Positions 1 through 64,000 of a DNA stretch of 64,000 nucleotides are shown here, piece by piece. The notes below the pieces were generated by a model. That model did no database searches and had not been told where the DNA came from. It saw only the letters and a program-made list of their open reading frames with translations. Positions within the stretch are counted from its first letter, which is position 1, and each line of letters starts with the position of its first letter. A program made the position numbers and the translations under genes. Source of the DNA: Paracoccaceae bacterium (GTDB taxonomy: Bacteria; Pseudomonadota; Alphaproteobacteria; Rhodobacterales; Rhodobacteraceae). The stretch spans positions 62,001 to 126,000 of the forward strand of contig JALHOL010000009.1 of assembly GCA_022843025.1 (NCBI GenBank), read 5' to 3'.

Positions 1-852
1 CTGCCCTTTTACGTCTGGACTGACCGTGTCGAATCCCAAGTCGTGCTGCAAAGCACGCGGTCCGGGCCGTGGAAGCGCTGGTTGCAGGCGCGTCTGTATT
101 ACTGGCCGATGGTCTGGCTGGAGCGCTATCTGATCCGCCGTGCGGAGCTTGGCCTGTTTCACGGGCGCGAGACGTTTGAAACCTATGCGCCGTGGAGCCG
201 CAATCCGCAGGTGGTGCATGACATCCATATCCGCAAGTCCGACCATATTTCGCCAGAGCGGTTGAACGCAAAGGTGGATGCGGCAACGGCGGGGCCCCTG
301 AAGATATGCTACATGGGCCGGCCCGATGCGATGAAGGGGCCGCAGGATTGGCTGGCCGTGCTGGAAGGTCTGGCACGGAAAGGCATCGCATTTGAGGCAT
401 CCTGGCTGGGCGAAGGCAGCGAGCTTGAGGCGATGCGCGCCCGGATCGAAAAAGGGCCGCTGGCCGGACGGGTGAGCCTGCCCGGATTTGTGCGGGATCG
501 CGGGGCAATCCTGGAAGCGTTGCGTGACGCGCATGTCATGCTGTTCTGCCACAAGACCCCGGAATCGCCGCGCTGCCTGATCGAGGCATTGATGAGCGGC
601 ACGCCGATCGTGGGGTACGAAAGCGCCTTTCCAAAGGATCTGATCGCCGAAAACGGCGGCGGGCGTCTGGTTGCACGAAACGATGTGCCTGCCCTGACCG
701 AAGCGATGGCAGCCCTTGCAGGCAATCGCGGGGATCTGGCCGATCTTGTCCGGCGCGCGGCACGCGACGGCGAACAGTTTGACGATGAAACGGTGTTCCA
801 CCATCGGGCCGAGCTGATCCGCACGCATCTAACGCGGGCGCGGGGCGACTGA
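1..852 (+). CDS. Glycosyltransferase, GT4/GT1 type (5' end outside window)
   Basis: The reading frame is open from base 1, so the N-terminal domain lies outside the window. A GTG at 43 could serve as a start, but the family is about 350-400 residues, so truncation by the window edge is more likely. The visible part holds the C-terminal Rossmann half of a GT-B retaining glycosyltransferase: a strand-turn KICYMGRPDAMKGP, then the donor-binding segment with SPRCLIEALMSGTPIVGYE, which places the EAxxxGxP motif. It would act in the cytoplasm, moving a sugar from a nucleotide donor to a growing lipid-linked glycan. It is the first of a run of glycan genes on the plus strand, about 70 bp before the next glycosyltransferase. 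The family call is firm; donor and acceptor cannot be read. Confidence 0.85.
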   Translation: MPFYVWTDRVESQVVLQSTRSGPWKRWLQARLYYWPMVWLERYLIRRAELGLFHGRETFETYAPWSRNPQVVHDIHIRKSDHISPERLNAKVDAATAGPLKICYMGRPDAMKGPQDWLAVLEGLARKGIAFEASWLGEGSELEAMRARIEKGPLAGRVSLPGFVRDRGAILEALRDAHVMLFCHKTPESPRCLIEALMSGTPIVGYESAFPKDLIAENGGGRLVARNDVPALTEAMAALAGNRGDLADLVRRAARDGEQFDDETVFHHRAELIRTHLTRARGD

Positions 853-920
853 ACATGGCCAATTTGTGGGGTTTTTCTTTGGGTCAACGGATGCTGCGGC
901 GGGATTGACGGGAGAGTATT

Positions 921-2174
921 TTGACAATTGATCCTCGCCCCCAAGCCCATAGCAAGGGTCCGGATGGCGCGCTTCGCGTGGCTTATCTGGTCAACCAGTA
1001 CCCCAAGGTGAGCCATACCTTTATCCGGCGCGAGATCCTTTCGCTGGAGCGGCAGGGGGTGACAGTCCTGCGGTTTTCGATCCGGGGCTGGGATGCCGAA
1101 GTGGTTGACCCGCTGGATCATGCCGAAAAGGCGCAGACGCGATATGTGCTAAAGGATGGGCTTGGCCCGTTGGCGGCGGCGGTGGTGACGAATGTGCTGC
1201 GCCGACCGGGGGCGGTGTGGACGGCTCTGAAGGCGGCGCTGGCGATGTCGCGCCGGTCGGTCCGGTCCTGGCCTTATCACCTGATCTGGCTGGCCCATGC
1301 CTGCCGGTTGCGGCTGTGGTTGGAGGGCGAGAATGTGAGCCACCTGCACGCGCATTTCGGCACCAATTCGGCGGATGTGGCGCATCTGCTGCGCCTGTTG
1401 GGGGGGCCGAGCTACAGTTTCACGGTGCATGGGGCGGACGAATCCGACAATGCGCGCGTTCTGTCTTTCCCGCGCAAGACGGCGGCGGCGCGGTTCGTGG
1501 TGACGGTCAGCAGCTATACCCGCGCGCAATTGATGCGGGTTCTTCCGGCGGTGGACTGGCCAAAGCTGAAGGTGGTGCATTGCGGGCTGGATGAAGGGTT
1601 CTTTGCCGAGGCCCCGGCGGAATTGCCCGCCGAGCCGGTGCTGCTGTGCATCGGGCGGCTTTGCGCCGAGAAGGGGCATCTGACCCTGCTTGAGGCCTTT
1701 GCCAAGCTGGACCGTCCCGGCGTGAAGCTGGTCTTTGCCGGGGATGGCGAGTTTCGCGCGTTGATAGAGGCGCGCATCCGTGACCTGCGGCTGGAAGGTC
1801 GGGTGCAGATCACCGGCTGGATCGGCAGCGATGAGGTGCGCCGCCTGATCACGCAGGCCACGATCGTGGTGCAGCCAAGCCTGATGGAGGGCCTGCCGGT
1901 CGTGCTGATGGAGGCGATGGCGCAGGGGCGGGCAGTGGTATCCACCTATATCGCTGGGATCCCGGAACTGGTCGAGGCGGGGCGGACCGGCTGGCTGGTG
2001 CCGGCGGGCGAGATCGACAGTCTGGCCGCCGCGATGGACAGCGCGCTGTCCATGCCGCATGCGCGGCTGGATGAGATGGGACGGGCGGGCATGGCCCGGG
2101 CGCGGGCGCGGCATCACATCGACACCGAGGCTGCGAAGCTGGCCGCGTTGTTTGCCGAGGGACAGAAGGCGTGA
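921..2174 (+). CDS. GT4 glycosyltransferase (WcaL/colanic-acid-like)
   Basis: A 417-residue GT-B glycosyltransferase. The N-terminal acceptor domain begins VAYLVNQYPKVSHTFIRREI, typical of colanic-acid and exopolysaccharide transferases such as WcaL/AmsK. The C-terminal donor domain has LCIGRLCAEKGH and the donor motif SLMEGLPVVLMEAMAQG. The start is a TTG at 921 with GGGAGAG just upstream. No ATG fits better, because the conserved N-terminus begins only about 20 residues in. Its stop overlaps the GTG start of the deacetylase gene, which indicates translational coupling. It probably adds one sugar of an extracellular polysaccharide repeat. Confidence 0.9.
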   Translation: MTIDPRPQAHSKGPDGALRVAYLVNQYPKVSHTFIRREILSLERQGVTVLRFSIRGWDAEVVDPLDHAEKAQTRYVLKDGLGPLAAAVVTNVLRRPGAVWTALKAALAMSRRSVRSWPYHLIWLAHACRLRLWLEGENVSHLHAHFGTNSADVAHLLRLLGGPSYSFTVHGADESDNARVLSFPRKTAAARFVVTVSSYTRAQLMRVLPAVDWPKLKVVHCGLDEGFFAEAPAELPAEPVLLCIGRLCAEKGHLTLLEAFAKLDRPGVKLVFAGDGEFRALIEARIRDLRLEGRVQITGWIGSDEVRRLITQATIVVQPSLMEGLPVVLMEAMAQGRAVVSTYIAGIPELVEAGRTGWLVPAGEIDSLAAAMDSALSMPHARLDEMGRAGMARARARHHIDTEAAKLAALFAEGQKA

Positions 2175-3151
2175 CGGCGGTGCTGAAGCGGTTGGCGCGG
2201 GGGGCGCTGGGATCGCCGCCGCTGCGCGGTGTGCTTCGGGCAAGGGCCCTGTCGGACGATCCGGTGACGGTGCTGTGCTATCACACGCTGGGGCCGGATC
2301 AGGGCGGGCCGGATGCCTGGACCGTGCTGCGGGCGGCGGATTTCCGGGCACATCTGGCGATGCTGGCCGAAGGGTATGAGATCATCTCGCTGGATCAGGC
2401 GCTGGCCGATGGGCCGGGGCGGGCTGGCGGTGGGCGACCGCGCGCGGTGCTGACCTTTGACGATGGCGAGGCGGGGCTGTTTCGCCATTTGCTGCCGATG
2501 CTGGATGAACTGCGCGTGCCGGTGCTGGTTTATGTGGCCACGGCGCAGATCGAAAGCAGGCAGCCCTATTGGTTTGACCGGGTGATGGGCGCGCTGGGGA
2601 TTGGCGCGCATCACGTGGCAGTGCCGGAGCTTGGGGAATGGGACCTGCCTGCGGCGCCGGGCAATGCGCGCTGGGCGGTGCTGGGCGGGTTGCTGGAAGC
2701 GATGAAGACGGTGGATCCGGCGCGGCGCGAGGCCCTGACGGATGGGATTGTGGCCGCGCATCCGCTGCCTGCGGGGCGCGCACCGTTGGCGCCGCTGACG
2801 CGGGCGGAACTGGATGCCCTGGCAGCAAGCTCCTGGGTGACGATCGGGGCGCACAGTCATTGCCACAACCTGCTGGATCAGTTGGCCGTGGCGGACGCGG
2901 CGGCCAGCATGGCGCGGTCGCGCGATCTGCTGCGCGACTGGACGGGGCAAGAGGTGGCGCATTTCGCGTGGCCCAATGGCAACCACACGGCGGCCCTGCG
3001 GGCGCAGGCGGCGGCGCTGGGTTTTGCAACGGCGACGGCGCTGGATGGCGGGTTGTGGCGGCAGGGGGCGGATCTGTTTGCGCTGCCGCGCGTGGCGGTG
3101 GGAAGGCATGATGACGCGGCGCGGTTGCGCCTGCGGATGATCGGGATTTGA
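2171..3151 (+). CDS. Polysaccharide deacetylase family protein
   Basis: A 326-residue NodB/CE4-type protein. An early CYHTL segment is followed by the metal-site motif LTFDDGEAG (TFDDG) and later by IGAHSHCHNLL, which carries the HxxxH pair that completes the metal triad. The segment AWPNGNH sits where the CE4 catalytic Arg/Pro motif lies in other members. The enzyme would remove N- or O-acetyl groups from a glycan; no clear signal peptide is visible, so a cytoplasmic role on lipid-linked intermediates is possible. It starts with GTG, overlapping the stop of the preceding glycosyltransferase by 4 bp, and the next gene follows within 20 bp. The family call is secure; the substrate is not. Confidence 0.88.
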   Translation: MTAVLKRLARGALGSPPLRGVLRARALSDDPVTVLCYHTLGPDQGGPDAWTVLRAADFRAHLAMLAEGYEIISLDQALADGPGRAGGGRPRAVLTFDDGEAGLFRHLLPMLDELRVPVLVYVATAQIESRQPYWFDRVMGALGIGAHHVAVPELGEWDLPAAPGNARWAVLGGLLEAMKTVDPARREALTDGIVAAHPLPAGRAPLAPLTRAELDALAASSWVTIGAHSHCHNLLDQLAVADAAASMARSRDLLRDWTGQEVAHFAWPNGNHTAALRAQAAALGFATATALDGGLWRQGADLFALPRVAVGRHDDAARLRLRMIGI

Positions 3152-3168
3152 AAGCGGGGCGCAGGGGC

Positions 3169-4098
3169 ATGGCGGAATTTCTGATCACGGGGGGATGCGG
3201 GTTCATCGGATCGCATCTGGCGGATGCCCTGCTGGCGCGGGGCGACGGGGTGGTGGTGCTGGACAACCTGTCCACCGGCAAGCGGGCCAATCTTTCGCCC
3301 GAGGTGCGGGTGATCGAGGGGGACGTGTCCGACCCCGAAGCGGTGACGCGGGCGATTGCGGGCTGTTCGGGGGTGTTTCATCTGGCGGGCATCGCGTCGG
3401 TTGCCTATTGCAACGAGCATTGGCGCGAGGGGCATCTGACCAACCAGACCGGAACGGTGACGGTGTTCGAGGCGGCGGCGCGGGCGGGGCGGGTGCCGGT
3501 TGTCTATACCTCATCCGCGGCGATCTATGGCGATGCCGGGTCGGGGGCGGTGGATGAGACGCGCGCCCCGCGCCCGCAAACGGCCTATGGCGTGGACAAG
3601 CTGGGATCGGAACTGCATGGCCGGATTGCCATGAGTGTGCATGGCGTGCCGACCGTGGGGCTGCGACCGTTCAACATCTATGGGCCGCGGCAAGACCCGT
3701 CATCGGCCTATTCGGGTGTGATCTCTATCTTCAACAACCGGTTGGCGCAGGGGCTGCCGGTGACGGTGTTTGGCGACGGGATGCAGACACGGGATTTCGT
3801 GTTCGTGGCCGATGTGGTGCGGTTTCTGCTGGCCGGGATGGCGCGGGCGCCAGAGGCGGCAGGAGGGGCGGCGGGACAGGTGTTCAACATCTGCACCGGG
3901 CGGACGACCACGCTGATGGGGTTGATCGAGACGCTGGCGCGGCTGCATGGCGTGCAGGCAGTGGTGCAACATGCCGAGCCGCGGGTCGGGGATATCCGAG
4001 AATCTCTGGGCAATCCGGCGCGGGCGCGGGATGTGCTGGGCGTGACGGCCGATATGCGGCTGGAAGACGGGTTGGCGCGGCTGATCGCTGGCGTCTGA
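3169..4098 (+). CDS. NAD-dependent epimerase/dehydratase (extended SDR)
   Basis: A 309-residue extended short-chain dehydrogenase of the UDP-glucose 4-epimerase/dehydratase group. It has the nucleotide-binding motif ITGGCGFIGSHL at the N-terminus, the serine region YTSSAAIYGD, and the catalytic YGVDK (YxxxK), then RPFNIYGPRQDPSS. The start is taken as the ATG at 3169 with AGGGG five bases before; a TTG at 3148 overlapping the previous stop is possible but would add an uncharacteristic extension. It should interconvert a nucleotide sugar for the adjacent glycosyltransferases. It differs from the GalE-like gene at 58.4 kb, so it may have another substrate such as a uronic acid or N-acetyl sugar. 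Confidence 0.88.
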   Translation: MAEFLITGGCGFIGSHLADALLARGDGVVVLDNLSTGKRANLSPEVRVIEGDVSDPEAVTRAIAGCSGVFHLAGIASVAYCNEHWREGHLTNQTGTVTVFEAAARAGRVPVVYTSSAAIYGDAGSGAVDETRAPRPQTAYGVDKLGSELHGRIAMSVHGVPTVGLRPFNIYGPRQDPSSAYSGVISIFNNRLAQGLPVTVFGDGMQTRDFVFVADVVRFLLAGMARAPEAAGGAAGQVFNICTGRTTTLMGLIETLARLHGVQAVVQHAEPRVGDIRESLGNPARARDVLGVTADMRLEDGLARLIAGV

Positions 4099-4190
4099 TA
4101 TCGCACCGCCTTCGGTGGCGTTGGCTTGCGGCTGCGCGGCCTTTTGATCAGGCCGAGCCGCGCCGCAGGCCGCCGCGACGGCGTGCCGGA

Positions 4191-5120
4191 TCAGTTTGCA
4201 GGGACGCCGGAGCGATCGTAGCCGGTGGCGACTTCCCAGGCGATCTGCTTGAAATAGCGGGCCTGTTCTGACGACAGCGTGTCGCCGGGAACGACCAGAC
4301 GATCCGGAATTTCACGCGGGTTGCGCTGGTAGATCACGGCATAGACCAACGTGGTGATGGCATATTGGCCGATTTCGTTGGGGTGGATGTCGTCGGCGAA
4401 GATATCACCGATGGACTCTAAACCGGGCGCTACGCCGGCCTGTATGTCATCATAGATCCGCATCATCATGCGGTGGCCGGGGATCATGTAGATCGGCGGC
4501 ATGCCTTCGGGGCGGTTCGCGTTGGCGTGGTCCTGCATCCGTTCCCAGCGCGCGCCGTCAATCTCCAGCCGTTCGCGGAAGGGGACATCGGGTTCGGGGT
4601 CATATTCGGGCGGCGTGCCGGAATGCTGCCAGAAGGTCCAGGTGGAGTAGAGCATCAGTTCGGCACCCTTGCCGCCGTTGCCTTTTTCCCAAGTGTTGGC
4701 GACCCATTGATCAAGGACGTCGAGCGTGTCCTTCTGAAAATAGGCATCGTTGTTGGTGAAGGGGACACCTTCCGTAATGACCAGAAGTTCGAAATCGTCG
4801 ATGTTCTGGCGGGCATCGGGGTATTCGGTCGGGTTGTTCCAGCGCCAGTGCAAGGGCGATCCGGGAATGTTTGACCGCATGATCGTGTCATAGGGGCGCG
4901 AACCGCGCACCTTTTCTGTCGCCAGAATAAGACGACCGGGCCAAGGGTTGGAGCCGTAGATATCCGAAAGGCTGTGGCCGCTGTGGATTTGCCGGACGGT
5001 GACAGGGCTTGCTTCGCGCGGCGGCATCCGTTCCTGAGCGAACAATGTCGAGGAGGTGAACACCGCCATTACAACCGCTGCGATGCCGCAGCCAATCCGC
5101 CCCTGAATACCCGTCAACAC
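4191..5120 (-). CDS. Secreted SGNH/GDSL-like protein with GHSL motif
   Basis: About 309 residues with an N-terminal hydrophobic stretch ending near TLFAQE, consistent with a signal peptide. The first conserved block is IHSGHSLSDIYG, where GHSL takes the place of the usual GDSL and supplies the candidate nucleophile Ser50. Near the C-terminus DDIHPNEIGQY supplies the DxxH pair expected in block V of SGNH hydrolases. The start is uncertain: a GTG at 5120 or TTG at 5117 gives a sensible signal peptide, while longer forms add an unlikely basic leader. It runs against its neighbours and shares its divergent promoter with the methyltransferase gene. A paralogue lies at 13914-14873. A role in adding or removing acyl groups on the exported glycan is inference. 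Confidence 0.72.
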   Translation of the reverse strand: MLTGIQGRIGCGIAAVVMAVFTSSTLFAQERMPPREASPVTVRQIHSGHSLSDIYGSNPWPGRLILATEKVRGSRPYDTIMRSNIPGSPLHWRWNNPTEYPDARQNIDDFELLVITEGVPFTNNDAYFQKDTLDVLDQWVANTWEKGNGGKGAELMLYSTWTFWQHSGTPPEYDPEPDVPFRERLEIDGARWERMQDHANANRPEGMPPIYMIPGHRMMMRIYDDIQAGVAPGLESIGDIFADDIHPNEIGQYAITTLVYAVIYQRNPREIPDRLVVPGDTLSSEQARYFKQIAWEVATGYDRSGVPAN

Positions 5121-5224
5121 GTTCGAATCCCCATCCAACTTTGCCCAGCGCCTGCTGCCTCTGCATGCCCGCGCGTTCCAATGGAATGGTGGCGGGCCGT
5201 GTCGATGCGAACGCTCAAGAAGCG

Positions 5225-5247
5225 ACCTTTGTTTCGTTAACAAAGGT
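5225..5247. promoter_or_regulatory. 9-bp-arm inverted repeat in divergent promoter
   Basis: ACCTTTGTT and AACAAAGGT form a perfect inverted repeat with a 5-base spacer. It lies in the AT-richer, roughly 240-bp region between the divergent SGNH-type gene (start 5120) and methyltransferase gene (start 5363). The geometry suits a dimeric repressor; no regulator gene is adjacent. Confidence 0.45.
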
Positions 5248-5362
5248 TTGCGTTGGGGGCGCGAAGTTCAATACCCCGCCGCGCATTTTTGGGTGCAACA
5301 TTTTGCTTTGTGCAGACCCCAAGCGACCTTACAACCTTAATGATTGTGTTTTTGGGGGTCAG

Positions 5363-6247
5363 ATGGAGTTAGCTCGTACCGACCTGATGCAGGTGCGTAC
5401 GCTTTTGCACGAAAGTGATCCGCTGACGATGGCGGTGTATTTGAAGGCGCTTCAGGAAGGACAAGCCGATGTTTCGGTGGCGGCGCAAACGCGGCAGAAA
5501 GCAGAGCGTCTGGGCTGGGTCTATGCAGATCGCGCGGCGCTGACCCCGATAGGCTGGTTTGCGGCGGATTCGTTGCGCGAATACTTTTTCTGGCGTGAAC
5601 GGGCGCGAAAGTTGCCCTTTGCCGATGCCATTCCCGAAGTGATCCACGAAACATTGGCCGGGCGGCATGTTCTGGAGATTGGCAGCGGCAGCGGGATGAA
5701 TCTGATGTCGCTTGCGCATGTCACCAAATCGGTCACCGGGCTGGAGCCGGTTCCCATCTATCGCCAGATTGGCGGCGTTCTGGCCGAGGTGGAAGGCTTG
5801 AGCCATGTTGTGGCGCGAGATGGGCGTGCCGAGGCGCTGCCGTTTGAAGCAGAGCAATTTGACACGGTGCTGTGCGTATCGGCGCATCAGTATTTCGACA
5901 TGGTGCCCGCCTTTCGCGAAATTGCCCGCGTCTTGCGGCCCGGTGGTGAAGTCGTGCTGATCAGCGGTACATGGAGCCGCTATCTGCTGGGGTCGGCCCA
6001 TCAGGTGCTTACCGGGCTGTCTGCGGCGAAGAACTATGTCGTCACGGTCGTGAACACGGCGAGTTACATGGCGATGCGGCGCAAGATTCTGGTGCGGCCG
6101 AGCAAATGGACCACCGCCTATCCCATCTATCCGGCCCGCTGGGCCATTGTGGGCCTGTTGCGCGAGGCGGGTCTGACGATGGTGGGGCCACCGGAACGGC
6201 GGGCCGGGGAAACCATCTTTCGTGCGCGGAAGGTGACGCGCGGTTAA
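5363..6247 (+). CDS. Class I SAM-dependent methyltransferase
   Basis: A 294-residue protein whose central domain has motif I as HVLEIGSGSGMNLMSL, an acidic motif II region, and FDTVLCVSAHQYFDM followed by REIARVLRPGGEVVLIS. This is the standard Methyltransf_11 layout. The first ~110 residues form a helical extension before the Rossmann domain. The start is the ATG at 5363 with GGGGG upstream. Its stop overlaps the end of the convergent glycosyltransferase gene by 4 bp. Within this cluster it could O-methylate a sugar or the polyketide-peptide product; nothing in the sequence decides between them. Confidence 0.85.
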   Translation: MELARTDLMQVRTLLHESDPLTMAVYLKALQEGQADVSVAAQTRQKAERLGWVYADRAALTPIGWFAADSLREYFFWRERARKLPFADAIPEVIHETLAGRHVLEIGSGSGMNLMSLAHVTKSVTGLEPVPIYRQIGGVLAEVEGLSHVVARDGRAEALPFEAEQFDTVLCVSAHQYFDMVPAFREIARVLRPGGEVVLISGTWSRYLLGSAHQVLTGLSAAKNYVVTVVNTASYMAMRRKILVRPSKWTTAYPIYPARWAIVGLLREAGLTMVGPPERRAGETIFRARKVTRG

Positions 6248-7101
6248 CGCCCGCGAGTCCAGTTTGTCGACGCAGGGCGCAGGCGCACGGCGATATGGAC
6301 GGCAAGATAAACCGCAAGGCCCGGCGGATCAGTCAGCGCGAGGCGCAGGAGATCGGACCGGGTGAGGGGGGCCTTTGCCTCATTCTTCAGAAGGGCGGGA
6401 TAGAGGCGCGCAATCTCGGCCACGCCGGCATCTTGGCGGCGGCGGACGCGGACCAGATTGGCGAACCCTTCGACCATGGGCCAGTGATAGTGCGCCGGCA
6501 CCTCGATCCGTTCCGCAGGGGAGAAGTGCAGGCGGGCGAAGGTGTCGTCCGAGATGATCGCGGGCCAGTTTCCCCAGCGGGCGCGCCCGGCGCGGTTCAT
6601 CGCGAACAGACCTGCGCCAACCGCCCCGCTTTTGACAAAGGGCAGGCGGGTCCAGATGCGGGAATAGGCGCGGGTGATCGGCGAGGCGGCCCGTGCAACT
6701 GACAGGGTTCCGGTGGCATAGCGGGGGGCGGGGGTGTCGAGCGCGGCGGCAAGTTGGGCGAGCAGTGGCGGGTCACAGACAACATCGGCATCCAGATAGG
6801 CAAGCGCGCGGCCCCGTGCCGCGCCTTCGCCCGCCGCAAGCGCGCCGAGTTTGCCACCCTGCGCCAAATCCAGCACCTCAAGCCGCCAGCCACGGGCGGC
6901 AAAGGCCGGGGCATGGGCCCGGGCGCGGGCGACAGTCGCATCGGTGCAGGCATTGGCCGCGACGATCACCTCGACCGGACCGGCGGCCACGTTCTGCTGT
7001 GCCAGAAGGCCGCCAAGGCAGGTGTCTATATAGGCATCTTCGTTGCGGGCAGCGATGACAACGCTGAGGGCGGGTTCGGCAGCGGTTTCGGTCATCGGCA
7101 T
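6244..7101 (-). CDS. Family 2 glycosyltransferase
   Basis: About 285 residues of GT-A fold. It starts with LSVVIAARNEDAYIDTCL, has the nucleotide-sugar DxD at AYLDADVVCDP, and ends with a hydrophobic segment that could anchor it to the membrane. The start is either the ATG at 7101 (MPMTE) or the one at 7095; both directly precede the conserved first strand. It lies on the minus strand, tail to tail with the methyltransferase gene and divergent from the WecG-like gene, with about 130 bp between the two starts. It likely transfers a hexose to a lipid-linked acceptor. Confidence 0.87.
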   Translation of the reverse strand: MPMTETAAEPALSVVIAARNEDAYIDTCLGGLLAQQNVAAGPVEVIVAANACTDATVARARAHAPAFAARGWRLEVLDLAQGGKLGALAAGEGAARGRALAYLDADVVCDPPLLAQLAAALDTPAPRYATGTLSVARAASPITRAYSRIWTRLPFVKSGAVGAGLFAMNRAGRARWGNWPAIISDDTFARLHFSPAERIEVPAHYHWPMVEGFANLVRVRRRQDAGVAEIARLYPALLKNEAKAPLTRSDLLRLALTDPPGLAVYLAVHIAVRLRPASTNWTRGR

Positions 7102-7228
7102 TCCACGGATCAAGGCTGGGGGCACAGCAGAGGTATCAGGCCGGGCGCGACAAGCGCTGCTGTCTGGACAAGCAGCGCGGAGTCGGCCAAGCAATTAGGT
7201 AACGAGTGTAAATATCACGCAGGACATC

Positions 7229-8020
7229 ATGGCAAGCAATGCGCCGTCACGGCGACCCCGGGCAGAGGAACTGGCGGGGGCGGGTGTGCTGAGGTTGGTG
7301 GATGTGCCGACGGCAGCCGCCTTGCTGGCCGACATGGGCGAAAGGCTGGATCGCGGGCAGGGTTTTGCCGTGGCGACGCTGAACCTTGATCACATCGTGA
7401 AGCTGCGGCGCGAGCCGTTGTTCCGCCGCGCCTATGCGGCGCAAACGCATGTGGTGGCGGATGGCAATCCGGTGGTCTGGCTGTCGCATCTGGCGGGGCG
7501 GGGCGATGTCCGGCTGGTGCCGGGATCGGAATTGATCACGCCGGTGGTGGCGCTGGCGGCGGCCAAGGGCGTGACCATCGCCCTATTCGGATCGACTGAA
7601 CCGGTGCTGCGCGCGGCCGCGGCGCGGCTGGAAGCGGATCATCCGGGGTTGAAGGTTGCGGCCTGCATCGCGCCGCCGATGGGGTTTGACCCGGAAAGCG
7701 CGGCGGCGGATGCGCTGCTGGACCAGGTGGCGGCGTCGGGCGCGCGCATTTGCCTGTTGGCGCTGGGCGCGCCCAAGCAGGAGGTGCTGGCAGCGCGCGG
7801 TGTTGCGCGGCATCCGGGGGTGGGCTTTCTGTCCATCGGGGCGGGGCTGGATTTCATCGTCGGGCACCAGACGCGGGCGCCACTGTGGGTGCGGCGGATC
7901 GCGATGGAATGGCTGTGGCGGATGCTGAGCAATCCGCGCCGGTTGGCGAAGCGCTATTTCGACTGTGCGGTGGTTCTGCCGGGGCTGGCGCTGGCGGCGC
8001 GCCGTCAAGGCCGGGGGTGA
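7229..8020 (+). CDS. WecG/TagA/CpsF family glycosyltransferase
   Basis: A 263-residue GT26 protein with all the family blocks: VATLNLDHIVKLRREP, ADGNPVVWLSHL, VPGSELITPV, LLALGAPKQEV, and the C-terminal basic helix region APLWVRRIAMEWLWR. Members transfer ManNAc, ManNAcA or glucose-type sugars to undecaprenyl-linked intermediates at the inner face of the membrane, usually as the second step of a repeat unit. ATG at 7229 has GCAGGA upstream. It is alone on the plus strand between minus-strand glycosyltransferases, so it probably has its own promoter in the 7102-7228 gap. Confidence 0.9.
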   Translation: MASNAPSRRPRAEELAGAGVLRLVDVPTAAALLADMGERLDRGQGFAVATLNLDHIVKLRREPLFRRAYAAQTHVVADGNPVVWLSHLAGRGDVRLVPGSELITPVVALAAAKGVTIALFGSTEPVLRAAAARLEADHPGLKVAACIAPPMGFDPESAAADALLDQVAASGARICLLALGAPKQEVLAARGVARHPGVGFLSIGAGLDFIVGHQTRAPLWVRRIAMEWLWRMLSNPRRLAKRYFDCAVVLPGLALAARRQGRG

Positions 8021-8024
8021 GGGT

Positions 8025-8981
8025 TTATTTGTATTCGATCAACCCGGCGCGGCGGCCTGACAGGCGGCGGATCCAGTATTCCGCTACTCCCATCGCTTCG
8101 GGGATCTTGCCCAGTGTCAGAAAGGTTGCGCGGATAAGGCCCATGCGCGGTGCAAGGCGCAGCATCTGAAGCGGCAGGGCGAGCCAGAGCAGCAGTGCCC
8201 AAGGCGTGACGACCGCGCCAAGAAGGCCCGCAAGCGGAAAGAAAGCCCCCCAGATCAGCGCGCGGCGGGTTTCCGACACGAAATGGCGTTCAGGGGGGGC
8301 ACCGTGTAAAGCGGCCCCTTCGGCAAAGGCGTGGCCTGCGCGGCGCGTCCGTTTCCACCATTGGCTGAACCGGGTCATGGCGGCATCATGCAGGGTCATT
8401 TCAGCATCGATGCGCCAAATCTCCCATCCGGCGGCGCGCAGGCGCACGCAAAGCTCCGGCTCCTCACCTGCGATGAGGGTGGGATTATAGCCACCCGCCG
8501 CCACAAAGGCCGATGTGCGGAACAGGGCATCCCCCCCGCAAGCAAGCGCCTTGCCGATGGGTGTATCCCATTCTTCATCACAGAGGCGGTTCCAGATCGA
8601 TGCGTCAGGGAAGCGTTCGCGACGGCGGCCGCAGGCAACGGCGGCGGCGGGATTGGCTTGCAGAAACGCCGTTGCGGTTGTGATCCAGCCGGGATCAAGG
8701 CTGCAATCGCCGTCGATGAACTGCACGAATTCGGGAAGGTCGGTGCCAAGGGCGGCAAAGCCTTCGTTGCGGGCGCGGGCCGCGGTGAAGGGGCGGGACA
8801 TGTCCAGGTTGACGACCCTGGCCCCCGCGGCCTGGGCGGCGGCGACCGACCCGTCGGTAGAGCCGGAATCGACATAGACGACGGGGAAGACATCGGGGGG
8901 GATGGCGGCAAGTGCTGCCACAAGGCGCGCCCCTTCGTTGCGACCGATCAGAACGGCGGCGATGCGTGAGCCGGAGGTCAT
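8025..8981 (-). CDS. Family 2 glycosyltransferase with C-terminal membrane segments
   Basis: 318 residues. The GT-A core begins IAAVLIGRNEGARLV, followed by VVYVDSGSTDGSV and the DxD at VQFIDGDCSLDPGW, then an ED-type motif GEEPELCVRLR. The final ~90 residues are hydrophobic with segments around LIWGAFFPLAGLLGAVV, suggesting membrane attachment. An AGGCGG ribosome-binding site precedes the ATG. The gene follows the next glycosyltransferase upstream (start 9974) by 9 bp, so the two form an operon. Its stop is 4 bp from the convergent WecG-like gene. Similar enzymes act in exopolysaccharide assembly; the sugar is unknown. Confidence 0.87.
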   Translation of the reverse strand: MTSGSRIAAVLIGRNEGARLVAALAAIPPDVFPVVYVDSGSTDGSVAAAQAAGARVVNLDMSRPFTAARARNEGFAALGTDLPEFVQFIDGDCSLDPGWITTATAFLQANPAAAVACGRRRERFPDASIWNRLCDEEWDTPIGKALACGGDALFRTSAFVAAGGYNPTLIAGEEPELCVRLRAAGWEIWRIDAEMTLHDAAMTRFSQWWKRTRRAGHAFAEGAALHGAPPERHFVSETRRALIWGAFFPLAGLLGAVVTPWALLLWLALPLQMLRLAPRMGLIRATFLTLGKIPEAMGVAEYWIRRLSGRRAGLIEYK

Positions 8982-8990
8982 GGCCGCCTG

Positions 8991-9974
8991 TCAGACATTT
9001 TGTTCAGCATCGCTGCGGCGGAACAGCGGGCCGACGACATGGCGGCGGAAATCGGCAACGAAATTGCGCGGGCTGGAGGATGGTCTGCCGCGCAGGCGGC
9101 TGATCAAGTTTCCAAGCATCGTGCCCGAAAGCCGGGCAAACGCGGTCAGGCGCGCGCCGGTGCGGCCATGCTGCTTTTCAAAATACATCCGCCAGCTGTT
9201 GTACCAATAGGCGGGAAGCGGCGGGCGTTCGTCGGTGACGCGCGTGACGCCTGTGGCCGCGCCTGCAACGTGGACCACCTTGGCCTGCGGCAGATGCCAG
9301 ACCTGCCAGCCCTTGCGCTTCAGCCGGTGCATCAGATCGACCTCTTCGTAGTAGAGAAAGAAATCGGGATCGAAGAAACCCACCGCGGTCACCGCATCCA
9401 TACGCGCCATCATCGATGCGCCCGAGACCCAATCCACCTCTTGCAAGGGCATATCCGCCGGGAAGGCGACTGTCTTGGTCTTGAACAGCCGGGCGACGGG
9501 GCCGAAATTCACGGCATCGACAAATTCCGAGATTGCGCCGGGAAAGCGGAACGCGCAGGTCGCCGGGGCGAGAGACCCTTCATGCAGGATGGCGCTGCCC
9601 ACGACGGCGGCCTTGGGGTGTTGGTCGAGAAAGGCGGAAAGCTGCGCCACGGCATTGGTTTCAAGCCGTGCGTCGGGGTTGAGCAGGAACACCTTGGCCG
9701 GTGGGGCCGCACGTTGGGCCAGCTTGTGCAGCACGACATTGTTGCCGCGTCCGAAGCCGTGATTGGTGGATTCCAGATGCAGCGTCACGGCATCGCCCCA
9801 GCGCGGCGCGGTCTGGCGCAGGACCGCTGCGTCATCGCCGGGAGAGGCATTGTCGACAAGGTGCACCTCGACCGTCAGGCCATCGGGCGCGCGATGCAGC
9901 ACGCTTTCGACAGCGGCGATGGACATGTCTGCCGTGCCATAGTTCACGATGATCACGGCAACATCTGTGGTCAT
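8991..9974 (-). CDS. Family 2 glycosyltransferase (rhamnosyltransferase-like)
   Basis: 327 residues of the WcaA/RfbF (dTDP-rhamnosyltransferase-like) subgroup. It opens VAVIIVNYGTADMSIAAVE, has VHLVDNASPGDD, the DxD region VFLLNPDARLE, and the conserved SGASMMARMDAV and FFLYYEEVDLMHRLKRKG. An AGGAT site lies before the ATG. It is the first gene of a two-gene operon with the downstream glycosyltransferase, transcribed from the 342-bp gap that also serves the divergent polymerase-like gene. Rhamnose transfer is typical of the subgroup but is not proven here. Confidence 0.87.
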   Translation of the reverse strand: MTTDVAVIIVNYGTADMSIAAVESVLHRAPDGLTVEVHLVDNASPGDDAAVLRQTAPRWGDAVTLHLESTNHGFGRGNNVVLHKLAQRAAPPAKVFLLNPDARLETNAVAQLSAFLDQHPKAAVVGSAILHEGSLAPATCAFRFPGAISEFVDAVNFGPVARLFKTKTVAFPADMPLQEVDWVSGASMMARMDAVTAVGFFDPDFFLYYEEVDLMHRLKRKGWQVWHLPQAKVVHVAGAATGVTRVTDERPPLPAYWYNSWRMYFEKQHGRTGARLTAFARLSGTMLGNLISRLRGRPSSSPRNFVADFRRHVVGPLFRRSDAEQNV

Positions 9975-10316
9975 CAGACGGGATCCTTTCGCCCGGCGCG
10001 GGGCCGGTCAGGGTTGATCGGGAATCGTTGCGGGACCATGCCTTTGGAGGCCTCGCATTTGCAAATGTTAAGATTTCGAATGGCGGCCATGGTGCCTTTC
10101 GGTCAACATTGCCCGGGCTTTGGGGCGGCTTGTTTCCGTGCAGACCTGCGCGAAAGCGCCAAGCTGCGGAATGTGGGCACTATGCCGCGCCAAGCCGCAG
10201 AATTGATGCAAGGAAAGGCATTTGAACCGCGCGCAGGGTGGACGGCGATGGCCATTTGGTGCGACAGTGCGTGTTAACGAGTATTGATCCGCTGTCCGAC
10301 AGGTTGCACCGCCCCG
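9975..10316. promoter_or_regulatory. 342-bp divergent intergenic region with 12-bp palindrome
   Basis: No supported gene lies here. It separates the divergent rhamnosyltransferase-like gene and the polymerase-like gene, so it must hold both promoters. The perfect palindrome CATTTGCAAATG occupies 10056-10067, about 90 bp from the glycosyltransferase start, and is a candidate operator. A 9-codon frame starting at 10248 lies just before the polymerase gene, but nothing supports it as a real leader peptide. Confidence 0.4.
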
Positions 10317-11876
10317 ATGCCCAATGCATTTGCCTTTGTCGTGGTCTTCAGCTGGCCTTTGGCGGTTTATCTGCTGTTCCGCTATCTGCCCCGGGTCGAG
10401 GCGCTGTGCTGGTCGATCCTTGCCGGCTATCTGCTTTTGCCGACGCGCGCGGGGGTGGACCTGCCGCTGATGCCTGTCATCGACAAGGATGTGATCCCGG
10501 CGATGACGGCTGCGCTGCTGCTGGCCTTTGGCATGGGGGCGGCCAAGGTGGGGGATATGCACGGCAGGGCGGGGCAGGGCGTGGCCGTTGCCAATGCTGA
10601 TGACGGGTGGAGGTGGGGACCGTTCCTTCCGCTTGTGCTTATCCTGTTTGCCTCGCCGATCATGACGGTGCTTACGAACCCGGAGCCGCTGGTTTACGGG
10701 CCGCTGTTGTTGCCCGGTTTGCAACCCTATGACGCCATCTCGATCATCAGCCGGCTTGCGCTGATCGCGCTGCCGTTCATTCTGGCCATGCGATACCTTG
10801 CATCCCCGCAAAGCCATGTGGTGCTGCTGAAGGTGATCGTGACGGGGCTTTTGTTCTATTCGCTGCTCATCCTGTTCGAAGTCCGGATGAGCCCGCAGCT
10901 GAACGTCATGTTCTTCGGCTTTTTCCCGCATCTGTTCGAACAGCACATGCGGGCAGGCGGGTTCAGGCCTGTGGTCTTTCTTCATCATGGGCTGTGGTTG
11001 GCGATTTTGGTGGCGATGTCGATCATCGCGGCGGGGGCCTTGTGGCGGCAGCGGCTGTTCGAAGGGGAGCGGGCGGGTCAGTGGCTTCTGGCCGGCTTTT
11101 ACCTGCTGGTGGTTCTGTTCCTGTCGAACAGCCTTGGGGCCTTTGCCATTGCGCTGCTGTTCGCGCCTGCTGTTTTGCTGTTCGGAACGCGCGGCCAGAT
11201 GCTGCTGGCAGGTGCGATTGCCGCAATCGTTCTGCTTTATCCCATCCTGCGCAGTGCGGATCTAATCCCGGTCGATCGGATTGTCGCCATGGCCGAGGGG
11301 GTGAGCGCGGAACGGGCTGCCTCGCTTCAGTTCCGGCTGGACAATGAAGATGCGCTGGGCGCGCGGGCGGCAGAAAAGCCGTTTGCCGGGTGGGGGACAT
11401 GGGGGCGCAACCAGCTTTATGATTCCGAGACGGGCCGAGCGGTGAGCGTGACCGACGGGGTCTGGATCATCGTGATCGGCAGCTATGGCTGGTTGGGATA
11501 TATCGCACAGTTCGGATTGCTTACCTTGCCCACGCTGATGCTGGCCTTTGGGCGCAGGTCATCTGCCCTGACGCCTGCCACCTCGGGGCTGGCTTTGGTG
11601 ATGGCGGCGAACCTGCTGGATCTTTTGCCCAATGCGACGCTGACGCCGATCACATGGCTGGTGGGCGGGGCGTTGGCGGGGTTCTGCCTCTATCGCGCGC
11701 CGGCAGAGAAACCGGCGGAGGGGCCTGTGCTGGATACACCCAAGCGGAGTTGGGGTGTGTTGACTGATCGGCCGCGCCAGACATCGGGGAACGCACCGGT
11801 TCCCGGCGCGGATTGGCGCGCAGACTGGCATGGACCGTCGCGCCCGGTGCGGCGGTTGGGCAAAGACGACAAGTGA
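10317..11876 (+). CDS. O-antigen ligase/polymerase-like integral membrane protein
   Basis: 519 residues, mostly hydrophobic with many membrane-spanning stretches. It carries the typical Wzy_C/O-antigen ligase arrangement: a block of transmembrane segments, then a large polar loop (roughly from VAMAEGVSAERAASLQFR to ETGRAVSVTDG) with EKPFAGWGTWGRNQL, then further segments. The last ~60 residues are a polar, Pro/Arg-rich cytoplasmic tail. The start is the ATG at 10317, since the preceding residues are not hydrophobic. It would polymerise or ligate lipid-linked repeat units at the periplasmic face of the inner membrane. Polymerase and ligase cannot be told apart by sequence alone. Confidence 0.75.
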   Translation: MPNAFAFVVVFSWPLAVYLLFRYLPRVEALCWSILAGYLLLPTRAGVDLPLMPVIDKDVIPAMTAALLLAFGMGAAKVGDMHGRAGQGVAVANADDGWRWGPFLPLVLILFASPIMTVLTNPEPLVYGPLLLPGLQPYDAISIISRLALIALPFILAMRYLASPQSHVVLLKVIVTGLLFYSLLILFEVRMSPQLNVMFFGFFPHLFEQHMRAGGFRPVVFLHHGLWLAILVAMSIIAAGALWRQRLFEGERAGQWLLAGFYLLVVLFLSNSLGAFAIALLFAPAVLLFGTRGQMLLAGAIAAIVLLYPILRSADLIPVDRIVAMAEGVSAERAASLQFRLDNEDALGARAAEKPFAGWGTWGRNQLYDSETGRAVSVTDGVWIIVIGSYGWLGYIAQFGLLTLPTLMLAFGRRSSALTPATSGLALVMAANLLDLLPNATLTPITWLVGGALAGFCLYRAPAEKPAEGPVLDTPKRSWGVLTDRPRQTSGNAPVPGADWRADWHGPSRPVRRLGKDDK

Positions 11877-11892
11877 CATAGTGGAAGGGTTG

Positions 11893-11922
11893 GCCCCGCT
11901 GGCGTTGGCCAGGCGGGGCACC
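11893..11922. terminator. GC-rich hairpin between convergent genes
   Basis: In the 60-bp gap between the polymerase-like gene and the ABC transporter gene, GCCCCGCTGGC pairs with GCCAGGCGGGGC with a one-base bulge and a short loop. It lacks a T tract, so it is a weak bidirectional terminator candidate. Confidence 0.35.
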
Positions 11923-11936
11923 GTTCAGTGGGGCTG

Positions 11937-13745
11937 TCAGGCCCCTACGGCCATGGCGCGGAAGGTTGCGTTGTCCTGCACCAGTTCGTCATAGGTGCCG
12001 GAGGCCGCGATGCCGCCTTTTTCCATCAGGAAGATACGGTCGCAGCCGCGCACCGTTGTCAGCCGGTGCGCGATCAGGATGATGGTCGTATCGGCCCGGA
12101 TGTTCTGGACCGCCTCCATCACCACGCGTTCGGTGATGTTGTCGAGCGCGCTGGTCGCTTCGTCCATGATCAGCAGCGAGGGCGAACGATAGAGCGCGCG
12201 GGCGATGCCGATCCGCTGGCGCTGGCCACCCGACAGGCGGACGCCGCGTTCGCCGACAAGGGTGTCATAGCCCTGCGCCAGTTCGGTGGTCACGAAATCA
12301 TGCAAGGCCGCGGCGCGGGCGGCACGTTCCAGAGCCGCGCGGTCAATGGCTTCTTTCGGCACGCCAAAGGCGATGTTGGCGGCGATGGTGTCATCGGTCA
12401 GGAAGATCGACTGCGGCACATAGCCAAGCGTCTTTTGCCAGGCTCGCAGGTTATCGGGTGTGACAAGCGTGCCATCGACGCGGATTTCGCCGGAATCGGG
12501 GGTGAGCAGGCCAAGGATCAGGTCGATCAGCGTGGTTTTGCCAGCCCCGGTGCCACCGACAATGCCAATGGTGGTGCGGGCGGGGATGGTCAGGTCGAGC
12601 CCGTTCAGCGCCTGACGTTCGGCGGAGGCGTATTTGAACGAGACCTTGGACAGATCCAGTTTTTCGTCAAGACGCAGGGTTTGAGTTGCCGGAACGGCCG
12701 ATGTGCCGCCCGTACCGGCCGCGTGGTAATCGGCCGCGATGGAATGAAGAACCGGCGTGCCGCCGCGGATGGTCGCAAGGCCATGGTAGATTTGCTGCAA
12801 CGCGGGCAGCAAGCGCATGACGGAAAAGGCAAAGATGCCCAGCGTCGGAACGATGCCCGCGATGTTGCCATCGCTGCGGAACAGGAGCAGCAGCACCAGC
12901 GCGAGCAGGCCGCCGAAGGTGATTGCTTCAAGAAAATAGCGCGGGAGTTCGGAAATGATCCCCACGCGGGTTGCCGCCTGCGCGCTGAGATGCGTCGCTT
13001 TGGCGAATTGGGCGCTGTAGACGGGTTCAAGGTTGAGCAGTTTCACATCCTTGATGCCACCCGTGGCTTCCTGGGCAATGCGGTAGCGCATTTCCAGGGT
13101 GGTCATGATGTCCTTTCCGCTTTGGTGCAGCTTGCCGCGCATCCGCAGATAGATCAGCGCATAGCTGCCCCCCAACAGGACAGACGACAGAAGCGTGACC
13201 TGCGGGTCCACAACCATGAGAAAGCCGATGGTTGCCAGCACGAGGATGATGTTCGAGGTGAGCCTGAGCAACGGTGTGATGACGCGCACGACCAGACCGT
13301 CGACTTCGGTTAGGACGTTCTTGCTTGTTTCCGAGCTGTTGCGTTCCAGAAACCACGCATAGGGTTGGCTGAGGTAGCGGCCAAGAAGGCGGGTCGCGAT
13401 GGCCGCACCGCGCATATAGCCAAAGCGGACGATGGTGTAATTGCCGATGGCCTTGATCGCGAGGCCGAAGATGACGACCCCGGTCACCAGCAAGGCAAGG
13501 GCGACCTGAAAGCTGAAATTGCTTTGGAAATCGAACAGGCCATAGGCCCAGGACAACCACGGATTTGTCGTAATGCTTTCCGGATTTGCCAGCACGTTCA
13601 GCAGGATAAGCACCGAGGAAACGCCTGCCACCTCGATCAGGGCGACGACGACCATCAGGACGGTCAAAAACAGGAAGCGCAGCCGTTCCCGGGCATCGAG
13701 AAGGGAGAATACCTGGCGGAAGACGTCAATCACGGAGCTCTCCAT
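11937..13745 (-). CDS. ABC exporter, fused membrane and ATPase domains (PglK/MsbA type)
   Basis: 602 residues: an ABC type-1 transmembrane domain (about 1-330) and a C-terminal ATPase with Walker A GGTGAGKTTL, signature LSGGQRQRIGIARAL, Walker B LLIMDEATSALD and the switch histidine in LIAHRLTT. It should act as a homodimer in the inner membrane. In glycan loci such half-transporters (PglK-like) flip lipid-linked oligosaccharides; MsbA-like export of a lipid or of the NRPS/PKS product is the alternative. No Wzx-type flippase is seen in the window, so this is the best local candidate for that step. It follows the four-gene synthase operon on the same strand after 168 bp. Confidence 0.85.
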   Translation of the reverse strand: MESSVIDVFRQVFSLLDARERLRFLFLTVLMVVVALIEVAGVSSVLILLNVLANPESITTNPWLSWAYGLFDFQSNFSFQVALALLVTGVVIFGLAIKAIGNYTIVRFGYMRGAAIATRLLGRYLSQPYAWFLERNSSETSKNVLTEVDGLVVRVITPLLRLTSNIILVLATIGFLMVVDPQVTLLSSVLLGGSYALIYLRMRGKLHQSGKDIMTTLEMRYRIAQEATGGIKDVKLLNLEPVYSAQFAKATHLSAQAATRVGIISELPRYFLEAITFGGLLALVLLLLFRSDGNIAGIVPTLGIFAFSVMRLLPALQQIYHGLATIRGGTPVLHSIAADYHAAGTGGTSAVPATQTLRLDEKLDLSKVSFKYASAERQALNGLDLTIPARTTIGIVGGTGAGKTTLIDLILGLLTPDSGEIRVDGTLVTPDNLRAWQKTLGYVPQSIFLTDDTIAANIAFGVPKEAIDRAALERAARAAALHDFVTTELAQGYDTLVGERGVRLSGGQRQRIGIARALYRSPSLLIMDEATSALDNITERVVMEAVQNIRADTTIILIAHRLTTVRGCDRIFLMEKGGIAASGTYDELVQDNATFRAMAVGA

Positions 13746-13849
13746 AAATCGTTAACGCAGTTTGATCCCGCAATCTGGCAAAGGAAAGGCCATCATCGGG
13801 ATTGATCGGGACAGGCGGACGGAAAGGTGCAGAGATCGCAGCCTTTATT

Positions 13850-13866
13850 GGGCCTTTCCAAGGCCC
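13850..13866. terminator. Short hairpin downstream of SGNH-type gene
   Basis: GGGCCTT and AAGGCCC form a perfect 7-bp stem with a 3-base loop in the 168-bp gap after the end of the synthase operon. There is no T run, so it is only a possible terminator or mRNA 3' stabiliser. Confidence 0.3.
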
Positions 13867-13913
13867 CGGAGGCGGGCCACAACCGTGGCCTGCAGGGCAT
13901 GCGTCACTGCGCG

Positions 13914-14873
13914 TCAGGATGGCGGATTGGCCCCTACACCCGTTTCCGGGATGCTGCGGACGACTCGCCATGCCACATCCTGCATCAGGCGGGCGGTTTC
14001 CGGGTCTGGCGCGGTTGCGGGGGTGCCGTCGGCGCGCAGCAACTGATGCGAGAGGCCTTCGGGGCTGGAGCCGTAGAGAACGGCGTAGTGCACCAGCGCG
14101 ACAAAGTAGTTGCCCATGTCATTGAGGTGGATCTGGTCGGAAAACAGATCGTTGCGGTCGCGCACGTTGCCGACGCCACCGCGGTCTTCGATCTCACGCA
14201 CCAAGGCGGCCATGGCCTGACCGGCGGGGATCAGGTGGATCCGGGTGCCTTCGGGCAGGTTGTAGAGTGCGGGGCGCAGGATGCCGGCCTCCCAGTGGAT
14301 TGGCAGGTCGGCATCAAGCCGTTCAAGCCAGCCTTCGGGATCATCCAGAGGGTGCCATGTTTCATAGAGATAAACGCGGGTGTCCGGGCGGGCCGCCTTG
14401 GCTGCTTCGGTGAACTGCGCGAGGTAGCGGCCGCTATCGAAATAGCGCAGCGCATCGCGGATTTCGACCATTTCGGTCAGGACGATGGCATCGTAATCGC
14501 CGCTTGAGACAGCCTCACGCGCGTCGCGGTAGCGCGGATGGGCGTTTTCCTGTTCAAAGCCGTTCACGGGTTCATCGCCCCAGTGAGATTTCAGCGTGGC
14601 GCCCCAGCCGAGCTGGCTTTCATAGCCGTGGCCGTCGCCGGCAAGCTGGGCCAGCATGGCGGGCATGTCGCGGTTCACGAGGCTGTGGCCGATGTGATAG
14701 ACGCGCAGCGCGCTGTCCGGCGCAGGCACGGGTTCGGCATAAAGCGAGGACATCTGTTGATCGGTCAGGCCCGGCAAGACAGGGACCGGGGTCGGGGCCA
14801 GACGCCACCAGACAGCCCCGGCGACCAGAGCGACAATCGCGGCGCTGACGGCAAAAAAACCTTTGCGTTTCAT
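13914..14873 (-). CDS. Secreted or anchored SGNH/GDSL-like protein, paralogue of 4191-5120
   Basis: 319 residues with an N-terminal membrane segment (KRKGFFAVSAAIVALVAG) that may be an uncleaved anchor or signal peptide. VYHIGHSLVNRDM supplies the GHSL nucleophile block (Ser64), and DQIHLNDMGNYFVA supplies the C-terminal DxxH pair. The same two blocks and similar spacing occur in the protein at 4191-5120, so the two are paralogues. Its ATG overlaps the stop of the phosphopantetheinyl transferase gene (ATGA), making it the fourth gene of the PKS/NRPS operon. It may esterify or hydrolyse the assembly-line product, or transfer it to a glycan, in the periplasm; this is inference. Confidence 0.75.
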   Translation of the reverse strand: MKRKGFFAVSAAIVALVAGAVWWRLAPTPVPVLPGLTDQQMSSLYAEPVPAPDSALRVYHIGHSLVNRDMPAMLAQLAGDGHGYESQLGWGATLKSHWGDEPVNGFEQENAHPRYRDAREAVSSGDYDAIVLTEMVEIRDALRYFDSGRYLAQFTEAAKAARPDTRVYLYETWHPLDDPEGWLERLDADLPIHWEAGILRPALYNLPEGTRIHLIPAGQAMAALVREIEDRGGVGNVRDRNDLFSDQIHLNDMGNYFVALVHYAVLYGSSPEGLSHQLLRADGTPATAPDPETARLMQDVAWRVVRSIPETGVGANPPS

Positions 14874-15523
14874 AATGATACTCCCGTGAAGATCAGGCCC
14901 TGTGACCGCAGGAGGCGGCCGTGGATGTCTTGCCCTGCGGCAAATCCGCCAACGGGGCGGCAGAACCGTGCACTGAACCCTGTCTCTGTCAGCCGCACGG
15001 TCATCGCATCAAAACCGATCAACGTGCCGGTCAGCGGAAACTGTGCCTTGTAGGCGGCTTCCTTGGCCGAAAAGACCTGACGGACATAGTGGCCCCGGTC
15101 CAAGATTGGAAGGGCCGCCAGTTCATCCGGGCCGCAGATTACGGGCCAGAGATCGGGGTCCAGCCCTTCATCCGGTTCGACATCCAGCCCCAGCGGCGCG
15201 CCCCGGCGGAGGGCTGCCACAGCAATGCCTGCGGAATGGGAGATGGAGCCGGAGATGCCCACAGGCCAGAGCGGCAGGCGGTTCGGGCTGGCGGGGATGG
15301 CGACGGCAGGATGGCCAAGTGCGCGCAGGGCCTGCCGTGCGGCGGCGCGGCCTGCGGCAAATTCGGCCTGACGGGAGGGCACGGCGCGGGCCACGGCTGT
15401 GGCCTCATCCGGGTGGGCGGGTTCGTCATTTTCGGCAATCACCACGGCCGCCACGGCAACGCCGGGCGGAAACAGCCCGGCAAGGGCTGCTTCCAGCGGG
15501 GGGATCACCTGACCGGACTGCAT
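14870..15523 (-). CDS. 4'-phosphopantetheinyl transferase (Sfp/EntD family)
   Basis: 217 residues with the family blocks LGLDVEPDEG (magnesium and CoA-binding aspartate/glutamate) and FSAKEAAYKAQF (the WxxKEA-type block). It also has an EntD-like N-terminal section with RQAEFAAGRAAARQAL. The enzyme moves phosphopantetheine from CoA to the conserved serine of carrier domains, here most likely Ser1438 of the NRPS and Ser1762 of the PKS encoded just upstream in the operon. It starts 2 bp after the NRPS stop, and its own stop overlaps the start of the SGNH-type gene, so coupling is tight on both sides. Confidence 0.92.
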   Translation of the reverse strand: MQSGQVIPPLEAALAGLFPPGVAVAAVVIAENDEPAHPDEATAVARAVPSRQAEFAAGRAAARQALRALGHPAVAIPASPNRLPLWPVGISGSISHSAGIAVAALRRGAPLGLDVEPDEGLDPDLWPVICGPDELAALPILDRGHYVRQVFSAKEAAYKAQFPLTGTLIGFDAMTVRLTETGFSARFCRPVGGFAAGQDIHGRLLRSQGLIFTGVSL

Positions 15524-15525
15524 GG

Positions 15526-18500
15526 TCAGGTTTGGGCTTTTTCCCGCGCCTCGCGCATGGCGCGGCGGCGGGCCATGGCATCGTTGCGGTTCGCATCATC
15601 GCCCGCGGGGAAGGGGCTGGCAGCGATCGGTTGCACGGCCTGTTGTGCCGGGGCGGCTGCCTGCCCTTGCCCCAGATGGGCCGCAAGCGCGGACAGCACC
15701 GGGAAGCGGAAGATATCGGTGATGGCAAGCCGGGTGGAGTTCAGCCGTGTCTTGAGTTCGCGATGCGCCTGAACGGCCAGCAGGGAATGGCCGCCGAGGT
15801 TGAAGAAATTGTCCGACCGTCCCACGGAGGGGATACCGAGCACCTTGGCCCAGACTTCGGCAATCGCGGCCTCGACACTGTCGGTGGGGGCGGCGACAGC
15901 AGCGGTCGTGGGCACCTCGATCCGGCGCGCTTGGGGGGCGGGCAGGGCCTTGCGATCCACCTTGCGGTTCGGGGTCAGGGGGAAGGCGTCGAGCGCCACG
16001 ATATGGGCAGGGACCATGATTTCGGGCAGCGTTTCACCAAGCAGGGCGCGCAGTCGGGATTCATCGACCGGGCCGTCATGGGTGACATAGGCCACAAGGC
16101 GCACATCGCCGGGGATGTCTTCGCGCGGGATGACGACGGCCTGACGGATGCCGGGGGCAGCGTCGAGCGCGGCTTCGATTTCGCCCAGTTCGATGCGATG
16201 TCCCCGGATCTTGACCTGATGATCGGCGCGGCCAAGGAAATCAAGCCGCCCATCGGCGCGCTGGCGGACCAGATCGCCGGTGCGATACATCCGGCCGTGA
16301 CCGGCGAAGGGATCGGGGTGGAAGCGGTCGGCGGTCAGATCGTCGCGCTGGAAGTAACCCGGTGCCACGCCTTCGCCGCCGATCCACAATTCGCCTTCGT
16401 TGCCTGCGGGAACCGGTGCGCGGTTTTCATCCAGCACATAGAGCGCCGTGTTGGCGATGGGTTGGCCGATGTTCACGGTGCCATCGGACCCGGTGGTTGC
16501 TTCGACCGAAGACCAGATGGTGGTTTCCGTGGGGCCATACATGTTCAGCACCGGGCCACCGATAAGGGTGGAGAGGTCCGAGGCGAGTTTGCCGGGAAGC
16601 GCCTCGCCGCCCACCATCAGGCGTTTGATGCCCTTGAGTGCAGTGCGTGCGCCGTCATCTTCGGCCAGCATCCGCGCCATGGACGGGGTGCATTGCAGGT
16701 GGGTTACGCGGTGGGCGCGGATCAGGCCCGCCAGTGAACCATCCGCCTCGACCGCGCCATTGGCGCGGCGCAGCACTTCGGCCAACGGCGTGAGCGCCGC
16801 GAGCACCTTGGCCGACGGGATGCCATAGTCTATCAGGCAGGCGACTTCGTCGACGTCGATGGCCTTGACCTCTTCCACCCGTGTCACGGCATCTTCGATA
16901 GTGCCGAACAGGCCGGACTCTTCGAAATAGCGCTGGAAGGCGAAGTCGAGGATGCCTTCGAGTTCCTCGGCATCCAGACTGCCGAGGTCGATCTCCATTG
17001 GATTGGCCATGCCCTGCGGTTTCTTGAAGGCGGGGAAGGCCCAGGCGTATTGCTTGATCAGCGCGGCGGCGCTGCGCAGGTAATCCTTCATCGGGCCGCG
17101 CGCGGTTTCGCGAGCGGTTTCGCGATCAGCGGCCAGATAGGTGTGCAGCATCAGCGTCACCTTGAAGGCGGCGGGGTCATGCCCAGCCTCGGCCAGCGCG
17201 GCGCGGTAGATTTTGACCTTTTCGCCCACCTCGGCCACCGACTGGCCCAGAAGGTGCGTCAGGACGTTTGCGCCCAGCCGCCCTGCATCACGCCAGGTTT
17301 CCGGGTTGCCCGCCGTGGTGACCCAGATCGGCAGTTCTTTTGAAACCGGCCGGGGCTGGGTGGTGACGGCAAAGGGGGTGCCATCCTTGCGCGGGAAATC
17401 CACCGCCTCGCCGCGCCAGAGGCGGCGCAGGGTGGTGATCGTATCCAGCATCGCCTGACGGTTGGCAGGCGGCGTGTTTTCCGGACGCAGGACGAAATCG
17501 TCAGGCTGCCAGCCAGAGGCGATGGCAAGGCCTGCGCGGCCATTGGTCAGGTTGTCGATGATCGCCCATTCTTCGGCGATGCGGGCGGGGTGGTGCAGTG
17601 GCGCGACGCAGCTGCCCGCGCGCACGCCGATATTGCGGGTGACGGCAGCAACAGCCGCCCCGGTGACCGACGGGTTCGGATAGGGGCCGCCAAAGGCGTG
17701 GAAGTGGCGTTCCGGCGTCCAGACGGCGGAAAAGCCGTGGCTGTCGGCGAATTTCGCGCCTTCGAGGAGGAGTTCATATTTCTTGGGGCCAGCGCCATCA
17801 TCATTGCCCCAGTAGAACAGGGAAAATTCGATGGGGCGGGTGGAGACGGTGGTCACATTCGCGCCCGACGGGCTGAGCCGTGCGGCATCGTCGGCCACGA
17901 CGACGGTAAATCCGCGTGCGAGCGTCCAGAACAGTTCAAGTACCGAGATGTCAAAGGACATGGAGGTAACAGCCAGCCACGTACCGGGATCAGCCCCCAC
18001 TGCATCATCCATGCCAGTGAAGAAGTTGATCACGTTGCGATGGCTGATCATCACGCCCTTGGGCCGCCCGGTGGAGCCAGAGGTGTAGATGACATAGGCA
18101 AGGTCTTCGGCCTGCGGTCCATCTGCCGGGGGCGTGTCGGATGCGGCGGACAGGCGCGGATCGGTATCAAGGATCAGCTTGGCCGGACCTTCGGGCAGGG
18201 AGGGGGCGACTGAGGATTCGGTGACGATCACGGGCGCGCCGGAATCTTCGGCGTACAGCGCCAGACGGTCGGCGGGATAGGCCGGGTCCATGGGCACATA
18301 GGCCGCACCGGCCATCTGGATGCCAAGGGCGCCGGCGATCATGTCTGCCCCGCGATGGAGCGACAGGCCCACCAGCGTGCCGCGTGCCACGCCCATGCTG
18401 CGCAGGACGTTGGCGATGCGGGCGGCGCGCTTGGCTAGATCGGTATAGCTGAGGCGGGTGGTGCCTGCGATGACGGCGGTATGGTCGGGCTTTGCCGTGG

Positions 18501-20097
18501 CGGTGCGCAGCATCGCGGCGGGGATTGTGAGCGACCGGTCATAATCGCGCGCGGTGGCGGCCAGCGCGCCGGACAGGCGGGCGGTCTCATCGCTGGTCAG
18601 TGCGCTTAGGGTGCTGAGGTCGGCATCCGGGCCCGCCGCGGCGATGGCCGCGACAAGGCGGGTGATGCGGTCGGCCAGCGCCTGCGCATCGGCCTGAAGC
18701 AGGCGGGTGGCGTCAAACCAGAGGCGCGGCGACTGATTGACGGTCAGGGTGACGGCGCTGCCGGCGAGCGGGGTGTCGCTGTCGCTTAGCGCGATGGCGG
18801 GCGGGGTTAGGGTGGCAAGGCCGGGTTCGCGCAGGGCGAGATCTGCTGCGATGCCCGTGGCGGCGCGCGCCGTGTCCATCGCGCGCGTGACCGACGCAGC
18901 GGCCTGCGCGGCGGTGCCAGAGGCCGACAGGCGCAGCGGCGCCCAAGGCAGCACATAGCCGGGCGCAGCAGAGGGGCCGGTGGAGAAGGCGACATCACCC
19001 ATGCTGCGCCCGGTGGCGCGCAGAAGGGCGAGGGCGATGGCCGAAGCCTCTGTCGCAACGGAAAGGGGAAGCGACTGCCAGTCAGGCTTCGCCGTGGCCG
19101 GGGCGCCGATGGCGATGGGATCGGCAGACAGCAGAAGAGCGCGGGTCTGGACCTCTGCCTCGGCGACGGGGGCGAGAGCGCGGGTCAGGCGGGCGGCTTC
19201 GTCCGCGCTGAGCGGGGCGAGATGGGTGATGCCCAGCGTGCTGGGGCAGATGGCGGTGCCATCCATGGCGCGCAGGCCCGCAAGGCGCACCGCGCCGTTG
19301 GCGCAGGCGACGACGAGGCCGGCCTGTGTGGCCTCCAGCACCGTGCCGGGGGCGGCGTGACCGGGTTCAACCTCGGCCATGGTGACAGCGAGGATGCGGC
19401 CGGCAGCGTCGATCTTGGGCAGGGAGAGAGGGTTGCGATAACCGCTGTGATCCAGCGCGCGGACCATGCGGGCCACGGCATCAGCCGATTGGGTGAAATC
19501 CAGCCGCGCGGCGGCGGCGGGGCGGTCAGCGCGGCGATAGACATGGCGGGTGCCTGCGCCCTGCGGGCGGCGCGGGTGGCCACCTGCGGCCAGCGCGGTG
19601 ATCACCTCGGGGAAGCTGTCGACGGCGGCGTCAAAGCAGCGGGCGTTCAGGGTGAAGGCGGTGTCGTCAGCGGCGATGTCGATGTCGCGGGTGGCCAGAA
19701 CCTCGCCTTCATCAATGCCGCTGGTCATCAGATGCCATGTGATCGCGTGGCGCGGCTCGCCCGCCAGAAGCGCCCAGACCGGGGCATTCAGGCCCGCATA
19801 GCCGGGCAGCGGGCCATCGTGGAAGTTCACGCCGCCTTGCGTGGCGCGGGCCAGCACGGCATCGGGAACAAGCGACAGGTTGGCGATAGAGAGAACCCAG
19901 TCGACCGTCAGATCGGCGGTGCGGGCGGGCAGGCCCGCGCCGGGGGCCAGCACCGGCAAGCCACGACCCGCCGCCCATTCGGCGACCCGCGCTTCACGCG
20001 TGACGACCGCGGCGATGCGGTGGCCCCGGTCAAGCCAGAGGTTGCCACATTCGGCGGTCAGGCTTTCATTGCCGATGAGGAGTGCAGAAAGGGTCAT
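15526..20097 (-). CDS. Hybrid NRPS: formyltransferase / C-like remnant / A domain with inserted luciferase-like monooxygenase / PCP
   Basis: 1523 residues. Residues 1-280 match methionyl-tRNA formyltransferase, with NFHDGPLPGYAG (Asn91, His93) and GIDEGEVL (Asp129) as the catalytic Asn-His-Asp set. Residues ~300-520 look like the end of a condensation domain, but no HHxxxDG motif is visible. The adenylation domain starts ~525, with A3 YTSGSTGRPKGV (671) and A4 FDISVLELFW (715). It is then interrupted (~745-1110) by an FMN-dependent luciferase-like monooxygenase of the MupA/Atu3671 type. It resumes with A5 NMYGPTETTI, A7 YRTGDL, A8 and A10 NRKVDRKAL. A PCP follows (FFNLGGHSLL, Ser1438). There is no thioesterase. 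The start is the ATG at 20097, 13 bp after the PKS stop. Likely role: load, formylate and oxidise an amino acid, then pass it to the PKS. Confidence 0.9.
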   Translation of the reverse strand: MTLSALLIGNESLTAECGNLWLDRGHRIAAVVTREARVAEWAAGRGLPVLAPGAGLPARTADLTVDWVLSIANLSLVPDAVLARATQGGVNFHDGPLPGYAGLNAPVWALLAGEPRHAITWHLMTSGIDEGEVLATRDIDIAADDTAFTLNARCFDAAVDSFPEVITALAAGGHPRRPQGAGTRHVYRRADRPAAAARLDFTQSADAVARMVRALDHSGYRNPLSLPKIDAAGRILAVTMAEVEPGHAAPGTVLEATQAGLVVACANGAVRLAGLRAMDGTAICPSTLGITHLAPLSADEAARLTRALAPVAEAEVQTRALLLSADPIAIGAPATAKPDWQSLPLSVATEASAIALALLRATGRSMGDVAFSTGPSAAPGYVLPWAPLRLSASGTAAQAAASVTRAMDTARAATGIAADLALREPGLATLTPPAIALSDSDTPLAGSAVTLTVNQSPRLWFDATRLLQADAQALADRITRLVAAIAAAGPDADLSTLSALTSDETARLSGALAATARDYDRSLTIPAAMLRTATAKPDHTAVIAGTTRLSYTDLAKRAARIANVLRSMGVARGTLVGLSLHRGADMIAGALGIQMAGAAYVPMDPAYPADRLALYAEDSGAPVIVTESSVAPSLPEGPAKLILDTDPRLSAASDTPPADGPQAEDLAYVIYTSGSTGRPKGVMISHRNVINFFTGMDDAVGADPGTWLAVTSMSFDISVLELFWTLARGFTVVVADDAARLSPSGANVTTVSTRPIEFSLFYWGNDDGAGPKKYELLLEGAKFADSHGFSAVWTPERHFHAFGGPYPNPSVTGAAVAAVTRNIGVRAGSCVAPLHHPARIAEEWAIIDNLTNGRAGLAIASGWQPDDFVLRPENTPPANRQAMLDTITTLRRLWRGEAVDFPRKDGTPFAVTTQPRPVSKELPIWVTTAGNPETWRDAGRLGANVLTHLLGQSVAEVGEKVKIYRAALAEAGHDPAAFKVTLMLHTYLAADRETARETARGPMKDYLRSAAALIKQYAWAFPAFKKPQGMANPMEIDLGSLDAEELEGILDFAFQRYFEESGLFGTIEDAVTRVEEVKAIDVDEVACLIDYGIPSAKVLAALTPLAEVLRRANGAVEADGSLAGLIRAHRVTHLQCTPSMARMLAEDDGARTALKGIKRLMVGGEALPGKLASDLSTLIGGPVLNMYGPTETTIWSSVEATTGSDGTVNIGQPIANTALYVLDENRAPVPAGNEGELWIGGEGVAPGYFQRDDLTADRFHPDPFAGHGRMYRTGDLVRQRADGRLDFLGRADHQVKIRGHRIELGEIEAALDAAPGIRQAVVIPREDIPGDVRLVAYVTHDGPVDESRLRALLGETLPEIMVPAHIVALDAFPLTPNRKVDRKALPAPQARRIEVPTTAAVAAPTDSVEAAIAEVWAKVLGIPSVGRSDNFFNLGGHSLLAVQAHRELKTRLNSTRLAITDIFRFPVLSALAAHLGQGQAAAPAQQAVQPIAASPFPAGDDANRNDAMARRRAMREAREKAQT

Positions 20098-20110
20098 TGA
20101 TCGTGTCCTG

Positions 20111-23100
20111 TCATTCGGCAGCAAGTTTGCGGGCTTCTGGTGCGACGGGGTGGCTGGCTTCGGCCTCGGCCAGCGCGGCGCGCAGCCGGGCGGCAAGCAC
20201 CCGGACGTTGGGTTCGAGCACCATGGAATCGTGATCGCCCGGCACTTCGACCACTTCGATCTGGGGTGCGTAGGGGGTCCATTCATTATCGGCGAAGACG
20301 TATTCGCGGCCACTGTTCACCCAGTTGCCGCCCGTCACCTTCCAGCGCCGGTCCAGCGGCGGACGGTAGAGGATCACGCGGCCCCCGGTCCAACCCTCGA
20401 GCGTGTAGACGCCGATGGCATGGCGGAAGGCGGCCTCGATCGAGGCGTTGTGGAAGGACGGAACCGTCGTGTCAGGTTCGCCCGCGGCGATGGCCTTGCG
20501 CGAACGTTCCCATTCGATGCGGCGGCGCGCCCAATCGGCAAGGAAGCGGACGCCGCCCTTGCGCAGTTCGGCGCCCTTGATCATCGCGCGATCAGCGCGG
20601 CTGAGCGGTTTGGGCACAGGCATCGGCGTATCGAGAAGGACAATGATCGCCACATCTTCGCCCGCTGCGCGCAACTGGCGGCCCATTTCCCAAGCGGTCA
20701 GACCGCCACCCGAGAAGCCGCCCAGCAGATAGGGGCCGTGCGGTTGGATCTGGCGCAGTTCTTCGATGCAACTGGTGGCGGCCTCTTCCAGCGTGTCATG
20801 CGGGGCGGCGTCGCCGAACAGGCCGCGCGCCTGCAACCCGTAGAAGGGCCGGTCGCTGCCCACGAGATGGGCCAGATGGCGCAGGTTCAGCACGTTGCCG
20901 AACATCCCTGCCACAAGGAAGAAGGGCGTGCGCGGGCCGCCATCGCGGGCATGCATGGGCACCAGATGGGTGAATTTCGGCCCGGCCGGGTTGGCCTTGG
21001 CGGCGGGATCGGCGGCCTTTTCATCCTCGGGGCCCAACTGTTCCGCGATCAGGGCGGCGCAGCGGGCGATCGTCGGTGCCTCGAACAGGACCGAGATCGG
21101 GAAATCGAGCTTCCACTGGCGGCGGATCATCGCGAAGAGGCGCACGGCGATCAGGGAATGGCCGCCGAGGGCGAAGAAATCATCCTCGACCCCGACTTCG
21201 GCCACGCCCAGAAGCTCGGACCAGAAGCCCACGAGCGTGCGTTCCACCTCGGTTCTGGGGGCGACATAGGCGCTTTCCAGATCGGGGCGGGCAAAGCCCG
21301 GGCCTTCGGCATCCGCAGGGCGTTCGCTGGCCTCGGCCTGACGCACCAAAGCGTGCAGATCAAGCGAGGAGACCAGCACCTGTGCCTGATCCGCGGCAAG
21401 GGCGCGCATGAAGGCTTCGGCCCCTTCGGCCGGACGGATACCGTCTTCCAGCGCCTGCATCATCCGCGCCTCGGCTGGCGAGGCGGAGCGGGCGGCGGAT
21501 TCGTCGGCGATGACCTCGGCCGGGGTGGCCGGGGCGGGGCGGGCAAGGACCAGCGCCGCGCTGACCGAACGGAAGGCGATGCCGGAGACCTCGACCAGGA
21601 TACGCCCTGACGGATCGGTCAGGGTGACGTCAAAGCTGGCGTTTTCCGGGCTGGGTGTGCCCTTGATGCGGACCCATGACCGGATTTCAGACGGCAGTGG
21701 CGCGAAGACGCGGACCGTGCCTGAGGTGACGGGAACCCAGATTTCGCCTTCTGGCGCTTCGGGCAGCAGGGCGAGGCCCCAGCCGGTGCCGATGTCATAA
21801 AGCGCGGGATGGAGCGCCGAGGTTTCGGCGTCCTTCACAGCATGGGCGGGAAGGGAGAGGGTCGCCAGACCCTCGGCTTCGCCAAGGGCCGTCTGGCGCA
21901 GCACCTGCCAGCGCGGGCCAAAGGCCACGCGGTCTTCTTGTGCGCTGGGCAGGGCAACGCCGTCGCGCGCGCTTTGCCGGTTTGCACAGCGGGCGGCAAT
22001 CGGGGCAAGGTCAAGCGTGCCGGGGCTGTCGGGCAGGGTTGCAACCTCGGCCTCTACGGCCAGCGCCCAGCCTGCGGTTTCGCGGATACGCGCCTCGATC
22101 CGGTGAGAGCCATCGCGCTGACGGGTCAGCGTGACGCGCAGATCGCGGGGCGCATCAGATTCAAGCCGGATCGGCCGCAGGACGGTGAGACCGGTAAGTG
22201 TAAAGGCGGGCGCTGCACCAAGGGCAGAAAGCGCCTCGGCGGTGATTTCGGGCCATGCGGCGCCGGGCAGGATGGCGGTGCCATCCTTCAGGCGGTGGTC
22301 ATCCATCACCCATTGCGCGGTAGAGAGCGTGGTCGAGAAGCGCGCGCCGGTATCCGTGCGGGCCATGCGTTCCAGGATTGGCAGGCCGGGAAGCGGCGCG
22401 TCGGCGGCGGCATCGCCCTGACGGCGGGCGGCGGCGTCGGCGGCCATGCCGATACCGGACCAGATGCCCCAGTCGATGGCGGTGACCTTGGTCTTGCCCC
22501 CCGCGCGGTGCCGCGCGAAGGCGTTGAGGTATTCGTTGGCTGCCACATAATCGGATTGCCCCGCAGGGGCGATCACGGTGGAGGTGGACGAGAACAGCAC
22601 CAGATGCGCAAGGCTGCCATCGGGAAGCAGGCTGTCGAGCAGTTTGGTGCCATGGACCTTGGGCGACAGGACGGATTCGGCAGCGCCGGGATCCTTGCCC
22701 AGAAGGGGCGCGTCATCGACCATGCCCGCGGCATGGACCAGGCCATGGATCGGGCCAAGCTCGGCCCGGACACGATCCAGCGCCGTGCGCATATCTTCGG
22801 GGTTGCAGACATCAGCGGCCAGCGCCAGCACCGGGCCAAGCCGTTCCAGCCGTTTCAGGACGCCCGCACGGGCGCTGCCTGCGGCGGGCAGGCTGCGGCC
22901 GATCAGGGCGACCTTGGCCCCGTTTTCGCGCATCAGCCGTTCGGCCACGGTCACACCGATGCCGCCAAGGCCGCCCGTGATGACCCAGACCGAACCTTGC
23001 GGAATATCGACCGCTTCGGGCAGGGGCGCGGGGGCGAGACGGGTTTCAAAGCGGCGGCTGCCGCGCAGGGCGGCGACGGTGTTCGCCGGAGAGGCGAGCA

Positions 23101-26100
23101 TTTCTTCGAGCACGAGGTTGACGGTTTCCGCCGGGATCGCATGGCGCGCTTCGGGCAGGGCCACATCAAGCAACGAAGCGGTCAGACCCGGCAATTCGCG
23201 CGGCATCACGCGGACTGGGCCGGAGACGGCGGATTTTTCGGGGTAGGGCAGCGCCTCCTTGCGGACCTGCGCGGCACCTGACGTGATGACGGTCAGATGC
23301 GGCAGGGGCTTCAGACCCGCTTCTCCCATGGCCTGGCCAAGGAAGAACAGGCTCCAGAACCCCTGTTCCAGATTGCGGTGGAAGAAGCTGGAGCCGGGGC
23401 GGAAGGTTTCCGCATCTGTCACCAGCCAGAAATGGGCGATGCGGGCGGGGGTCAGGTCACGCAGGGCGAGATCGGCGATCAGCGCCTCATACCCTTCGCG
23501 CCCGTGTTCGGGGGCGAGAGTGTAGGTTTCATCCCCTGTGCGGGCAAAGGCATCGCCGGCATGAACGGTGATGACGCGATGGCCGCCCGCGCGCAAGCGC
23601 TGCACGGCGGCGCGGGCAAGCCCGGCCTCATCGGCAAAGACCAACCATGTCAGGGGTGCGCCCAGTTCGCTTTCCACATCGACAAGGCAGTCGGACGGGG
23701 CCGCGCGCCAGGCGAGGCGATAGCCGAAATCCACCAGATTGCGGTGGCGGATGGGAAGGATGTCAGCCTCTTGCACGGCGGCGGGAAGGCTGGGTTCGAC
23801 GAAGTAGCGCGAGCGCTGGAAAGGATAGGTCGGCAGCGGCACGCGGCGGCGTTTGGCATCGCCCCACAGTTGCGACCAGTCGGTCGCCGCGCCGCAGGCC
23901 CAAAGGCGGCCCAGCGTGGCGATGAAATGGCGGTCATCGGACACGGTATCATCGGGGTGGCGCAGGCTGGCGGGGACGGGCTGGCCGCCCATCGCGCCAT
24001 TGGCCTGTGCCAGCGTTGCAAGCGCGCGGCCGGGGCCGACCTCAAGATACACGCGGTCGGCCTTTTCGCGCAGTTTCGCGATGCCATCGGCAAAACGGAC
24101 GGTGCCGCGAAGGTGAGCGACCCAGTAATCCGGGCTGGTGGCCTGTTCCGCCGTGAGCGGCTGGCCGGTGCGGTTGGAGATGATCGGGATCTGCGGGGCT
24201 GACAGGGTCATGCCTGCCAGATGCGCCCGGAAATCGGCGAGGATCGATTCCAGCATCCGGCTATGGGCCGCGATGTTGATGGCGATGCGGGTGGTCTCTA
24301 TCCCATCGGCGCGCAGGCGTTCGGCCAGCGATTGCAGACCGGCATCCGAGCCGGACACGACCGTCAGTTCGGGCGCATTGACCGAGGCGATGTCGAGATC
24401 ACCAAGATAGGGGGCGAGCGCGGATTCCGACAGCGGCACCGACAGCATCCCGCCAGCGGGGACAGTGTCGAACAGTTTGCCGCGCAGGTGGACAAGGCCG
24501 ATCACACCTTCCAGCGTCATGACCCCCGCGATGCAGGCGGCGGCATTCTCGCCCATGGAATGGCCGATCAGGGCGGCGGGGCGCACGCCCCAGCTTTCCC
24601 ACAGCCGCGCCAGCGCGATTTCGACGATCAGGATCAGCGGCAGTTGCAGCGAAGGGCGGCGCAGGGTTTCGCCGGCCTGTGCCTCGGCCCCCGGTTCGGG
24701 CAGCCATAGGGCGCGGATATCCTCGGTCGTCAGCTTGCCCAGGATGGCGAGGCCACGGTCCATCCATTCGGCAAAGACCGGTTCGGTTTCATAGAGGTCG
24801 CGCGCCATATTGGGGTATTGCGCACCGCCGCCGGGGAACATGAAGACCACATCGGGCGTATCGCCCACGCGGCGCTGGGTAAAGACGCGGCGGGGATCGG
24901 CGGCCTCGAGCATCCGGGCCGCCTCTTCGTGGCTGGCTGCCACCAGCACGCGGCGGTGTTCAAAGGCGCGGCGGCCTTCCTTGAGCGTATGGGCCACATC
25001 GGCAAGCGGCTGTTCGGGATGGGCGCGCAGATGGGCGGCAAGACGCTGTGACGCCTCGTTCAGCGCGGTCTGGCTGCGGGCGGACAGGGTGATGAGCTGG
25101 AAGGGCCAGTCGCTGCCTTCAGAGACGGCCAGTTCGGGTGCTTCCTCCAGCACGACATGGGCATTTGTGCCGCCCACGCCCAGCGAGTTGATGCCCGCTC
25201 GGCGCGGCCCCTTGCGGCGGGGCCAGTCGGTCAGACGGTCGTTCACACGGAAGGGGCTGTTGTCGAAATCAATCGCCGGATTGGGGGATTCGAAGTTCAG
25301 GCTGGGCGGCATCTGGCGATGGTGCAGCGAAAGCGCAGCCTTGATCAGGCTGGCCACGCCTGCGGCGGTGTCGAGATGGCCGATATTGGTTTTCACGCTG
25401 CCGATGCGGGCGAATCCCGTGTCGGATGTGGTGCGGCGGAAGGCTTCGGTCAGGGCGGCAACTTCGATCGGGTCGCCCAGATAGGTGCCGGTGCCGTGGC
25501 ATTCGATATAGTCAACGCTGTCGGCGGGAACGCCCGCAACCTGCATCGCTTCGGCAATGCAGGCGGCCTGGCCTTCGACAGAAGGCGCAAGGTAGCCTGC
25601 CTTGGCCGCGCCGTCGTTGTTCACGGCGCTCCCCCGGATCACGGCCCAGATATGATCGCCGTCTGCAATGGCATCCGACAGGCGGCGCAGCACGACCGTG
25701 CCCGCGCCCGAACCAAAGACCGTGCCCTGCCCGCGATGATCGAAGGCATGGCAGACGCCATCGGGCGAAAGCACCTCGCCCTCTTTGTAAATATAGCCCC
25801 GGTTCTGCGGCAGTTCGATGGTCACGCCGCCCGCAAGCGCCATGTCGCATTCGCCGTTCAGCAGCGCCTGCACCGCATAGTGAACCGCAACGAGCGAGGT
25901 GGAACAGGCGGTCTGGACCGAAAGCGACGGCCCTTTCAGATCGAAGATATGGCTGACGCGGGTGGACAGGAAATCCTTGTCGTTCCCGGTATGGCGCAGC
26001 AGGAACATCCCGGTGCTGTCGACCAGCGCGCGGTTGCTGCACAGGTTGAAATAGAAATAGCTGCCCATGCCGCAGCCGGCGAAGACGCCGATGCGCCCCT

Positions 26101-26440
26101 TGAAGGTTTCGGGCGGGTGACCTGCGGTTTCGAGCGCTTCCCACGCCACTTCGAGGAAGTGCCGATGCTGCGGATCAAGGATCGCGGCCTCTTTCGGTGA
26201 AAAGCCGAAGAATTCGGCATCGAACCGGTCGAACCCGTCCAGTGGGGCCGCAAAGGGAACATAAGCGGGATTCTTGAGCATCGCCGGGCTTTCGCCCGCA
26301 CCGATCAGTTCCTCTTCCGTGAGTCGGCGGACAGCGGAACGGCCTTCGCGCAGATTGGTCCAGTAGCTGCCGACATCCGGCGCCCCCGGCAAATGCGCGG
26401 CCATCCCCACGATGGCGATGTGGGTGTCATCCGTATCCAT
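20111..26440 (-). CDS. Type I PKS module KS-AT-KR-DH-ACP-TE
   Basis: 2109 residues. Ketosynthase 5-430 with TACSTSL (Cys179), HGTGTYLGD (His315) and KTNIGHLD (His355). Acyltransferase ~530-830 with GHSMGE (Ser628) and a non-diagnostic NIAAHS specificity motif. Ketoreductase ~905-1335 with TGGLGGIG and the FSSTS...SDYVAAN catalytic region. Dehydratase-like domain ~1360-1630 with His1382 and Asp1549. ACP ~1725-1800 with LGGHSL (Ser1762). Thioesterase ~1830-2109 with GGFSGGG (Ser1910) and GDHDSM (His2070). Domain order KR before DH is unusual. It starts at the ATG at 26440 (AAGG site), not at longer upstream options. It heads the operon with the NRPS, PPTase and SGNH-type genes. It lacks a loading domain, so the NRPS probably supplies the starter. 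Confidence 0.92.
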   Translation of the reverse strand: MDTDDTHIAIVGMAAHLPGAPDVGSYWTNLREGRSAVRRLTEEELIGAGESPAMLKNPAYVPFAAPLDGFDRFDAEFFGFSPKEAAILDPQHRHFLEVAWEALETAGHPPETFKGRIGVFAGCGMGSYFYFNLCSNRALVDSTGMFLLRHTGNDKDFLSTRVSHIFDLKGPSLSVQTACSTSLVAVHYAVQALLNGECDMALAGGVTIELPQNRGYIYKEGEVLSPDGVCHAFDHRGQGTVFGSGAGTVVLRRLSDAIADGDHIWAVIRGSAVNNDGAAKAGYLAPSVEGQAACIAEAMQVAGVPADSVDYIECHGTGTYLGDPIEVAALTEAFRRTTSDTGFARIGSVKTNIGHLDTAAGVASLIKAALSLHHRQMPPSLNFESPNPAIDFDNSPFRVNDRLTDWPRRKGPRRAGINSLGVGGTNAHVVLEEAPELAVSEGSDWPFQLITLSARSQTALNEASQRLAAHLRAHPEQPLADVAHTLKEGRRAFEHRRVLVAASHEEAARMLEAADPRRVFTQRRVGDTPDVVFMFPGGGAQYPNMARDLYETEPVFAEWMDRGLAILGKLTTEDIRALWLPEPGAEAQAGETLRRPSLQLPLILIVEIALARLWESWGVRPAALIGHSMGENAAACIAGVMTLEGVIGLVHLRGKLFDTVPAGGMLSVPLSESALAPYLGDLDIASVNAPELTVVSGSDAGLQSLAERLRADGIETTRIAINIAAHSRMLESILADFRAHLAGMTLSAPQIPIISNRTGQPLTAEQATSPDYWVAHLRGTVRFADGIAKLREKADRVYLEVGPGRALATLAQANGAMGGQPVPASLRHPDDTVSDDRHFIATLGRLWACGAATDWSQLWGDAKRRRVPLPTYPFQRSRYFVEPSLPAAVQEADILPIRHRNLVDFGYRLAWRAAPSDCLVDVESELGAPLTWLVFADEAGLARAAVQRLRAGGHRVITVHAGDAFARTGDETYTLAPEHGREGYEALIADLALRDLTPARIAHFWLVTDAETFRPGSSFFHRNLEQGFWSLFFLGQAMGEAGLKPLPHLTVITSGAAQVRKEALPYPEKSAVSGPVRVMPRELPGLTASLLDVALPEARHAIPAETVNLVLEEMLASPANTVAALRGSRRFETRLAPAPLPEAVDIPQGSVWVITGGLGGIGVTVAERLMRENGAKVALIGRSLPAAGSARAGVLKRLERLGPVLALAADVCNPEDMRTALDRVRAELGPIHGLVHAAGMVDDAPLLGKDPGAAESVLSPKVHGTKLLDSLLPDGSLAHLVLFSSTSTVIAPAGQSDYVAANEYLNAFARHRAGGKTKVTAIDWGIWSGIGMAADAAARRQGDAAADAPLPGLPILERMARTDTGARFSTTLSTAQWVMDDHRLKDGTAILPGAAWPEITAEALSALGAAPAFTLTGLTVLRPIRLESDAPRDLRVTLTRQRDGSHRIEARIRETAGWALAVEAEVATLPDSPGTLDLAPIAARCANRQSARDGVALPSAQEDRVAFGPRWQVLRQTALGEAEGLATLSLPAHAVKDAETSALHPALYDIGTGWGLALLPEAPEGEIWVPVTSGTVRVFAPLPSEIRSWVRIKGTPSPENASFDVTLTDPSGRILVEVSGIAFRSVSAALVLARPAPATPAEVIADESAARSASPAEARMMQALEDGIRPAEGAEAFMRALAADQAQVLVSSLDLHALVRQAEASERPADAEGPGFARPDLESAYVAPRTEVERTLVGFWSELLGVAEVGVEDDFFALGGHSLIAVRLFAMIRRQWKLDFPISVLFEAPTIARCAALIAEQLGPEDEKAADPAAKANPAGPKFTHLVPMHARDGGPRTPFFLVAGMFGNVLNLRHLAHLVGSDRPFYGLQARGLFGDAAPHDTLEEAATSCIEELRQIQPHGPYLLGGFSGGGLTAWEMGRQLRAAGEDVAIIVLLDTPMPVPKPLSRADRAMIKGAELRKGGVRFLADWARRRIEWERSRKAIAAGEPDTTVPSFHNASIEAAFRHAIGVYTLEGWTGGRVILYRPPLDRRWKVTGGNWVNSGREYVFADNEWTPYAPQIEVVEVPGDHDSMVLEPNVRVLAARLRAALAEAEASHPVAPEARKLAAE

Positions 26441-26942
26441 GTTAACCTTCTGATCGCTCAAAACAGTGCCTTCCGATTTCGGACGGCAGCACCTGAAACA
26501 CTGGTTACTTACGGAAAACTGATACAATACAGGGCATTCGCCGCCGGAGGGAGGAAATGCCTAGCTTCTATGGCGGAATAATGACCACCTTCAGACAGGA
26601 AAAAGAGGCAAACGCCAGTGTGTATTTTGGCGACAGCCTGTTTCCAGAACCGTAGTTTATTCCCTCTGTCCCCCCAGCGGCAAGCCATGCCGGGCCGATC
26701 GGGGTGGGTTGCGTCACCGAAGCGCAGGCTTCCTGTGCCGCGCGCTGCGGGCAAACCACGCAAAAGCGGGCAAATTGGTCACTTTTGAGGCTTTGCAAGC
26801 GTGTCATGCTATTAGATAATGTTAAAAACGCTGTCGCGGTGCCCGGGGAACGGCTATTGCGTCTGTAGAGAACCGGTAGGATCCGCGTCCACGGTCGCAA
26901 CACAGGCAATCTGGCTGCGCCCGCGGAAAGGAAGAGGGAAGA
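26441..26942. promoter_or_regulatory. 502-bp divergent control region between PKS operon and export genes
   Basis: This region is AT-richer than its surroundings and separates the divergent PKS gene and Wza-like gene. On the plus strand an extended -10, TGATACAAT, ends at 26528, just ahead of a small ORF (26557-26655). A second sigma70-like pair lies at 26793-26798 (TTGCAA) and 26815-26820 (GATAAT), spaced 16 bp, suited to drive the Wza-like gene about 120 bp downstream. No clear -35/-10 pair for the PKS was identified on the minus strand. Confidence 0.4.
26557..26655 (+). CDS. Possible 32-residue small protein
   Basis: A 32-codon frame starts with ATG at 26557 and stops at TAG 26653-26655. 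Immediately upstream is GGAGGGAGG, one of the best Shine-Dalgarno sequences in the window, and an extended -10 (TGATACAAT) lies about 30 bp further up. The product begins MPSFYGGIMTTFRQEKEAN and is polar, without a membrane segment. It precedes the Wza-like gene on the same strand by 290 bp. I do not recognise it. It could be a small protein, a regulatory leader or chance; the ribosome-binding site is the main support. Confidence 0.3.
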   Translation: MPSFYGGIMTTFRQEKEANASVYFGDSLFPEP

Positions 26943-27545
26943 ATGATGAAATTTGTGCAAATGATGCTGGCGGCGCTGATGGCACTGCCATTTCTTGCTG
27001 TGGATGCCGCCGCCCAGGATTATCGCCTGCAGCGCGGGGATACCGTTCAGATTGAAGTGCTTGAGGATTCCACCCTGAGCCGATCGACGCTGGTGCTGCC
27101 GGATGGGCAGATCACCGTGCCGCAAGTTGGCACCGTTCGCGCCGCAGGCCGCACGCTGGAGCAGTTGCAGGCAGATGTTGCGCAACGCCTTGCACCCAGT
27201 TTTGCAACGCCGCCGACGGTGTTCGTCACGCTGTCCTCGCTTGCGCCGATCATCGACCGGCCCGAACGCACCATCGATATCTTTGTCATCGGCGCTGCCA
27301 ATGCACCGGGTCGCGTGCAGATCCCGCCGGGATCGACTCTGTTGCAGGCGCTGAGCGCTGCAGGCGGCCTGTCACCGTTCGCGGCAGACAAGCGGGTGCA
27401 ACTGCGCCGTGTCGACAAGGCCGGAAATGAAAAGATCTACCGTGTTGATTACGATGCGATCGAACGTGGCGTGTCGAACGTGGGCACGACCCGCGTCGTT
27501 GATGGCGATGTGATCGTCATTCCGCAGCGCAAACTGTTCGAATAA
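26943..27545 (+). CDS. Polysaccharide export protein (Poly_export/SLBB, Wza-like, short form)
   Basis: 200 residues with a signal peptide ending near AAAQDYRL (type I cleavage; no lipobox cysteine). A Poly_export domain follows (YRLQRGDTVQIEVLED through FVTLSS), then one SLBB-type beta-grasp domain (GAANAPGRVQIPPGSTLLQ). Wza of E. coli is about 380 residues, a lipoprotein with more SLBB repeats and a C-terminal transmembrane helix. This is therefore a minimal form, as seen in many alphaproteobacterial EPS loci. It should form or gate the periplasmic/outer-membrane channel for glycan export. The beta-barrel gene follows 8 bp downstream, which suggests a joint secretion unit. Confidence 0.88.
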   Translation: MMKFVQMMLAALMALPFLAVDAAAQDYRLQRGDTVQIEVLEDSTLSRSTLVLPDGQITVPQVGTVRAAGRTLEQLQADVAQRLAPSFATPPTVFVTLSSLAPIIDRPERTIDIFVIGAANAPGRVQIPPGSTLLQALSAAGGLSPFAADKRVQLRRVDKAGNEKIYRVDYDAIERGVSNVGTTRVVDGDVIVIPQRKLFE

Positions 27546-27553
27546 GCGCGGGG

Positions 27554-28669
27554 ATGCGGGATATGGGGTTGATCCGGGGTGCATGCCTTGCCCTTGCGGC
27601 AGGAACTGCCGCGACGGGCGTCGCTGCGCAGGACGTGGGTGGCGTGCGCCAGACCTTTGATGTCGAGCAGCGCTTTGAATTCGGGCGCAACCTCGATCTG
27701 GCGACCCCGGCAGAAGGATCGAGCAGCGTCGCCGCGACGGTGCTGAGCTATGGTCTGTTCAGTGAAACACCGCTGGATCGGCTGGCCTTTACCGCCTCTG
27801 GCGCGCTGGTGATCGAAAACTCGCCCGATACGGCCGGAACGGAAGTGGATTTCGGCCGCCCCGAAGTGGGTTTCCTGTATGTCCGCGAAGTGCCTGATGC
27901 GCTGTTTTCGGTCGCGCTGCGCTATGTCAGCGATGATGTAAGCGCGCTGGCCGATGATCTGACCGTTGCAGACGCCACCGGGACGGAAATCGATTACGGC
28001 GTGATTCTGCGCTATGAGGCGTTGCGGAATTCGCCGGCCAGCATCTTCGTCGAGGCGACATTCGACGCCACCGAATACGAGGATACAATCGACCCGACGC
28101 TGATCGAAAGCGATACCTACGGGCTGACGGCCGGTACTCGGCTGCGCTTTTCCGAAGTTATGGATGGTGTGTTCAGCCTTGGCGTGACGCGGGAAGATGA
28201 TGCCGCCGGCGTTGTGGCTGATACGTTCATCATCCGTGCCGGCGTCGAGTATGACATGATCGACGGCTTTGCCGCGGTCTTCCTGACGCGCGAAGAAGGC
28301 GACATCGAAGACAGCACATCGCTTGAGTTTGATTACACGCAGGATCTGCCCGTCGGCGCGCTGAGCCTGGGCGTGACCATCGCGCAGACCTTCGATTCCG
28401 GCGTGGGCGAGCGGACGGACGAAACGGATATCGAGATCGGCTGGACACAGGCCATCAACGACGCTTCGGCCATAGCGGTGAGCCTGTCCTGGGCGCAGAG
28501 CGACGCGCCGTCTGAGCAGATTACGGAAACCGAACTGGGCGCGACCTACAGCTATGCCTTGACCGAGGAAACCAGCCTCGACGTCGGCGCAAGTTTCCGT
28601 GAGCGCGATGATGCGGGCGGGCGGGCTTCGTCGCCGCTGGTGTTCCTGGCGCTTGGCCGCAGCTTCTGA
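27554..28669 (+). CDS. Outer-membrane beta-barrel protein of EPS locus
   Basis: 371 residues with a signal peptide (LALAAGTAATGVAAQD) and a series of alternating hydrophobic strands. The final residues LVFLALGRSF end in the phenylalanine typical of barrels inserted by the BAM machinery. Composition is acidic and glycine/threonine rich, as in outer-membrane proteins of the BBP2 group often found next to polysaccharide export genes. The start codon at 27554 is 8 bp after the Wza-like stop, and the gene ends 27 bp before a strong terminator. It may act as an outer-membrane pore or scaffold for the secreted polymer; that role is inferred from context. Confidence 0.75.
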   Translation: MRDMGLIRGACLALAAGTAATGVAAQDVGGVRQTFDVEQRFEFGRNLDLATPAEGSSSVAATVLSYGLFSETPLDRLAFTASGALVIENSPDTAGTEVDFGRPEVGFLYVREVPDALFSVALRYVSDDVSALADDLTVADATGTEIDYGVILRYEALRNSPASIFVEATFDATEYEDTIDPTLIESDTYGLTAGTRLRFSEVMDGVFSLGVTREDDAAGVVADTFIIRAGVEYDMIDGFAAVFLTREEGDIEDSTSLEFDYTQDLPVGALSLGVTIAQTFDSGVGERTDETDIEIGWTQAINDASAIAVSLSWAQSDAPSEQITETELGATYSYALTEETSLDVGASFRERDDAGGRASSPLVFLALGRSF

Positions 28670-28695
28670 ATTTCAGCAGACCCGCACGACAGCAG

Positions 28696-28723
28696 CACCC
28701 GCCATTGGCGGGTGTTTGTTTTT
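28696..28723 (+). terminator. Rho-independent terminator of export operon
   Basis: CACCCGCC / GGCGGGTG perfect 8-bp stem, 3-base loop ATT, followed by TTTGTTTTT. It is placed 27 bp after the outer-membrane barrel gene. Confidence 0.92.
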
Positions 28724-28891
28724 GGTGATCGTGCATGGATACTCGAACCCGGTCTGTTCCTGCGCTGCGCCGAAGGCGACGTGTTCGCTGGAACTGGGTG
28801 ATTTCAGACGCAAAGGAGGGGGCGTTTCGTCCCAAATTTTGGGCTAGCCAACGGCGCCCACCACTGATCGTCAGTCGAAATGGAAGGATGT

Positions 28892-28967
<76 letters not shown>

Positions 28968-28976
28968 ACCGGAGGT

Positions 28977-29022
28977 CGAAGCGTTGCGGCTTCGATGGGC
29001 GAAGCGTTGCCGCTTCGTTGGG
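28977..29022. repeat. Two tandem 23-bp repeats in the tRNA-Ala 5' leader
   Basis: Copies at 28977-28999 and 29000-29022 differ at two positions. Each contains CGAAGCG-TTGC-(C/G)GCTTCG, able to fold into a 6-7 bp hairpin. They lie between the tRNA promoter and the mature 5' end, so they would be transcribed in the precursor. Confidence 0.75.
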
Positions 29023-29025
29023 CGC

Positions 29026-29054
29026 TGTCTAGTAGAGGGCGCGGTGGGGTGCAA
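29026..29054 (-). promoter_or_regulatory. Promoter of tRNA-Ala
   Basis: On the minus strand, TTGCAC (plus 29049-29054) and TAGACA (plus 29026-29031) are separated by 17 bp, a sigma70-type promoter about 60 bp before the mature tRNA. Confidence 0.6.
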
Positions 29055-29104
29055 GTGAAAAAAGCACCCGATTTCCGCGCCCTGCAACGGCCGACAGCGT
29101 GGCC

Positions 29105-29440
29105 TTATACCTCTTCCTCGTCGCCGGCCACATCGGCCAGATCGTCGAGCGAGACATTGTCATCGGCATCGTCTTCGAGCAGATCATCGTCCAGCTCGGT
29201 ATCGTCGGCGACGCCCGTTTCCAGCAGTTCGTCATCGGCTTCCAGATCGTCGACGAGAACGTCATCGTCTTTTTCCGGAACGGCGCGGCTGATGACGGCG
29301 GCAGCCATCTTGCGACGGGCGGATTCGATATCGACGACTTCGCCCGTATAGGGCGAAACGATGGGCGAACGGTTCAGGTCGTAAAAGCGCTTGCCGGTGG
29401 TCGGGCAAATGCGCTTCGTGCCCCATTCAGGATTGGGCAT
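29105..29440 (-). CDS. TIGR02300 family acidic protein
   Basis: 111 residues beginning PEWGTKRICPTTGKRFYDLN, followed by RSPIVSPYTGE. This is the hallmark N-terminus of the alphaproteobacterial TIGR02300 family, with a zinc-ribbon-like CPxxGxxFYD segment. The C-terminal half is a long Asp/Glu-rich tail with low complexity. The start is the ATG at 29440, which directly precedes the conserved PEWG; the longer frame adds a non-conserved leader. Function is unknown in the family. It stands alone between the tRNA and the divergent metalloprotease gene. Confidence 0.88.
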   Translation of the reverse strand: MPNPEWGTKRICPTTGKRFYDLNRSPIVSPYTGEVVDIESARRKMAAAVISRAVPEKDDDVLVDDLEADDELLETGVADDTELDDDLLEDDADDNVSLDDLADVAGDEEEV

Positions 29441-29604
29441 GGTGGTCCCCTTGTTCAGGCTGGCTGTCGATGGGCTGGAATGTCCAGAGTCGTGGTCGCT
29501 TGCCACAAGGCAAGGCGGGTGTCAAAGGCTTTCGCGGCGGGTTGGCCCTGTTGCCTGTGGGGTGCAAGTGGCTATCCTGTGCGTGGAATTCAAGAGGATG
29601 TTCA

Positions 29605-30291
29605 ATGCCCCTGCTTCCCGGTTCCCCCCCGGTCGAGATCGTGCTGAAGCGATCGGCCCGCGCGCGGCGGTTTTCGCTGCGTGTGTCGCGGCTTGACGGG
29701 CGGGTGACGCTGTCGCTGCCCGCCCGTGCGCGAGAGGCCGAGGCGATGGCCTTTGCGCGCGCGCAGGAGGGGTGGATCCGCGAAACGCTGGCCGACATGC
29801 CGCAGCGGGCGGGGGTGGGAATCGGGTCAGTGCTGCCGGTTGAGGGGCGGTTGCTGCAACTGGCACCGGGGGCGGGCCGTGCCGTGCGGGTGGAGGGCGA
29901 TTCGCTGCTGATCCCCGGCGACCCGGCGCAGGCGGGCACACGGGCGGGGGCCTTTCTGCGCGCATTGGCGCGAGAGCGGCTTGTGGCCGCATCGGACCGC
30001 TATGCCGCGATAATCGGGCGGCGGGTGGTGCGGGTGACATTGCGCGATACGCGGTCACGCTGGGGATCCTGCGCACAGGACGGGGCGCTGATGTATTCCT
30101 GGCGGCTGATCATGGCGCCGGCATCGGTGCTGGACTATGTGGCCGCGCATGAGGTGGCGCATATGCAGGAGATGAACCACTCTGCCGCCTATTGGGCGGT
30201 GGTGGACCGGCTTTATCCCGGTTGGCAGGAGCAGCGCAAATGGCTGCATGCCGAGGGACAGGCATTGCACCAATACCGTTTCGGGGATTGA
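29605..30291 (+). CDS. YgjP/SprT-like M48-type metallopeptidase (DUF45)
   Basis: 228 residues. The C-terminal domain carries the zinc site VAAHEVAHMQEMNHS (HExxH) with a third ligand in the following MNHSAAYWAVV section. It is preceded by TLRDTRSRWGSC, the RSRWGSC block diagnostic of DUF45/YgjP proteins. The N-terminal half is the beta-rich RSARARRFSLRVSR section. The start is the ATG at 29605; an earlier in-frame start would add about 45 residues with no conserved content. It is predicted cytoplasmic. The physiological substrate is not established for the family. Confidence 0.87.
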   Translation: MPLLPGSPPVEIVLKRSARARRFSLRVSRLDGRVTLSLPARAREAEAMAFARAQEGWIRETLADMPQRAGVGIGSVLPVEGRLLQLAPGAGRAVRVEGDSLLIPGDPAQAGTRAGAFLRALARERLVAASDRYAAIIGRRVVRVTLRDTRSRWGSCAQDGALMYSWRLIMAPASVLDYVAAHEVAHMQEMNHSAAYWAVVDRLYPGWQEQRKWLHAEGQALHQYRFGD

Positions 30292-30324
30292 TTTTCCCCT
30301 GTCAGCGGTGCTTGGCTGCGACCT

Positions 30325-30975
30325 ATGCCGATTACCCCGCGCCAGACCGACCCAAACGCCGCCGCGCATGAGCGATTGTACCGCAGCCTGCGTCAGCAGG
30401 TGATGCATGGCGAATTGCCGCCCGGTCAGGCCATGACGCTGCGCGGCCTTGGAAAGCAGTTCGGCGTGAGCATGACCCCTGCGCGTGAGGCGGTGCGGCG
30501 GCTGGTGGCGGAGGGGGCGCTGACGCTGTCCTCGTCGGGCCGGATTTCCACACCCGAGTTGACGCCGGAGCGGATCGAGGAATTGGCGGCGATCCGGGCC
30601 ATGCTGGAGCCCGAGATGGCAGCGCGGGCGCTGCCACGGGCGCATTTCGCATTGATCGAGCGGTTGGCAGCGATCAATGCGCTGAACGCCGAGGCCGTCG
30701 TGAAGCAGGACGCAGTGGCCTATGTGCGGACCAATCTGGAATTTCACCGCACGCTGTACTTGCGCGCGCAGGCCCCGGCGATGCTGGCCATCTGTGAAAC
30801 TGTCTGGCTGCAATTGGGGCCCACAATGCGTGCGCTTTATTCCAAGCTGCGCCGGAAGGAGCCGCCGCAGCACCACCGCATGATCCTTGCCGCGCTGAAG
30901 GCGGGGGATGAGCCGGGGCTGCGGCTGGCGGTGCGCACGGATGTGACGCAGGGCCTGCGGCATCTGGCCGGGTGA
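30325..30975 (+). CDS. GntR-family regulator with FCD domain
   Basis: 216 residues. A winged helix at the N-terminus (LYRSLRQQVMHGELPPGQ, then LGKQFGVSMTPAREAVRRL) is followed by an all-helical FCD effector domain with conserved acidic/His positions, such as EFHRTLY. Members usually repress or activate genes for organic-acid or amino-acid use, binding short palindromes with GT/AC half sites. The MFS transporter gene begins 4 bp after its stop, so the pair is an operon and the transporter is an obvious target. Whether it also reads the TGTGATCACA sites near the TCA operons is only a speculation. Confidence 0.88.
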   Translation: MPITPRQTDPNAAAHERLYRSLRQQVMHGELPPGQAMTLRGLGKQFGVSMTPAREAVRRLVAEGALTLSSSGRISTPELTPERIEELAAIRAMLEPEMAARALPRAHFALIERLAAINALNAEAVVKQDAVAYVRTNLEFHRTLYLRAQAPAMLAICETVWLQLGPTMRALYSKLRRKEPPQHHRMILAALKAGDEPGLRLAVRTDVTQGLRHLAG

Positions 30976-30979
30976 TCGC

Positions 30980-32119
30980 TTGATCCGACTGTCCCCTTTG
31001 GTGCTGCTAACAGCGGCTGTGGCGTTGGTGGGGTCAAACTCGCTGGCGCTGTCGCCCATCGCGCTGGAAGTGGGGCGGGGGTTTGATGGCGCGAGCGCGC
31101 GGGAGGTCCTGATCGCGGCATCGCTGTTTGGGGCCGGGACGGCGGTGGCGGCGGTGGGGGTTGCGCCCTGGGCGGACCGGATCGGGTTGTCCCGCGCGCT
31201 GGGGCTGGCGTTGGTGGTGCTGGTGTTGGGCATGGCGGGCACGGCGCTGGCACCATCGCTGGGGGTGTTGTGGCTGGCGCAGGCGGTGGCGGGGATCGGG
31301 TCGGGCGTCGCTTTGCCTGCGACTTATGGGCTGGCGGCTGAGATCGCGCCAAAGGGGCGCGAGAGCACCTATCTGGGCCGGGTGCTGATGGGGTGGACGC
31401 TGTCGCTGGTCTTTGGGGCGTCAGCCGCCGCGTTGATTGCCGATGTGGCGGGCTGGCGGGCGGTGCATGGGGCGTTGGCGGTGGCCGGGCTGGTGGTGTT
31501 GCTGGCGCTGCTGCTGTCACCCCGGATGGGGGCCGTGCGCGCGGCGCAGGGGGGAAGTCCGTGGTCCGCCTTGCAGGTGCCGGGGATCGGGCCGGCGCTG
31601 CTGGTAGCGGGGGGCTATATGGCGGCGTTCTATGGGCTTTACGCCTATGTCGCGCCGCATTTGCAGGCGGGGCTGGGCTGGCCGGTCTGGATGGTGGGCG
31701 CGGTGCCGTTGGTTTACGGCATCGGGTTCGGCGCGGCGGCGCTTGGGGATCCGTGGATCGACCGCTTTGGCGCGCGGGTGGTGGCGCCTTGGGTGTTCGG
31801 GGCGCTGGTGGTGCTTTACCTCTGCATCGCGGCGGTGGCGGGGTCGGCCTGGGGGCTGGTGGCGGCTTGCCTGCCTTGGGGCATGATCAACCATCTGGGC
31901 CTGAACCTGATCGTGGGGCGCTTGGCGGGGCTGGACGCGGCACGGCGGGGGGCGGTGCTGGGGTTGAATTCGGGCGTGACCTATCTGGCGATGTTCGTGG
32001 CGACGCCGGTCTTCGGGGCGGTTGAGGCACGGCTCGGTTTTGCGGCCTGTGCCGTGTTAGCGGCGGGCTGTGTTCTGGCCGCGCTGGGCGATGCGCTGCG
32101 GCGGCGGTCGCTGCGGTAA
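30980..32119 (+). CDS. MFS transporter (DHA1-like)
   Basis: 379 residues, almost entirely hydrophobic, with a repeated pattern of membrane segments. The segment APWADRIGLSRALGL fits the loop 2-3 signature DRxGRR, and a second copy DPWIDRFGARVVAPW occurs in the C-terminal half, as expected from the internal duplication of the superfamily. The start is a TTG at 30980, 4 bp after the regulator stop. The substrate is unknown; effluxers of small molecules are common in this subgroup, and the adjacent GntR/FCD gene suggests an organic-acid or drug ligand. Confidence 0.82.
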   Translation: MIRLSPLVLLTAAVALVGSNSLALSPIALEVGRGFDGASAREVLIAASLFGAGTAVAAVGVAPWADRIGLSRALGLALVVLVLGMAGTALAPSLGVLWLAQAVAGIGSGVALPATYGLAAEIAPKGRESTYLGRVLMGWTLSLVFGASAAALIADVAGWRAVHGALAVAGLVVLLALLLSPRMGAVRAAQGGSPWSALQVPGIGPALLVAGGYMAAFYGLYAYVAPHLQAGLGWPVWMVGAVPLVYGIGFGAAALGDPWIDRFGARVVAPWVFGALVVLYLCIAAVAGSAWGLVAACLPWGMINHLGLNLIVGRLAGLDAARRGAVLGLNSGVTYLAMFVATPVFGAVEARLGFAACAVLAAGCVLAALGDALRRRSLR

Positions 32120-32230
32120 GGGTTGGCGGGGGACGGCTGTCCCCAGCGCGCCCGATGCCCCGGCGGTGGCTTGGGTGGCCGCCGGGGCATGGGTATTTGG
32201 GCCAAGATGAAAGGGCTTGGCCGGGCTTAC

Positions 32231-33619
32231 CTAGGCGTGGATCGCGCCGTCGCCGCAGGCCAAGGCAGCCTCGCGCACGGCTTCGCTATAGGTCGGGTGG
32301 GCGTGGCAGGTGAGGGCGAGGTCCTGGGCCGAGGCACCGAACTCCATCGCAACACAAATTTCATGAATCAGGTCACCTGCCATCGGCCCGATGATATGCG
32401 CGCCGAGAATGCGGTCGGTGGCCTTGTCTGCGAGGATCTTGACGAAACCGTCCCCCTGAAACACGGCCTTGGCGCGGCCATTGCCCATGAAGGAGAACTT
32501 GCCGACCTTGTAGGCGCGGCCTTCGGCTTTGAGCTGTTCTTCGGTCTGGCCTACAGAGGCGACTTCTGGGGTGGTGTAGATCACGCCGGGGATGACGTTG
32601 TAATTCACATGGCCCGATTTTCCGGCCAGGATTTCTGCCACTGCCATGCCTTCATCTTCGGCCTTATGCGCCAGCATGGGGCCGGTGATGGCATCGCCGA
32701 TGGCGTATAGGCCCTTGATATTGGTGGCGAAATGCGCGTCGGTCTTGACCTGGCCGCGCGGCAGCATCTCGACCCCGAGGGTATCGAGGCCGAGGCCCGC
32801 CACATAGGGGCGACGACCGGTGGCGACGAGGACGGTGTCGGCCTCCAGCGTGGCGTCGGAGTCATCCTTGCGGAGTTTGTAGCGGACGGTGGCGCCGGTC
32901 TGGCCCTTGTCCACGCCCTGCACGGCGGCGCCGAGGATGAACTTAAGTCCCTGTTTTTGCAGGATGCGCTGGAAGGATTTGGCGACTTCGGCATCCATGC
33001 CGGGGGTGATGGCGTCGAGGTATTCGATCACCGTGACCTCAGCGCCGAGGCGGGCATAGACCGATCCCATTTCCAGACCGATCACGCCTGCGCCGATCAC
33101 CACCAGCTTTTTCGGGATCGCCTTGAGGGTCAGCGCGCCGGTGGAGGTGACGACCACCTCTTCATCAATGGTCACGCCGTTCAGGGGAGAGGATTCGGAA
33201 CCCGTTGCAATCACGATGTTTTTCGCGGTGTGCACCTCATCGCCCACCTTGACCTGACCGGGGGCGGGGATGCTGGCCCAGCCCTTGATCCAGGTGACCT
33301 TGTTCTTCTTGAACAGGAATTCGATGCCCTTGGTGTTCTGGCCGATCACATCATCCTTGTAGCCCAGCATCTTGGCCCAATCGACGGTGGGTGCTGCGCC
33401 CATCAGGCCCATTTTTTCAAAGTTTTCATGGGCTTCGTGCAGGTGATGGGTCGCGTTGAGCAGCGCCTTTGAGGGGATGCAGCCCACGTTCAGGCAGGTG
33501 CCGCCCAGCGTATCCCGGCCTTCGACCACGGCGACCTTGAGCCCCAGTTGCGCGGCCCGGATGGCGCAGACATAGCCGCCGGGGCCGCCGCCGATGATGA
33601 TTGCGTCAAACTCTGCCAT
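32231..33619 (-). CDS. lpd: Dihydrolipoyl dehydrogenase (E3 of 2-oxoglutarate dehydrogenase)
   Basis: 462 residues. FAD-binding [19 protein letters not shown] at the N-terminus, redox-active disulfide [19 protein letters not shown]-binding [12 protein letters not shown], second FAD motif [10 protein letters not shown], and the C-terminal dimer-interface base HAHPTYSE. It reoxidises dihydrolipoyl groups of the SucB core with NAD+. It is the last gene of the sucC-to-lpd operon, 85 bp after the MAPEG gene, and its upstream gap holds a GTGCA array. Location in the suc operon marks it as the 2-oxoglutarate dehydrogenase E3. Confidence 0.96.
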
Positions 33620-33653
33620 GGGTCGTTTCCTTCTGTTCGGTGCCGTTTGCGGC

Positions 33654-33702
33654 GTGCAGCTTGTGGTGCAGCAGATTGTGCAGACGGCTGTGCATACGAA
33701 TG
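33654..33702. repeat. 12-bp-periodic GTGCA array, copy 1
   Basis: GTGCA occurs at 33654, 33666, 33678 and 33690, exactly 12 bp apart, and is followed by TACGAAT. A closely similar block stands at 43442-43490. It fills most of the 85-bp gap upstream of lpd. Confidence 0.65.
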
Positions 33703-33704
33703 TG

Positions 33705-34100
33705 TCAGATCAGGGCGGCAATCAACATGATCAGCGTGGCCGCGAAGCCCACAAACCAGATGGCCGACCGCCACGGACGCCAGCCAAGGGCATAGGCCGG
33801 AATATAGAGGATGCGTGCGCCAAGATAGGCGAAGGCGCAGGCTTGAGTGAGCGGGCTGGACTGATTGCCGAGCGTGACGACCACGACGGCGAGGGTAAAG
33901 AGGATCAGCCCTTCGAAGTGGTTGTTCATCGCGCGTTGCAGGCGACCTGTCAGCGGCGACATGGGCCGCGAAGGCGGGCGGTCGCGGGCGCTGGAGGTGT
34001 AGCCCACGCCAAGCTCCATGTTGGCCGGCACGGCGAAGAGGACGAATTGCACCATCTGGAGCAGGCCTGCGAGGGCAAGGGCGGTGAGTTCGGGGGTCAT
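33705..34100 (-). CDS. MAPEG family membrane protein
   Basis: 131 residues with four hydrophobic segments. The family core [17 protein letters not shown] resembles the RxxxNxxE glutathione-binding region of MAPEG proteins. It is followed by [19 protein letters not shown], typical of the bacterial cytoplasmic-membrane branch. Bacterial members have no settled function. It lies within the suc operon between sucB and lpd, with 93 bp of hairpin-rich DNA on the sucB side. Co-transcription is likely, but a link to 2-oxoglutarate oxidation is not known. Confidence 0.85.
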
Positions 34101-34123
34101 GCCATGCGTCCTTTCTCCGTTGC

Positions 34124-34160
34124 GTCCCGGGCTTGATCCGGGACCTCCTGCGTTAGGAGG
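34124..34160. repeat. REP-like double palindrome in the sucB-MAPEG gap
   Basis: GTCCCGG-N7-CCGGGAC (34124-34144) is followed directly by CCTCCT-N5-AGGAGG (34144-34160). The first unit matches the GTCCCGGGCTTGATCCGGGAC-type palindromes scattered through many alphaproteobacterial genomes. It may stabilise or attenuate the operon transcript. Confidence 0.6.
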
Positions 34161-34193
34161 CCCCAGGCCAGGTTCGGGGCGCTTTGGCCTGTA

Positions 34194-35402
34194 TCACAGG
34201 TCCATCAGCAACCGGCGCGGATCCTCAAGCGCCTCTTTCACGCGGACGAGGAAGGTCACCGCGCCTTTGCCGTCGACCACGCGGTGGTCGTAGGAGAGGG
34301 CGAGGTACATCATCGGGCGGATGACGATCTGGCCGTTCACCACGACGGGGCGGTCCTGGATCTTGTGCATGCCGAGAATGCCGGATTGCGGCGGGTTCAG
34401 GATGGGGGAGGACATCAGCGAGCCGTAAACGCCGCCGTTGGAGATGGTGAAGCTGCCGCCTTGCATTTCGGCCATGGACAGTTTGCCATCGCGGGCGCGC
34501 AGGCCGAGTTCAGAGATTTTCTTCTCGATCTGGGCGAAACCCATCTGGTCGGCGTCGCGGACCACGGGGACGACGAGGCCGGACGGGGTGCCCACGGCCA
34601 CGCCCATGTGGACGTAGTTCTTGTAGACGATATCGGTGCCGTCGATTTCAGAGTTGACCTCGGGCACCTCTTTCAGGGCGTGGGTGCAGGCCTTCACGAA
34701 GAAGGACATGAAGCCCAGCTTGACGCCGTGCTTCTTTTCGAACGCGTCTTTGTATTCGTTGCGCAGTTCCATGATGCCGGACATGTCGACCTCGTTATAG
34801 GTCGTGAGCATCGCGGCGGTGTTCTGCGCGTCTTTCAGGCGGCGGGCGATGGTCTGGCGCAGGCGGGTCATCTTGACCCGTTCTTCGCGGGCGGCATCGT
34901 CGGCGGGGACGGGCGCGCGGGGAATGGCGGCGGGCGCGGGCGCTGCGGCCATGACGGGGGCCGGGGCGGCGACGGCGCGGGCGACGTCTTCCTTCATCAC
35001 GCGGCCATCGCGGCCTGTGGCCTGCACCTGATCCCGCGAGAGGCCAGCCTCTGCCATGGCCTTTTTCGCGGCGGGGGCGTCTTCGACATCCTTTTCGGCG
35101 GCGGCCGGGGCGGGAGCGGGGGCCGCGGCGACGACGGGTTCCGGCGCCTTGGGCGCGGGGGCGGCGGCGCCTTCGGTCATGATGGCGAGGCGGGCATTTG
35201 CGGCCACGGTCGCGCCTTCGGGGGCGAGGATTTCGGACAGCACGCCCGACACGGGGGCGGGCACTTCGACCGACACCTTGTCAGTTTCCAGTTCACAGAG
35301 CATTTCGTCCTGCTTCACGAAATCGCCCGGCTTCTTGAACCAGGTCGAAACGGTTGCCTCGGACACGCTTTCGCCAAGGGCGGGCACCATAACATCGGTC
35401 AT
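34194..35402 (-). CDS. sucB: Dihydrolipoyllysine succinyltransferase (E2 of 2-oxoglutarate dehydrogenase)
   Basis: 402 residues. Lipoyl domain 1-75 with the lipoylated lysine in [14 protein letters not shown]. An Ala/Pro-rich linker follows, then the E3-binding domain around [15 protein letters not shown], a second linker, and a catalytic domain ending in [13 protein letters not shown] (HxxxDG active site). It transfers the succinyl group to CoA in the core of the complex. It lies 82 bp after sucA; the gap carries a 10-bp stem hairpin. Order and neighbours confirm SucB rather than the pyruvate dehydrogenase E2. Confidence 0.96.
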
Positions 35403-35451
35403 CTTCGGTTCCTCCGCGCCGCTTTCGGGCGCCTTTGGTCAATACGGGGGG

Positions 35452-35476
35452 TGCCCGCGCCGGGGTGGCGCGGGCA
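35452..35476. other. Hairpin between sucA and sucB
   Basis: TGCCCGCGCC and GGCGCGGGCA form a perfect 10-bp stem with a 5-base loop, without a T tract. It may adjust sucB level relative to sucA by partial termination or mRNA protection. Confidence 0.55.
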
Positions 35477-35484
35477 GGATCAGA

Positions 35485-38451
35485 TCAGGCGGTGGTGCCA
35501 AGCGCTTCGTTCACCAGCGCCTCTTGTTCGGCCTTGTGCCGAGAGGCGAGGCCGGTGGCGGGCGAGGCCGAGGCGGTGCGGCCGGCATAGGTGGCGCGCT
35601 TGTGCTTGGCACCGATGCGGGACAGCACCCATTCGAGGTTGGGTTCGACAAAGGACCATGCGCCCTGGTTCTTGGGTTCTTCCTGGCACCAGATCACTTC
35701 GGCATTCTTGAAGCGTTCCAGTTCCTTGACCATGGACATGGCCGGGAAGGGGTAGAACTGTTCAAGGCGCAGAAGATAGGTGTCGTCCTGACCGCGCTTG
35801 TCGCGTTCGGCCAGCAGGTCGAAATAGACCTTGCCCGAGCAGATGACGACGCGCTTGATCTTGGCGTCGGCCTTCAGTTTCAGGTCGGAATGGCCCTTTT
35901 GCGCATCATCCCACAGCACGCGGTGGAAGGTGGAGCCGGTAGTGAAATCATCGGCATCCGAGATGCACATCGGGTGGCGCAGCAGGGATTTCGGCGTCAT
36001 CAGCACCAGTGGCTTGCGGAAGGTGCGGTGGATCTGACGGCGCAGGATGTGGAAGTAGTTGGCGGGTGTCGAGCAGTTCGCCACGATCCAGTTGTCATTG
36101 GCCGACATTTGCAGGAAGCGTTCAAGCCGGGCCGAGGAATGTTCCGGACCCTGGCCTTCATAGCCATGCGGCAGCAGGCAGACGAGGCCGGACATGCGCA
36201 GCCATTTCGCTTCGCCCGAGTTGATGAACTGGTCGAACATGATCTGCGCGCCGTTGGCGAAATCGCCGAACTGGGCCTCCCACATCACCAGCGCATTGGG
36301 TTCGGCGAGGCTGTAGCCGTATTCGAACCCGAGGACCGCGTATTCCGACAGCATGGAATCGATCACCTCATACCGCGCTTGTCCGGCGCGGATGTGGTTG
36401 AGCGGGTAGTGCCGTTCTTCGGTCGACTGGTCGATGAAGGCGGAATGGCGCTGCGAGAAGGTGCCGCGCGTGCAATCCTGCCCTGACAGGCGAACGGGAT
36501 AGCCTTCGGTGGCGAGCGAGCCGAAGGCCAGCGCCTCGGCCGTGGCCCAATCGAAGCCCTGGCCGGACTCGAACATCTTGGCCTTGGCGTCCAGTTGGCG
36601 GGCGACGGTCTTGTGGATGTCGAAGCCTTCGGGGACGCGGGTCAGCGCTGCGCCGATGTCTTTCAGCGTTTCAGGTTTGATGGCGGTCTGGCCGGCCTGA
36701 TATTCTTCTTTTTCGCGGTCCAGCCCGGACCAGCGACCATCAAGCCAGTCGGCCTTGTTCGGTTTGAAGTTCTTGCCGATTTCAAACTCTTCGTTCAGGC
36801 GGGCCTGGAAGGCGGCTTTCATATCCTCGATCTCGCCCTCGGGGATGAGGCCGTCTTTGACGAGGCGTTCGGTATAGAGTTGCAGCGTCGTCTTCTGCCG
36901 CTTGATGCGGGTGTACATCGCCGGGTTGGTGAACATCGGCTCGTCGCCTTCGTTGTGACCGAAGCGGCGGTAGCAGAAGATATCCAGCACCACGTCCTTG
37001 TGGAACTTCTGACGGAATTCGGTGGCCACGCGGGCGGCGTGGACCACGGCTTCGGGATCGTCACCATTGACGTGGAAAATCGGCGCTTCGACCATCAGGG
37101 CGATGTCGGTGGGATAGGGCGAAGAACGCGAGAAGTGCGGGGCCGTGGTGAAGCCGATCTGGTTGTTCACCACGATATGCATGGTGCCGCCCGTGCGATG
37201 GCCGCGCAGGCCAGACAGGCCGAAGCATTCGGCCACGACGCCCTGACCGGCAAAGGCCGCGTCGCCGTGCAGCAGGATGGGCAGGACGGAGTGGCGGTCG
37301 GTCTGATCGCCGAGCTGGTCCTGCTTGGCGCGGACCTTGCCGAGAACAACGGGATTGACCGCCTCAAGGTGGCTGGGGTTGGCGGTCAGCGACAGGTGGA
37401 CGGTGTTGCCATCGAAGGTGCGGTCTGATGACGCGCCGAGGTGGTATTTCACATCGCCCGAGCCGCCCACATCTTCGGGCTTGTAGGAGCCGCCCTGGAA
37501 TTCGTGGAAGATGGCGCGGTAGGGTTTGGCCATGACGTTGGCCAGAACCGACAGGCGGCCCCGGTGGGGCATGCCGATGACGATTTCCTTCACACCCAGC
37601 GCGCCGCCGCGCTTGATGATCTGTTCCATCGCCGGGATCAGCGCTTCGCCGCCATCAAGGCCGAAACGCTTGGTGCCCATGTATTTGACATGGAGGAATT
37701 TTTCAAAACCCTCGGCCTCGACCAGCTTGTTGAGGATGGCGCGGCGGCCTTCACGGGTGAAGGCGATTTCCTTGCCATAGCCTTCGATCCGTTCCTTGAG
37801 CCAGCTTGCCTGTTCCGGATCGGAGATGTGCATGTATTGCAGCGCGAAGGTGCCGCAATAGGTGCGTTTGACGATGTCGATGATCTGGCGCATGGACGCC
37901 ATTTCCAGACCGAGCACCTTGTCGATGAAGATCGGGCGGTCCATGTCGGCTTCGGCAAAGCCGTAGGAGGCGGGATCAAGTTCCGGGTGCGGCGTGACTT
38001 CGCGCATTCCCAGCGGATCAAGATCGGCCACCAGATGGCCCCGGATCCGGTAGGCGCGGATGATCATCAGGGCGCGGATGGAATCCAGCACGGCGCGCTG
38101 AAGCTGTGCGTCGGTCAGCGAGACGCCCTTTTCCGTGGCTTTTTCAACAATCTTCTGCCCGGCGGCCTTTGCCTCGCGCGCCGGGGGGGCGGGCCATTCG
38201 CCCGTCAGGGCGGCGGTCAGGTCATCGGTGGGTTGCGGTGGCCAGTCGGCGCGCGCCCAGGACGGACCGGCGGCCTGACGTTTCGCATCCAGATCACTGT
38301 CGCCGAGGGCGCGGAAAAACTCGGCCCATTGCGCATCGACGGCGTTCGGGTCGGCCGCATAGCGGGCCTGAAGCTGGTCGATGTAATCGGCGTTGTGGCC
38401 TTGCAGGAAGCTTGAGGCGTGGAACTGGTCGTTGGGCGAATGTTCGGTCAT
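35485..38451 (-). CDS. sucA: 2-oxoglutarate dehydrogenase E1 component
   Basis: 988 residues, the normal length. An N-terminal segment (SSFLQGHNADYIDQLQARY) matches the E2-binding arm. The thiamin-diphosphate domain has GMPHRGRLSVLANV, HGDAAFAGQGVVAE and VVNNQIGFTT, and the transketolase-like pyrimidine domain has FEYGYSL and RLERFLQ. It decarboxylates 2-oxoglutarate and succinylates the SucB lipoyl groups. It lies between a 50-residue membrane peptide gene and sucB in the operon starting at sucC. Confidence 0.97.
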   Translation of the reverse strand: MTEHSPNDQFHASSFLQGHNADYIDQLQARYAADPNAVDAQWAEFFRALGDSDLDAKRQAAGPSWARADWPPQPTDDLTAALTGEWPAPPAREAKAAGQKIVEKATEKGVSLTDAQLQRAVLDSIRALMIIRAYRIRGHLVADLDPLGMREVTPHPELDPASYGFAEADMDRPIFIDKVLGLEMASMRQIIDIVKRTYCGTFALQYMHISDPEQASWLKERIEGYGKEIAFTREGRRAILNKLVEAEGFEKFLHVKYMGTKRFGLDGGEALIPAMEQIIKRGGALGVKEIVIGMPHRGRLSVLANVMAKPYRAIFHEFQGGSYKPEDVGGSGDVKYHLGASSDRTFDGNTVHLSLTANPSHLEAVNPVVLGKVRAKQDQLGDQTDRHSVLPILLHGDAAFAGQGVVAECFGLSGLRGHRTGGTMHIVVNNQIGFTTAPHFSRSSPYPTDIALMVEAPIFHVNGDDPEAVVHAARVATEFRQKFHKDVVLDIFCYRRFGHNEGDEPMFTNPAMYTRIKRQKTTLQLYTERLVKDGLIPEGEIEDMKAAFQARLNEEFEIGKNFKPNKADWLDGRWSGLDREKEEYQAGQTAIKPETLKDIGAALTRVPEGFDIHKTVARQLDAKAKMFESGQGFDWATAEALAFGSLATEGYPVRLSGQDCTRGTFSQRHSAFIDQSTEERHYPLNHIRAGQARYEVIDSMLSEYAVLGFEYGYSLAEPNALVMWEAQFGDFANGAQIMFDQFINSGEAKWLRMSGLVCLLPHGYEGQGPEHSSARLERFLQMSANDNWIVANCSTPANYFHILRRQIHRTFRKPLVLMTPKSLLRHPMCISDADDFTTGSTFHRVLWDDAQKGHSDLKLKADAKIKRVVICSGKVYFDLLAERDKRGQDDTYLLRLEQFYPFPAMSMVKELERFKNAEVIWCQEEPKNQGAWSFVEPNLEWVLSRIGAKHKRATYAGRTASASPATGLASRHKAEQEALVNEALGTTA

Positions 38452-38515
38452 GGTCTGTGTCCTCCCCGTGATGGGATTGGCGGCAAAGCGTCCTTGGCCG
38501 CCGGGATGGAAACGC

Positions 38516-38668
38516 TTATTCGGTCTGCCCGAACAGGGCGCGGGTCAGCGCCGTGTTGGGTTGTGCCTGGCCCAATGAGGCCCAGGCTGTAAGGGCAAGC
38601 AGGCCAAGGAGCGCAAGGAACGTGGCGATGACGGTCTTTGCCCGTATATCCATTCCCGTAGTCTCCAT
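38516..38668 (-). CDS. 50-residue single-pass membrane or secreted peptide in suc operon
   Basis: A 51-codon frame with GGGGAA seven bases before its ATG. A second ATG at 38653 gives a 45-residue form. The product has a short basic start (MDIRAKTV), one hydrophobic helix (IATFLALLGLLALTAWASL) and a short polar tail ending LFGQTE, so it is either a single-pass membrane protein or a secreted peptide. It sits between sucD (14 bp away) and sucA (64 bp away) on the operon strand. Function unknown. An aid to membrane placement or complex assembly would be speculation. Confidence 0.65.
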   Translation of the reverse strand: METTGMDIRAKTVIATFLALLGLLALTAWASLGQAQPNTALTRALFGQTE

Positions 38669-38682
38669 GGCCGTTCCCCTTT

Positions 38683-39567
38683 TCACTTTCCGATTGCCTT
38701 CATCACCGCCTCGCCCAGATGGGCGGGGCTTTCGGCGACGACGATGCCTGCGGACTTCATCGCTTCGATCTTGGACTCGGCATCGCCCTTGCCCCCTGCA
38801 ACGATCGCGCCAGCATGGCCCATGCGACGGCCCGGAGGTGCGGTGCGGCCTGCAATGAAGCCTGCGGTGGGCTTCCAGCGGCCACGTTTTTTCTCATCAG
38901 CGAGGAATTGGGCAGCTTCTTCTTCGGCGGAACCGCCGATTTCGCCGATCATGATGATCGAGTGGGTGTCGGGGTCGGCGAGGAACATTTCAAGGATGTC
39001 GATGTGTTCGCTGCCCTTGATCGGGTCGCCGCCGATGCCCACGGCCGAGGTCTGGCCAAGACCCACATCGGTGGTCTGCTTGACCGCCTCATAGGTCAGC
39101 GTGCCGGAGCGCGAGACGACGCCGACGGAGCCTTTGGAGAAGATGCTGCCCGGCATGATGCCGATCTTGCATTCGCCGGGGGTCATCACGCCGGGGCAGT
39201 TCGGCCCGATCAGGCGGGACTTGGAATTGATCAGAGCGCGCTTGACGCGCATCATGTCCAGCACCGGGATGCCTTCGGTGATGCAGACGATCAGCGGAAT
39301 CTCGGCATCAATCGCCTCAAGGATCGAGTCTGCCGCGAAGGGCGGCGGGACGTAGATCACGGTGGCGTTGGCATCGGTTTTGGCGACCGCGTCATGGACG
39401 CTGTCGAACACGGGCAGGCCCAGATGTTCGGTGCCGCCTTTGCCGGGCGTCACACCGCCGACCATATTGGTGCCATAGGCAATGGCCTGTTCGGAGTGGA
39501 AGGTGCCTTGGCTGCCGGTGAAGCCCTGGCAGATGAGGCGGGTGGATTTGTTGACGAGAACGGCCAT
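38683..39567 (-). CDS. sucD: Succinyl-CoA synthetase alpha subunit
   Basis: 294 residues. CoA-binding N-terminal Rossmann domain ([19 protein letters not shown]), GxTPGKGG loop, ligase domain with [18 protein letters not shown], and the phosphohistidine in [15 protein letters not shown]. With SucC it makes succinate and ATP/GTP from succinyl-CoA. It follows the periplasmic-protein gene by 18 bp in the sucC-led operon. Confidence 0.97.
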
Positions 39568-39585
39568 CGGGGCCTCCTTTGAAGG

Positions 39586-40058
39586 TCAGTTCGGAAGCGA
39601 GAACCGCAAAGCGGCCCCCGTGTCGGATGTGCATTGCGGGTCGTTGCCGGGGCCACTGAGCGTGGCCAGGACTCCATTCGCGAGGAGGTAGGTGGTGCAA
39701 CCTTGGCTATCGGCGCCGATCTGCGGTGGTTCGCCCAAGTAGTTGAGGAAGTTGGCGGCCATTGCTTCGGTGCCCGACTCGCTGTCTTCGACCATGCAGA
39801 AACCCGGAACGGTCCACATCATGATGGTTAGGGTTCCCTGGGCGTAGTTCCAAGAACCTTCGTCTTCGGTCCTGACAAACCCGGCTTCCGTCAGAGATTT
39901 ATCGGCAGCATCTGGATCGCTGGCACCGATCTGGCACGCAACGACTGCAACGGCCTGCTCAATCTTTTTAAACGTCGCCAAAGTCTCGGGACTGAGCGAG
40001 TCTTCCGCAAGCGCGGGCGTCGCCAACAGTGCAAGAGCACAGAGCGAGAGCGCGCGCA

Positions 40059-40062
<4 letters not shown>
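39586..40062 (-). CDS. Periplasmic protein of unknown function between sucC and sucD
   Basis: 158 residues with a clear signal peptide ([18 protein letters not shown]). The mature part has four cysteines spread through [23 protein letters not shown] and PQCTSD, suggesting two disulfides, and no recognised domain. Its ATG overlaps the sucC stop (ATGA) and sucD follows 18 bp later, so it is translated with the TCA genes. I do not recognise the family. Insertion of a secreted protein between two subunits of one cytoplasmic enzyme is odd and may be lineage specific. Confidence 0.75.
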
Positions 40063-41252
<1,190 letters not shown>

Positions 41253-41448
41253 CGCAACTGTCCCGTCCTAGTGGTTTTGACGGGTATTGCCATGGAAATG
41301 GGCAGCGTTGAAACGGTATTCTACGGTATACAGCCGTTTGCCGGGAAAAATCGGCATTTTGTGATCACACGCGGAGAAAGTGTGATCACAAGTTACAAAG
41401 CGTTAGCGATAAAGGGTGATTCGCGCGTCTTGGCGGGTTAACCCGGCC
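41253..41448 (-). promoter_or_regulatory. Regulatory region of the suc operon with paired TGTGATCACA sites
   Basis: Perfect palindromes TGTGATCACA occur at 41360-41369 and 41381-41390, with centres exactly 21 bp apart (two helical turns), 108-138 bp before the sucC start. A direct repeat ACGGTAT at 41313-41319 and 41323-41329 lies between the sites and the gene. The same paired palindromes lie upstream of sdhC, so a common dimeric regulator binding two sites on one DNA face is likely. Confidence 0.7.
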
Positions 41449-42108
41449 TTAAGGTTCGGCCGTGAACATGACCTGTCCGCGCGGCAGGCGGTGATCATGG
41501 CGGGTGGCCGTGAACCCCGCGGATCGGGCGAGGGTCAGGACCTGCGCTTCCGTCATGTGCCAGGGGAAGCGGTCGGGATGGGTGACGACGCCATCGGATT
41601 GACGACAGGCACCGGGGTGGTTTTCCGGCGCGAGGAAGACGGTGAAGATCAGGCGACGCAGGTCGGGAAAGCGCGGGCGGATGTTGGTGAGGGCGGTCGA
41701 CAGGTGGTCGGCGGGCAGGTGGGTGAAGATGGCGAAGGCCAGCGCGAAGGTGATGGATGGGGGGATTTCGGGGAAGGCAAAGGTGGCGTCTTCGATCAGA
41801 TGGTCTTGCGGGAGTTTGGCGCGGACAGCGTCATCCAGTTCGGTTTCCCAACCCTTAAGCATCAGCGCGCGGGAGAGGTCGGTGGCCCAGTAGCCCGCAA
41901 CCTGCGGGGCGAGGTGGCGACCGAGGCGGAGGGAGCCTGCGCCGATGTCGAGCAGGTGGTCGGTCGCGGTCAGGCCGTGCCGGGTGAGCAGGGGCAGCAC
42001 GATGCGGGGGGTTTCGTCCCACCGTCCGCCCACGATGTCGCGGTGGCGGCCCTTGGCGAGGGCGTCATCATAGAAGCCGGGGGCGTGATAGGGGGAGGGG
42101 AGGGTCAT
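41449..42108 (-). CDS. Class I SAM-dependent methyltransferase
   Basis: 219 residues. Motif I is LLDIGAGSLRLGRHLAP, then GYWATDLSRALM (motif II region) and FALAFAIFTHLPADHL, a typical Methyltransf_25/11 layout. The substrate is unknown. Its ATG overlaps the pepT stop by 4 bp, so it is the second gene of a two-gene operon with peptidase T. It ends about 60 bp from the TGTGATCACA pair of the suc operon, running in the same direction. Confidence 0.83.
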   Translation of the reverse strand: MTLPSPYHAPGFYDDALAKGRHRDIVGGRWDETPRIVLPLLTRHGLTATDHLLDIGAGSLRLGRHLAPQVAGYWATDLSRALMLKGWETELDDAVRAKLPQDHLIEDATFAFPEIPPSITFALAFAIFTHLPADHLSTALTNIRPRFPDLRRLIFTVFLAPENHPGACRQSDGVVTHPDRFPWHMTEAQVLTLARSAGFTATRHDHRLPRGQVMFTAEP

Positions 42109-43343
42109 TCAACCGTTGCGGCGCGGCGGACGAGGGCGAGCATGAGGTCGGTCGCGCGGGCCATGTCTTGCGCGCTAATCCATTCGAGAGGGCCGTGAAT
42201 TTCCTGCATGCCCGTAAAAAGGTTGGGGCAGGGGATGCCCATTTCCGTGAGGCGCGAGCCATCGGTGCCGCCGCGGATGGGAACGGAGACGGGGTCCAGC
42301 CCGATATCGCGGCAGGCATCGCGGGCCAGATCAACGGGGCGCATGTCGGTTTCCAGCCAATAGCGCATGTTTCGATACTGCGGAGTGATGGTGCAGGTGA
42401 TCGTGGCGCGGGGTTCCGTGGCCTGCACCGCAGCGCAGAGGGCGCGCAGGATTTCACCTTTGGCTTCAAGACCTTCGCGTTCGAAATCACGCAGGATAAA
42501 GCGGATCGTCATGGCCGAAGAGCCGCCTGTCATGTCGGTGGCGTGGATGAACCCGTCGCGGCCATCGGTAAGTTCGGGCAGCATCGTGTGCTGGGGCAGG
42601 GCGGCGATGATCTTGGATGCCAGGTGGATGGCGTTGACCATCTTGCCCTTGGCCCAGCCGGGATGGATCGAGACGCCTTCGATTTTGACCTCGGCCCCGT
42701 CGGCAGAAAAGGATTCATATTCGATCTCGCCCACCGAGCCGCCATCGAAGGTATAGGCCCAGTCGGCGGCGAGGTCTTGCGGGAGGCGGCGGTCGACGCC
42801 GCGACCGATTTCCTCATCCGGGGTGAAGGCGATGCGGATGGGGCCATGGGGGATGGAGGGATCGGCCAAAAGGGCGCGGGCGGCGGTCATGATGATGGCG
42901 ACGCCGGCCTTGTCATCGGCGCCCAAGAGCGTGGTGCCCGAGGCGGTGATGATGTCATGCCCCTGTTTTTGTGCGAGATTTGGCGATGTGTCGGGCGTCA
43001 GCGTCAGCGTGGGATTGTCAGGGTAGGTGATCGCGCCGCCGTTGTAGCCGCGGATCACGCGGGGTTTCACGCCCGTGGCGTTGAACTGCGGCGCGGTGTC
43101 GACATGGGCGAGAAAGCCGATGGTGGGGCCGGGCGCGGTGGCGGGGATGGTCGCGAGGACCGTGCCATACTCGGTGAGGCGGATATCCGTTGCGCCGATG
43201 TCGGTGAGTTCCTGCACCAGCAGATTGGCCATGTTGAGTTGAATGGCGGTGGAGGGCTGGCTGGGGCTTTGGGCATCGGACTGGCTGTCGATGGCGCAAT
43301 AGCGGATCAGGCGGTCGGTGAGTTCGGCGCTGTGGTCGGTCAT
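42105..43343 (-). CDS. pepT: Peptidase T (tripeptide aminopeptidase)
   Basis: 412 residues, M20B family, like E. coli PepT (408). Zinc-binding blocks: GFLAHVDTAP (His and Asp), LGADDKAGVA (bridging Asp), RIAFTPDEEIGRGVDR (catalytic Glu and zinc Glu), EYESFSADGAEV, and the late histidine region VPIRGGTDGSRL. The start is the ATG at 43343, with AAAGGGGA upstream and the conserved LTDRLIRYCAIDSQS directly after it; a longer in-frame form from 43484 would run through the GTGCA array and is rejected. It cleaves the N-terminal residue from tripeptides in the cytoplasm. Confidence 0.94.
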   Translation of the reverse strand: MTDHSAELTDRLIRYCAIDSQSDAQSPSQPSTAIQLNMANLLVQELTDIGATDIRLTEYGTVLATIPATAPGPTIGFLAHVDTAPQFNATGVKPRVIRGYNGGAITYPDNPTLTLTPDTSPNLAQKQGHDIITASGTTLLGADDKAGVAIIMTAARALLADPSIPHGPIRIAFTPDEEIGRGVDRRLPQDLAADWAYTFDGGSVGEIEYESFSADGAEVKIEGVSIHPGWAKGKMVNAIHLASKIIAALPQHTMLPELTDGRDGFIHATDMTGGSSAMTIRFILRDFEREGLEAKGEILRALCAAVQATEPRATITCTITPQYRNMRYWLETDMRPVDLARDACRDIGLDPVSVPIRGGTDGSRLTEMGIPCPNLFTGMQEIHGPLEWISAQDMARATDLMLALVRRAATVE

Positions 43344-43441
43344 GCGGTATGTCCCCTTTGGCGGGATGTGGCCGTGGGGCGCGCGGCTTGTCAATGCCGG
43401 GCGAATTTGGCTGCGATTACGGGGGATTGCGGTTTTGGGGC

Positions 43442-43490
43442 GTGCAGCCGCGCAGTGCAGCAGGCGGTGCAGACGGGCGTGCATACAAAT
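43442..43490. repeat. 12-bp-periodic GTGCA array, copy 2
   Basis: GTGCA at 43442, 43455, 43467 and 43479 (steps of 13, 12, 12), followed by TACAAAT. It aligns with the array at 33654-33702, sharing the longer pieces GTGCAGCAG and GTGCAGACGG. It stands about 100 bp upstream of pepT. Confidence 0.65.
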
Positions 43491-43591
43491 TTCGGCAGGG
43501 TGGGGTGAGTGAATATGGTTAATGGTGCGAATTTGCGAGGTTGGGCGTGAGTCCCTGCCCGCCCCTCCACCATGCTGGGGAGGTGATGCGG

Positions 43592-43608
43592 CCCGGACGT
43601 GATCCGGG
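43592..43608. repeat. REP-like palindrome
   Basis: CCCGGA-N5-TCCGGG, related to the GTCCCGG-type palindrome at 34124. It lies just past the end of the minus-strand secreted-protein gene at 43638, where it could protect or terminate that transcript. Confidence 0.45.
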
Positions 43609-43637
43609 GACGCTGGTTTGCGGCGGTGGTTTGCGGG

Positions 43638-44831
43638 CTAGTTCAGCCAGAGCGACATGAGCATGGCGTCGCCGCCCATCATCGCTTCGAATTGGCGCCA
43701 GCTTTCGGGGGTGATGGTGTCGCCCTTTTCCAGATAGGGAAGGGCGCCTGTGCCCTGAATCCAGTCCTTCACGTCGATCGGCGCGGGGTCGGTGAACATG
43801 CGGGCAAGGTTGACGCCTGCGCCGTCGCCCAGACGCCAATAGGGGATGAGCTTTTCGCCCTTCAGCAGCGCCTCGCCATCGGCCAGCACCGACAGCCATG
43901 TGGCCCCGGTGCCGGGAGGCAGCGTCAACCCGAGGGCGGAGGTCTGGCGGTCATTGGGGAGCCATTCGGCGGTGTTATCCGTCTCTGACTCCACCGCTGC
44001 CCAGAAGCTGCGGTTGTCCGCGACCATGGACAGGAAATGCGCCTGTGCCTTGGACAAGCGGGCGGCATCGGGTTGCTGATCAAGCGCGTCGAGCATGACC
44101 CAGACCGCATCGACGAAGGGGGTGATGACGAAGAACTCTTCGGCATAGGGCGGCGAGATGGCCCGCATCCCATCACGCGCGGCGGCGGCGCGGGTGAGGG
44201 CGTCGGTCGGATCATAGGCGAGGATGACTTCGGACACACCTTCGAGGAGGTGGGTATAGGCCGAGAGCCATGCCGCATCGGCGCGGTCGAAGGTGATGGT
44301 GGGGGCCGGGGTGGCGGGGTCGCGGTCAAACCAGCGCCAGCCGAGGAGGGAGGGGCCGAGGAGGGCCATCAGATCCTCATCCGGGGTGCGGGTGGCATCG
44401 GCGTTGACGTCGAACCAGAGGTCGCCCAGCCGGATGGTCAGGGCAAATTCGGGGCCTGTGGCAAGGTCTGCCAGCGGTTCGCGGGCGCTGGCCATGCCGG
44501 TGGCGGCCGCGGTGAAGAGCGCGGCCACATCGTCGGGGGCGAAGCTGGCATCGGGGGCAGCGCCCTGATCGAGACGCAGGAAGGGGATGGTGCCGGTGGG
44601 GTCAGACATGCCGGTGCGGTAGCGGGTTTGAAACGTCGCTTCGACCGCGCGCAGGAAGCGGATGCCGCCAAGGGCGAAGCGATCCGCCTCGGTCGGCGCG
44701 GGGAGGGCGGCGAGGCGTGCCTCGGTTGCGGCAAGGCCCGTGCCGGCGATTTCAGCCGAGATGTCCTGCGCTGCCGCCGGGGCGGCGGCGAGGAGCAGCA
44801 GGGCGAGGGCCGGACCGGGCAGGGCGCGCAT
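43638..44831 (-). CDS. Secreted protein of unknown function, possibly imelysin-related
   Basis: 397 residues with a signal peptide (ALALLLLAAAPAAAQDIS). The mature protein is acidic and helical, with repeated Trp/Asp-rich segments such as LWFDVNADATRTPDEDL, which resembles a calcium-binding DxNxD loop, and LLGWRWFDRDP. No catalytic motif was recognised. The overall helical, periplasmic character faintly recalls imelysin-type proteins, but that is not a secure assignment. It starts 5 bp after the stop of a 56-residue basic protein gene, so the two are co-transcribed. Confidence 0.6.
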   Translation of the reverse strand: MRALPGPALALLLLAAAPAAAQDISAEIAGTGLAATEARLAALPAPTEADRFALGGIRFLRAVEATFQTRYRTGMSDPTGTIPFLRLDQGAAPDASFAPDDVAALFTAAATGMASAREPLADLATGPEFALTIRLGDLWFDVNADATRTPDEDLMALLGPSLLGWRWFDRDPATPAPTITFDRADAAWLSAYTHLLEGVSEVILAYDPTDALTRAAAARDGMRAISPPYAEEFFVITPFVDAVWVMLDALDQQPDAARLSKAQAHFLSMVADNRSFWAAVESETDNTAEWLPNDRQTSALGLTLPPGTGATWLSVLADGEALLKGEKLIPYWRLGDGAGVNLARMFTDPAPIDVKDWIQGTGALPYLEKGDTITPESWRQFEAMMGGDAMLMSLWLN

Positions 44832-44836
44832 GGCGG

Positions 44837-45007
44837 TTATTCCCCGGCTTGCTTGCGCGCCTCGGCCGCGGCTTTCATGCGGGCGAGGAGTTCGGCCTTT
44901 TTCGCATCTGCCTTGCTGTCACCCTTGGGTGCGCCGCGACGGGGCTGGTCGAGCGGGTGGTGGCTGTCTTTTGCGGCTTTTGGATTGCCGCCTTTGCCGT
45001 AGTCCAT
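44837..45007 (-). CDS. Small basic protein of unknown function
   Basis: 56 residues starting MDYGKGGNPKAAKDSHHP, followed by DQPRRGAPKGDSKADAKK and ending with a Lys/Ala-rich helix (ELLARMKAAAEARKQAGE). It is hydrophilic and strongly charged, with no signal peptide. An AAAGGCG site lies before the ATG. The gene lies between the mdh terminator hairpin and the secreted 397-residue protein gene, on the same strand. No function known. Confidence 0.7.
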   Translation of the reverse strand: MDYGKGGNPKAAKDSHHPLDQPRRGAPKGDSKADAKKAELLARMKAAAEARKQAGE

Positions 45008-45031
45008 GGAAAACGCCTTTCAGAAACAGGG

Positions 45032-45058
45032 AAGGGGCACCCGTGCGGGGTGCCCCTT
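45032..45058. terminator. Terminator hairpin downstream of mdh
   Basis: AAGGGGCACCC / GGGTGCCCCTT, an 11-bp perfect stem with a 5-base loop, 24 bp past the mdh stop. The T tract is poor on the minus strand, so termination may be partial. Confidence 0.7.
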
Positions 45059-45081
45059 TGGATTAGCATGAAAGCGGGCGG

Positions 45082-46944
<1,863 letters not shown>

Positions 46945-46990
46945 TCCGGGCGCAGGAGGTGGGGCTTTGCCTGCCCGCGCCCGGTTGGGA

Positions 46991-47299
46991 TCAGGCAGGA
47001 TCGCCGGGCGGGGGCAGGGCTTCGGCGAGGGACTGGAAGTTGTCATCCGCCGCAACGAGGCAGGTGATGCCGTCGGGGCGGGTGATGGTGATGGTCCAGC
47101 TGCCCGATTGCGCGGCGTAAAGCTCCATCACCACGCCGTTCTGCGCGAGGCCGATGGCGCGGCGGCTTTCGCCGTAGCGTTCCGCGAGGGTGATGGTGAT
47201 GACGTCCCTCTTGCCGCATTGCAGGGCGGCGACGGGGGTGGCGGCGAGCAAGGACGTCAGCAGGAGCGTGGGCAGCAAAGGGGCGTGGCGGCGGATCAT
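46991..47299 (-). CDS. Small secreted protein of unknown function
   Basis: 102 residues with a signal peptide (LLPTLLLTSLLAATPVAALQ) and a mature domain with two cysteines (LQCGKRD and ITCLVAADDN) that probably form a disulfide. The segment NGVVMELYAAQSGSWTITIT is typical of small alphaproteobacterial periplasmic proteins of the YARHG/PepSY-like size, but no named family is recognised. Convergent with the TauE-type gene (46 bp between stops) and divergent from mcl2. Confidence 0.7.
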   Translation of the reverse strand: MIRRHAPLLPTLLLTSLLAATPVAALQCGKRDVITITLAERYGESRRAIGLAQNGVVMELYAAQSGSWTITITRPDGITCLVAADDNFQSLAEALPPPGDPA

Positions 47300-47462
47300 G
47301 GCAATCTCCCTTCATGCAGGGCGGGGACGGCCCCCGCGGGAAAAGCGTTGCGCAGAGGCGCTGAAGAAAGGTTAACGCTGGGTTCGGTCCGATCGCTGCG
47401 TCACGAATTGCTGCGACGCGGCATTTTGGGGCTTGCCGAAACTTCCGAAATCGTGCCTTTGA

Positions 47463-47479
47463 GCGAAAGAATATTTCGC
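47463..47479. promoter_or_regulatory. Palindrome next to the mcl2 ribosome-binding site
   Basis: GCGAAA-N5-TTTCGC ends 14 bp before the mcl2 ATG and abuts its GGAGA site at 47480-47484. It could be an operator or a hairpin that limits ribosome access. A direct repeat CCGAAA-CTT-CCGAAA lies about 30 bp further upstream. Confidence 0.4.
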
Positions 47480-47492
47480 GGAGACGACTCAG

Positions 47493-48356
47493 ATGACACG
47501 CCCCTTCCGTTCGGTTCTGTACATTCCGGGGTCAAAGGAGCGGGCGCTGGAGAAGGCGCGCGATCTGGCGGCAGATGCGATCATCTTTGATCTGGAGGAT
47601 GCGGTCGCCCCGGAAGAGAAGGCGGCGGCGCGGGTCACGTTGGCGCGGTTTCTGGAGGAAGTGGATTACGGCCCGCGCGTGCGGATCGTGCGGATCAACG
47701 GCTTTGATACCGAATGGGGGCGCGCGGATGCGGCGGCCTTTGCCAACCATCCCGGCGCGGATGCGGTGCTGGTGCCCAAGGTGAACAGCCCTGCCGATCT
47801 GGATGCGGTTGCGGCCGTGGCGGAGGACAAGCCGCTTTGGGCGATGATGGAGACGGCGGCGGGGATGCTGAACGCCGCCGCGATTGCCGCCCATCCCCGG
47901 CTGGAGGGGATGGTCATGGGGACCAACGATCTGGGGCGCGAGTTGAACAGCCGGTTCCGGGCGGACCGCCTGCCGATGATGGCGGGGCTGGGGCTGTGCC
48001 TGCTGGCGGCAAAGGCGCAGGGCCGGGTGATCGTGGACGGGGTTTACAACGCCTTCAAGGATGAGGCGGGATTGCGGGCCGAATGCGAGCAGGGCCGGGA
48101 TATGGGATTTGACGGCAAGACGCTGATCCATCCGGCGCAGTTGGAGATTGCCAACGCGGCCTTTGCCCCGAGTGCCGACGAAATCGCCCTGGCCGAACGG
48201 CAGATTGCCGCCTTCAACGCCGCGCGGGGGCAGCGGCAGGGTGTGGCCGTGCTGGACGGGCGGATCGTGGAAAACATGCATGTGGCGACGGCGCAGGGCA
48301 TTTTGGCGCGTGCGCGGGCAATCGAGGTGGGGGCGATTGCGGCGGGGGCCGATTGA
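47493..48356 (+). CDS. mcl2: (3S)-malyl-CoA thioesterase, CitE/HpcH family
   Basis: 287 residues of the HpcH/HpaI aldolase/CitE fold: RSVLYIPGSKERALEKA (CoA-binding N-terminus), IIFDLEDAVAPEEK (metal site), VRINGFDTEW, WAMMETAAGMLN and MGTNDLGREL, then FDGKTLIHPAQL. R. sphaeroides has two such proteins: Mcl1 (about 318 residues, lyase) and Mcl2 (about 285 residues, thioesterase). Length and position near mch and sdh, as remembered for R. sphaeroides, favour Mcl2. It would hydrolyse (3S)-malyl-CoA to malate and CoA at the end of the ethylmalonyl-CoA pathway. Lyase activity cannot be ruled out from sequence. Confidence 0.85.
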   Translation: MTRPFRSVLYIPGSKERALEKARDLAADAIIFDLEDAVAPEEKAAARVTLARFLEEVDYGPRVRIVRINGFDTEWGRADAAAFANHPGADAVLVPKVNSPADLDAVAAVAEDKPLWAMMETAAGMLNAAAIAAHPRLEGMVMGTNDLGRELNSRFRADRLPMMAGLGLCLLAAKAQGRVIVDGVYNAFKDEAGLRAECEQGRDMGFDGKTLIHPAQLEIANAAFAPSADEIALAERQIAAFNAARGQRQGVAVLDGRIVENMHVATAQGILARARAIEVGAIAAGAD

Positions 48357-48423
48357 AGGCAGGGTGCGCAGCAGGATTGACCCCGCCGGACCCCCCCACT
48401 CGAAACCCAATGAGGACTGACCC

Positions 48424-48972
48424 ATGACCCTGCTGATCCTTGGCGTAGCTTTGTGGTGGGCTGCCCATCTGTTCAAACGCATGGCACCCGATGCGCGGGC
48501 GCGGCTGGGTGATCCCGGGAAGGGGATCGTGGCGGTGGCGGTGCTGGCATCTGTCGTGCTGATGTATATCGGCTATGGCGCGGCAAAGGCGGATGCGGCG
48601 GTCTGGTGGGGACGGTCGCCCGCCATGGTGGGGATCAACAACCTGCTGATGGTGCTGGCGGTTTACCTTTATGCGGCATCGGGTGCGAAATCGGCGCTGG
48701 CGCGGAAGATCCGGCATCCGCAACTGACGGCAGTGAAGACATGGGCGGTGGCGCATCTGCTGGTGAATGGCGATCTGCCGTCGTTCATCCTGTTTGGCGG
48801 GCTGCTGGCCTGGGCGGTGGTGTCGGTCATCCTGATCAACCGCGCGCAACGGGAGTGGACGCCGCCGGTGGCCAAGCCGGGCGCCGAGGTGAAGGCCATC
48901 GTGGCGACGGTGGTGGTCACGGTGGTGGTGATGCTGATCCACAACTGGCTGGGCTATCAGCCCTGGGGTTGA
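48424..48972 (+). CDS. NnrU family membrane protein
   Basis: 182 residues with about five membrane segments. Family marks include LGVALWWAAHLFKRMAP near the N-terminus and HPQLTAVKTWAVAHLLVNGD (conserved H and W/HL positions) in the middle. NnrU proteins were named from denitrification loci, but related proteins occur widely. Here it is flanked by ethylmalonyl-CoA pathway genes and no nitrogen-oxide genes. It follows mcl2 after 67 bp and precedes the DUF1737 gene by 15 bp, so it is likely part of one operon with mcl2 and mch. Confidence 0.88.
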   Translation: MTLLILGVALWWAAHLFKRMAPDARARLGDPGKGIVAVAVLASVVLMYIGYGAAKADAAVWWGRSPAMVGINNLLMVLAVYLYAASGAKSALARKIRHPQLTAVKTWAVAHLLVNGDLPSFILFGGLLAWAVVSVILINRAQREWTPPVAKPGAEVKAIVATVVVTVVVMLIHNWLGYQPWG

Positions 48973-48987
48973 TTGGGGGATAAAGGG

Positions 48988-49191
48988 ATGAAGCTGTATC
49001 GGTTCCTGTCCGAGGATGACACGTCGGCCTTTTGCCATAAGGTGACGGCGGCGCTGAACAAGGGCTGGGCGCTGCATGGCGCGCCCACCTATGCCTTTGA
49101 TGCGGCGCGTGGCGTGATGCGCTGCGGGCAGGCGGTGGTGAAGGATGTGCCCGGCACCTATACGCCGGATGTGAAACTGGGCGAGCAGTAA
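48988..49191 (+). CDS. DUF1737 domain protein
   Basis: 67 residues: MKLYRFLSEDDTSAFCHKV, then ALNKGWALHGAPTYAFD and AVVKDV, the whole of the short DUF1737 domain found in sucrose-associated and other small proteins. The start is the ATG at 48988; an in-frame TTG five codons earlier is less likely. It lies between nnrU-like and mch, with 18 bp to the latter. Function unknown; small size and operon position suggest an accessory role. Confidence 0.85.
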   Translation: MKLYRFLSEDDTSAFCHKVTAALNKGWALHGAPTYAFDAARGVMRCGQAVVKDVPGTYTPDVKLGEQ

Positions 49192-49209
49192 GGCGGGCGG
49201 CCTGTGGGA

Positions 49210-50247
49210 ATGATGATGAAGACCAATCCGGGGCGGTTTCTTGAGGATTACAGGCTGGGTGAGGTGATCATCCATGCCGTGCCGCGGACGGTGAGCGGCG
49301 GGGAGCGGGCGCTGTACCATGCGCTCTATCCCGCGCGTCATGCGCTGTATTCATCGGATGAATTCGCGCGGGCCTGCGGTTTGCCAGCATCCCCCATGGA
49401 TGACCTGATCGCCTTTCATACGGTGTTCGGCAAGACGGTGCCGGATGTCAGCCTGAATGCGGTGGCGAATTTGGGCTATGCCGAGGGGCGGTGGCTGGCC
49501 CCGGTCTGGCCCGGCGATACGCTTCGGTCGGAATCGACTGTGATCGGGTTGAAGGAAAATTCGAACGGCAAATCCGGCGTGGTCTATGTGCGGACGCGCG
49601 GGATGAACCAGGGCGGCGTGGTGGTTTTGGATTATGTGCGCTGGGTGATGGTGAAGAAGGCGCGGCTGGACGCACCGGCACCCGAGGCGGTGGTGCCCGT
49701 GTTGGCCCCGGCGGTGGCGGCCGAGGCGCTGGTGGTGCCGGAGGGGCTGAATTTCAGCCGCTATGATTTCGCGCTAGCCGGGGAGCCGCATCGCTGGGGC
49801 GACTATGCGGTGGGCGAGCGGATCGACCATGTCGATGGCATCACCATCGAGGAGGCCGAGCATATGCTGGCCACGCGGTTGTGGCAGAACACCAGCAAGG
49901 TGCATTTCGACGTGACCCAGCGCGAGGATGGGCGGCGGCTCATCTATGGCGGGCATGTGATTTCACTGGCGCGGACGCTGTCGTTCAACGGGTTGGCCAA
50001 TGCGCAGATGATCGTGGCGCTGAACGCGGGGGCGCATGCGAACCCCTGTTTCGTGGGCGATACGGTGCGGGCGTGGTCAGAGGTGCTGGACCGGGCCGAG
50101 ACATCGGCGCCGGGCGTGGGCGCGCTGCGGTTGCGTCTGGTGGCGGTGAAGCAGGGGGCAGAGCCCTTTGCCCTGCGCGGGGCGGATGGGAAATACCTGC
50201 CCGAGGTGCTGCTGGATCTGGATTACTGGGCGTTGGTGCCGCTGTGA
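49210..50247 (+). CDS. mch: Mesaconyl-CoA hydratase (MaoC double hotdog)
   Basis: 345 residues from the first of three successive ATGs (a GTG at 49204 is possible). Two MaoC-like hotdog domains: the first begins RFLEDYRLGEVIIHAVPRTV; the second contains the segment QNTSKVHFDVTQ and the glycine-rich YGGHVISLARTL. Length and context match Mch of the ethylmalonyl-CoA pathway, which hydrates mesaconyl-C1-CoA to beta-methylmalyl-CoA. It forms a unit with mcl2, the NnrU gene and the DUF1737 gene on the same strand. A plain enoyl-CoA hydratase is the only alternative, made unlikely by mcl2 next door. Confidence 0.88.
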   Translation: MMMKTNPGRFLEDYRLGEVIIHAVPRTVSGGERALYHALYPARHALYSSDEFARACGLPASPMDDLIAFHTVFGKTVPDVSLNAVANLGYAEGRWLAPVWPGDTLRSESTVIGLKENSNGKSGVVYVRTRGMNQGGVVVLDYVRWVMVKKARLDAPAPEAVVPVLAPAVAAEALVVPEGLNFSRYDFALAGEPHRWGDYAVGERIDHVDGITIEEAEHMLATRLWQNTSKVHFDVTQREDGRRLIYGGHVISLARTLSFNGLANAQMIVALNAGAHANPCFVGDTVRAWSEVLDRAETSAPGVGALRLRLVAVKQGAEPFALRGADGKYLPEVLLDLDYWALVPL

Positions 50248-50274
50248 GCGGGCGTGTGATCACAAAATCCCGCT
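50247..50274. promoter_or_regulatory. Single TGTGATCACA site inside a hairpin
   Basis: TGTGATCACA at 50255-50264 lies in the loop of a stem AGCGGG (50247-50252) / CCCGCT (50269-50274), directly after the mch stop and 47 bp before the DUF4344 gene. It shares the palindrome of the suc and sdh promoters but has no 21-bp partner. Confidence 0.55.
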
Positions 50275-50310
50275 TGATCGGTGCGTTGCTTTCGGCATGA
50301 TGGCGGCACC

Positions 50311-51120
50311 ATGTTGCGTGTGACCTGTTCCCTTTTGCTGTACCTGTCGCTGGCCTTTGGGGCGGCGGCGGAAGGCCTTGGCTTCAAGGGGGCGGAGAAG
50401 GCCGTTGTCGCGCCGGAAGGCGAGGCGCTGGCCGGGGAAGAGCTGGAGCTGACCGATGCCGAATGGCATGTCCGCGATGTGATGCTGTCGATCTTTTATC
50501 ACGAGCTGGGCCATGCGCTGATCGACGTGATGCAACTGCCGGTGCTGGGGCTGGAAGAGGACGCGGCGGATGTGCTGTCGGTCGTGATGATCGACCGGCT
50601 GTGGGATGCCGAATCGTCCGAGGCGAAGGTGGCGGCGGCGGCGGATTTCTGGTGGACAAGTGCGATCGAGACGGCGGAAGCGGGCTATGAGCCGGCTTTC
50701 TGGGGCGTCCATTCGCCCGATGAGCGGCGCTATTTCACCTATCTTTGCCTGTATTACGGGGGCGCGCCCGAAGAACGCGAGGCGCTGGCGCAGGACTATG
50801 GCCTGCCCGAAGACCGCGCGGTGACCTGTCCGGATGAGTTCGACCTGGCCGCCGCGTCCTGGGGCGTTTATCTGGACGAGCTGGAGGCGGCGGGGCCGGG
50901 TGAAAGCCTTGTATGGCAGGGCGAGGCAGAGCCCGCGGATTATGTCGAGGCGGCGATTCTGGAAGAGGTGGACTACCTGAATTCCATCTGGACGCTGCCG
51001 GAACCCGTGGGCGTGCAGGTTGCGCCCTGCGAAGAGGCGAACGCCTTTTACGACCCCGAGGCGAAGATGATCACCATGTGCAGCGAGATGGCGGAGTATA
51101 TCCTGTCCACGGCGCCGTGA
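50311..51120 (+). CDS. DUF4344 secreted zinc metallopeptidase
   Basis: 269 residues with a signal peptide (LLLYLSLAFGAAAEGLGF). HELGH at 64-68 gives the zincin HExxH motif, followed after about 20 residues by GLEEDAADVLSVVM, which supplies the probable third ligand, as in DUF4344 proteins. Cysteines in TYLCLYYG and VTCPDEFD and a second pair further on suggest disulfides. The start is the ATG at 50311, since the earlier frame start has no signal-peptide character. Secreted to the periplasm; substrate unknown. It lies between mch and the sdh promoter and is preceded by a single TGTGATCACA site. Confidence 0.82.
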   Translation: MLRVTCSLLLYLSLAFGAAAEGLGFKGAEKAVVAPEGEALAGEELELTDAEWHVRDVMLSIFYHELGHALIDVMQLPVLGLEEDAADVLSVVMIDRLWDAESSEAKVAAAADFWWTSAIETAEAGYEPAFWGVHSPDERRYFTYLCLYYGGAPEEREALAQDYGLPEDRAVTCPDEFDLAAASWGVYLDELEAAGPGESLVWQGEAEPADYVEAAILEEVDYLNSIWTLPEPVGVQVAPCEEANAFYDPEAKMITMCSEMAEYILSTAP

Positions 51121-51347
51121 TGGTTTGCCCGGTTAGGGTTAAAGTGTGATCACAAATTTTTCTGGCGTGATCACAAATCAAAGAATCTTGGTCGTTTAGC
51201 GCCAACAGGCTGCAACTGCGGCGTTCTGATGCGTGACTTGCCTTCAAAAAACGCTATTCAACCGTAGTATAAGACAAAGGATGCGCGCCCGCCGGTGCGG
51301 ACCGATCATCGGACCGGATGGGCAAGCCAGCGACGAAGGGAACGAAG
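51121..51347 (+). promoter_or_regulatory. sdh promoter region with paired GTGATCAC palindromes
   Basis: TGTGATCACA at 51145-51154 and CGTGATCACA at 51166-51175 have centres 21 bp apart, the same spacing as upstream of sucC. A -10-like TATAAG at 51268-51273 has a weak TTCAAA 19 bp before it. The sites lie about 100 bp upstream of that -10, a position that would suit activation or looping. Confidence 0.65.
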
Positions 51348-51731
51348 ATGGCTGATGTGAAGCGGGTTGAACGGCCCCTGTCGCCGCATTTGCAGATCTA
51401 CCGCCCGCAACTGACCTCGATCACGTCGATCCTTACGCGGATCACGGGGAACGGGTTGATCGTGGGAACGGTGCTTGCGGTGTGGTGGTTGCTGGCGGCA
51501 GCGACATCGGCGGAATACTTCGCCATTGCCGATGCGGTGGCGACAAGCTGGTTCGGTGATCTGGTGTTCACGCTGTCGGCCTGGGCGCTGTGGTATCACT
51601 ATCTGGCGGGGTTGCGGCATCTGGTGTTCGATGCGGGCAAGGGGCTGGACATTCCCACGGCAGAAAAGCTGGGCTGGGGCTGCATCATCGGATCGGTCGT
51701 GCTGACCATCCTGACCGTCATCATCGTATAA
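51348..51731 (+). CDS. sdhC: Succinate dehydrogenase cytochrome b556 subunit
   Basis: 127 residues with three membrane helices. RPLSPHLQIYRPQLTSITS is the family signature before helix 1, and the heme-ligand histidine lies in AGLRHLVFDAGKG. The start is the ATG at 51348 with AAGGGA upstream. It anchors SdhAB and forms the quinone site with SdhD. First gene of sdhCDA-x-y-sdhB. Confidence 0.95.
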   Translation: MADVKRVERPLSPHLQIYRPQLTSITSILTRITGNGLIVGTVLAVWWLLAAATSAEYFAIADAVATSWFGDLVFTLSAWALWYHYLAGLRHLVFDAGKGLDIPTAEKLGWGCIIGSVVLTILTVIIV

Positions 51732-51743
51732 GGGGGGCGGGAG

Positions 51744-52115
51744 ATGCGTTATCTGACCGACCGCAAGCGCGCCGTGGGAAAAGGCGCGTCGCATACCGGG
51801 ACCGAGCATCATTGGCAGATGCAGGTGAGCGCGGTGGCGCTGGCCTTTCTGCTGCCCATCTGGGTGTTCATCTTTGGCCGGGCGCTGGGGCAGGGGCATG
51901 AGGCGGTGCTGGCCACCTTTGCGCGGCCGTTCCCGGCGATCGTGACGGCGCTGGTGCTGTTTGTTTCGATGCGCCATTTCGCCAAGGGCGCGCAGATGAT
52001 GATCGAAGATTACGCCAAGGGGCATACCCGCAAGGCGCTGGTCATCGCGGCGATTTCACTTTCCTACGTGGTGATGGCGACGGGGTTCTATGCCCTTGTC
52101 CGCATCGCGATCTGA
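51744..52115 (+). CDS. sdhD: Succinate dehydrogenase membrane anchor subunit
   Basis: 123 residues with three hydrophobic helices. The loop [19 protein letters not shown] matches the alphaproteobacterial SdhD consensus, with the quinone-site Asp-Tyr pair, and [15 protein letters not shown] precedes helix 1. It lies 12 bp after sdhC and 11 bp before sdhA. Confidence 0.93.
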
Positions 52116-52126
52116 TTGGGGCTGAC

Positions 52127-53929
52127 ATGACGGCTTATCCGTACGAAGTGCATGACTATGACGTGGTTGTCGTGGGGGCTGGCGGTGCCGGTCTGCGCGC
52201 GACGCTGGGCATGGCAGAACAGGGGCTGCGCACGGCCTGCGTGACGAAGGTGTTCCCGACGCGGTCGCACACAGTGGCGGCGCAGGGCGGGATCGCGGCG
52301 TCCCTTGGGAACATGGGGCCGGATTCGTGGCAATGGCACATGTACGACACCGTGAAAGGGTCGGACTGGCTGGGCGATACGGATGCGATGGAGTATCTGG
52401 CGCGCGAGGCCCCCAAGGCGGTGTATGAGCTAGAGCATTACGGGGTTCCGTTTTCCCGCACGGAAGAGGGCAAGATCTATCAGCGCCCCTTTGGCGGCCA
52501 CACGACCGAGTTCGGCGAAGGCCCGCCGGTGCAGCGCACCTGTGCGGCGGCGGACCGGACGGGGCATGCGATCCTGCACACGCTGTATGGGCAATCCCTG
52601 AAGAACAACGCCGAGTTCTTCATCGAGTATTTCGCGCTGGACCTGATCATCACGGATGGGGCCTGCACGGGCGTCGTGGCGTGGAAGTTGGACGATGGCA
52701 CGATCCATGTGTTCAACGCCAAGATGGTGGTGCTGGCGACGGGCGGCTATGGCCGGGCCTATTTCAGCGCGACCTCTGCCCATACCTGCACGGGCGATGG
52801 TGGCGGGATGGTGGCGCGGGCCGGTTTGCCGTTGCAGGACATGGAATTCGTGCAGTTCCACCCGACGGGGATCTACGGCTCCGGCTGTCTGATCACCGAA
52901 GGCGCGCGTGGCGAGGGCGGCTATCTGACCAACGCCAATGGCGAGCGGTTCATGGAACGCTATGCGCCGCATTACAAGGATCTGGCGCCGCGTGACTATG
53001 TCAGCCGCTGCATGACGCTGGAGATTCGCGAAGGCCGGGGCGTGGGCGCGAATGGCGACCACATCCACCTGCACCTGAACCACTTGCCCAAGGAGACGCT
53101 GGATCTCCGCCTGCCGGGGATTTCAGAATCGGCGCGCATCTTTGCGGGGGTGGACCTGACGAAAGAGCCGATCCCGGTTCTGCCGACGGTGCATTACAAC
53201 ATGGGCGGTATACCGACGAACTACTGGGGTGAGGTGTTGAACCCCACTGCGGAAAGCCCGGATGCGGTGTTCCCCGGCCTGATGGCGGTGGGTGAGGCGG
53301 GCTGTGCCTCAGTGCATGGCGCGAACCGGCTGGGATCAAACTCCTTGATCGACCTTGTGGTGTTCGGCCGTGCGGCGGCCATTCGCGCCGGGCAGATCGT
53401 GGATCCGAAAACGCCAGTGCCGGCGGTGAACAAGGCCGAGGTGGACAAGGCGCTGACGCGGTTCGACGCGACGCGCCATGCCAACGGCGCCACGCCCACG
53501 GCGGCCCTGCGGTTGGAGATGCAGCGCACGATGCAGGCGGATGCGGCGGTGTTCCGTACCGAAGCGACGCTGGCGGAGGGCGAGAAGAAGATGACCGCGA
53601 TTGCGGGCAAGATGGGCGATATCAAGGTGACCGACCGGTCGCTGGTCTGGAACAGCGATCTGATGGAGACGCTGGAACTGGGCAACCTGATGCCCAATGC
53701 GCTGGCCACGATCTATGGCGCGCATGCCCGGACGGAATCGCGCGGTGCGCATGCGCATGAGGATCACCCGACGCGGGATGATGCCAACTGGCGCAAGCAT
53801 TCGCTGGCCTGGGTGGATGGCGACAAGGTGCGGCTGGACTATCGCGCCGTGCATACCGCGCCGTTGACGACGGAAGCGGAAGGCGGGATCAGCCTGAAGA
53901 AGATCGCCCCTGCAGAGCGGAAGTTCTGA
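52127..53929 (+). CDS. sdhA: Succinate dehydrogenase flavoprotein subunit
   Basis: 600 residues. FAD-binding [20 protein letters not shown], the histidine for covalent FAD attachment in [17 protein letters not shown], substrate-site [20 protein letters not shown], and the C-terminal [18 protein letters not shown]. It oxidises succinate to fumarate on the cytoplasmic side of the membrane. The gene for SdhB follows only after two small lipoprotein genes. Confidence 0.97.
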
Positions 53930-54057
53930 TGATGGGTTCGGCGTGGCAGGGGTCATCGGCAGGGAAGCGCCCGTTTGGCGCGGGCCTTGGCCCGGGGGTC
54001 TGCGGCGCTGGCGCGGGCTGTGGCAGGGTGGAACCTTCTGACACAGGAGGTTCCGTG

Positions 54058-54393
54058 ATGCCCCGTTCCCTTGCGCGTTTTGGTGTTCCCGTTCTGGTTG
54101 GTGCCAGCATATTGCTGGCGGCCTGTTCGCCGCAGGACATGGCCGACAAGATCGGGCGGCGTACGGCGGAAACCGTGGTGCGGCCGATCGTCGATGATCG
54201 GCTGGCCGGGCCGCAGGCCGATGCGGCGACGCGCTGCGTGGTGCAGAATGCAAGCGCTGCCGAAGTGCAGACCTTGGCGCGGGATGTGGGCGTCTATGCC
54301 GGGACATCGACCGAGGCGACAGTCTGGGCCATCGTGGCGCGCAGCGAGACGCAAAGCTGCCTTGCGGCGGCTGGCGTGGCGTTGGGGGCATAG
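54058..54393 (+). CDS. Small lipoprotein between sdhA and sdhB
   Basis: 111 residues. A signal peptide with lipobox ends at SILLAACSPQD, so the mature protein should be lipid-anchored at the cysteine. The mature part is helical, with DKIGRRTAETVVRPIVDDR and two further cysteines (TRCVVQ and SCLAAAG). AGGAGG lies 8 bp before the ATG. It is set in the sdh operon 128 bp after sdhA and 2 bp before another lipoprotein gene. Function unknown; similar small genes inside sdh operons occur in Rhodobacteraceae, as far as I recall. Confidence 0.8.
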   Translation: MPRSLARFGVPVLVGASILLAACSPQDMADKIGRRTAETVVRPIVDDRLAGPQADAATRCVVQNASAAEVQTLARDVGVYAGTSTEATVWAIVARSETQSCLAAAGVALGA

Positions 54394-54395
54394 CG

Positions 54396-54689
54396 ATGCG
54401 CGCGCTGGTCCTGTTGCCGATTGTGGCGCTGGCGGCCTGCGGGCCGATCCCGGTGGACCGGGCCGAGCAGCAATGCCTGGACCGGGCGCAACTGGCGGCC
54501 AAACCACGAGGCGAGGTCAGCGCCGGGGTCACATCGAATGGCGGGCCAAAGACACGGCTGAAGGTTGAGGTGTCGTCCGACTTCATCCTTGGGCGCGATC
54601 CTTCGGCGATCTTTGAGACCTGCGTCTATCAGAAATCCGGGCAGCCGCCGACGCGGCCGCTCTACTCATTCCCGGAATGGAGGGGATAA
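54396..54689 (+). CDS. Second small lipoprotein between sdhA and sdhB
   Basis: 97 residues with a lipobox at [11 protein letters not shown]. The mature section has [19 protein letters not shown] and ends in [20 protein letters not shown], probably a beta-rich fold with one disulfide. It starts 2 bp after the previous lipoprotein stop and ends 4 bp before the sdhB start, so it is tightly coupled to sdhB. Unrecognised. A link with complex II assembly would have to act from the periplasm, which is unproven. Confidence 0.8.
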
Positions 54690-54693
54690 CCCG

Positions 54694-55470
54694 ATGGTTC
54701 AGTTCACGCTTCCCAAGAACAGCAAGGTCCGCACGGGCAAGACATGGCCCAAGCCTGCGGGGGGCAATGTCCGCAAGTTTCAGGTCTATCGCTGGAACCC
54801 CGATGATGGGGAAAACCCGCGGGTGGATACCTATTTCGTGGATATGGACAGCTGCGGGCCGATGGTTCTGGACGCGCTGATCAAGATCAAGACCGAGATT
54901 GATCCGACGCTGACCTTCCGCCGGTCCTGCCGGGAGGGGATTTGCGGGTCTTGCGCGATGAACATTGGCGGGATCAACACGCTGGCCTGCATCTATGGGC
55001 TGGATGAGGTGAAGGGGGATGTGAAGATCTATCCGCTGCCGCACCTGCCGGTGATCAAGGATCTGGTGCCGGACCTGACGCATTTCTATGCCCAGCATGC
55101 CAGCATCATGCCGTGGCTGGAGACCAAGACGAACCGCCCGGCCAAGGAGTGGCGGCAGTCGATCGAGGATCGCAAGAAGCTGGACGGGCTTTATGAATGC
55201 GTGATGTGCGCGTCGTGCAGCACCTCTTGCCCGTCTTACTGGTGGAATGGCGACAAGTATCTGGGGCCGGCGGCGCTGCTACATGCCTATCGCTGGATCA
55301 TCGATAGCCGTGATGAGGCGACGCCGGAGCGGCTGGATCAGCTGGAAGATCCGTTCAAGCTGTATCGCTGCCACACGATCATGAATTGCGCCAAGACCTG
55401 CCCCAAGGGGCTGAACCCGGCCAAGGCGATTGCAGAGATCAAGAAGATGATGGTGGAGCGGGTGGTGTAA
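54694..55470 (+). CDS. sdhB: Succinate dehydrogenase iron-sulfur subunit
   Basis: 258 residues. [2Fe-2S] ferredoxin domain with [16 protein letters not shown] and a distal cysteine in NTLACI, then the [4Fe-4S]/[3Fe-4S] domain with [16 protein letters not shown] and [17 protein letters not shown]. It carries electrons from SdhA to the quinone. GGAGGGG precedes the ATG at 54694. It ends the sdh operon just before a strong terminator. Confidence 0.97.
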
Positions 55471-55494
55471 CACCGCCATTCATCGGAAACAGGA

Positions 55495-55530
55495 AAGGCC
55501 GGGGTTTGCGCCCCGGCCTTTTGGTTTTTC
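55495..55530. terminator. Bidirectional terminator between sdhB and ugd
   Basis: AAGGCCGGGG / CCCCGGCCTT, a perfect 10-bp stem with a 6-base loop, followed by TTTGGTTTTT on the plus strand. The stops of sdhB and the convergent ugd lie 24 and 15 bp away. Confidence 0.9.
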
Positions 55531-55544
55531 CGGGTGGTTTGCGT

Positions 55545-56849
55545 TCAGCGGCCCACACCGACATAGGTTTCGAACCCGGCGGCGAGGACGTCTTCGCGCG
55601 AGTAGATGTTGCGGAGGTCGGCCATGCGGGGGGTGTTCATCTTGCGCGCCAGTTTCGCGAGATCGAGGGCCCGGAATTCGTTCCATTCGGTGAGGATCAC
55701 CAGAACATCGGCCCCCTGCGCGGCGTGATAGGCGTTTTCCACCCAGCGGACATGGGGAAGCAGCGCCTCGCCCTCATGCTGGCCTTGCGGGTCCATCACG
55801 CGGACCTTGGCACCGCCGCCCACAAGCGCAGGCACGATGGTGAGCGAGGGCGCATCGCGCATGTCATCGGTATTGGGTTTGAAGGTGACGCCGAGGATGC
55901 CCACCGTTTTGCCGTTGAGGGTGCCATCCAGCAGATCGACGATCTTGTCGAGCATGCGCAGTTTGACCTGATCGTTGACCTTGATGACGGTTTCCACAAT
56001 CTGCATAGGTACTGCGTTTTCCTGCCCGATGCGGGCCAACGCCTTGGTATCCTTGGGGAAACAGGACCCGCCATAGCCGGGACCGGCATGGAGGAATTTG
56101 TTGCCGATGCGGCCATCGAGGCCGATGCCTTTGGAGACGGACTTGATATCGGCCCCCACGCGTTCGCACAGCGCCGCGATTTCGTTGATGAAGGTGATCT
56201 TGGTCGCGAGGAAGGCGTTGGCGGCGTATTTGATCATCTCGGCCGATTCCAGATCGGTGAAGACGATGGGGAAATCGCGCAGGAAGAGGGGGCGGTAGAT
56301 GTCGGACATCACCTTTTTGGCGCGGTCATTTTCCACGCCCACCACCACCCGGTCAGGGCGCATGAAATCGTCGATCGCCGCGCCTTCGCGCAGGAATTCC
56401 GGGTTGGAGGCGATGTCGAAATCGGCGGCAGGGCTGGAGGCGCGGACGGCCTCGGCCACTTTGCGGTTGGTGCCGACGGGGACGGTGGATTTGGTGACGA
56501 TGACAGCATAGCCGGTGAGGGCGCGTCCGATTTCCTCTGCCGCGGCCATGACATAGCGCAGGTCGGCATGGCCATCGCCGCGCCGGGTGGGGGTGCCCAC
56601 AGCGATGAAGACGGCATCGGCCCCGGCGACCGCCTCGGCCAGATCAAGGGAAAAGGACAGGCGTCCGGCGGCGACGTTCTTGGCCATCAGGTCTTGAAGG
56701 CCGGGTTCAAAGATCGGAATCTCGCCCGCGTTGAGACGGTCGATTTTGGCGGGGTCTTTGTCGACGCAGATCACGTCATGCCCGAAATCGGAAAAACACA
56801 CCCCGGAGACGAGGCCGACATAGCCTGTCCCGATCATCGCAATCTTCAT
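55545..56849 (-). CDS. ugd: UDP-glucose 6-dehydrogenase
   Basis: 434 residues. NAD-binding MKIAMIGTGYVGLVSGVCF, VDKDPAKIDRLNAGEIPI, FIAVGTPTRRGDG, and the catalytic cysteine in GPGYGGSCFPKDTKAL, followed by the third domain with LGVTFKPNTDDMRDAPS. It oxidises UDP-glucose twice to UDP-glucuronate. The start is the ATG at 56849; the long upstream frame is non-conserved. Product use in the glycan locus at 1-28 kb or in LPS is plausible. It stands alone between terminators. Confidence 0.95.
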   Translation of the reverse strand: MKIAMIGTGYVGLVSGVCFSDFGHDVICVDKDPAKIDRLNAGEIPIFEPGLQDLMAKNVAAGRLSFSLDLAEAVAGADAVFIAVGTPTRRGDGHADLRYVMAAAEEIGRALTGYAVIVTKSTVPVGTNRKVAEAVRASSPAADFDIASNPEFLREGAAIDDFMRPDRVVVGVENDRAKKVMSDIYRPLFLRDFPIVFTDLESAEMIKYAANAFLATKITFINEIAALCERVGADIKSVSKGIGLDGRIGNKFLHAGPGYGGSCFPKDTKALARIGQENAVPMQIVETVIKVNDQVKLRMLDKIVDLLDGTLNGKTVGILGVTFKPNTDDMRDAPSLTIVPALVGGGAKVRVMDPQGQHEGEALLPHVRWVENAYHAAQGADVLVILTEWNEFRALDLAKLARKMNTPRMADLRNIYSREDVLAAGFETYVGVGR

Positions 56850-56920
56850 GACTCTGCACCTGTTCCCAGCGGACCTTTGACACAGCCTGTGTAGGACAGG
56901 GCGATTCGTGCTGTCAAACG

Positions 56921-56957
56921 GCCCCTGCGATCTTTGCGATGACAAAGGCGCAGGGGC
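56921..56957. terminator. Compound hairpin downstream of the DUF2793 gene
   Basis: GCCCCTGCG / CGCAGGGGC closes an inner CTTTG / CAAAG stem with a 6-base loop, starting 5 bp past the DUF2793 stop on the minus strand. Weak T run; probable terminator that insulates ugd. Confidence 0.65.
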
Positions 56958-56962
56958 GGGGA

Positions 56963-58270
56963 TCAGGCCACGCGCAGCCAGATGGCGGTGGCGGCGGCAG
57001 AGTTGATCTCTGTCGAAGTGAAACCCCAAGGGGCCGGGGCAGGGTTGCCCCAGGCGATGGTGCGGCGCAGCACCTTGCGCGCAGCGGTGATGGGGGCCGT
57101 ACCGCCGTTCACATCGGGGGTGGCGGTAGTGGGCCAGACCGACAGGGTGGCGGTCGACGAATGGCGGATGCCGAGCCAGACGGTCCGCCCCTGACGCAAG
57201 CTGAGGGCGACGGTGGCCGATTTGGCACCGGTGGTGGACAGGTCGAGATCGGCGGTTTCCAGAATCTGGGCATCGGGGCGGCCGTTGGCATCGCTGGCAT
57301 AGATCAGGATGCGGGCCAGTGCGCCCGCGACAGCGGTGGTGCAGTTCAGCAAAAGCCGATCAACCGTCAGGTCGGCGCGCGATTGAAAGGGAAAGAGGTC
57401 GATGCGCCCGGCAGCCCCGGCCAGCGTGCCGAGCGTGCCGCCGCCCGCGCCGGTTGTCGTGAGGACCAGGTCGCCGGTGGGCGGGGTGAGCGAAGGGATC
57501 TCTCGCTGGCCATCAAGGCGGTGGGTCAGGCCCCCGGCCTGCGCGCGGATCTGATCGGTGGCGGCATTGTGCCAGATCGTGCCATTGGCGGGGTTTGCGG
57601 GATCAGCCATCAGCCCGTGCAGGATCACCGGCTGTGGCAGGGTAACGCTGCCCGTGGCGGGATCAGCGGTGAGAGCGGTGGCGAAGGTGGTGCCATTGCC
57701 GCTGACCTTGATGGCAAAGCTGTCGCCGCCGGTCAGGCCCATTTCGGCGCGGCCGGAATAGCCGGTCTGGAACAGCAGGCTGGCTGTATCGGCGGGGTTG
57801 GCCTTGTTGACCTTGATCTGATGGCCTGCGCCGTCGTGATCGAAGAGCGATGCGGGCGAGGACAGGGTCAGGCGGTTGACGGCATCGGCAGTGGCGGCAA
57901 TGCCAAGGCGCGGCAGGGTGTCCGGCGGCGTTTGTGCGGCAACCCAGGTGGTGCCGTCATGGGCGAGGGTTGTGCTGTCCGACAAAACGCGGGCCAGCCA
58001 GCCCGCGCGCGGGGTAAGGAAGGCCCAAGCGCCGCCCCAGAAGGCCGCGACCTTGCCTTCGTGCCCTTGCCACAGGCCGGTGGCGGGGCTTGCCACGATG
58101 TGGCGGTCGCCCTCGGCCGGTTGGGCAGGCGGTTCGCTGCGCGTGCGGTCACTCACGGCCAGGTGGACCAGCAGATCCAGCAGGCGGAGCGCCTCGTTAT
58201 GGGTGACGTGTTTCTGCGCCTGGGCGGGCAGGATCAGCGGCAGCGCGAGGAGGGGGGTATCGTCGGACAT
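56963..58270 (-). CDS. DUF2793 domain protein (phage/GTA-associated family)
   Basis: 435 residues. The N-terminal DUF2793 domain is recognised from LPAQAQKHVTHNEALRLLD, then EGDRHIVASPATGLWQGHE and AFLTPRAGWLARV. This domain is usual in tail-associated genes of alphaproteobacterial phages and gene-transfer-agent-like elements. The middle has beta-rich, low-complexity sections, and the C-terminal part from about residue 290 looks like a separate beta-sandwich domain. No other phage gene is near: ugd is downstream and galE divergent. It may be a tail-fibre remnant kept for a surface-binding role; that is inference. Confidence 0.8.
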   Translation of the reverse strand: MSDDTPLLALPLILPAQAQKHVTHNEALRLLDLLVHLAVSDRTRSEPPAQPAEGDRHIVASPATGLWQGHEGKVAAFWGGAWAFLTPRAGWLARVLSDSTTLAHDGTTWVAAQTPPDTLPRLGIAATADAVNRLTLSSPASLFDHDGAGHQIKVNKANPADTASLLFQTGYSGRAEMGLTGGDSFAIKVSGNGTTFATALTADPATGSVTLPQPVILHGLMADPANPANGTIWHNAATDQIRAQAGGLTHRLDGQREIPSLTPPTGDLVLTTTGAGGGTLGTLAGAAGRIDLFPFQSRADLTVDRLLLNCTTAVAGALARILIYASDANGRPDAQILETADLDLSTTGAKSATVALSLRQGRTVWLGIRHSSTATLSVWPTTATPDVNGGTAPITAARKVLRRTIAWGNPAPAPWGFTSTEINSAAATAIWLRVA

Positions 58271-58435
58271 CGGGAACCTTCTGGCCAGAGGATTGGCCGC
58301 GAAGGTTGGCTTGCGATGGTGAACGGCAGGAAAACGCGGCGCGCGCTGGGCTGATGGTTGGATGGGACGGTGCAGGAGGGATGCCCCTTTGTCTTTGTCC
58401 GGTCAGGCGGTTAGCATGGCGGGAATGAGAGACGG

Positions 58436-59428
58436 ATGAGGGCAAGAGCCGTGGTGCAGCATGTTCTGGTAACGGGGGGCGCGGGCTATATCGGCGCGCA
58501 TGCCTGCAAGGCGCTGGCGCGGGCGGGCTATGTGCCGGTCTGTTTCGACAATCTGTCAACGGGTTGGGAAGCGGCGGTGAAGTTCGGGCCGCTGGAGCGG
58601 GGCGATCTAATGGACCGGGCCGCGATTGATGCGGCGCTGGCCCGATGGAAACCGGTGGCGGTGATGCATTTCGCGGCGCTGTCGCTGGTCGGCGAATCCA
58701 TGTCGGACCCCGGGCGCTATTGGCGGGTGAATGTGGGCGGGGCGCTGAACCTGATCGAGGCCTGTGTGGCGGCGGGGGTGGAGCGGTTCGTGTTTTCATC
58801 GACCTGCGCGACCTATGGCGATCAGGATGGGGTTGTGCTGAACGAAGACACGCCGCAGCGGCCGATCAATGCCTATGGCGCGTCGAAGCTGGCCATAGAG
58901 CAGATGCTGGGGAATTTCGGGGCGAGCCATGGGCTGCAATCGGTGATTTTCCGCTATTTCAACGTGGCGGGGGCCGATCCGGACGGCGAGGTGGGCGAGC
59001 GGCACGATCCAGAGACGCATCTGATCCCGCTGATGCTGGATGCGGTGGAGGGCAGGCGCGCGGCGCTGACTGTGTTCGGCTCGGACTATCCGACGGCGGA
59101 TGGCACCTGCGTGCGGGATTATGTGCATGTGACCGATCTGGCCGAGGCGCATGTGCGGGGGTTGCGCTGGCTGGAGGGCGGCAAGGGGAGCCGGGTGTTC
59201 TGTCTGGGTAGCGGGACCGGCTATTCGGTGCGTGCGGTGCTGGACCATGCGCGCGTGGTCACGAATCGCGCGGTGCCGGTGGTGGAAGGCGGCCGGCGGG
59301 CCGGGGATGCGGCGGCGCTGGTCTGCGGATCGGAGCGCGCGCGGGACGAATTGGGATGGGAGCCGGAGCGCGGGCTGGAAGCGATGATCCGTGATGCCTG
59401 GCGCTGGTCGCAGGGCGGGGGGTACTGA
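58436..59428 (+). CDS. galE: UDP-glucose 4-epimerase
   Basis: 330 residues. NAD-binding VLVTGGAGYIGAHACKAL, FDNLSTGWEAAV, HFAALSLVGESM, catalytic serine region FSSTCATYGD, YGASK (YxxxK), and substrate segment TADGTCVRDYVHVTDLAEAH, all diagnostic of GalE. It interconverts UDP-glucose and UDP-galactose for glycan synthesis. It is divergent from the DUF2793 gene, with a 165-bp promoter gap, and separate from the epimerase gene at 3.2 kb, which lacks this TDGTCVRDY segment. Confidence 0.94.
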   Translation: MRARAVVQHVLVTGGAGYIGAHACKALARAGYVPVCFDNLSTGWEAAVKFGPLERGDLMDRAAIDAALARWKPVAVMHFAALSLVGESMSDPGRYWRVNVGGALNLIEACVAAGVERFVFSSTCATYGDQDGVVLNEDTPQRPINAYGASKLAIEQMLGNFGASHGLQSVIFRYFNVAGADPDGEVGERHDPETHLIPLMLDAVEGRRAALTVFGSDYPTADGTCVRDYVHVTDLAEAHVRGLRWLEGGKGSRVFCLGSGTGYSVRAVLDHARVVTNRAVPVVEGGRRAGDAAALVCGSERARDELGWEPERGLEAMIRDAWRWSQGGGY

Positions 59429-59610
59429 GGGGAAGGCCCCTTGCTTTTGGTAGATGCCCGTTCCCGCCTTTACCATTTGCAGGTGTAGGCCGAAGTGGAG
59501 GGTTTCGGGTGGCAGGCGCGATGCTGCGGTTGTTGAAGCCGCTACAGGGCCGAAGCAGCACCCTGCCAGACAGCCCCGAAGGGGAAGCGGGCAAGCGCGC
59601 GGTTTTCGGC

Positions 59611-60627
59611 CTAGCCGGTCGATTGCCGGATCAGCAGTTCCGGTGAAATGGCGATCCGCGCCGGGGCGACTTGCCGCCCATCCAGTATGTCGAGGATCAG
59701 CGCTGCGGTGCGCGCGCCGATGTCGTTCGGGAAGGGATTGATCGTGGTCAGTGCGGGCACAGAGATGCCGGCGATTTCGTAATCGCCGAAACCGGCGATC
59801 CAAAGCCTGCCCGGCACCGCGACAGCGCGCCTTTGGCATTCGGTCAGGGCACCGAAGGCCGACAGGTCGGAGACGCAGATCACCGCCTGCGTGTCGGGAA
59901 GCGTTTCCAGCAAGCGACCCATCGCCTCGGCCCCTTCGCGGATCGAGATCGGAGGCGCACCGGCCGCGATCAGGCGGGTGGCGTCCAGCCCGTGTTCCTG
60001 CATCGCCGCGATGAACCCGACGCGGCGGTCGGCACCGCGGGTGTCGCGGGTCGTGTCGCCCCCGATGAAGGCGATCCGCGTCAGGCCCTGCGCCACGAAA
60101 TGATCCACCATTCCGCGCACGGCGTCTGCGTTTGAAAAGCCGATGACATGGCCGATGGGATCATCCGGCAGATCCCATGTTTCGATTACCGGGATGCCTG
60201 CGTTTTCCAGCATCCGCCGGGCGCGGGGGGTGTGGCGGCCCCCGGTAACGACAATGGCTTCGGGGCGGCGGCGAAGGAACTGTTCGATCAGGCGTTCTTC
60301 TTCGGCCATGTCGTAATCGGTGTAGCCCAGCAGGATTTGCAGCCCGCGCGGCTTTAGCCCTTCGGACAGGCCGCGCACGGTTTCGGCAAAGTTAGCGTTG
60401 TTGAGCGAGGGGATGGTTACGGCGATGAAATCTGTCTTCTGGGACCGCAGGTTGGAGGCGGTGCTGTCGAAGACATAGCCCAGATCATCGGCCGCCTTGA
60501 GGATGGCATCGCGTGTTGCGCTGCTGACCGAACTGTCGGCCTTGAAGGCCCGGCTGACCGTCATTGGCGAGACGCCGGCAAGACGGGCGACATCGGCCAT
60601 TGTCGGAGACTTGCGGGCGGTGCTCAT
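59611..60627 (-). CDS. LacI-family regulator (GntR-like, gluconate locus)
   Basis: 338 residues. LacI helix-turn-helix at the N-terminus (MADVARLAGVSPMTVSRAF), hinge helix region, then the periplasmic-binding-like effector domain with FIAVTIPSLNNANFAETVRG and IVVTGGRHTPRARRML. The layout and DNA-binding residues resemble E. coli GntR/IdnR-type gluconate repressors. It is the last gene of the minus-strand gluconate operon, 51 bp after a small barrel-protein gene. Its likely target is the ATGTTA-N4-TAACAT operator at 63216-63231. Confidence 0.9.
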   Translation of the reverse strand: MSTARKSPTMADVARLAGVSPMTVSRAFKADSSVSSATRDAILKAADDLGYVFDSTASNLRSQKTDFIAVTIPSLNNANFAETVRGLSEGLKPRGLQILLGYTDYDMAEEERLIEQFLRRRPEAIVVTGGRHTPRARRMLENAGIPVIETWDLPDDPIGHVIGFSNADAVRGMVDHFVAQGLTRIAFIGGDTTRDTRGADRRVGFIAAMQEHGLDATRLIAAGAPPISIREGAEAMGRLLETLPDTQAVICVSDLSAFGALTECQRRAVAVPGRLWIAGFGDYEIAGISVPALTTINPFPNDIGARTAALILDILDGRQVAPARIAISPELLIRQSTG

Positions 60628-60678
60628 GGGGCCTGTGTAGCCTTGGTGCGGGTGAAAATCCAGCGTTCAGACGCGGTT

Positions 60679-61014
60679 TCAGGCCGGGTCAAAGCTGTGG
60701 GCGGTGGTGACGTGGTGGTGGATCCGCCCTGTGAAGAAGCGCGACAGAACCGCTTCGGTTGCGGCGCGGCCCTCCATGCGGATCGGGTGGTCGAGGAAGG
60801 CGTCAACAGTGGCGCGATCCGGCCAGTCGATCGCGAGGATGAGCGGAAATTCCGGCGCCCCGGCATCGCGGTCATCGGCGAAGGTGACATGGATTGCAAG
60901 CGCGCCGGGAAAGCGGCGCCAGACGGGCAGGATTTCGGCCAGCACGGCGGCGCGGAAGGCTTCGGTCTGGCCGGGGTGGACGGTGCCTTCGAAAAGGGCA
61001 TAGCGGGTGATCAT
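60679..61014 (-). CDS. Small dimeric alpha-beta barrel protein
   Basis: 111 residues: ITRYALFEGTVHPGQTEAFR, VLAEILPVWRRFPGALAI, HVTFADD, LAIDWPDRATVDAFLDHPI and FFTGRIHHHVT. The pattern (two beta-alpha-beta units, with conserved Phe/Trp/His lining) fits the dimeric alpha-beta barrel superfamily, which includes ABM, EthD and stress-responsive proteins. No catalytic residue set is clear. It lies within the gluconate operon between the oxidoreductase and regulator genes. It may assist aldose or lactone handling, but that is a guess. Confidence 0.7.
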   Translation of the reverse strand: MITRYALFEGTVHPGQTEAFRAAVLAEILPVWRRFPGALAIHVTFADDRDAGAPEFPLILAIDWPDRATVDAFLDHPIRMEGRAATEAVLSRFFTGRIHHHVTTAHSFDPA

Positions 61015-61041
61015 CGGGTGAGTTCCTTTCGAAGGCCCCAG

Positions 61042-61917
61042 TTACTTTTTGGAGAAGGCAAAGAATTCCATCAGGGCGGCCTGATCTTCGCCGCCAAACC
61101 CTGCTGATGTGAGCATCCGGTGGATTTCCGCGCAAAGCGCGGTCAGGGGCATGGGCGTATGGGTCAGCCGGGCCAGATCGGCGGCACCGTTCAGATCCTT
61201 GACCATATTGTCGATCCGCCCGGTGCGGCGGTAATCGCGCGTGGCGAAGCGGGGCATGTATTCCTGAAGGATCGCCGAGTCAGCGCGTCCGCCACGCAGG
61301 GCCTGCGGGATTTTTTCCACATCGACGCCAGCGGCTTCGGCGAGGGCCGTCGCTTCGGCCACGGCGAGGAAACCGAGGCCACAGAGCACCTGATTGATCA
61401 GCTTGGTGGTCTGGCCTGCCCCGGCGGGGCCCATGTGTGTCTGGTTCGAGGCGACTTTGGCCAGGATGGCCTGCGCGGCGGCGACATCTTCGGATGCGCC
61501 GCCCTGCATCAGGGTCAACTCGCCGGTGGCGGCCTTCGGGATGCCGCCGGAAAGCGGGCTGTCCACCCATGCGAGGCCCATCGCGGCGGCATCGGCGGCG
61601 AGGGCCTTTGTCGCGGCTGGGTCGATGGAGGACATGTCGATGATCAATGTGCCGGGGGCGGCACCCTGCGCCACGCCATCGGGGCCGAACACGGCGGCGC
61701 GAACGATATGGGGCGCGTTCAGCGACAGAATGACCGCACGGGCGTCTTTTGCGGCATTGGCGGCGGAGGGGGCGGCTGTCGCGCCGGCGGCCACCAGCGG
61801 GGCCAGCTTGGCAGGGTCAAGATCAAAGACCGCAAGCCGCGTGCCGGTGGCCACAAGGCGCGCGCCGATAGCACCCCCCATGGCCCCTGCGCCGATCAGG
61901 GCGATTTTATCGGTCAT
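61042..61917 (-). CDS. 3-hydroxyisobutyrate dehydrogenase-family NAD(P) oxidoreductase
   Basis: 291 residues. Rossmann motif IALIGAGAMGGAIGARL, substrate-binding DSPLSGGIPKAATG, catalytic lysine in AGAGQTTKLINQ, and the cofactor-side NMVKDLNGAADLA. This is the beta-hydroxyacid dehydrogenase family, which includes tartronate semialdehyde reductase, L-threonate dehydrogenase and 3-HIBADH. Its start overlaps the gluconokinase stop (ATGA). In this operon it probably oxidises or reduces a C4-C6 sugar-acid intermediate; the exact substrate is not readable. Confidence 0.87.
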   Translation of the reverse strand: MTDKIALIGAGAMGGAIGARLVATGTRLAVFDLDPAKLAPLVAAGATAAPSAANAAKDARAVILSLNAPHIVRAAVFGPDGVAQGAAPGTLIIDMSSIDPAATKALAADAAAMGLAWVDSPLSGGIPKAATGELTLMQGGASEDVAAAQAILAKVASNQTHMGPAGAGQTTKLINQVLCGLGFLAVAEATALAEAAGVDVEKIPQALRGGRADSAILQEYMPRFATRDYRRTGRIDNMVKDLNGAADLARLTHTPMPLTALCAEIHRMLTSAGFGGEDQAALMEFFAFSKK

Positions 61918-62414
61918 GCGCGTATTCCTTTGGCGGCGGTGGTGATGATCGCATCAAGGGTCTGGTCTATGTCGATGGTCAGCGCCTCATCGGGGCTGGG
62001 CGGTTCGAGGGCGGCAAGCTGGGTGTCGAGCAGGCTGAGCGGCATGTAATGGCCGGTGCGGGCAGACATTCTTTTGGCAAGTAGTTCACGACTGCCTGCG
62101 AGATGGACGAAGTGAACCGGCCCGCCTGCCCCTGCCCGCAGCCGATCACGATAAGCGCGGCGCAGGGCGGAGCAGCCGATGATCACGGGCGCATCCGCGG
62201 CCAGCACGGCGGCGACCCGGTCCAGCCATGGCCAACGGTCATCATCGTTCAGCGGATGGCCTGCGCGCATCTTTTCGACATTCGCCGCAGGATGGAGATC
62301 ATCGCCATCGCGATAGGGGATGCCAAGGCGCTGCGACAATCCCGCGCCGACCGACGACTTGCCGCAACCCGAGACGCCCATAATGATGATCCGCAGATCG
62401 GGTTGGCCTGTCAT
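61914..62414 (-). CDS. gntK: Gluconokinase
   Basis: 166 residues. P-loop MGVSGCGKSSVGAGL, then GIPYRDGDDLHPAANVEKM, HPLNDDDRWPWLD and LAKRMSARTGHYMP, all hallmarks of the small GntK/IdnK kinases. It phosphorylates gluconate to 6-phosphogluconate, feeding the Entner-Doudoroff or pentose-phosphate route. The start is the ATG at 62414, overlapping the stop of the gluconate 5-dehydrogenase-like gene; the longer frame is not conserved. Its stop overlaps the next gene as well. Confidence 0.94.
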   Translation of the reverse strand: MTGQPDLRIIIMGVSGCGKSSVGAGLSQRLGIPYRDGDDLHPAANVEKMRAGHPLNDDDRWPWLDRVAAVLAADAPVIIGCSALRRAYRDRLRAGAGGPVHFVHLAGSRELLAKRMSARTGHYMPLSLLDTQLAALEPPSPDEALTIDIDQTLDAIITTAAKGIRA

Positions 62415-63166
62415 AGCGACGCCGTGATGCCGCCATCCACATAGAGGATGTGGCCGTTGACGAAGCTGGCGGCGTCTGAGGCGAGGAAGATGCAGGCACC
62501 TTGCAGTTCCTCGACCCGGCCCCAGCGGCCTGCGGGGGTGCGCTTTTCGAGCCATGCAGAGAAGGTCGGGTCAGCCACTAGCGCCGCGTTCAGGGGGGTG
62601 TCGAAATACCCCGGCGCAATGGCATTGCAGTTCAGCCCGTGCTTTGCCCAATCGGTTGCCATGCCCTTGGTCAGGTTGCCGACCGCGCCTTTCGTCGCCG
62701 TGTAGGGCGCTATGGACGGGCGGGCGAGGGCGGTTTGCACGCTGGCAATGTTGATGATCTTGCCCGCGCGCCGCGCGATCATGTGACGCGCGACCGCCTG
62801 ACCGACATGGAACACCGATGCGATGTTGGTTTGCAGCAAACGTTCGAACGCATCGGCGGGGAATTCCTCCAAAGGCGCGCGGTGTTGCATGCCGGCGTTG
62901 TTCACGAGGATGTCGATGGGTTTTCCCGTGGCCTCGAAGGCATCGACGGCGGTGCGGACGCCGTCATGGTCTGTCGCATCAAAGGCCAGCGTTTCCGCCC
63001 CCGGGATCCGCGCTGCGGCGGCGGCCAGTTTTGCCGTATCGCGGCCGTTCAGCACAACCTGGGCGCCCGCTGCGGCCAGCCCTTCGGCCAAGGCGAAGCC
63101 GATCCCTTGTGAAGACCCGGTGATCAGCGCGCGCCGCCCCGTCAGATCGAAAAGCCGGTATCCCAA
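62411..63166 (-). CDS. Gluconate 5-dehydrogenase-like SDR (TTG start)
   Basis: 251 residues from a TTG at 63166 preceded by AAAGGA nine bases upstream. This start leaves only six residues before the conserved DLTGRRALITGSSQGIG, while a longer in-frame reading would run into the operator. Motifs: TGSSQGIG, LVNNAGMQHRAPLE, INIASVQTALARPS with YTATK (YxxxK), and the C-terminal NGHILYVDGGI. It resembles Ga5DH/IdnO, which reduces 5-keto-gluconate to gluconate. It is the first gene of the operon gntK-oxidoreductase-barrel protein-lacI, divergent from the 2-hydroxyacid dehydrogenase. Confidence 0.87.
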   Translation of the reverse strand: MGYRLFDLTGRRALITGSSQGIGFALAEGLAAAGAQVVLNGRDTAKLAAAAARIPGAETLAFDATDHDGVRTAVDAFEATGKPIDILVNNAGMQHRAPLEEFPADAFERLLQTNIASVFHVGQAVARHMIARRAGKIINIASVQTALARPSIAPYTATKGAVGNLTKGMATDWAKHGLNCNAIAPGYFDTPLNAALVADPTFSAWLEKRTPAGRWGRVEELQGACIFLASDAASFVNGHILYVDGGITASL

Positions 63167-63214
63167 GGTCTGTTTCCTTTCAGTTCGCTCTCGACAAGCA
63201 ACATTGCCTCTGTT

Positions 63215-63232
63215 TATGTTATCGTTAACATA
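63215..63232. promoter_or_regulatory. GntR/LacI-type operator in divergent promoter
   Basis: TATGTTATCGTTAACATA: perfect 7-base half sites TATGTTA and TAACATA around TCGT. The inner part ATGTTA-N4-TAACAT equals the half sites known for E. coli GntR/IdnR boxes. It is 49 bp from the SDR start and 45 bp from the 2-hydroxyacid dehydrogenase start, so one repressor could control both. The LacI-type regulator at 59611-60627 is the obvious ligand. A global LacI regulator such as CceR, with a related motif, is an alternative. Confidence 0.8.
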
Positions 63233-63276
63233 GACTGTCAAGCCACCAGAAACGTCAAGCCGGGATCGTATAGACC

Positions 63277-64000
63277 ATGACAAAGCCCCATATCCTGCAA
63301 GTCGGCCCGTATCCGGAATGGGATCAGGTTCCGCTGGATGCCGCCTTTCACATGCACCGATATTTCGAGGCCCCGGACAAGGCCGGGTTTCTGGCCGAGG
63401 TGGGACCGCAGATTCGTGGCATTGCCACGCGGGGCGAGCTTGGGGCCAATGCGGCGATGATCGCGGCCTGCCCGCAGCTTGAGGTGATCAGTGTCTATGG
63501 TGTGGGGTATGATGCGGTGGACCTTGCCGCCTGCCGCGCGCGGGGCATTCGCGTGACGAATACACCGGATGTGCTGACCAATGACGTGGCCGATCTTGGC
63601 GTGGCGATGATGCTGGTGCAATCGCGCGGCATGATCGGGGCAGAAGGCTGGGTGCGGGATGGGTCCTGGGCGGCGAAGGGGCTGTATCCGTTGCAGCGCC
63701 GCGTCTGGGGCAAGCGGGCGGGCGTGCTGGGCCTTGGCCGCATCGGGTTTGAGGTGGCAAAGCGGCTGGCGGGTTTCGATCTGGAGATCGCCTATTCGGA
63801 CGTGGGACCCAAGGATTATGCCAAGGGATGGGAGTTCATCGCCGATCCTGTGGCGCTGGCTGCGCGGTCGGATTTCCTGTTCGTGACGCTGGCCGCTTCG
63901 GCCGAGACGCGGCACATCGTGGGCGCGCGGGTGATCGAGGCGTTGGGGCCAGAGGGGATGCTGATCAATATCAGCCGCGCCTCCAACATTGACGAGGCGG
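63277..64000 (+). CDS. D-isomer-specific 2-hydroxyacid dehydrogenase, 3' end outside window
   Basis: 241 residues are visible, beginning MTKPHILQVGPYPEWDQVPL. The substrate domain has VISVYGVGYDAVDLAACR, followed by TNTPDVLTNDVADLGVAMML and the NAD-binding GVLGLGRIGFEVAKRLAG. The catalytic-arginine block appears as INISRASNIDEA, cut by the window end. Members include glyoxylate/hydroxypyruvate and 2-keto-gluconate reductases (GhrB/TkrA). Position next to gluconate genes supports 2-ketogluconate reduction. ATG at 63277, transcribed from the shared operator region. Confidence 0.88.
   Translation, partial: MTKPHILQVGPYPEWDQVPLDAAFHMHRYFEAPDKAGFLAEVGPQIRGIATRGELGANAAMIAACPQLEVISVYGVGYDAVDLAACRARGIRVTNTPDVLTNDVADLGVAMMLVQSRGMIGAEGWVRDGSWAAKGLYPLQRRVWGKRAGVLGLGRIGFEVAKRLAGFDLEIAYSDVGPKDYAKGWEFIADPVALAARSDFLFVTLAASAETRHIVGARVIEALGPEGMLINISRASNIDEA

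What the first reader, a model, noticed from the sequence alone, without database searches (positions are those of the whole stretch)
13914..26440. A four-gene assembly line (PKS, formylating NRPS, PPTase, secreted SGNH-type protein) set inside a glycan export island
The operon is tightly packed (13-bp gap, 2-bp gap, ATGA overlap) and complete in itself: carrier domains, their activating transferase, one release thioesterase. The logical order is NRPS first (load, formylate, oxidise an amino acid), then one PKS extension with ketoreduction and possible dehydration, then TE release. Glycosyltransferases, an ABC exporter and a Wza-like exporter flank it on both sides. I do not know a described pathway with this exact set. 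One idea is that the acyl product decorates, or is exported with, the polysaccharide through the SGNH-type proteins; it could equally be a free small metabolite.
Basis: partly seen in the sequence, partly recalled or inferred. Interest (0 to 1): 0.78.

Follow-up and report, generated by a model that had tools for sequence, protein, structure and literature searches.

The report
Assembly line built into polysaccharide locus
A small antibiotic-style assembly line that seems to turn glycine into an unusual acyl group sits, in many related bacteria, inside the gene set for a surface sugar polymer, so it probably decorates that polymer instead of making a free drug-like molecule.

Summary
The operon is real, with the stated spacings. 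It reads: formyltransferase – half condensation domain – A domain with embedded luciferase-like monooxygenase – PCP, then KS-AT-KR-DH-ACP-TE, a PPTase and an SGNH protein. The A-domain code is glycine-like and nearly invariant. The operon is not free-standing. Island glycosyltransferases other than the operon's own GT2 lie beside it in 71 of 80 named loci and 30 of 40 further ones; a GT2 gene sits between PKS and NRPS in 71 of 79 and 40 of 40. In 149 genomes the NRPS (57) and a Wzy-like polymerase (59) co-occur in 54. Rhizobial relatives also lie in polysaccharide loci. A Deinococcus capsule locus holds the pathway with a separate formyltransferase and a terminal condensation domain in place of the thioesterase. 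Best reading: it makes an N-formylglycine-plus-acetate acyl unit that is attached to a Wzx/Wzy-type exopolysaccharide. Chemistry and attachment are inferred. Genome surveys list what looks like the same cluster as a possible drug source. New variant: WcbR/RkpA capsule PKSs and oxazolomycin-type formylglycine loading are known; ten literature searches showed no paper joining them in a polysaccharide locus.

The parts
20111..26440 (-). Type I PKS, one module: KS (aa 7-384) - AT (532-804) - KR (1151-1328) - DH (1355-1629) - ACP (1735-1798) - TE (from 1857)
   Evidence: Pfam; active-site motifs of KS, AT, KR, DH, ACP and TE kept in 79 aligned sequences (KS motif gapped in one)
15526..20097 (-). 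NRPS initiation module: formyltransferase - C-terminal half of a condensation domain without HHxxxD - A domain (code DILQMGMIWK) with an FMN-dependent luciferase-like monooxygenase embedded between motifs A4 and A5 - PCP
   Evidence: FT N-x-H...D motif present in 82 of 83 (the other is a gap), code positions; half C domain from model and fold search; no HHxxxD
14870..15523 (-). 4'-phosphopantetheinyl transferase
   Evidence: Pfam 4PPT_N and ACPS; in 75 of 80 named loci
13914..14873 (-). SGNH/DUF4886-like esterase or acyltransferase with an N-terminal hydrophobic helix
   Evidence: family in 51 of 80 named loci
11937..13745 (-). ABC half-exporter, candidate lipid-linked oligosaccharide flippase of this lineage (inference)
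   Evidence: Pfam ABC_membrane + ABC_tran; no island-type Wzx found in window or L009; homologues at E<=1e-150 in 9 of 149 genomes
10284..11876 (+). Wzy-like polymerase (start uncertain)
   Evidence: itself no Pfam hit; relative L034:2859-4373 hits Wzy_C below cut-off; co-occurs with the NRPS
8991..9974 (-). GT2 glycosyltransferase whose relatives lie between PKS and NRPS in most genomes (GT2mid)
8025..8981 (-). GT2 glycosyltransferase
7229..8020 (+). WecG/TagA/CpsF family glycosyltransferase
6244..7194 (-). GT2 glycosyltransferase (start uncertain)
5141..6247 (+). methyltransferase (start uncertain)
   Evidence: Pfam Methyltransf_11
4191..5243 (-). second SGNH-type protein, 27-28% identical to the first (start uncertain)
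3148..4098 (+). NAD-dependent epimerase/dehydratase
2171..3151 (+). polysaccharide deacetylase
921..2174 (+). GT4 glycosyltransferase
43..852 (+). GT4-type glycosyltransferase (start lies left of the ORF shown)
26943..27545 (+). Wza-like export protein (Poly_export, SLBB)
27554..28669 (+). outer-membrane beta-barrel (porin-like)

Best explanation
The operon is the acyl-group factory of a Wzx/Wzy-type exopolysaccharide locus. Glycine is adenylated and loaded on the PCP (inferred from the code). The N-terminal domain formylates its amine from formyl-tetrahydrofolate (inferred from intact catalytic residues and precedent). The embedded flavin monooxygenase hydroxylates the loaded glycine, probably at the alpha carbon (inferred, least certain). 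The PKS takes the formylglycyl unit, adds one malonate, reduces and may dehydrate it, giving 4-formamido-3-hydroxybutanoyl or 4-formamido-but-2-enoyl, with an extra oxygen if the oxygenase acts. The TE hands this acyl unit to an acceptor in the polysaccharide pathway, most likely an amino or hydroxyl group of a sugar precursor that the operon's GT2 enzyme then builds into the repeat unit. The repeat unit is flipped (Wzx, or here perhaps the ABC exporter), polymerised by the Wzy-like protein and exported through the Wza-like channel. Shown here: domain order, intact active-site motifs, near-invariance of the code, genetic linkage to glycan genes across many genera and in a second phylum. Inferred: every chemical step, and the attachment to the glycan.
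For: Domain content. A-code D-I-L-Q-[ML]-G-M-I-W-K in nearly all of 83 aligned sequences (single A and F at position 299, single V at 330); FT, KS, AT, KR, DH, ACP, TE motifs kept. Linkage: island GTs in 78 of 80 named and 40 of 40 further loci, in 71 of 80 and 30 of 40 without the operon's own GT2; the two named loci without any GT hold chain-length and kinase genes (L015) or an export gene (L025). A GT2 gene lies between PKS and NRPS in 71 of 79 and 40 of 40. Genome co-occurrence with the Wzy-like gene: 57 and 59 of 149, both in 54, within 25 kb in 44 of those 54. Sugar transferase, chain-length protein and tyrosine kinase just upstream of the window. PKS, NRPS and PPTase also in polysaccharide loci of Aminobacter, Shinella, Neorhizobium. 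Deinococcus capsule locus with separate FT, A-LLM-PCP and KS-AT-KR-DH-ACP-C, whose C domain keeps HHxxxD, a bond-forming release. Precedent for formylglycine loading plus PKS extension in conglobatin and phthoxazolin (passages of PMC4504003 and PMC5764310). The related monooxygenase in PuwE is predicted to give a 2-hydroxy acyl chain (passages of PMC4219810; solved relative 6ket).
Against: No chemistry was measured, and no dedicated acyltransferase family stood out among the conserved island genes apart from TE and SGNH, so the attachment step has no proven enzyme. A TE could simply hydrolyse. 3 of 57 NRPS-bearing genomes lack a Wzy-like match, 5 of 59 with Wzy lack the NRPS, and in 10 of 54 the two genes are on different contigs (8) or far apart on one contig (2: 178 and 420 kb). 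The Aliiroseovarius relative lies beside nos and exosortase genes without annotated glycan genes close by; the Methylobacterium relative has only weak GT4 and chain-length matches nearby; the Streptomyces relative, without an FT, lies among amino-acid genes. In the Deinococcus PKS my pattern for the DH histidine motif found nothing. The Fisher test is not corrected for kinship.
Confidence: 0.68

Rival explanations
1. A free, secreted small metabolite (antibiotic, signal or siderophore) whose genes happen to sit in a glycan island and use its exporters.
For: TE-ended assembly line with its own PPTase; published surveys treat such clusters as drug-like (passages of PMC10584327, PMC8273931 and PMC5583230); related LLM domains occur in NRPSs of other settings; an MFS transporter gene lies at 30980-32119.
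Against: Linkage to glycan genes in 78 of 80 and 40 of 40 loci, or 71 and 30 without the operon's own GT2; a GT2 gene inside the operon in 71 of 79 and 40 of 40; co-occurrence with one polymerase family in 54 of 57; presence in 57 of 149 genomes of the family, which I judge broad for a specialised metabolite.
Confidence: 0.17
2. The PKS works iteratively and makes a lipid that anchors or carries the polysaccharide, as I recall being proposed for RkpA/WcbR-type enzymes.
For: A type I PKS in capsule clusters is known (wcbR/rkpA, passages of PMC3908369); KR and DH are present.
Against: No ER domain was hit; the partner NRPS seems to load a formylated glycine, a polar starter; TE present. No sequence comparison with RkpA was made.
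Confidence: 0.08
3. The acyl unit is linked to the sugar chain after export, by the SGNH protein acting as an acyltransferase.
For: SGNH gene directly downstream with conserved Ser, Asp and His; weak fold match to the periplasmic domain of a Salmonella LPS acetyltransferase, 6se1, E 1.6e-3.
Against: SGNH found in only 51 of 80 named loci within the fetched flanks; the better fold matches are a DUF4886 protein (4i8i), a CE2 enzyme, sialate O-acetylesterases and a putative GDSL lipase; no membrane acyl-donor carrier is evident.
Confidence: 0.1

Closest known systems
Oxazolomycin / conglobatin / phthoxazolin loading module (OzmO, CongA, PtxE) plus first PKS module
   Same: formyltransferase - A(Gly) - PCP initiation feeding a PKS (passages of PMC4504003 and PMC5764310)
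   Different: those make free compounds and have an ATP-pyrophosphatase-type cyclase gene beside the loading gene; no such family was hit among the window neighbours scanned. Here a monooxygenase is embedded in the A domain, KR and DH follow in the first PKS module, and the locus is a polysaccharide locus
WcbR / RkpA type I PKS of capsular polysaccharide clusters
   Same: a dedicated type I PKS inside a polysaccharide biosynthesis and export locus (passages of PMC3908369)
   Different: no NRPS partner is mentioned in those passages; here an NRPS supplies the starter. Sequence relation not tested
MupA/Atu3671-type luciferase-like monooxygenases embedded in NRPSs (TIGR04020); PuwE
   Same: the embedded domain is a clear member; best solved match of that domain is PuwE 6ket
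   Different: in the 13 plasmid loci compared, the host A domain has a Gly-type code in 12, whereas the PuwE domain is predicted to act on a beta-amino fatty acyl chain
Linear gramicidin synthetase LgrA initiation module
   Same: formyltransferase - A - PCP start; best-scoring match among solved structures
   Different: no PKS partner, no embedded monooxygenase, free peptide product (recalled)

Membership tests
N-formylglycine loading modules (OzmO/CongA/PtxE kind) | formyltransferase, glycine A domain and PCP in one initiation protein | tested here: met
   the glycine reading of the code rests on a recalled code table
N-formylglycine loading modules (OzmO/CongA/PtxE kind) | neighbouring ATP-pyrophosphatase cyclase (OzmP/CongE/PtxD) | tested here: not met
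   none of the window neighbours scanned has such a family; the whole genome was not searched for it
WcbR/RkpA capsule PKS | type I PKS inside a polysaccharide synthesis/export locus | tested here: met
WcbR/RkpA capsule PKS | sequence or tree placement with WcbR/RkpA | not tested
   no reference sequences were fetched
TIGR04020 MupA/Atu3671 luciferase-like monooxygenase | score above the curated cut-off | tested here: met
   479 bits against 244
Wzx/Wzy-dependent exopolysaccharide locus | polyprenyl sugar transferase, glycosyltransferases, polymerase, chain-length protein with kinase, outer-membrane export protein | tested here: met
   the Wzy assignment rests on a below-cut-off hit of one relative
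Wzx/Wzy-dependent exopolysaccharide locus | Wzx flippase | tested here: inconclusive
   found in 46 of 80 named loci, not in the window or L009; an ABC exporter may stand in
XrtA/PEP-CTERM polysaccharide system | scores above NCBIfam cut-offs for its ATPase, chain-length, kinase and export models | tested here: not met
   these models are among the best hits but all below cut-off

The most novel reading that the evidence does not exclude
A general class of assembly-line-modified polysaccharides: an NRPS-PKS-made, glycine-derived formamido acyl unit (possibly hydroxylated next to nitrogen) that is glycosylated by the operon's own GT2 enzyme and so becomes a non-sugar building block of the repeat unit, present in Rhodobacterales and Hyphomicrobiales and, with the release thioesterase replaced by a condensation domain, in Deinococcus.
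Probability: 0.25. Interest if true: 0.9.

Novelty: new variant of a known kind. Interest (0 to 1): 0.72.

Why it matters
Hybrid NRPS-PKS clusters are counted in genome surveys as possible sources of antibiotics. In one survey of this family NRPS-like/T1PKS hybrids were the commonest unknown kind (18 of 37 species), and the one tabulated there, from Roseibaca, has the gene sizes and order of this operon (passages of PMC10584327); that all 18 are this cluster is not shown. If the operon serves a surface polysaccharide, a group of such predictions is misfiled, and a polymer encoded in more than a third of the genomes drawn from this family (57 of 149) carries a chemical group that, so far as my searches show, nobody has looked for. 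The prediction gives exact masses to search for.

Tried and rejected
Siderophore reading (Atu3671 lies, as recalled, in a siderophore cluster): rejected, since no TonB-type receptor was hit among the neighbours scanned (an MFS transporter lies at 30980-32119) and the conserved context is glycan. Holdfast reading: the HfsE and HfsH models match far below cut-off, so not claimed. XrtA/PEP-CTERM system: below cut-offs. ABC exporter as a conserved partner: rejected; of the 9 of 149 genomes with a close homologue only the window's own also has the NRPS. In G077 the exporter homologue lies about 2 kb from the Wzy homologue without the NRPS, so it may serve the glycan instead. Mirror-tree correlations are high for NRPS with Wzy (0.80, 43 loci) and with the chain-length protein (0.85, 52 loci), lower for GT2mid (0.58, 78 loci) and one other GT2 (0.43, 52 loci); they are not corrected for the species tree and are given no weight. 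MIBiG/antiSMASH could not be run.

Dropped or uneven counts: one search kept the best 80 of 281 relatives, so the named set leans to close ones; all carry Rhodobacterales-type titles except L062 (a Nocardioides title, likely misnamed). The 40 further loci were picked by hand among the better full-length rows of the 57 matching genomes; stretches were 19 kb (one 12.6 kb), so distant genes are undercounted; 3 of the 40 are the same DNA as a named locus, so the sets are not independent. One search used 83 NRPS and 79 PKS sequences after length and score filters. The family HMMs were built from gene clusters of the window, L009, the 80 named and 5 plasmid loci, so those counts are not blind. Two of the named loci have no island GT (L015, L025) and one no PKS (L081, 4.9 kb). 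The contig positions compared were typed. Of the 30 plasmid records listed (615 had a match), 16 were opened (one again over a wider stretch); three of them carry no gene table and were read with the HMMs. Some of the stretches are short, so 'no formyltransferase' there means none in the stretch fetched.
Full report
Observation. Pfam and NCBIfam confirm a one-module PKS (KS-AT-KR-DH-ACP-TE, with DH after KR), an NRPS with formyltransferase, an A domain interrupted by a luciferase-like monooxygenase, and a PCP, followed by a PPTase. The fourth protein has no family hit, but a confident model (pLDDT 93.8) matches SGNH hydrolases, the best being a DUF4886 protein, 4i8i, E 1e-6, TM 0.52 by query length; its Ser, Asp and His are invariant in 33 sequences. 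The stretch between formyltransferase and A domain models as the C-terminal half of a condensation domain running into the A domain, and the NRPS has no HHxxxD motif, as fits an initiation module. The own genome has one full-length copy.

Substrate. Reading the ten specificity positions by alignment gives DILQMGMIWK, which I compare from memory with the glycine code DILQLGLIWK. In 83 aligned sequences, positions 235, 236, 239, 278, 301, 322, 331 and 517 are the same in 83 of 83, 330 is I in 82 of 83, and 299 is M or L in 81 of 83. The formyltransferase N-x-H and D are present in 82 of 83 (one gap). In 79 PKS sequences the KS (one gapped), AT, KR, DH (His and Asp), ACP and TE residues are kept. 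In 13 plasmid loci (Alphaproteobacteria, Betaproteobacteria, Actinomycetota, Cyanobacteriota, Deinococcota) the embedded-monooxygenase A domains have a DILQxGM[IV]W-type code in 12 and DMVQLGMVWK in one Streptomyces. So the monooxygenase goes with glycine-type A domains. That Streptomyces gene is followed by a flavin reductase gene, as expected of a reduced-flavin oxygenase.

Setting. The window genes on the left are GT4 enzymes, a deacetylase, an epimerase, GT2 enzymes, a WecG-type enzyme and a polytopic protein whose relative hits Wzy_C below cut-off; on the right are a Wza-like protein and a beta-barrel. Just outside the window (L009) lie a WbaP-like sugar transferase, an XrtA-like ATPase, a chain-length protein and a tyrosine kinase. 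This is a nearly complete Wzx/Wzy-type locus; no island-type Wzx was found, and an ABC half-exporter may stand in (inference). The own genome has 13 PF00535 matches in 3.9 Mb; 3 lie within 3.3 kb in this island.

Conservation of the link. A genome-collection scan found 281 relatives and kept 80. With HMMs of island families, 78 of these 80 loci have at least one and 71 at least two island glycosyltransferase genes; PKS in 79, PPTase in 75, SGNH in 51, flippase in 46, chain-length protein in 52, Wzy in 43, WecG in 48 (flanks of 10 kb at most). Leaving out the operon's own GT2, 71 of 80 have a GT; the two loci without any GT hold chain-length and kinase genes (L015) or an export gene (L025). In 40 further loci, picked from an even draw of the family, all 40 have PKS, NRPS and the GT2 gene and 30 have another GT; 3 of the 40 are the same DNA as a named locus. 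That GT2 gene lies strictly between PKS and NRPS in 71 of 79 named loci holding both and in 40 of 40; the 8 exceptions (L010-L015, L022, L025) are among the window's closest relatives, and the window's homologue sits at 8991-9974. In 149 genomes of the family, own included, the NRPS is found in 57 and the Wzy-like protein in 59; 54 have both, 3 only the NRPS, 5 only Wzy; the two are within 25 kb in 44 of 54, far apart on one contig in 2 and on different contigs in 8 (Fisher p about 8e-31, not corrected for kinship). In a draw of 190 genomes of the class only 3, the own genome and two of its family, have the NRPS.

Beyond the family. PKS and NRPS occur in annotated polysaccharide loci on plasmids of Ruegeria, Parasedimentitalea, Paracoccus, Aminobacter and Shinella, and, by HMM, next to flippase and WecG-type genes in Neorhizobium and Rhizobium. 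In Aminobacter, Shinella, Neorhizobium and Rhizobium the PKS is turned around, so the link survives rearrangement. In Deinococcus actinosclerus a separate formyltransferase gene, an A-LLM-PCP protein and a PKS lie among capsule genes (PGA_cap, a gene annotated CapK, Polysacc_synt_2, sugar transferases); that PKS ends in a condensation domain with HHxxxD instead of a TE. A condensation domain forms amide or ester bonds, so release by transfer to an acceptor is the natural reading there. Its DH is a Pfam hit, but my pattern for the DH histidine motif found nothing. Counter-examples: the Aliiroseovarius relative is a different assembly line beside nos and exosortase genes; the Methylobacterium relative has only weak glycan-gene matches nearby; for the Streptomyces (two), Nostoc and Burkholderia relatives no formyltransferase was found in the stretches fetched, and their neighbours are other NRPS, PKS or amino-acid genes.

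Mechanism. Formylglycine loading followed by malonate extension is proposed for conglobatin and phthoxazolin (passages of PMC4504003 and PMC5764310). The related PuwE oxygenase domain is predicted to help make a 2-hydroxy acyl chain (passages of PMC4219810); an amide-forming glycine oxidation by MtaG is recalled only. One extension with KR and an apparently intact DH predicts 4-formamido-but-2-enoyl or, if DH is idle, 4-formamido-3-hydroxybutanoyl. The TE and the operon's GT2 enzyme are the best candidates for joining this unit to a sugar. None of these steps was measured.

Literature. What looks like the same operon has been seen but read as drug-like. PMC10584327 (passages) lists a 4,527-nt NRPS gene and a 6,333-nt PKS gene in Roseibaca with one locus number between them, and compares them with argyrin patents; it reports NRPS-like/T1PKS hybrids in 18 of 37 species as the commonest unknown kind; the words polysaccharide and glycosyltransferase were not found in its text. 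PMC8273931 (passages) lists a hybrid cluster on the 225-kb plasmid of Paracoccus marcusii CP157, apparently the record behind hit H13 (inferred from species, host and size), and assumes antimicrobials; polysaccharide was not found in its text. PMC3910554 (passages) lists Daep_00048 (NRPS) and Daep_00050 (PKS) under secondary metabolism. That these are the same operon is inferred from gene sizes and order, not tested. Ten searches of the held library gave listings, and 13 papers were opened by passages; none of what I saw joins this NRPS-PKS pair to a polysaccharide. One search listed 10 of 18 papers, and subscription papers are largely missing from that library. PMC3908369 (passages) describes the WcbR/RkpA PKS kind in capsule clusters.

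Verdict. A real, widespread, conserved unit whose genetics point to polysaccharide modification; the chemistry is predicted and testable. It is a new variant that joins two known kinds.

Noticed in passing
L036:18348-20852 and relatives in 43 of 80 named loci; L009:11645-13633: A protein of about 834 aa after the SGNH gene joins an SGNH-like part to a C-terminal part with motifs resembling clan GH-A glycosidases (by eye, recalled); a relative of that part with an RTX repeat hit lies upstream of the window's island.
   Followed up: partly
window 4191-5243: A second, divergent SGNH-type protein in the same island.
   Followed up: no
L090:28317-32231: In a Ruegeria plasmid island: UbiA prenyltransferase, GtrA, FAD oxidoreductase and SDR in a row, resembling a polyprenyl-phosphate arabinose pathway (recalled) near the NRPS-PKS.
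   Followed up: no
L092:665-4543; L139:1-1620: Paracoccus islands hold a second NRPS-type gene directly before a WecG-type glycosyltransferase gene.
   Followed up: no
L094:18495-32234: Aliiroseovarius plasmid: formyltransferase-A-LLM NRPS followed by a 9.2-kb NRPS/PKS beside nos genes and exosortase XrtD, a relative away from annotated glycan genes.
   Followed up: partly
L148:15021-46199: Deinococcus capsule locus with a FemAB/GNAT-type protein, separate formyltransferase, A-LLM-PCP and a PKS ending in a condensation domain.
   Followed up: partly
G077 contig C11:5801-11312: A homologue of the window's ABC exporter lies about 2 kb from a homologue of the Wzy-like polymerase in a genome without an NRPS match.
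   Followed up: no
L062: A locus titled Nocardioides marinus carries a Rhodobacterales-like copy of the operon; probably a misnamed or mixed assembly.
   Followed up: no
L141:9644-16191: In the Rhizobium sp. BG6 plasmid the PKS appears as two overlapping reading frames, so it may be broken there or carry a sequencing error.
   Followed up: no
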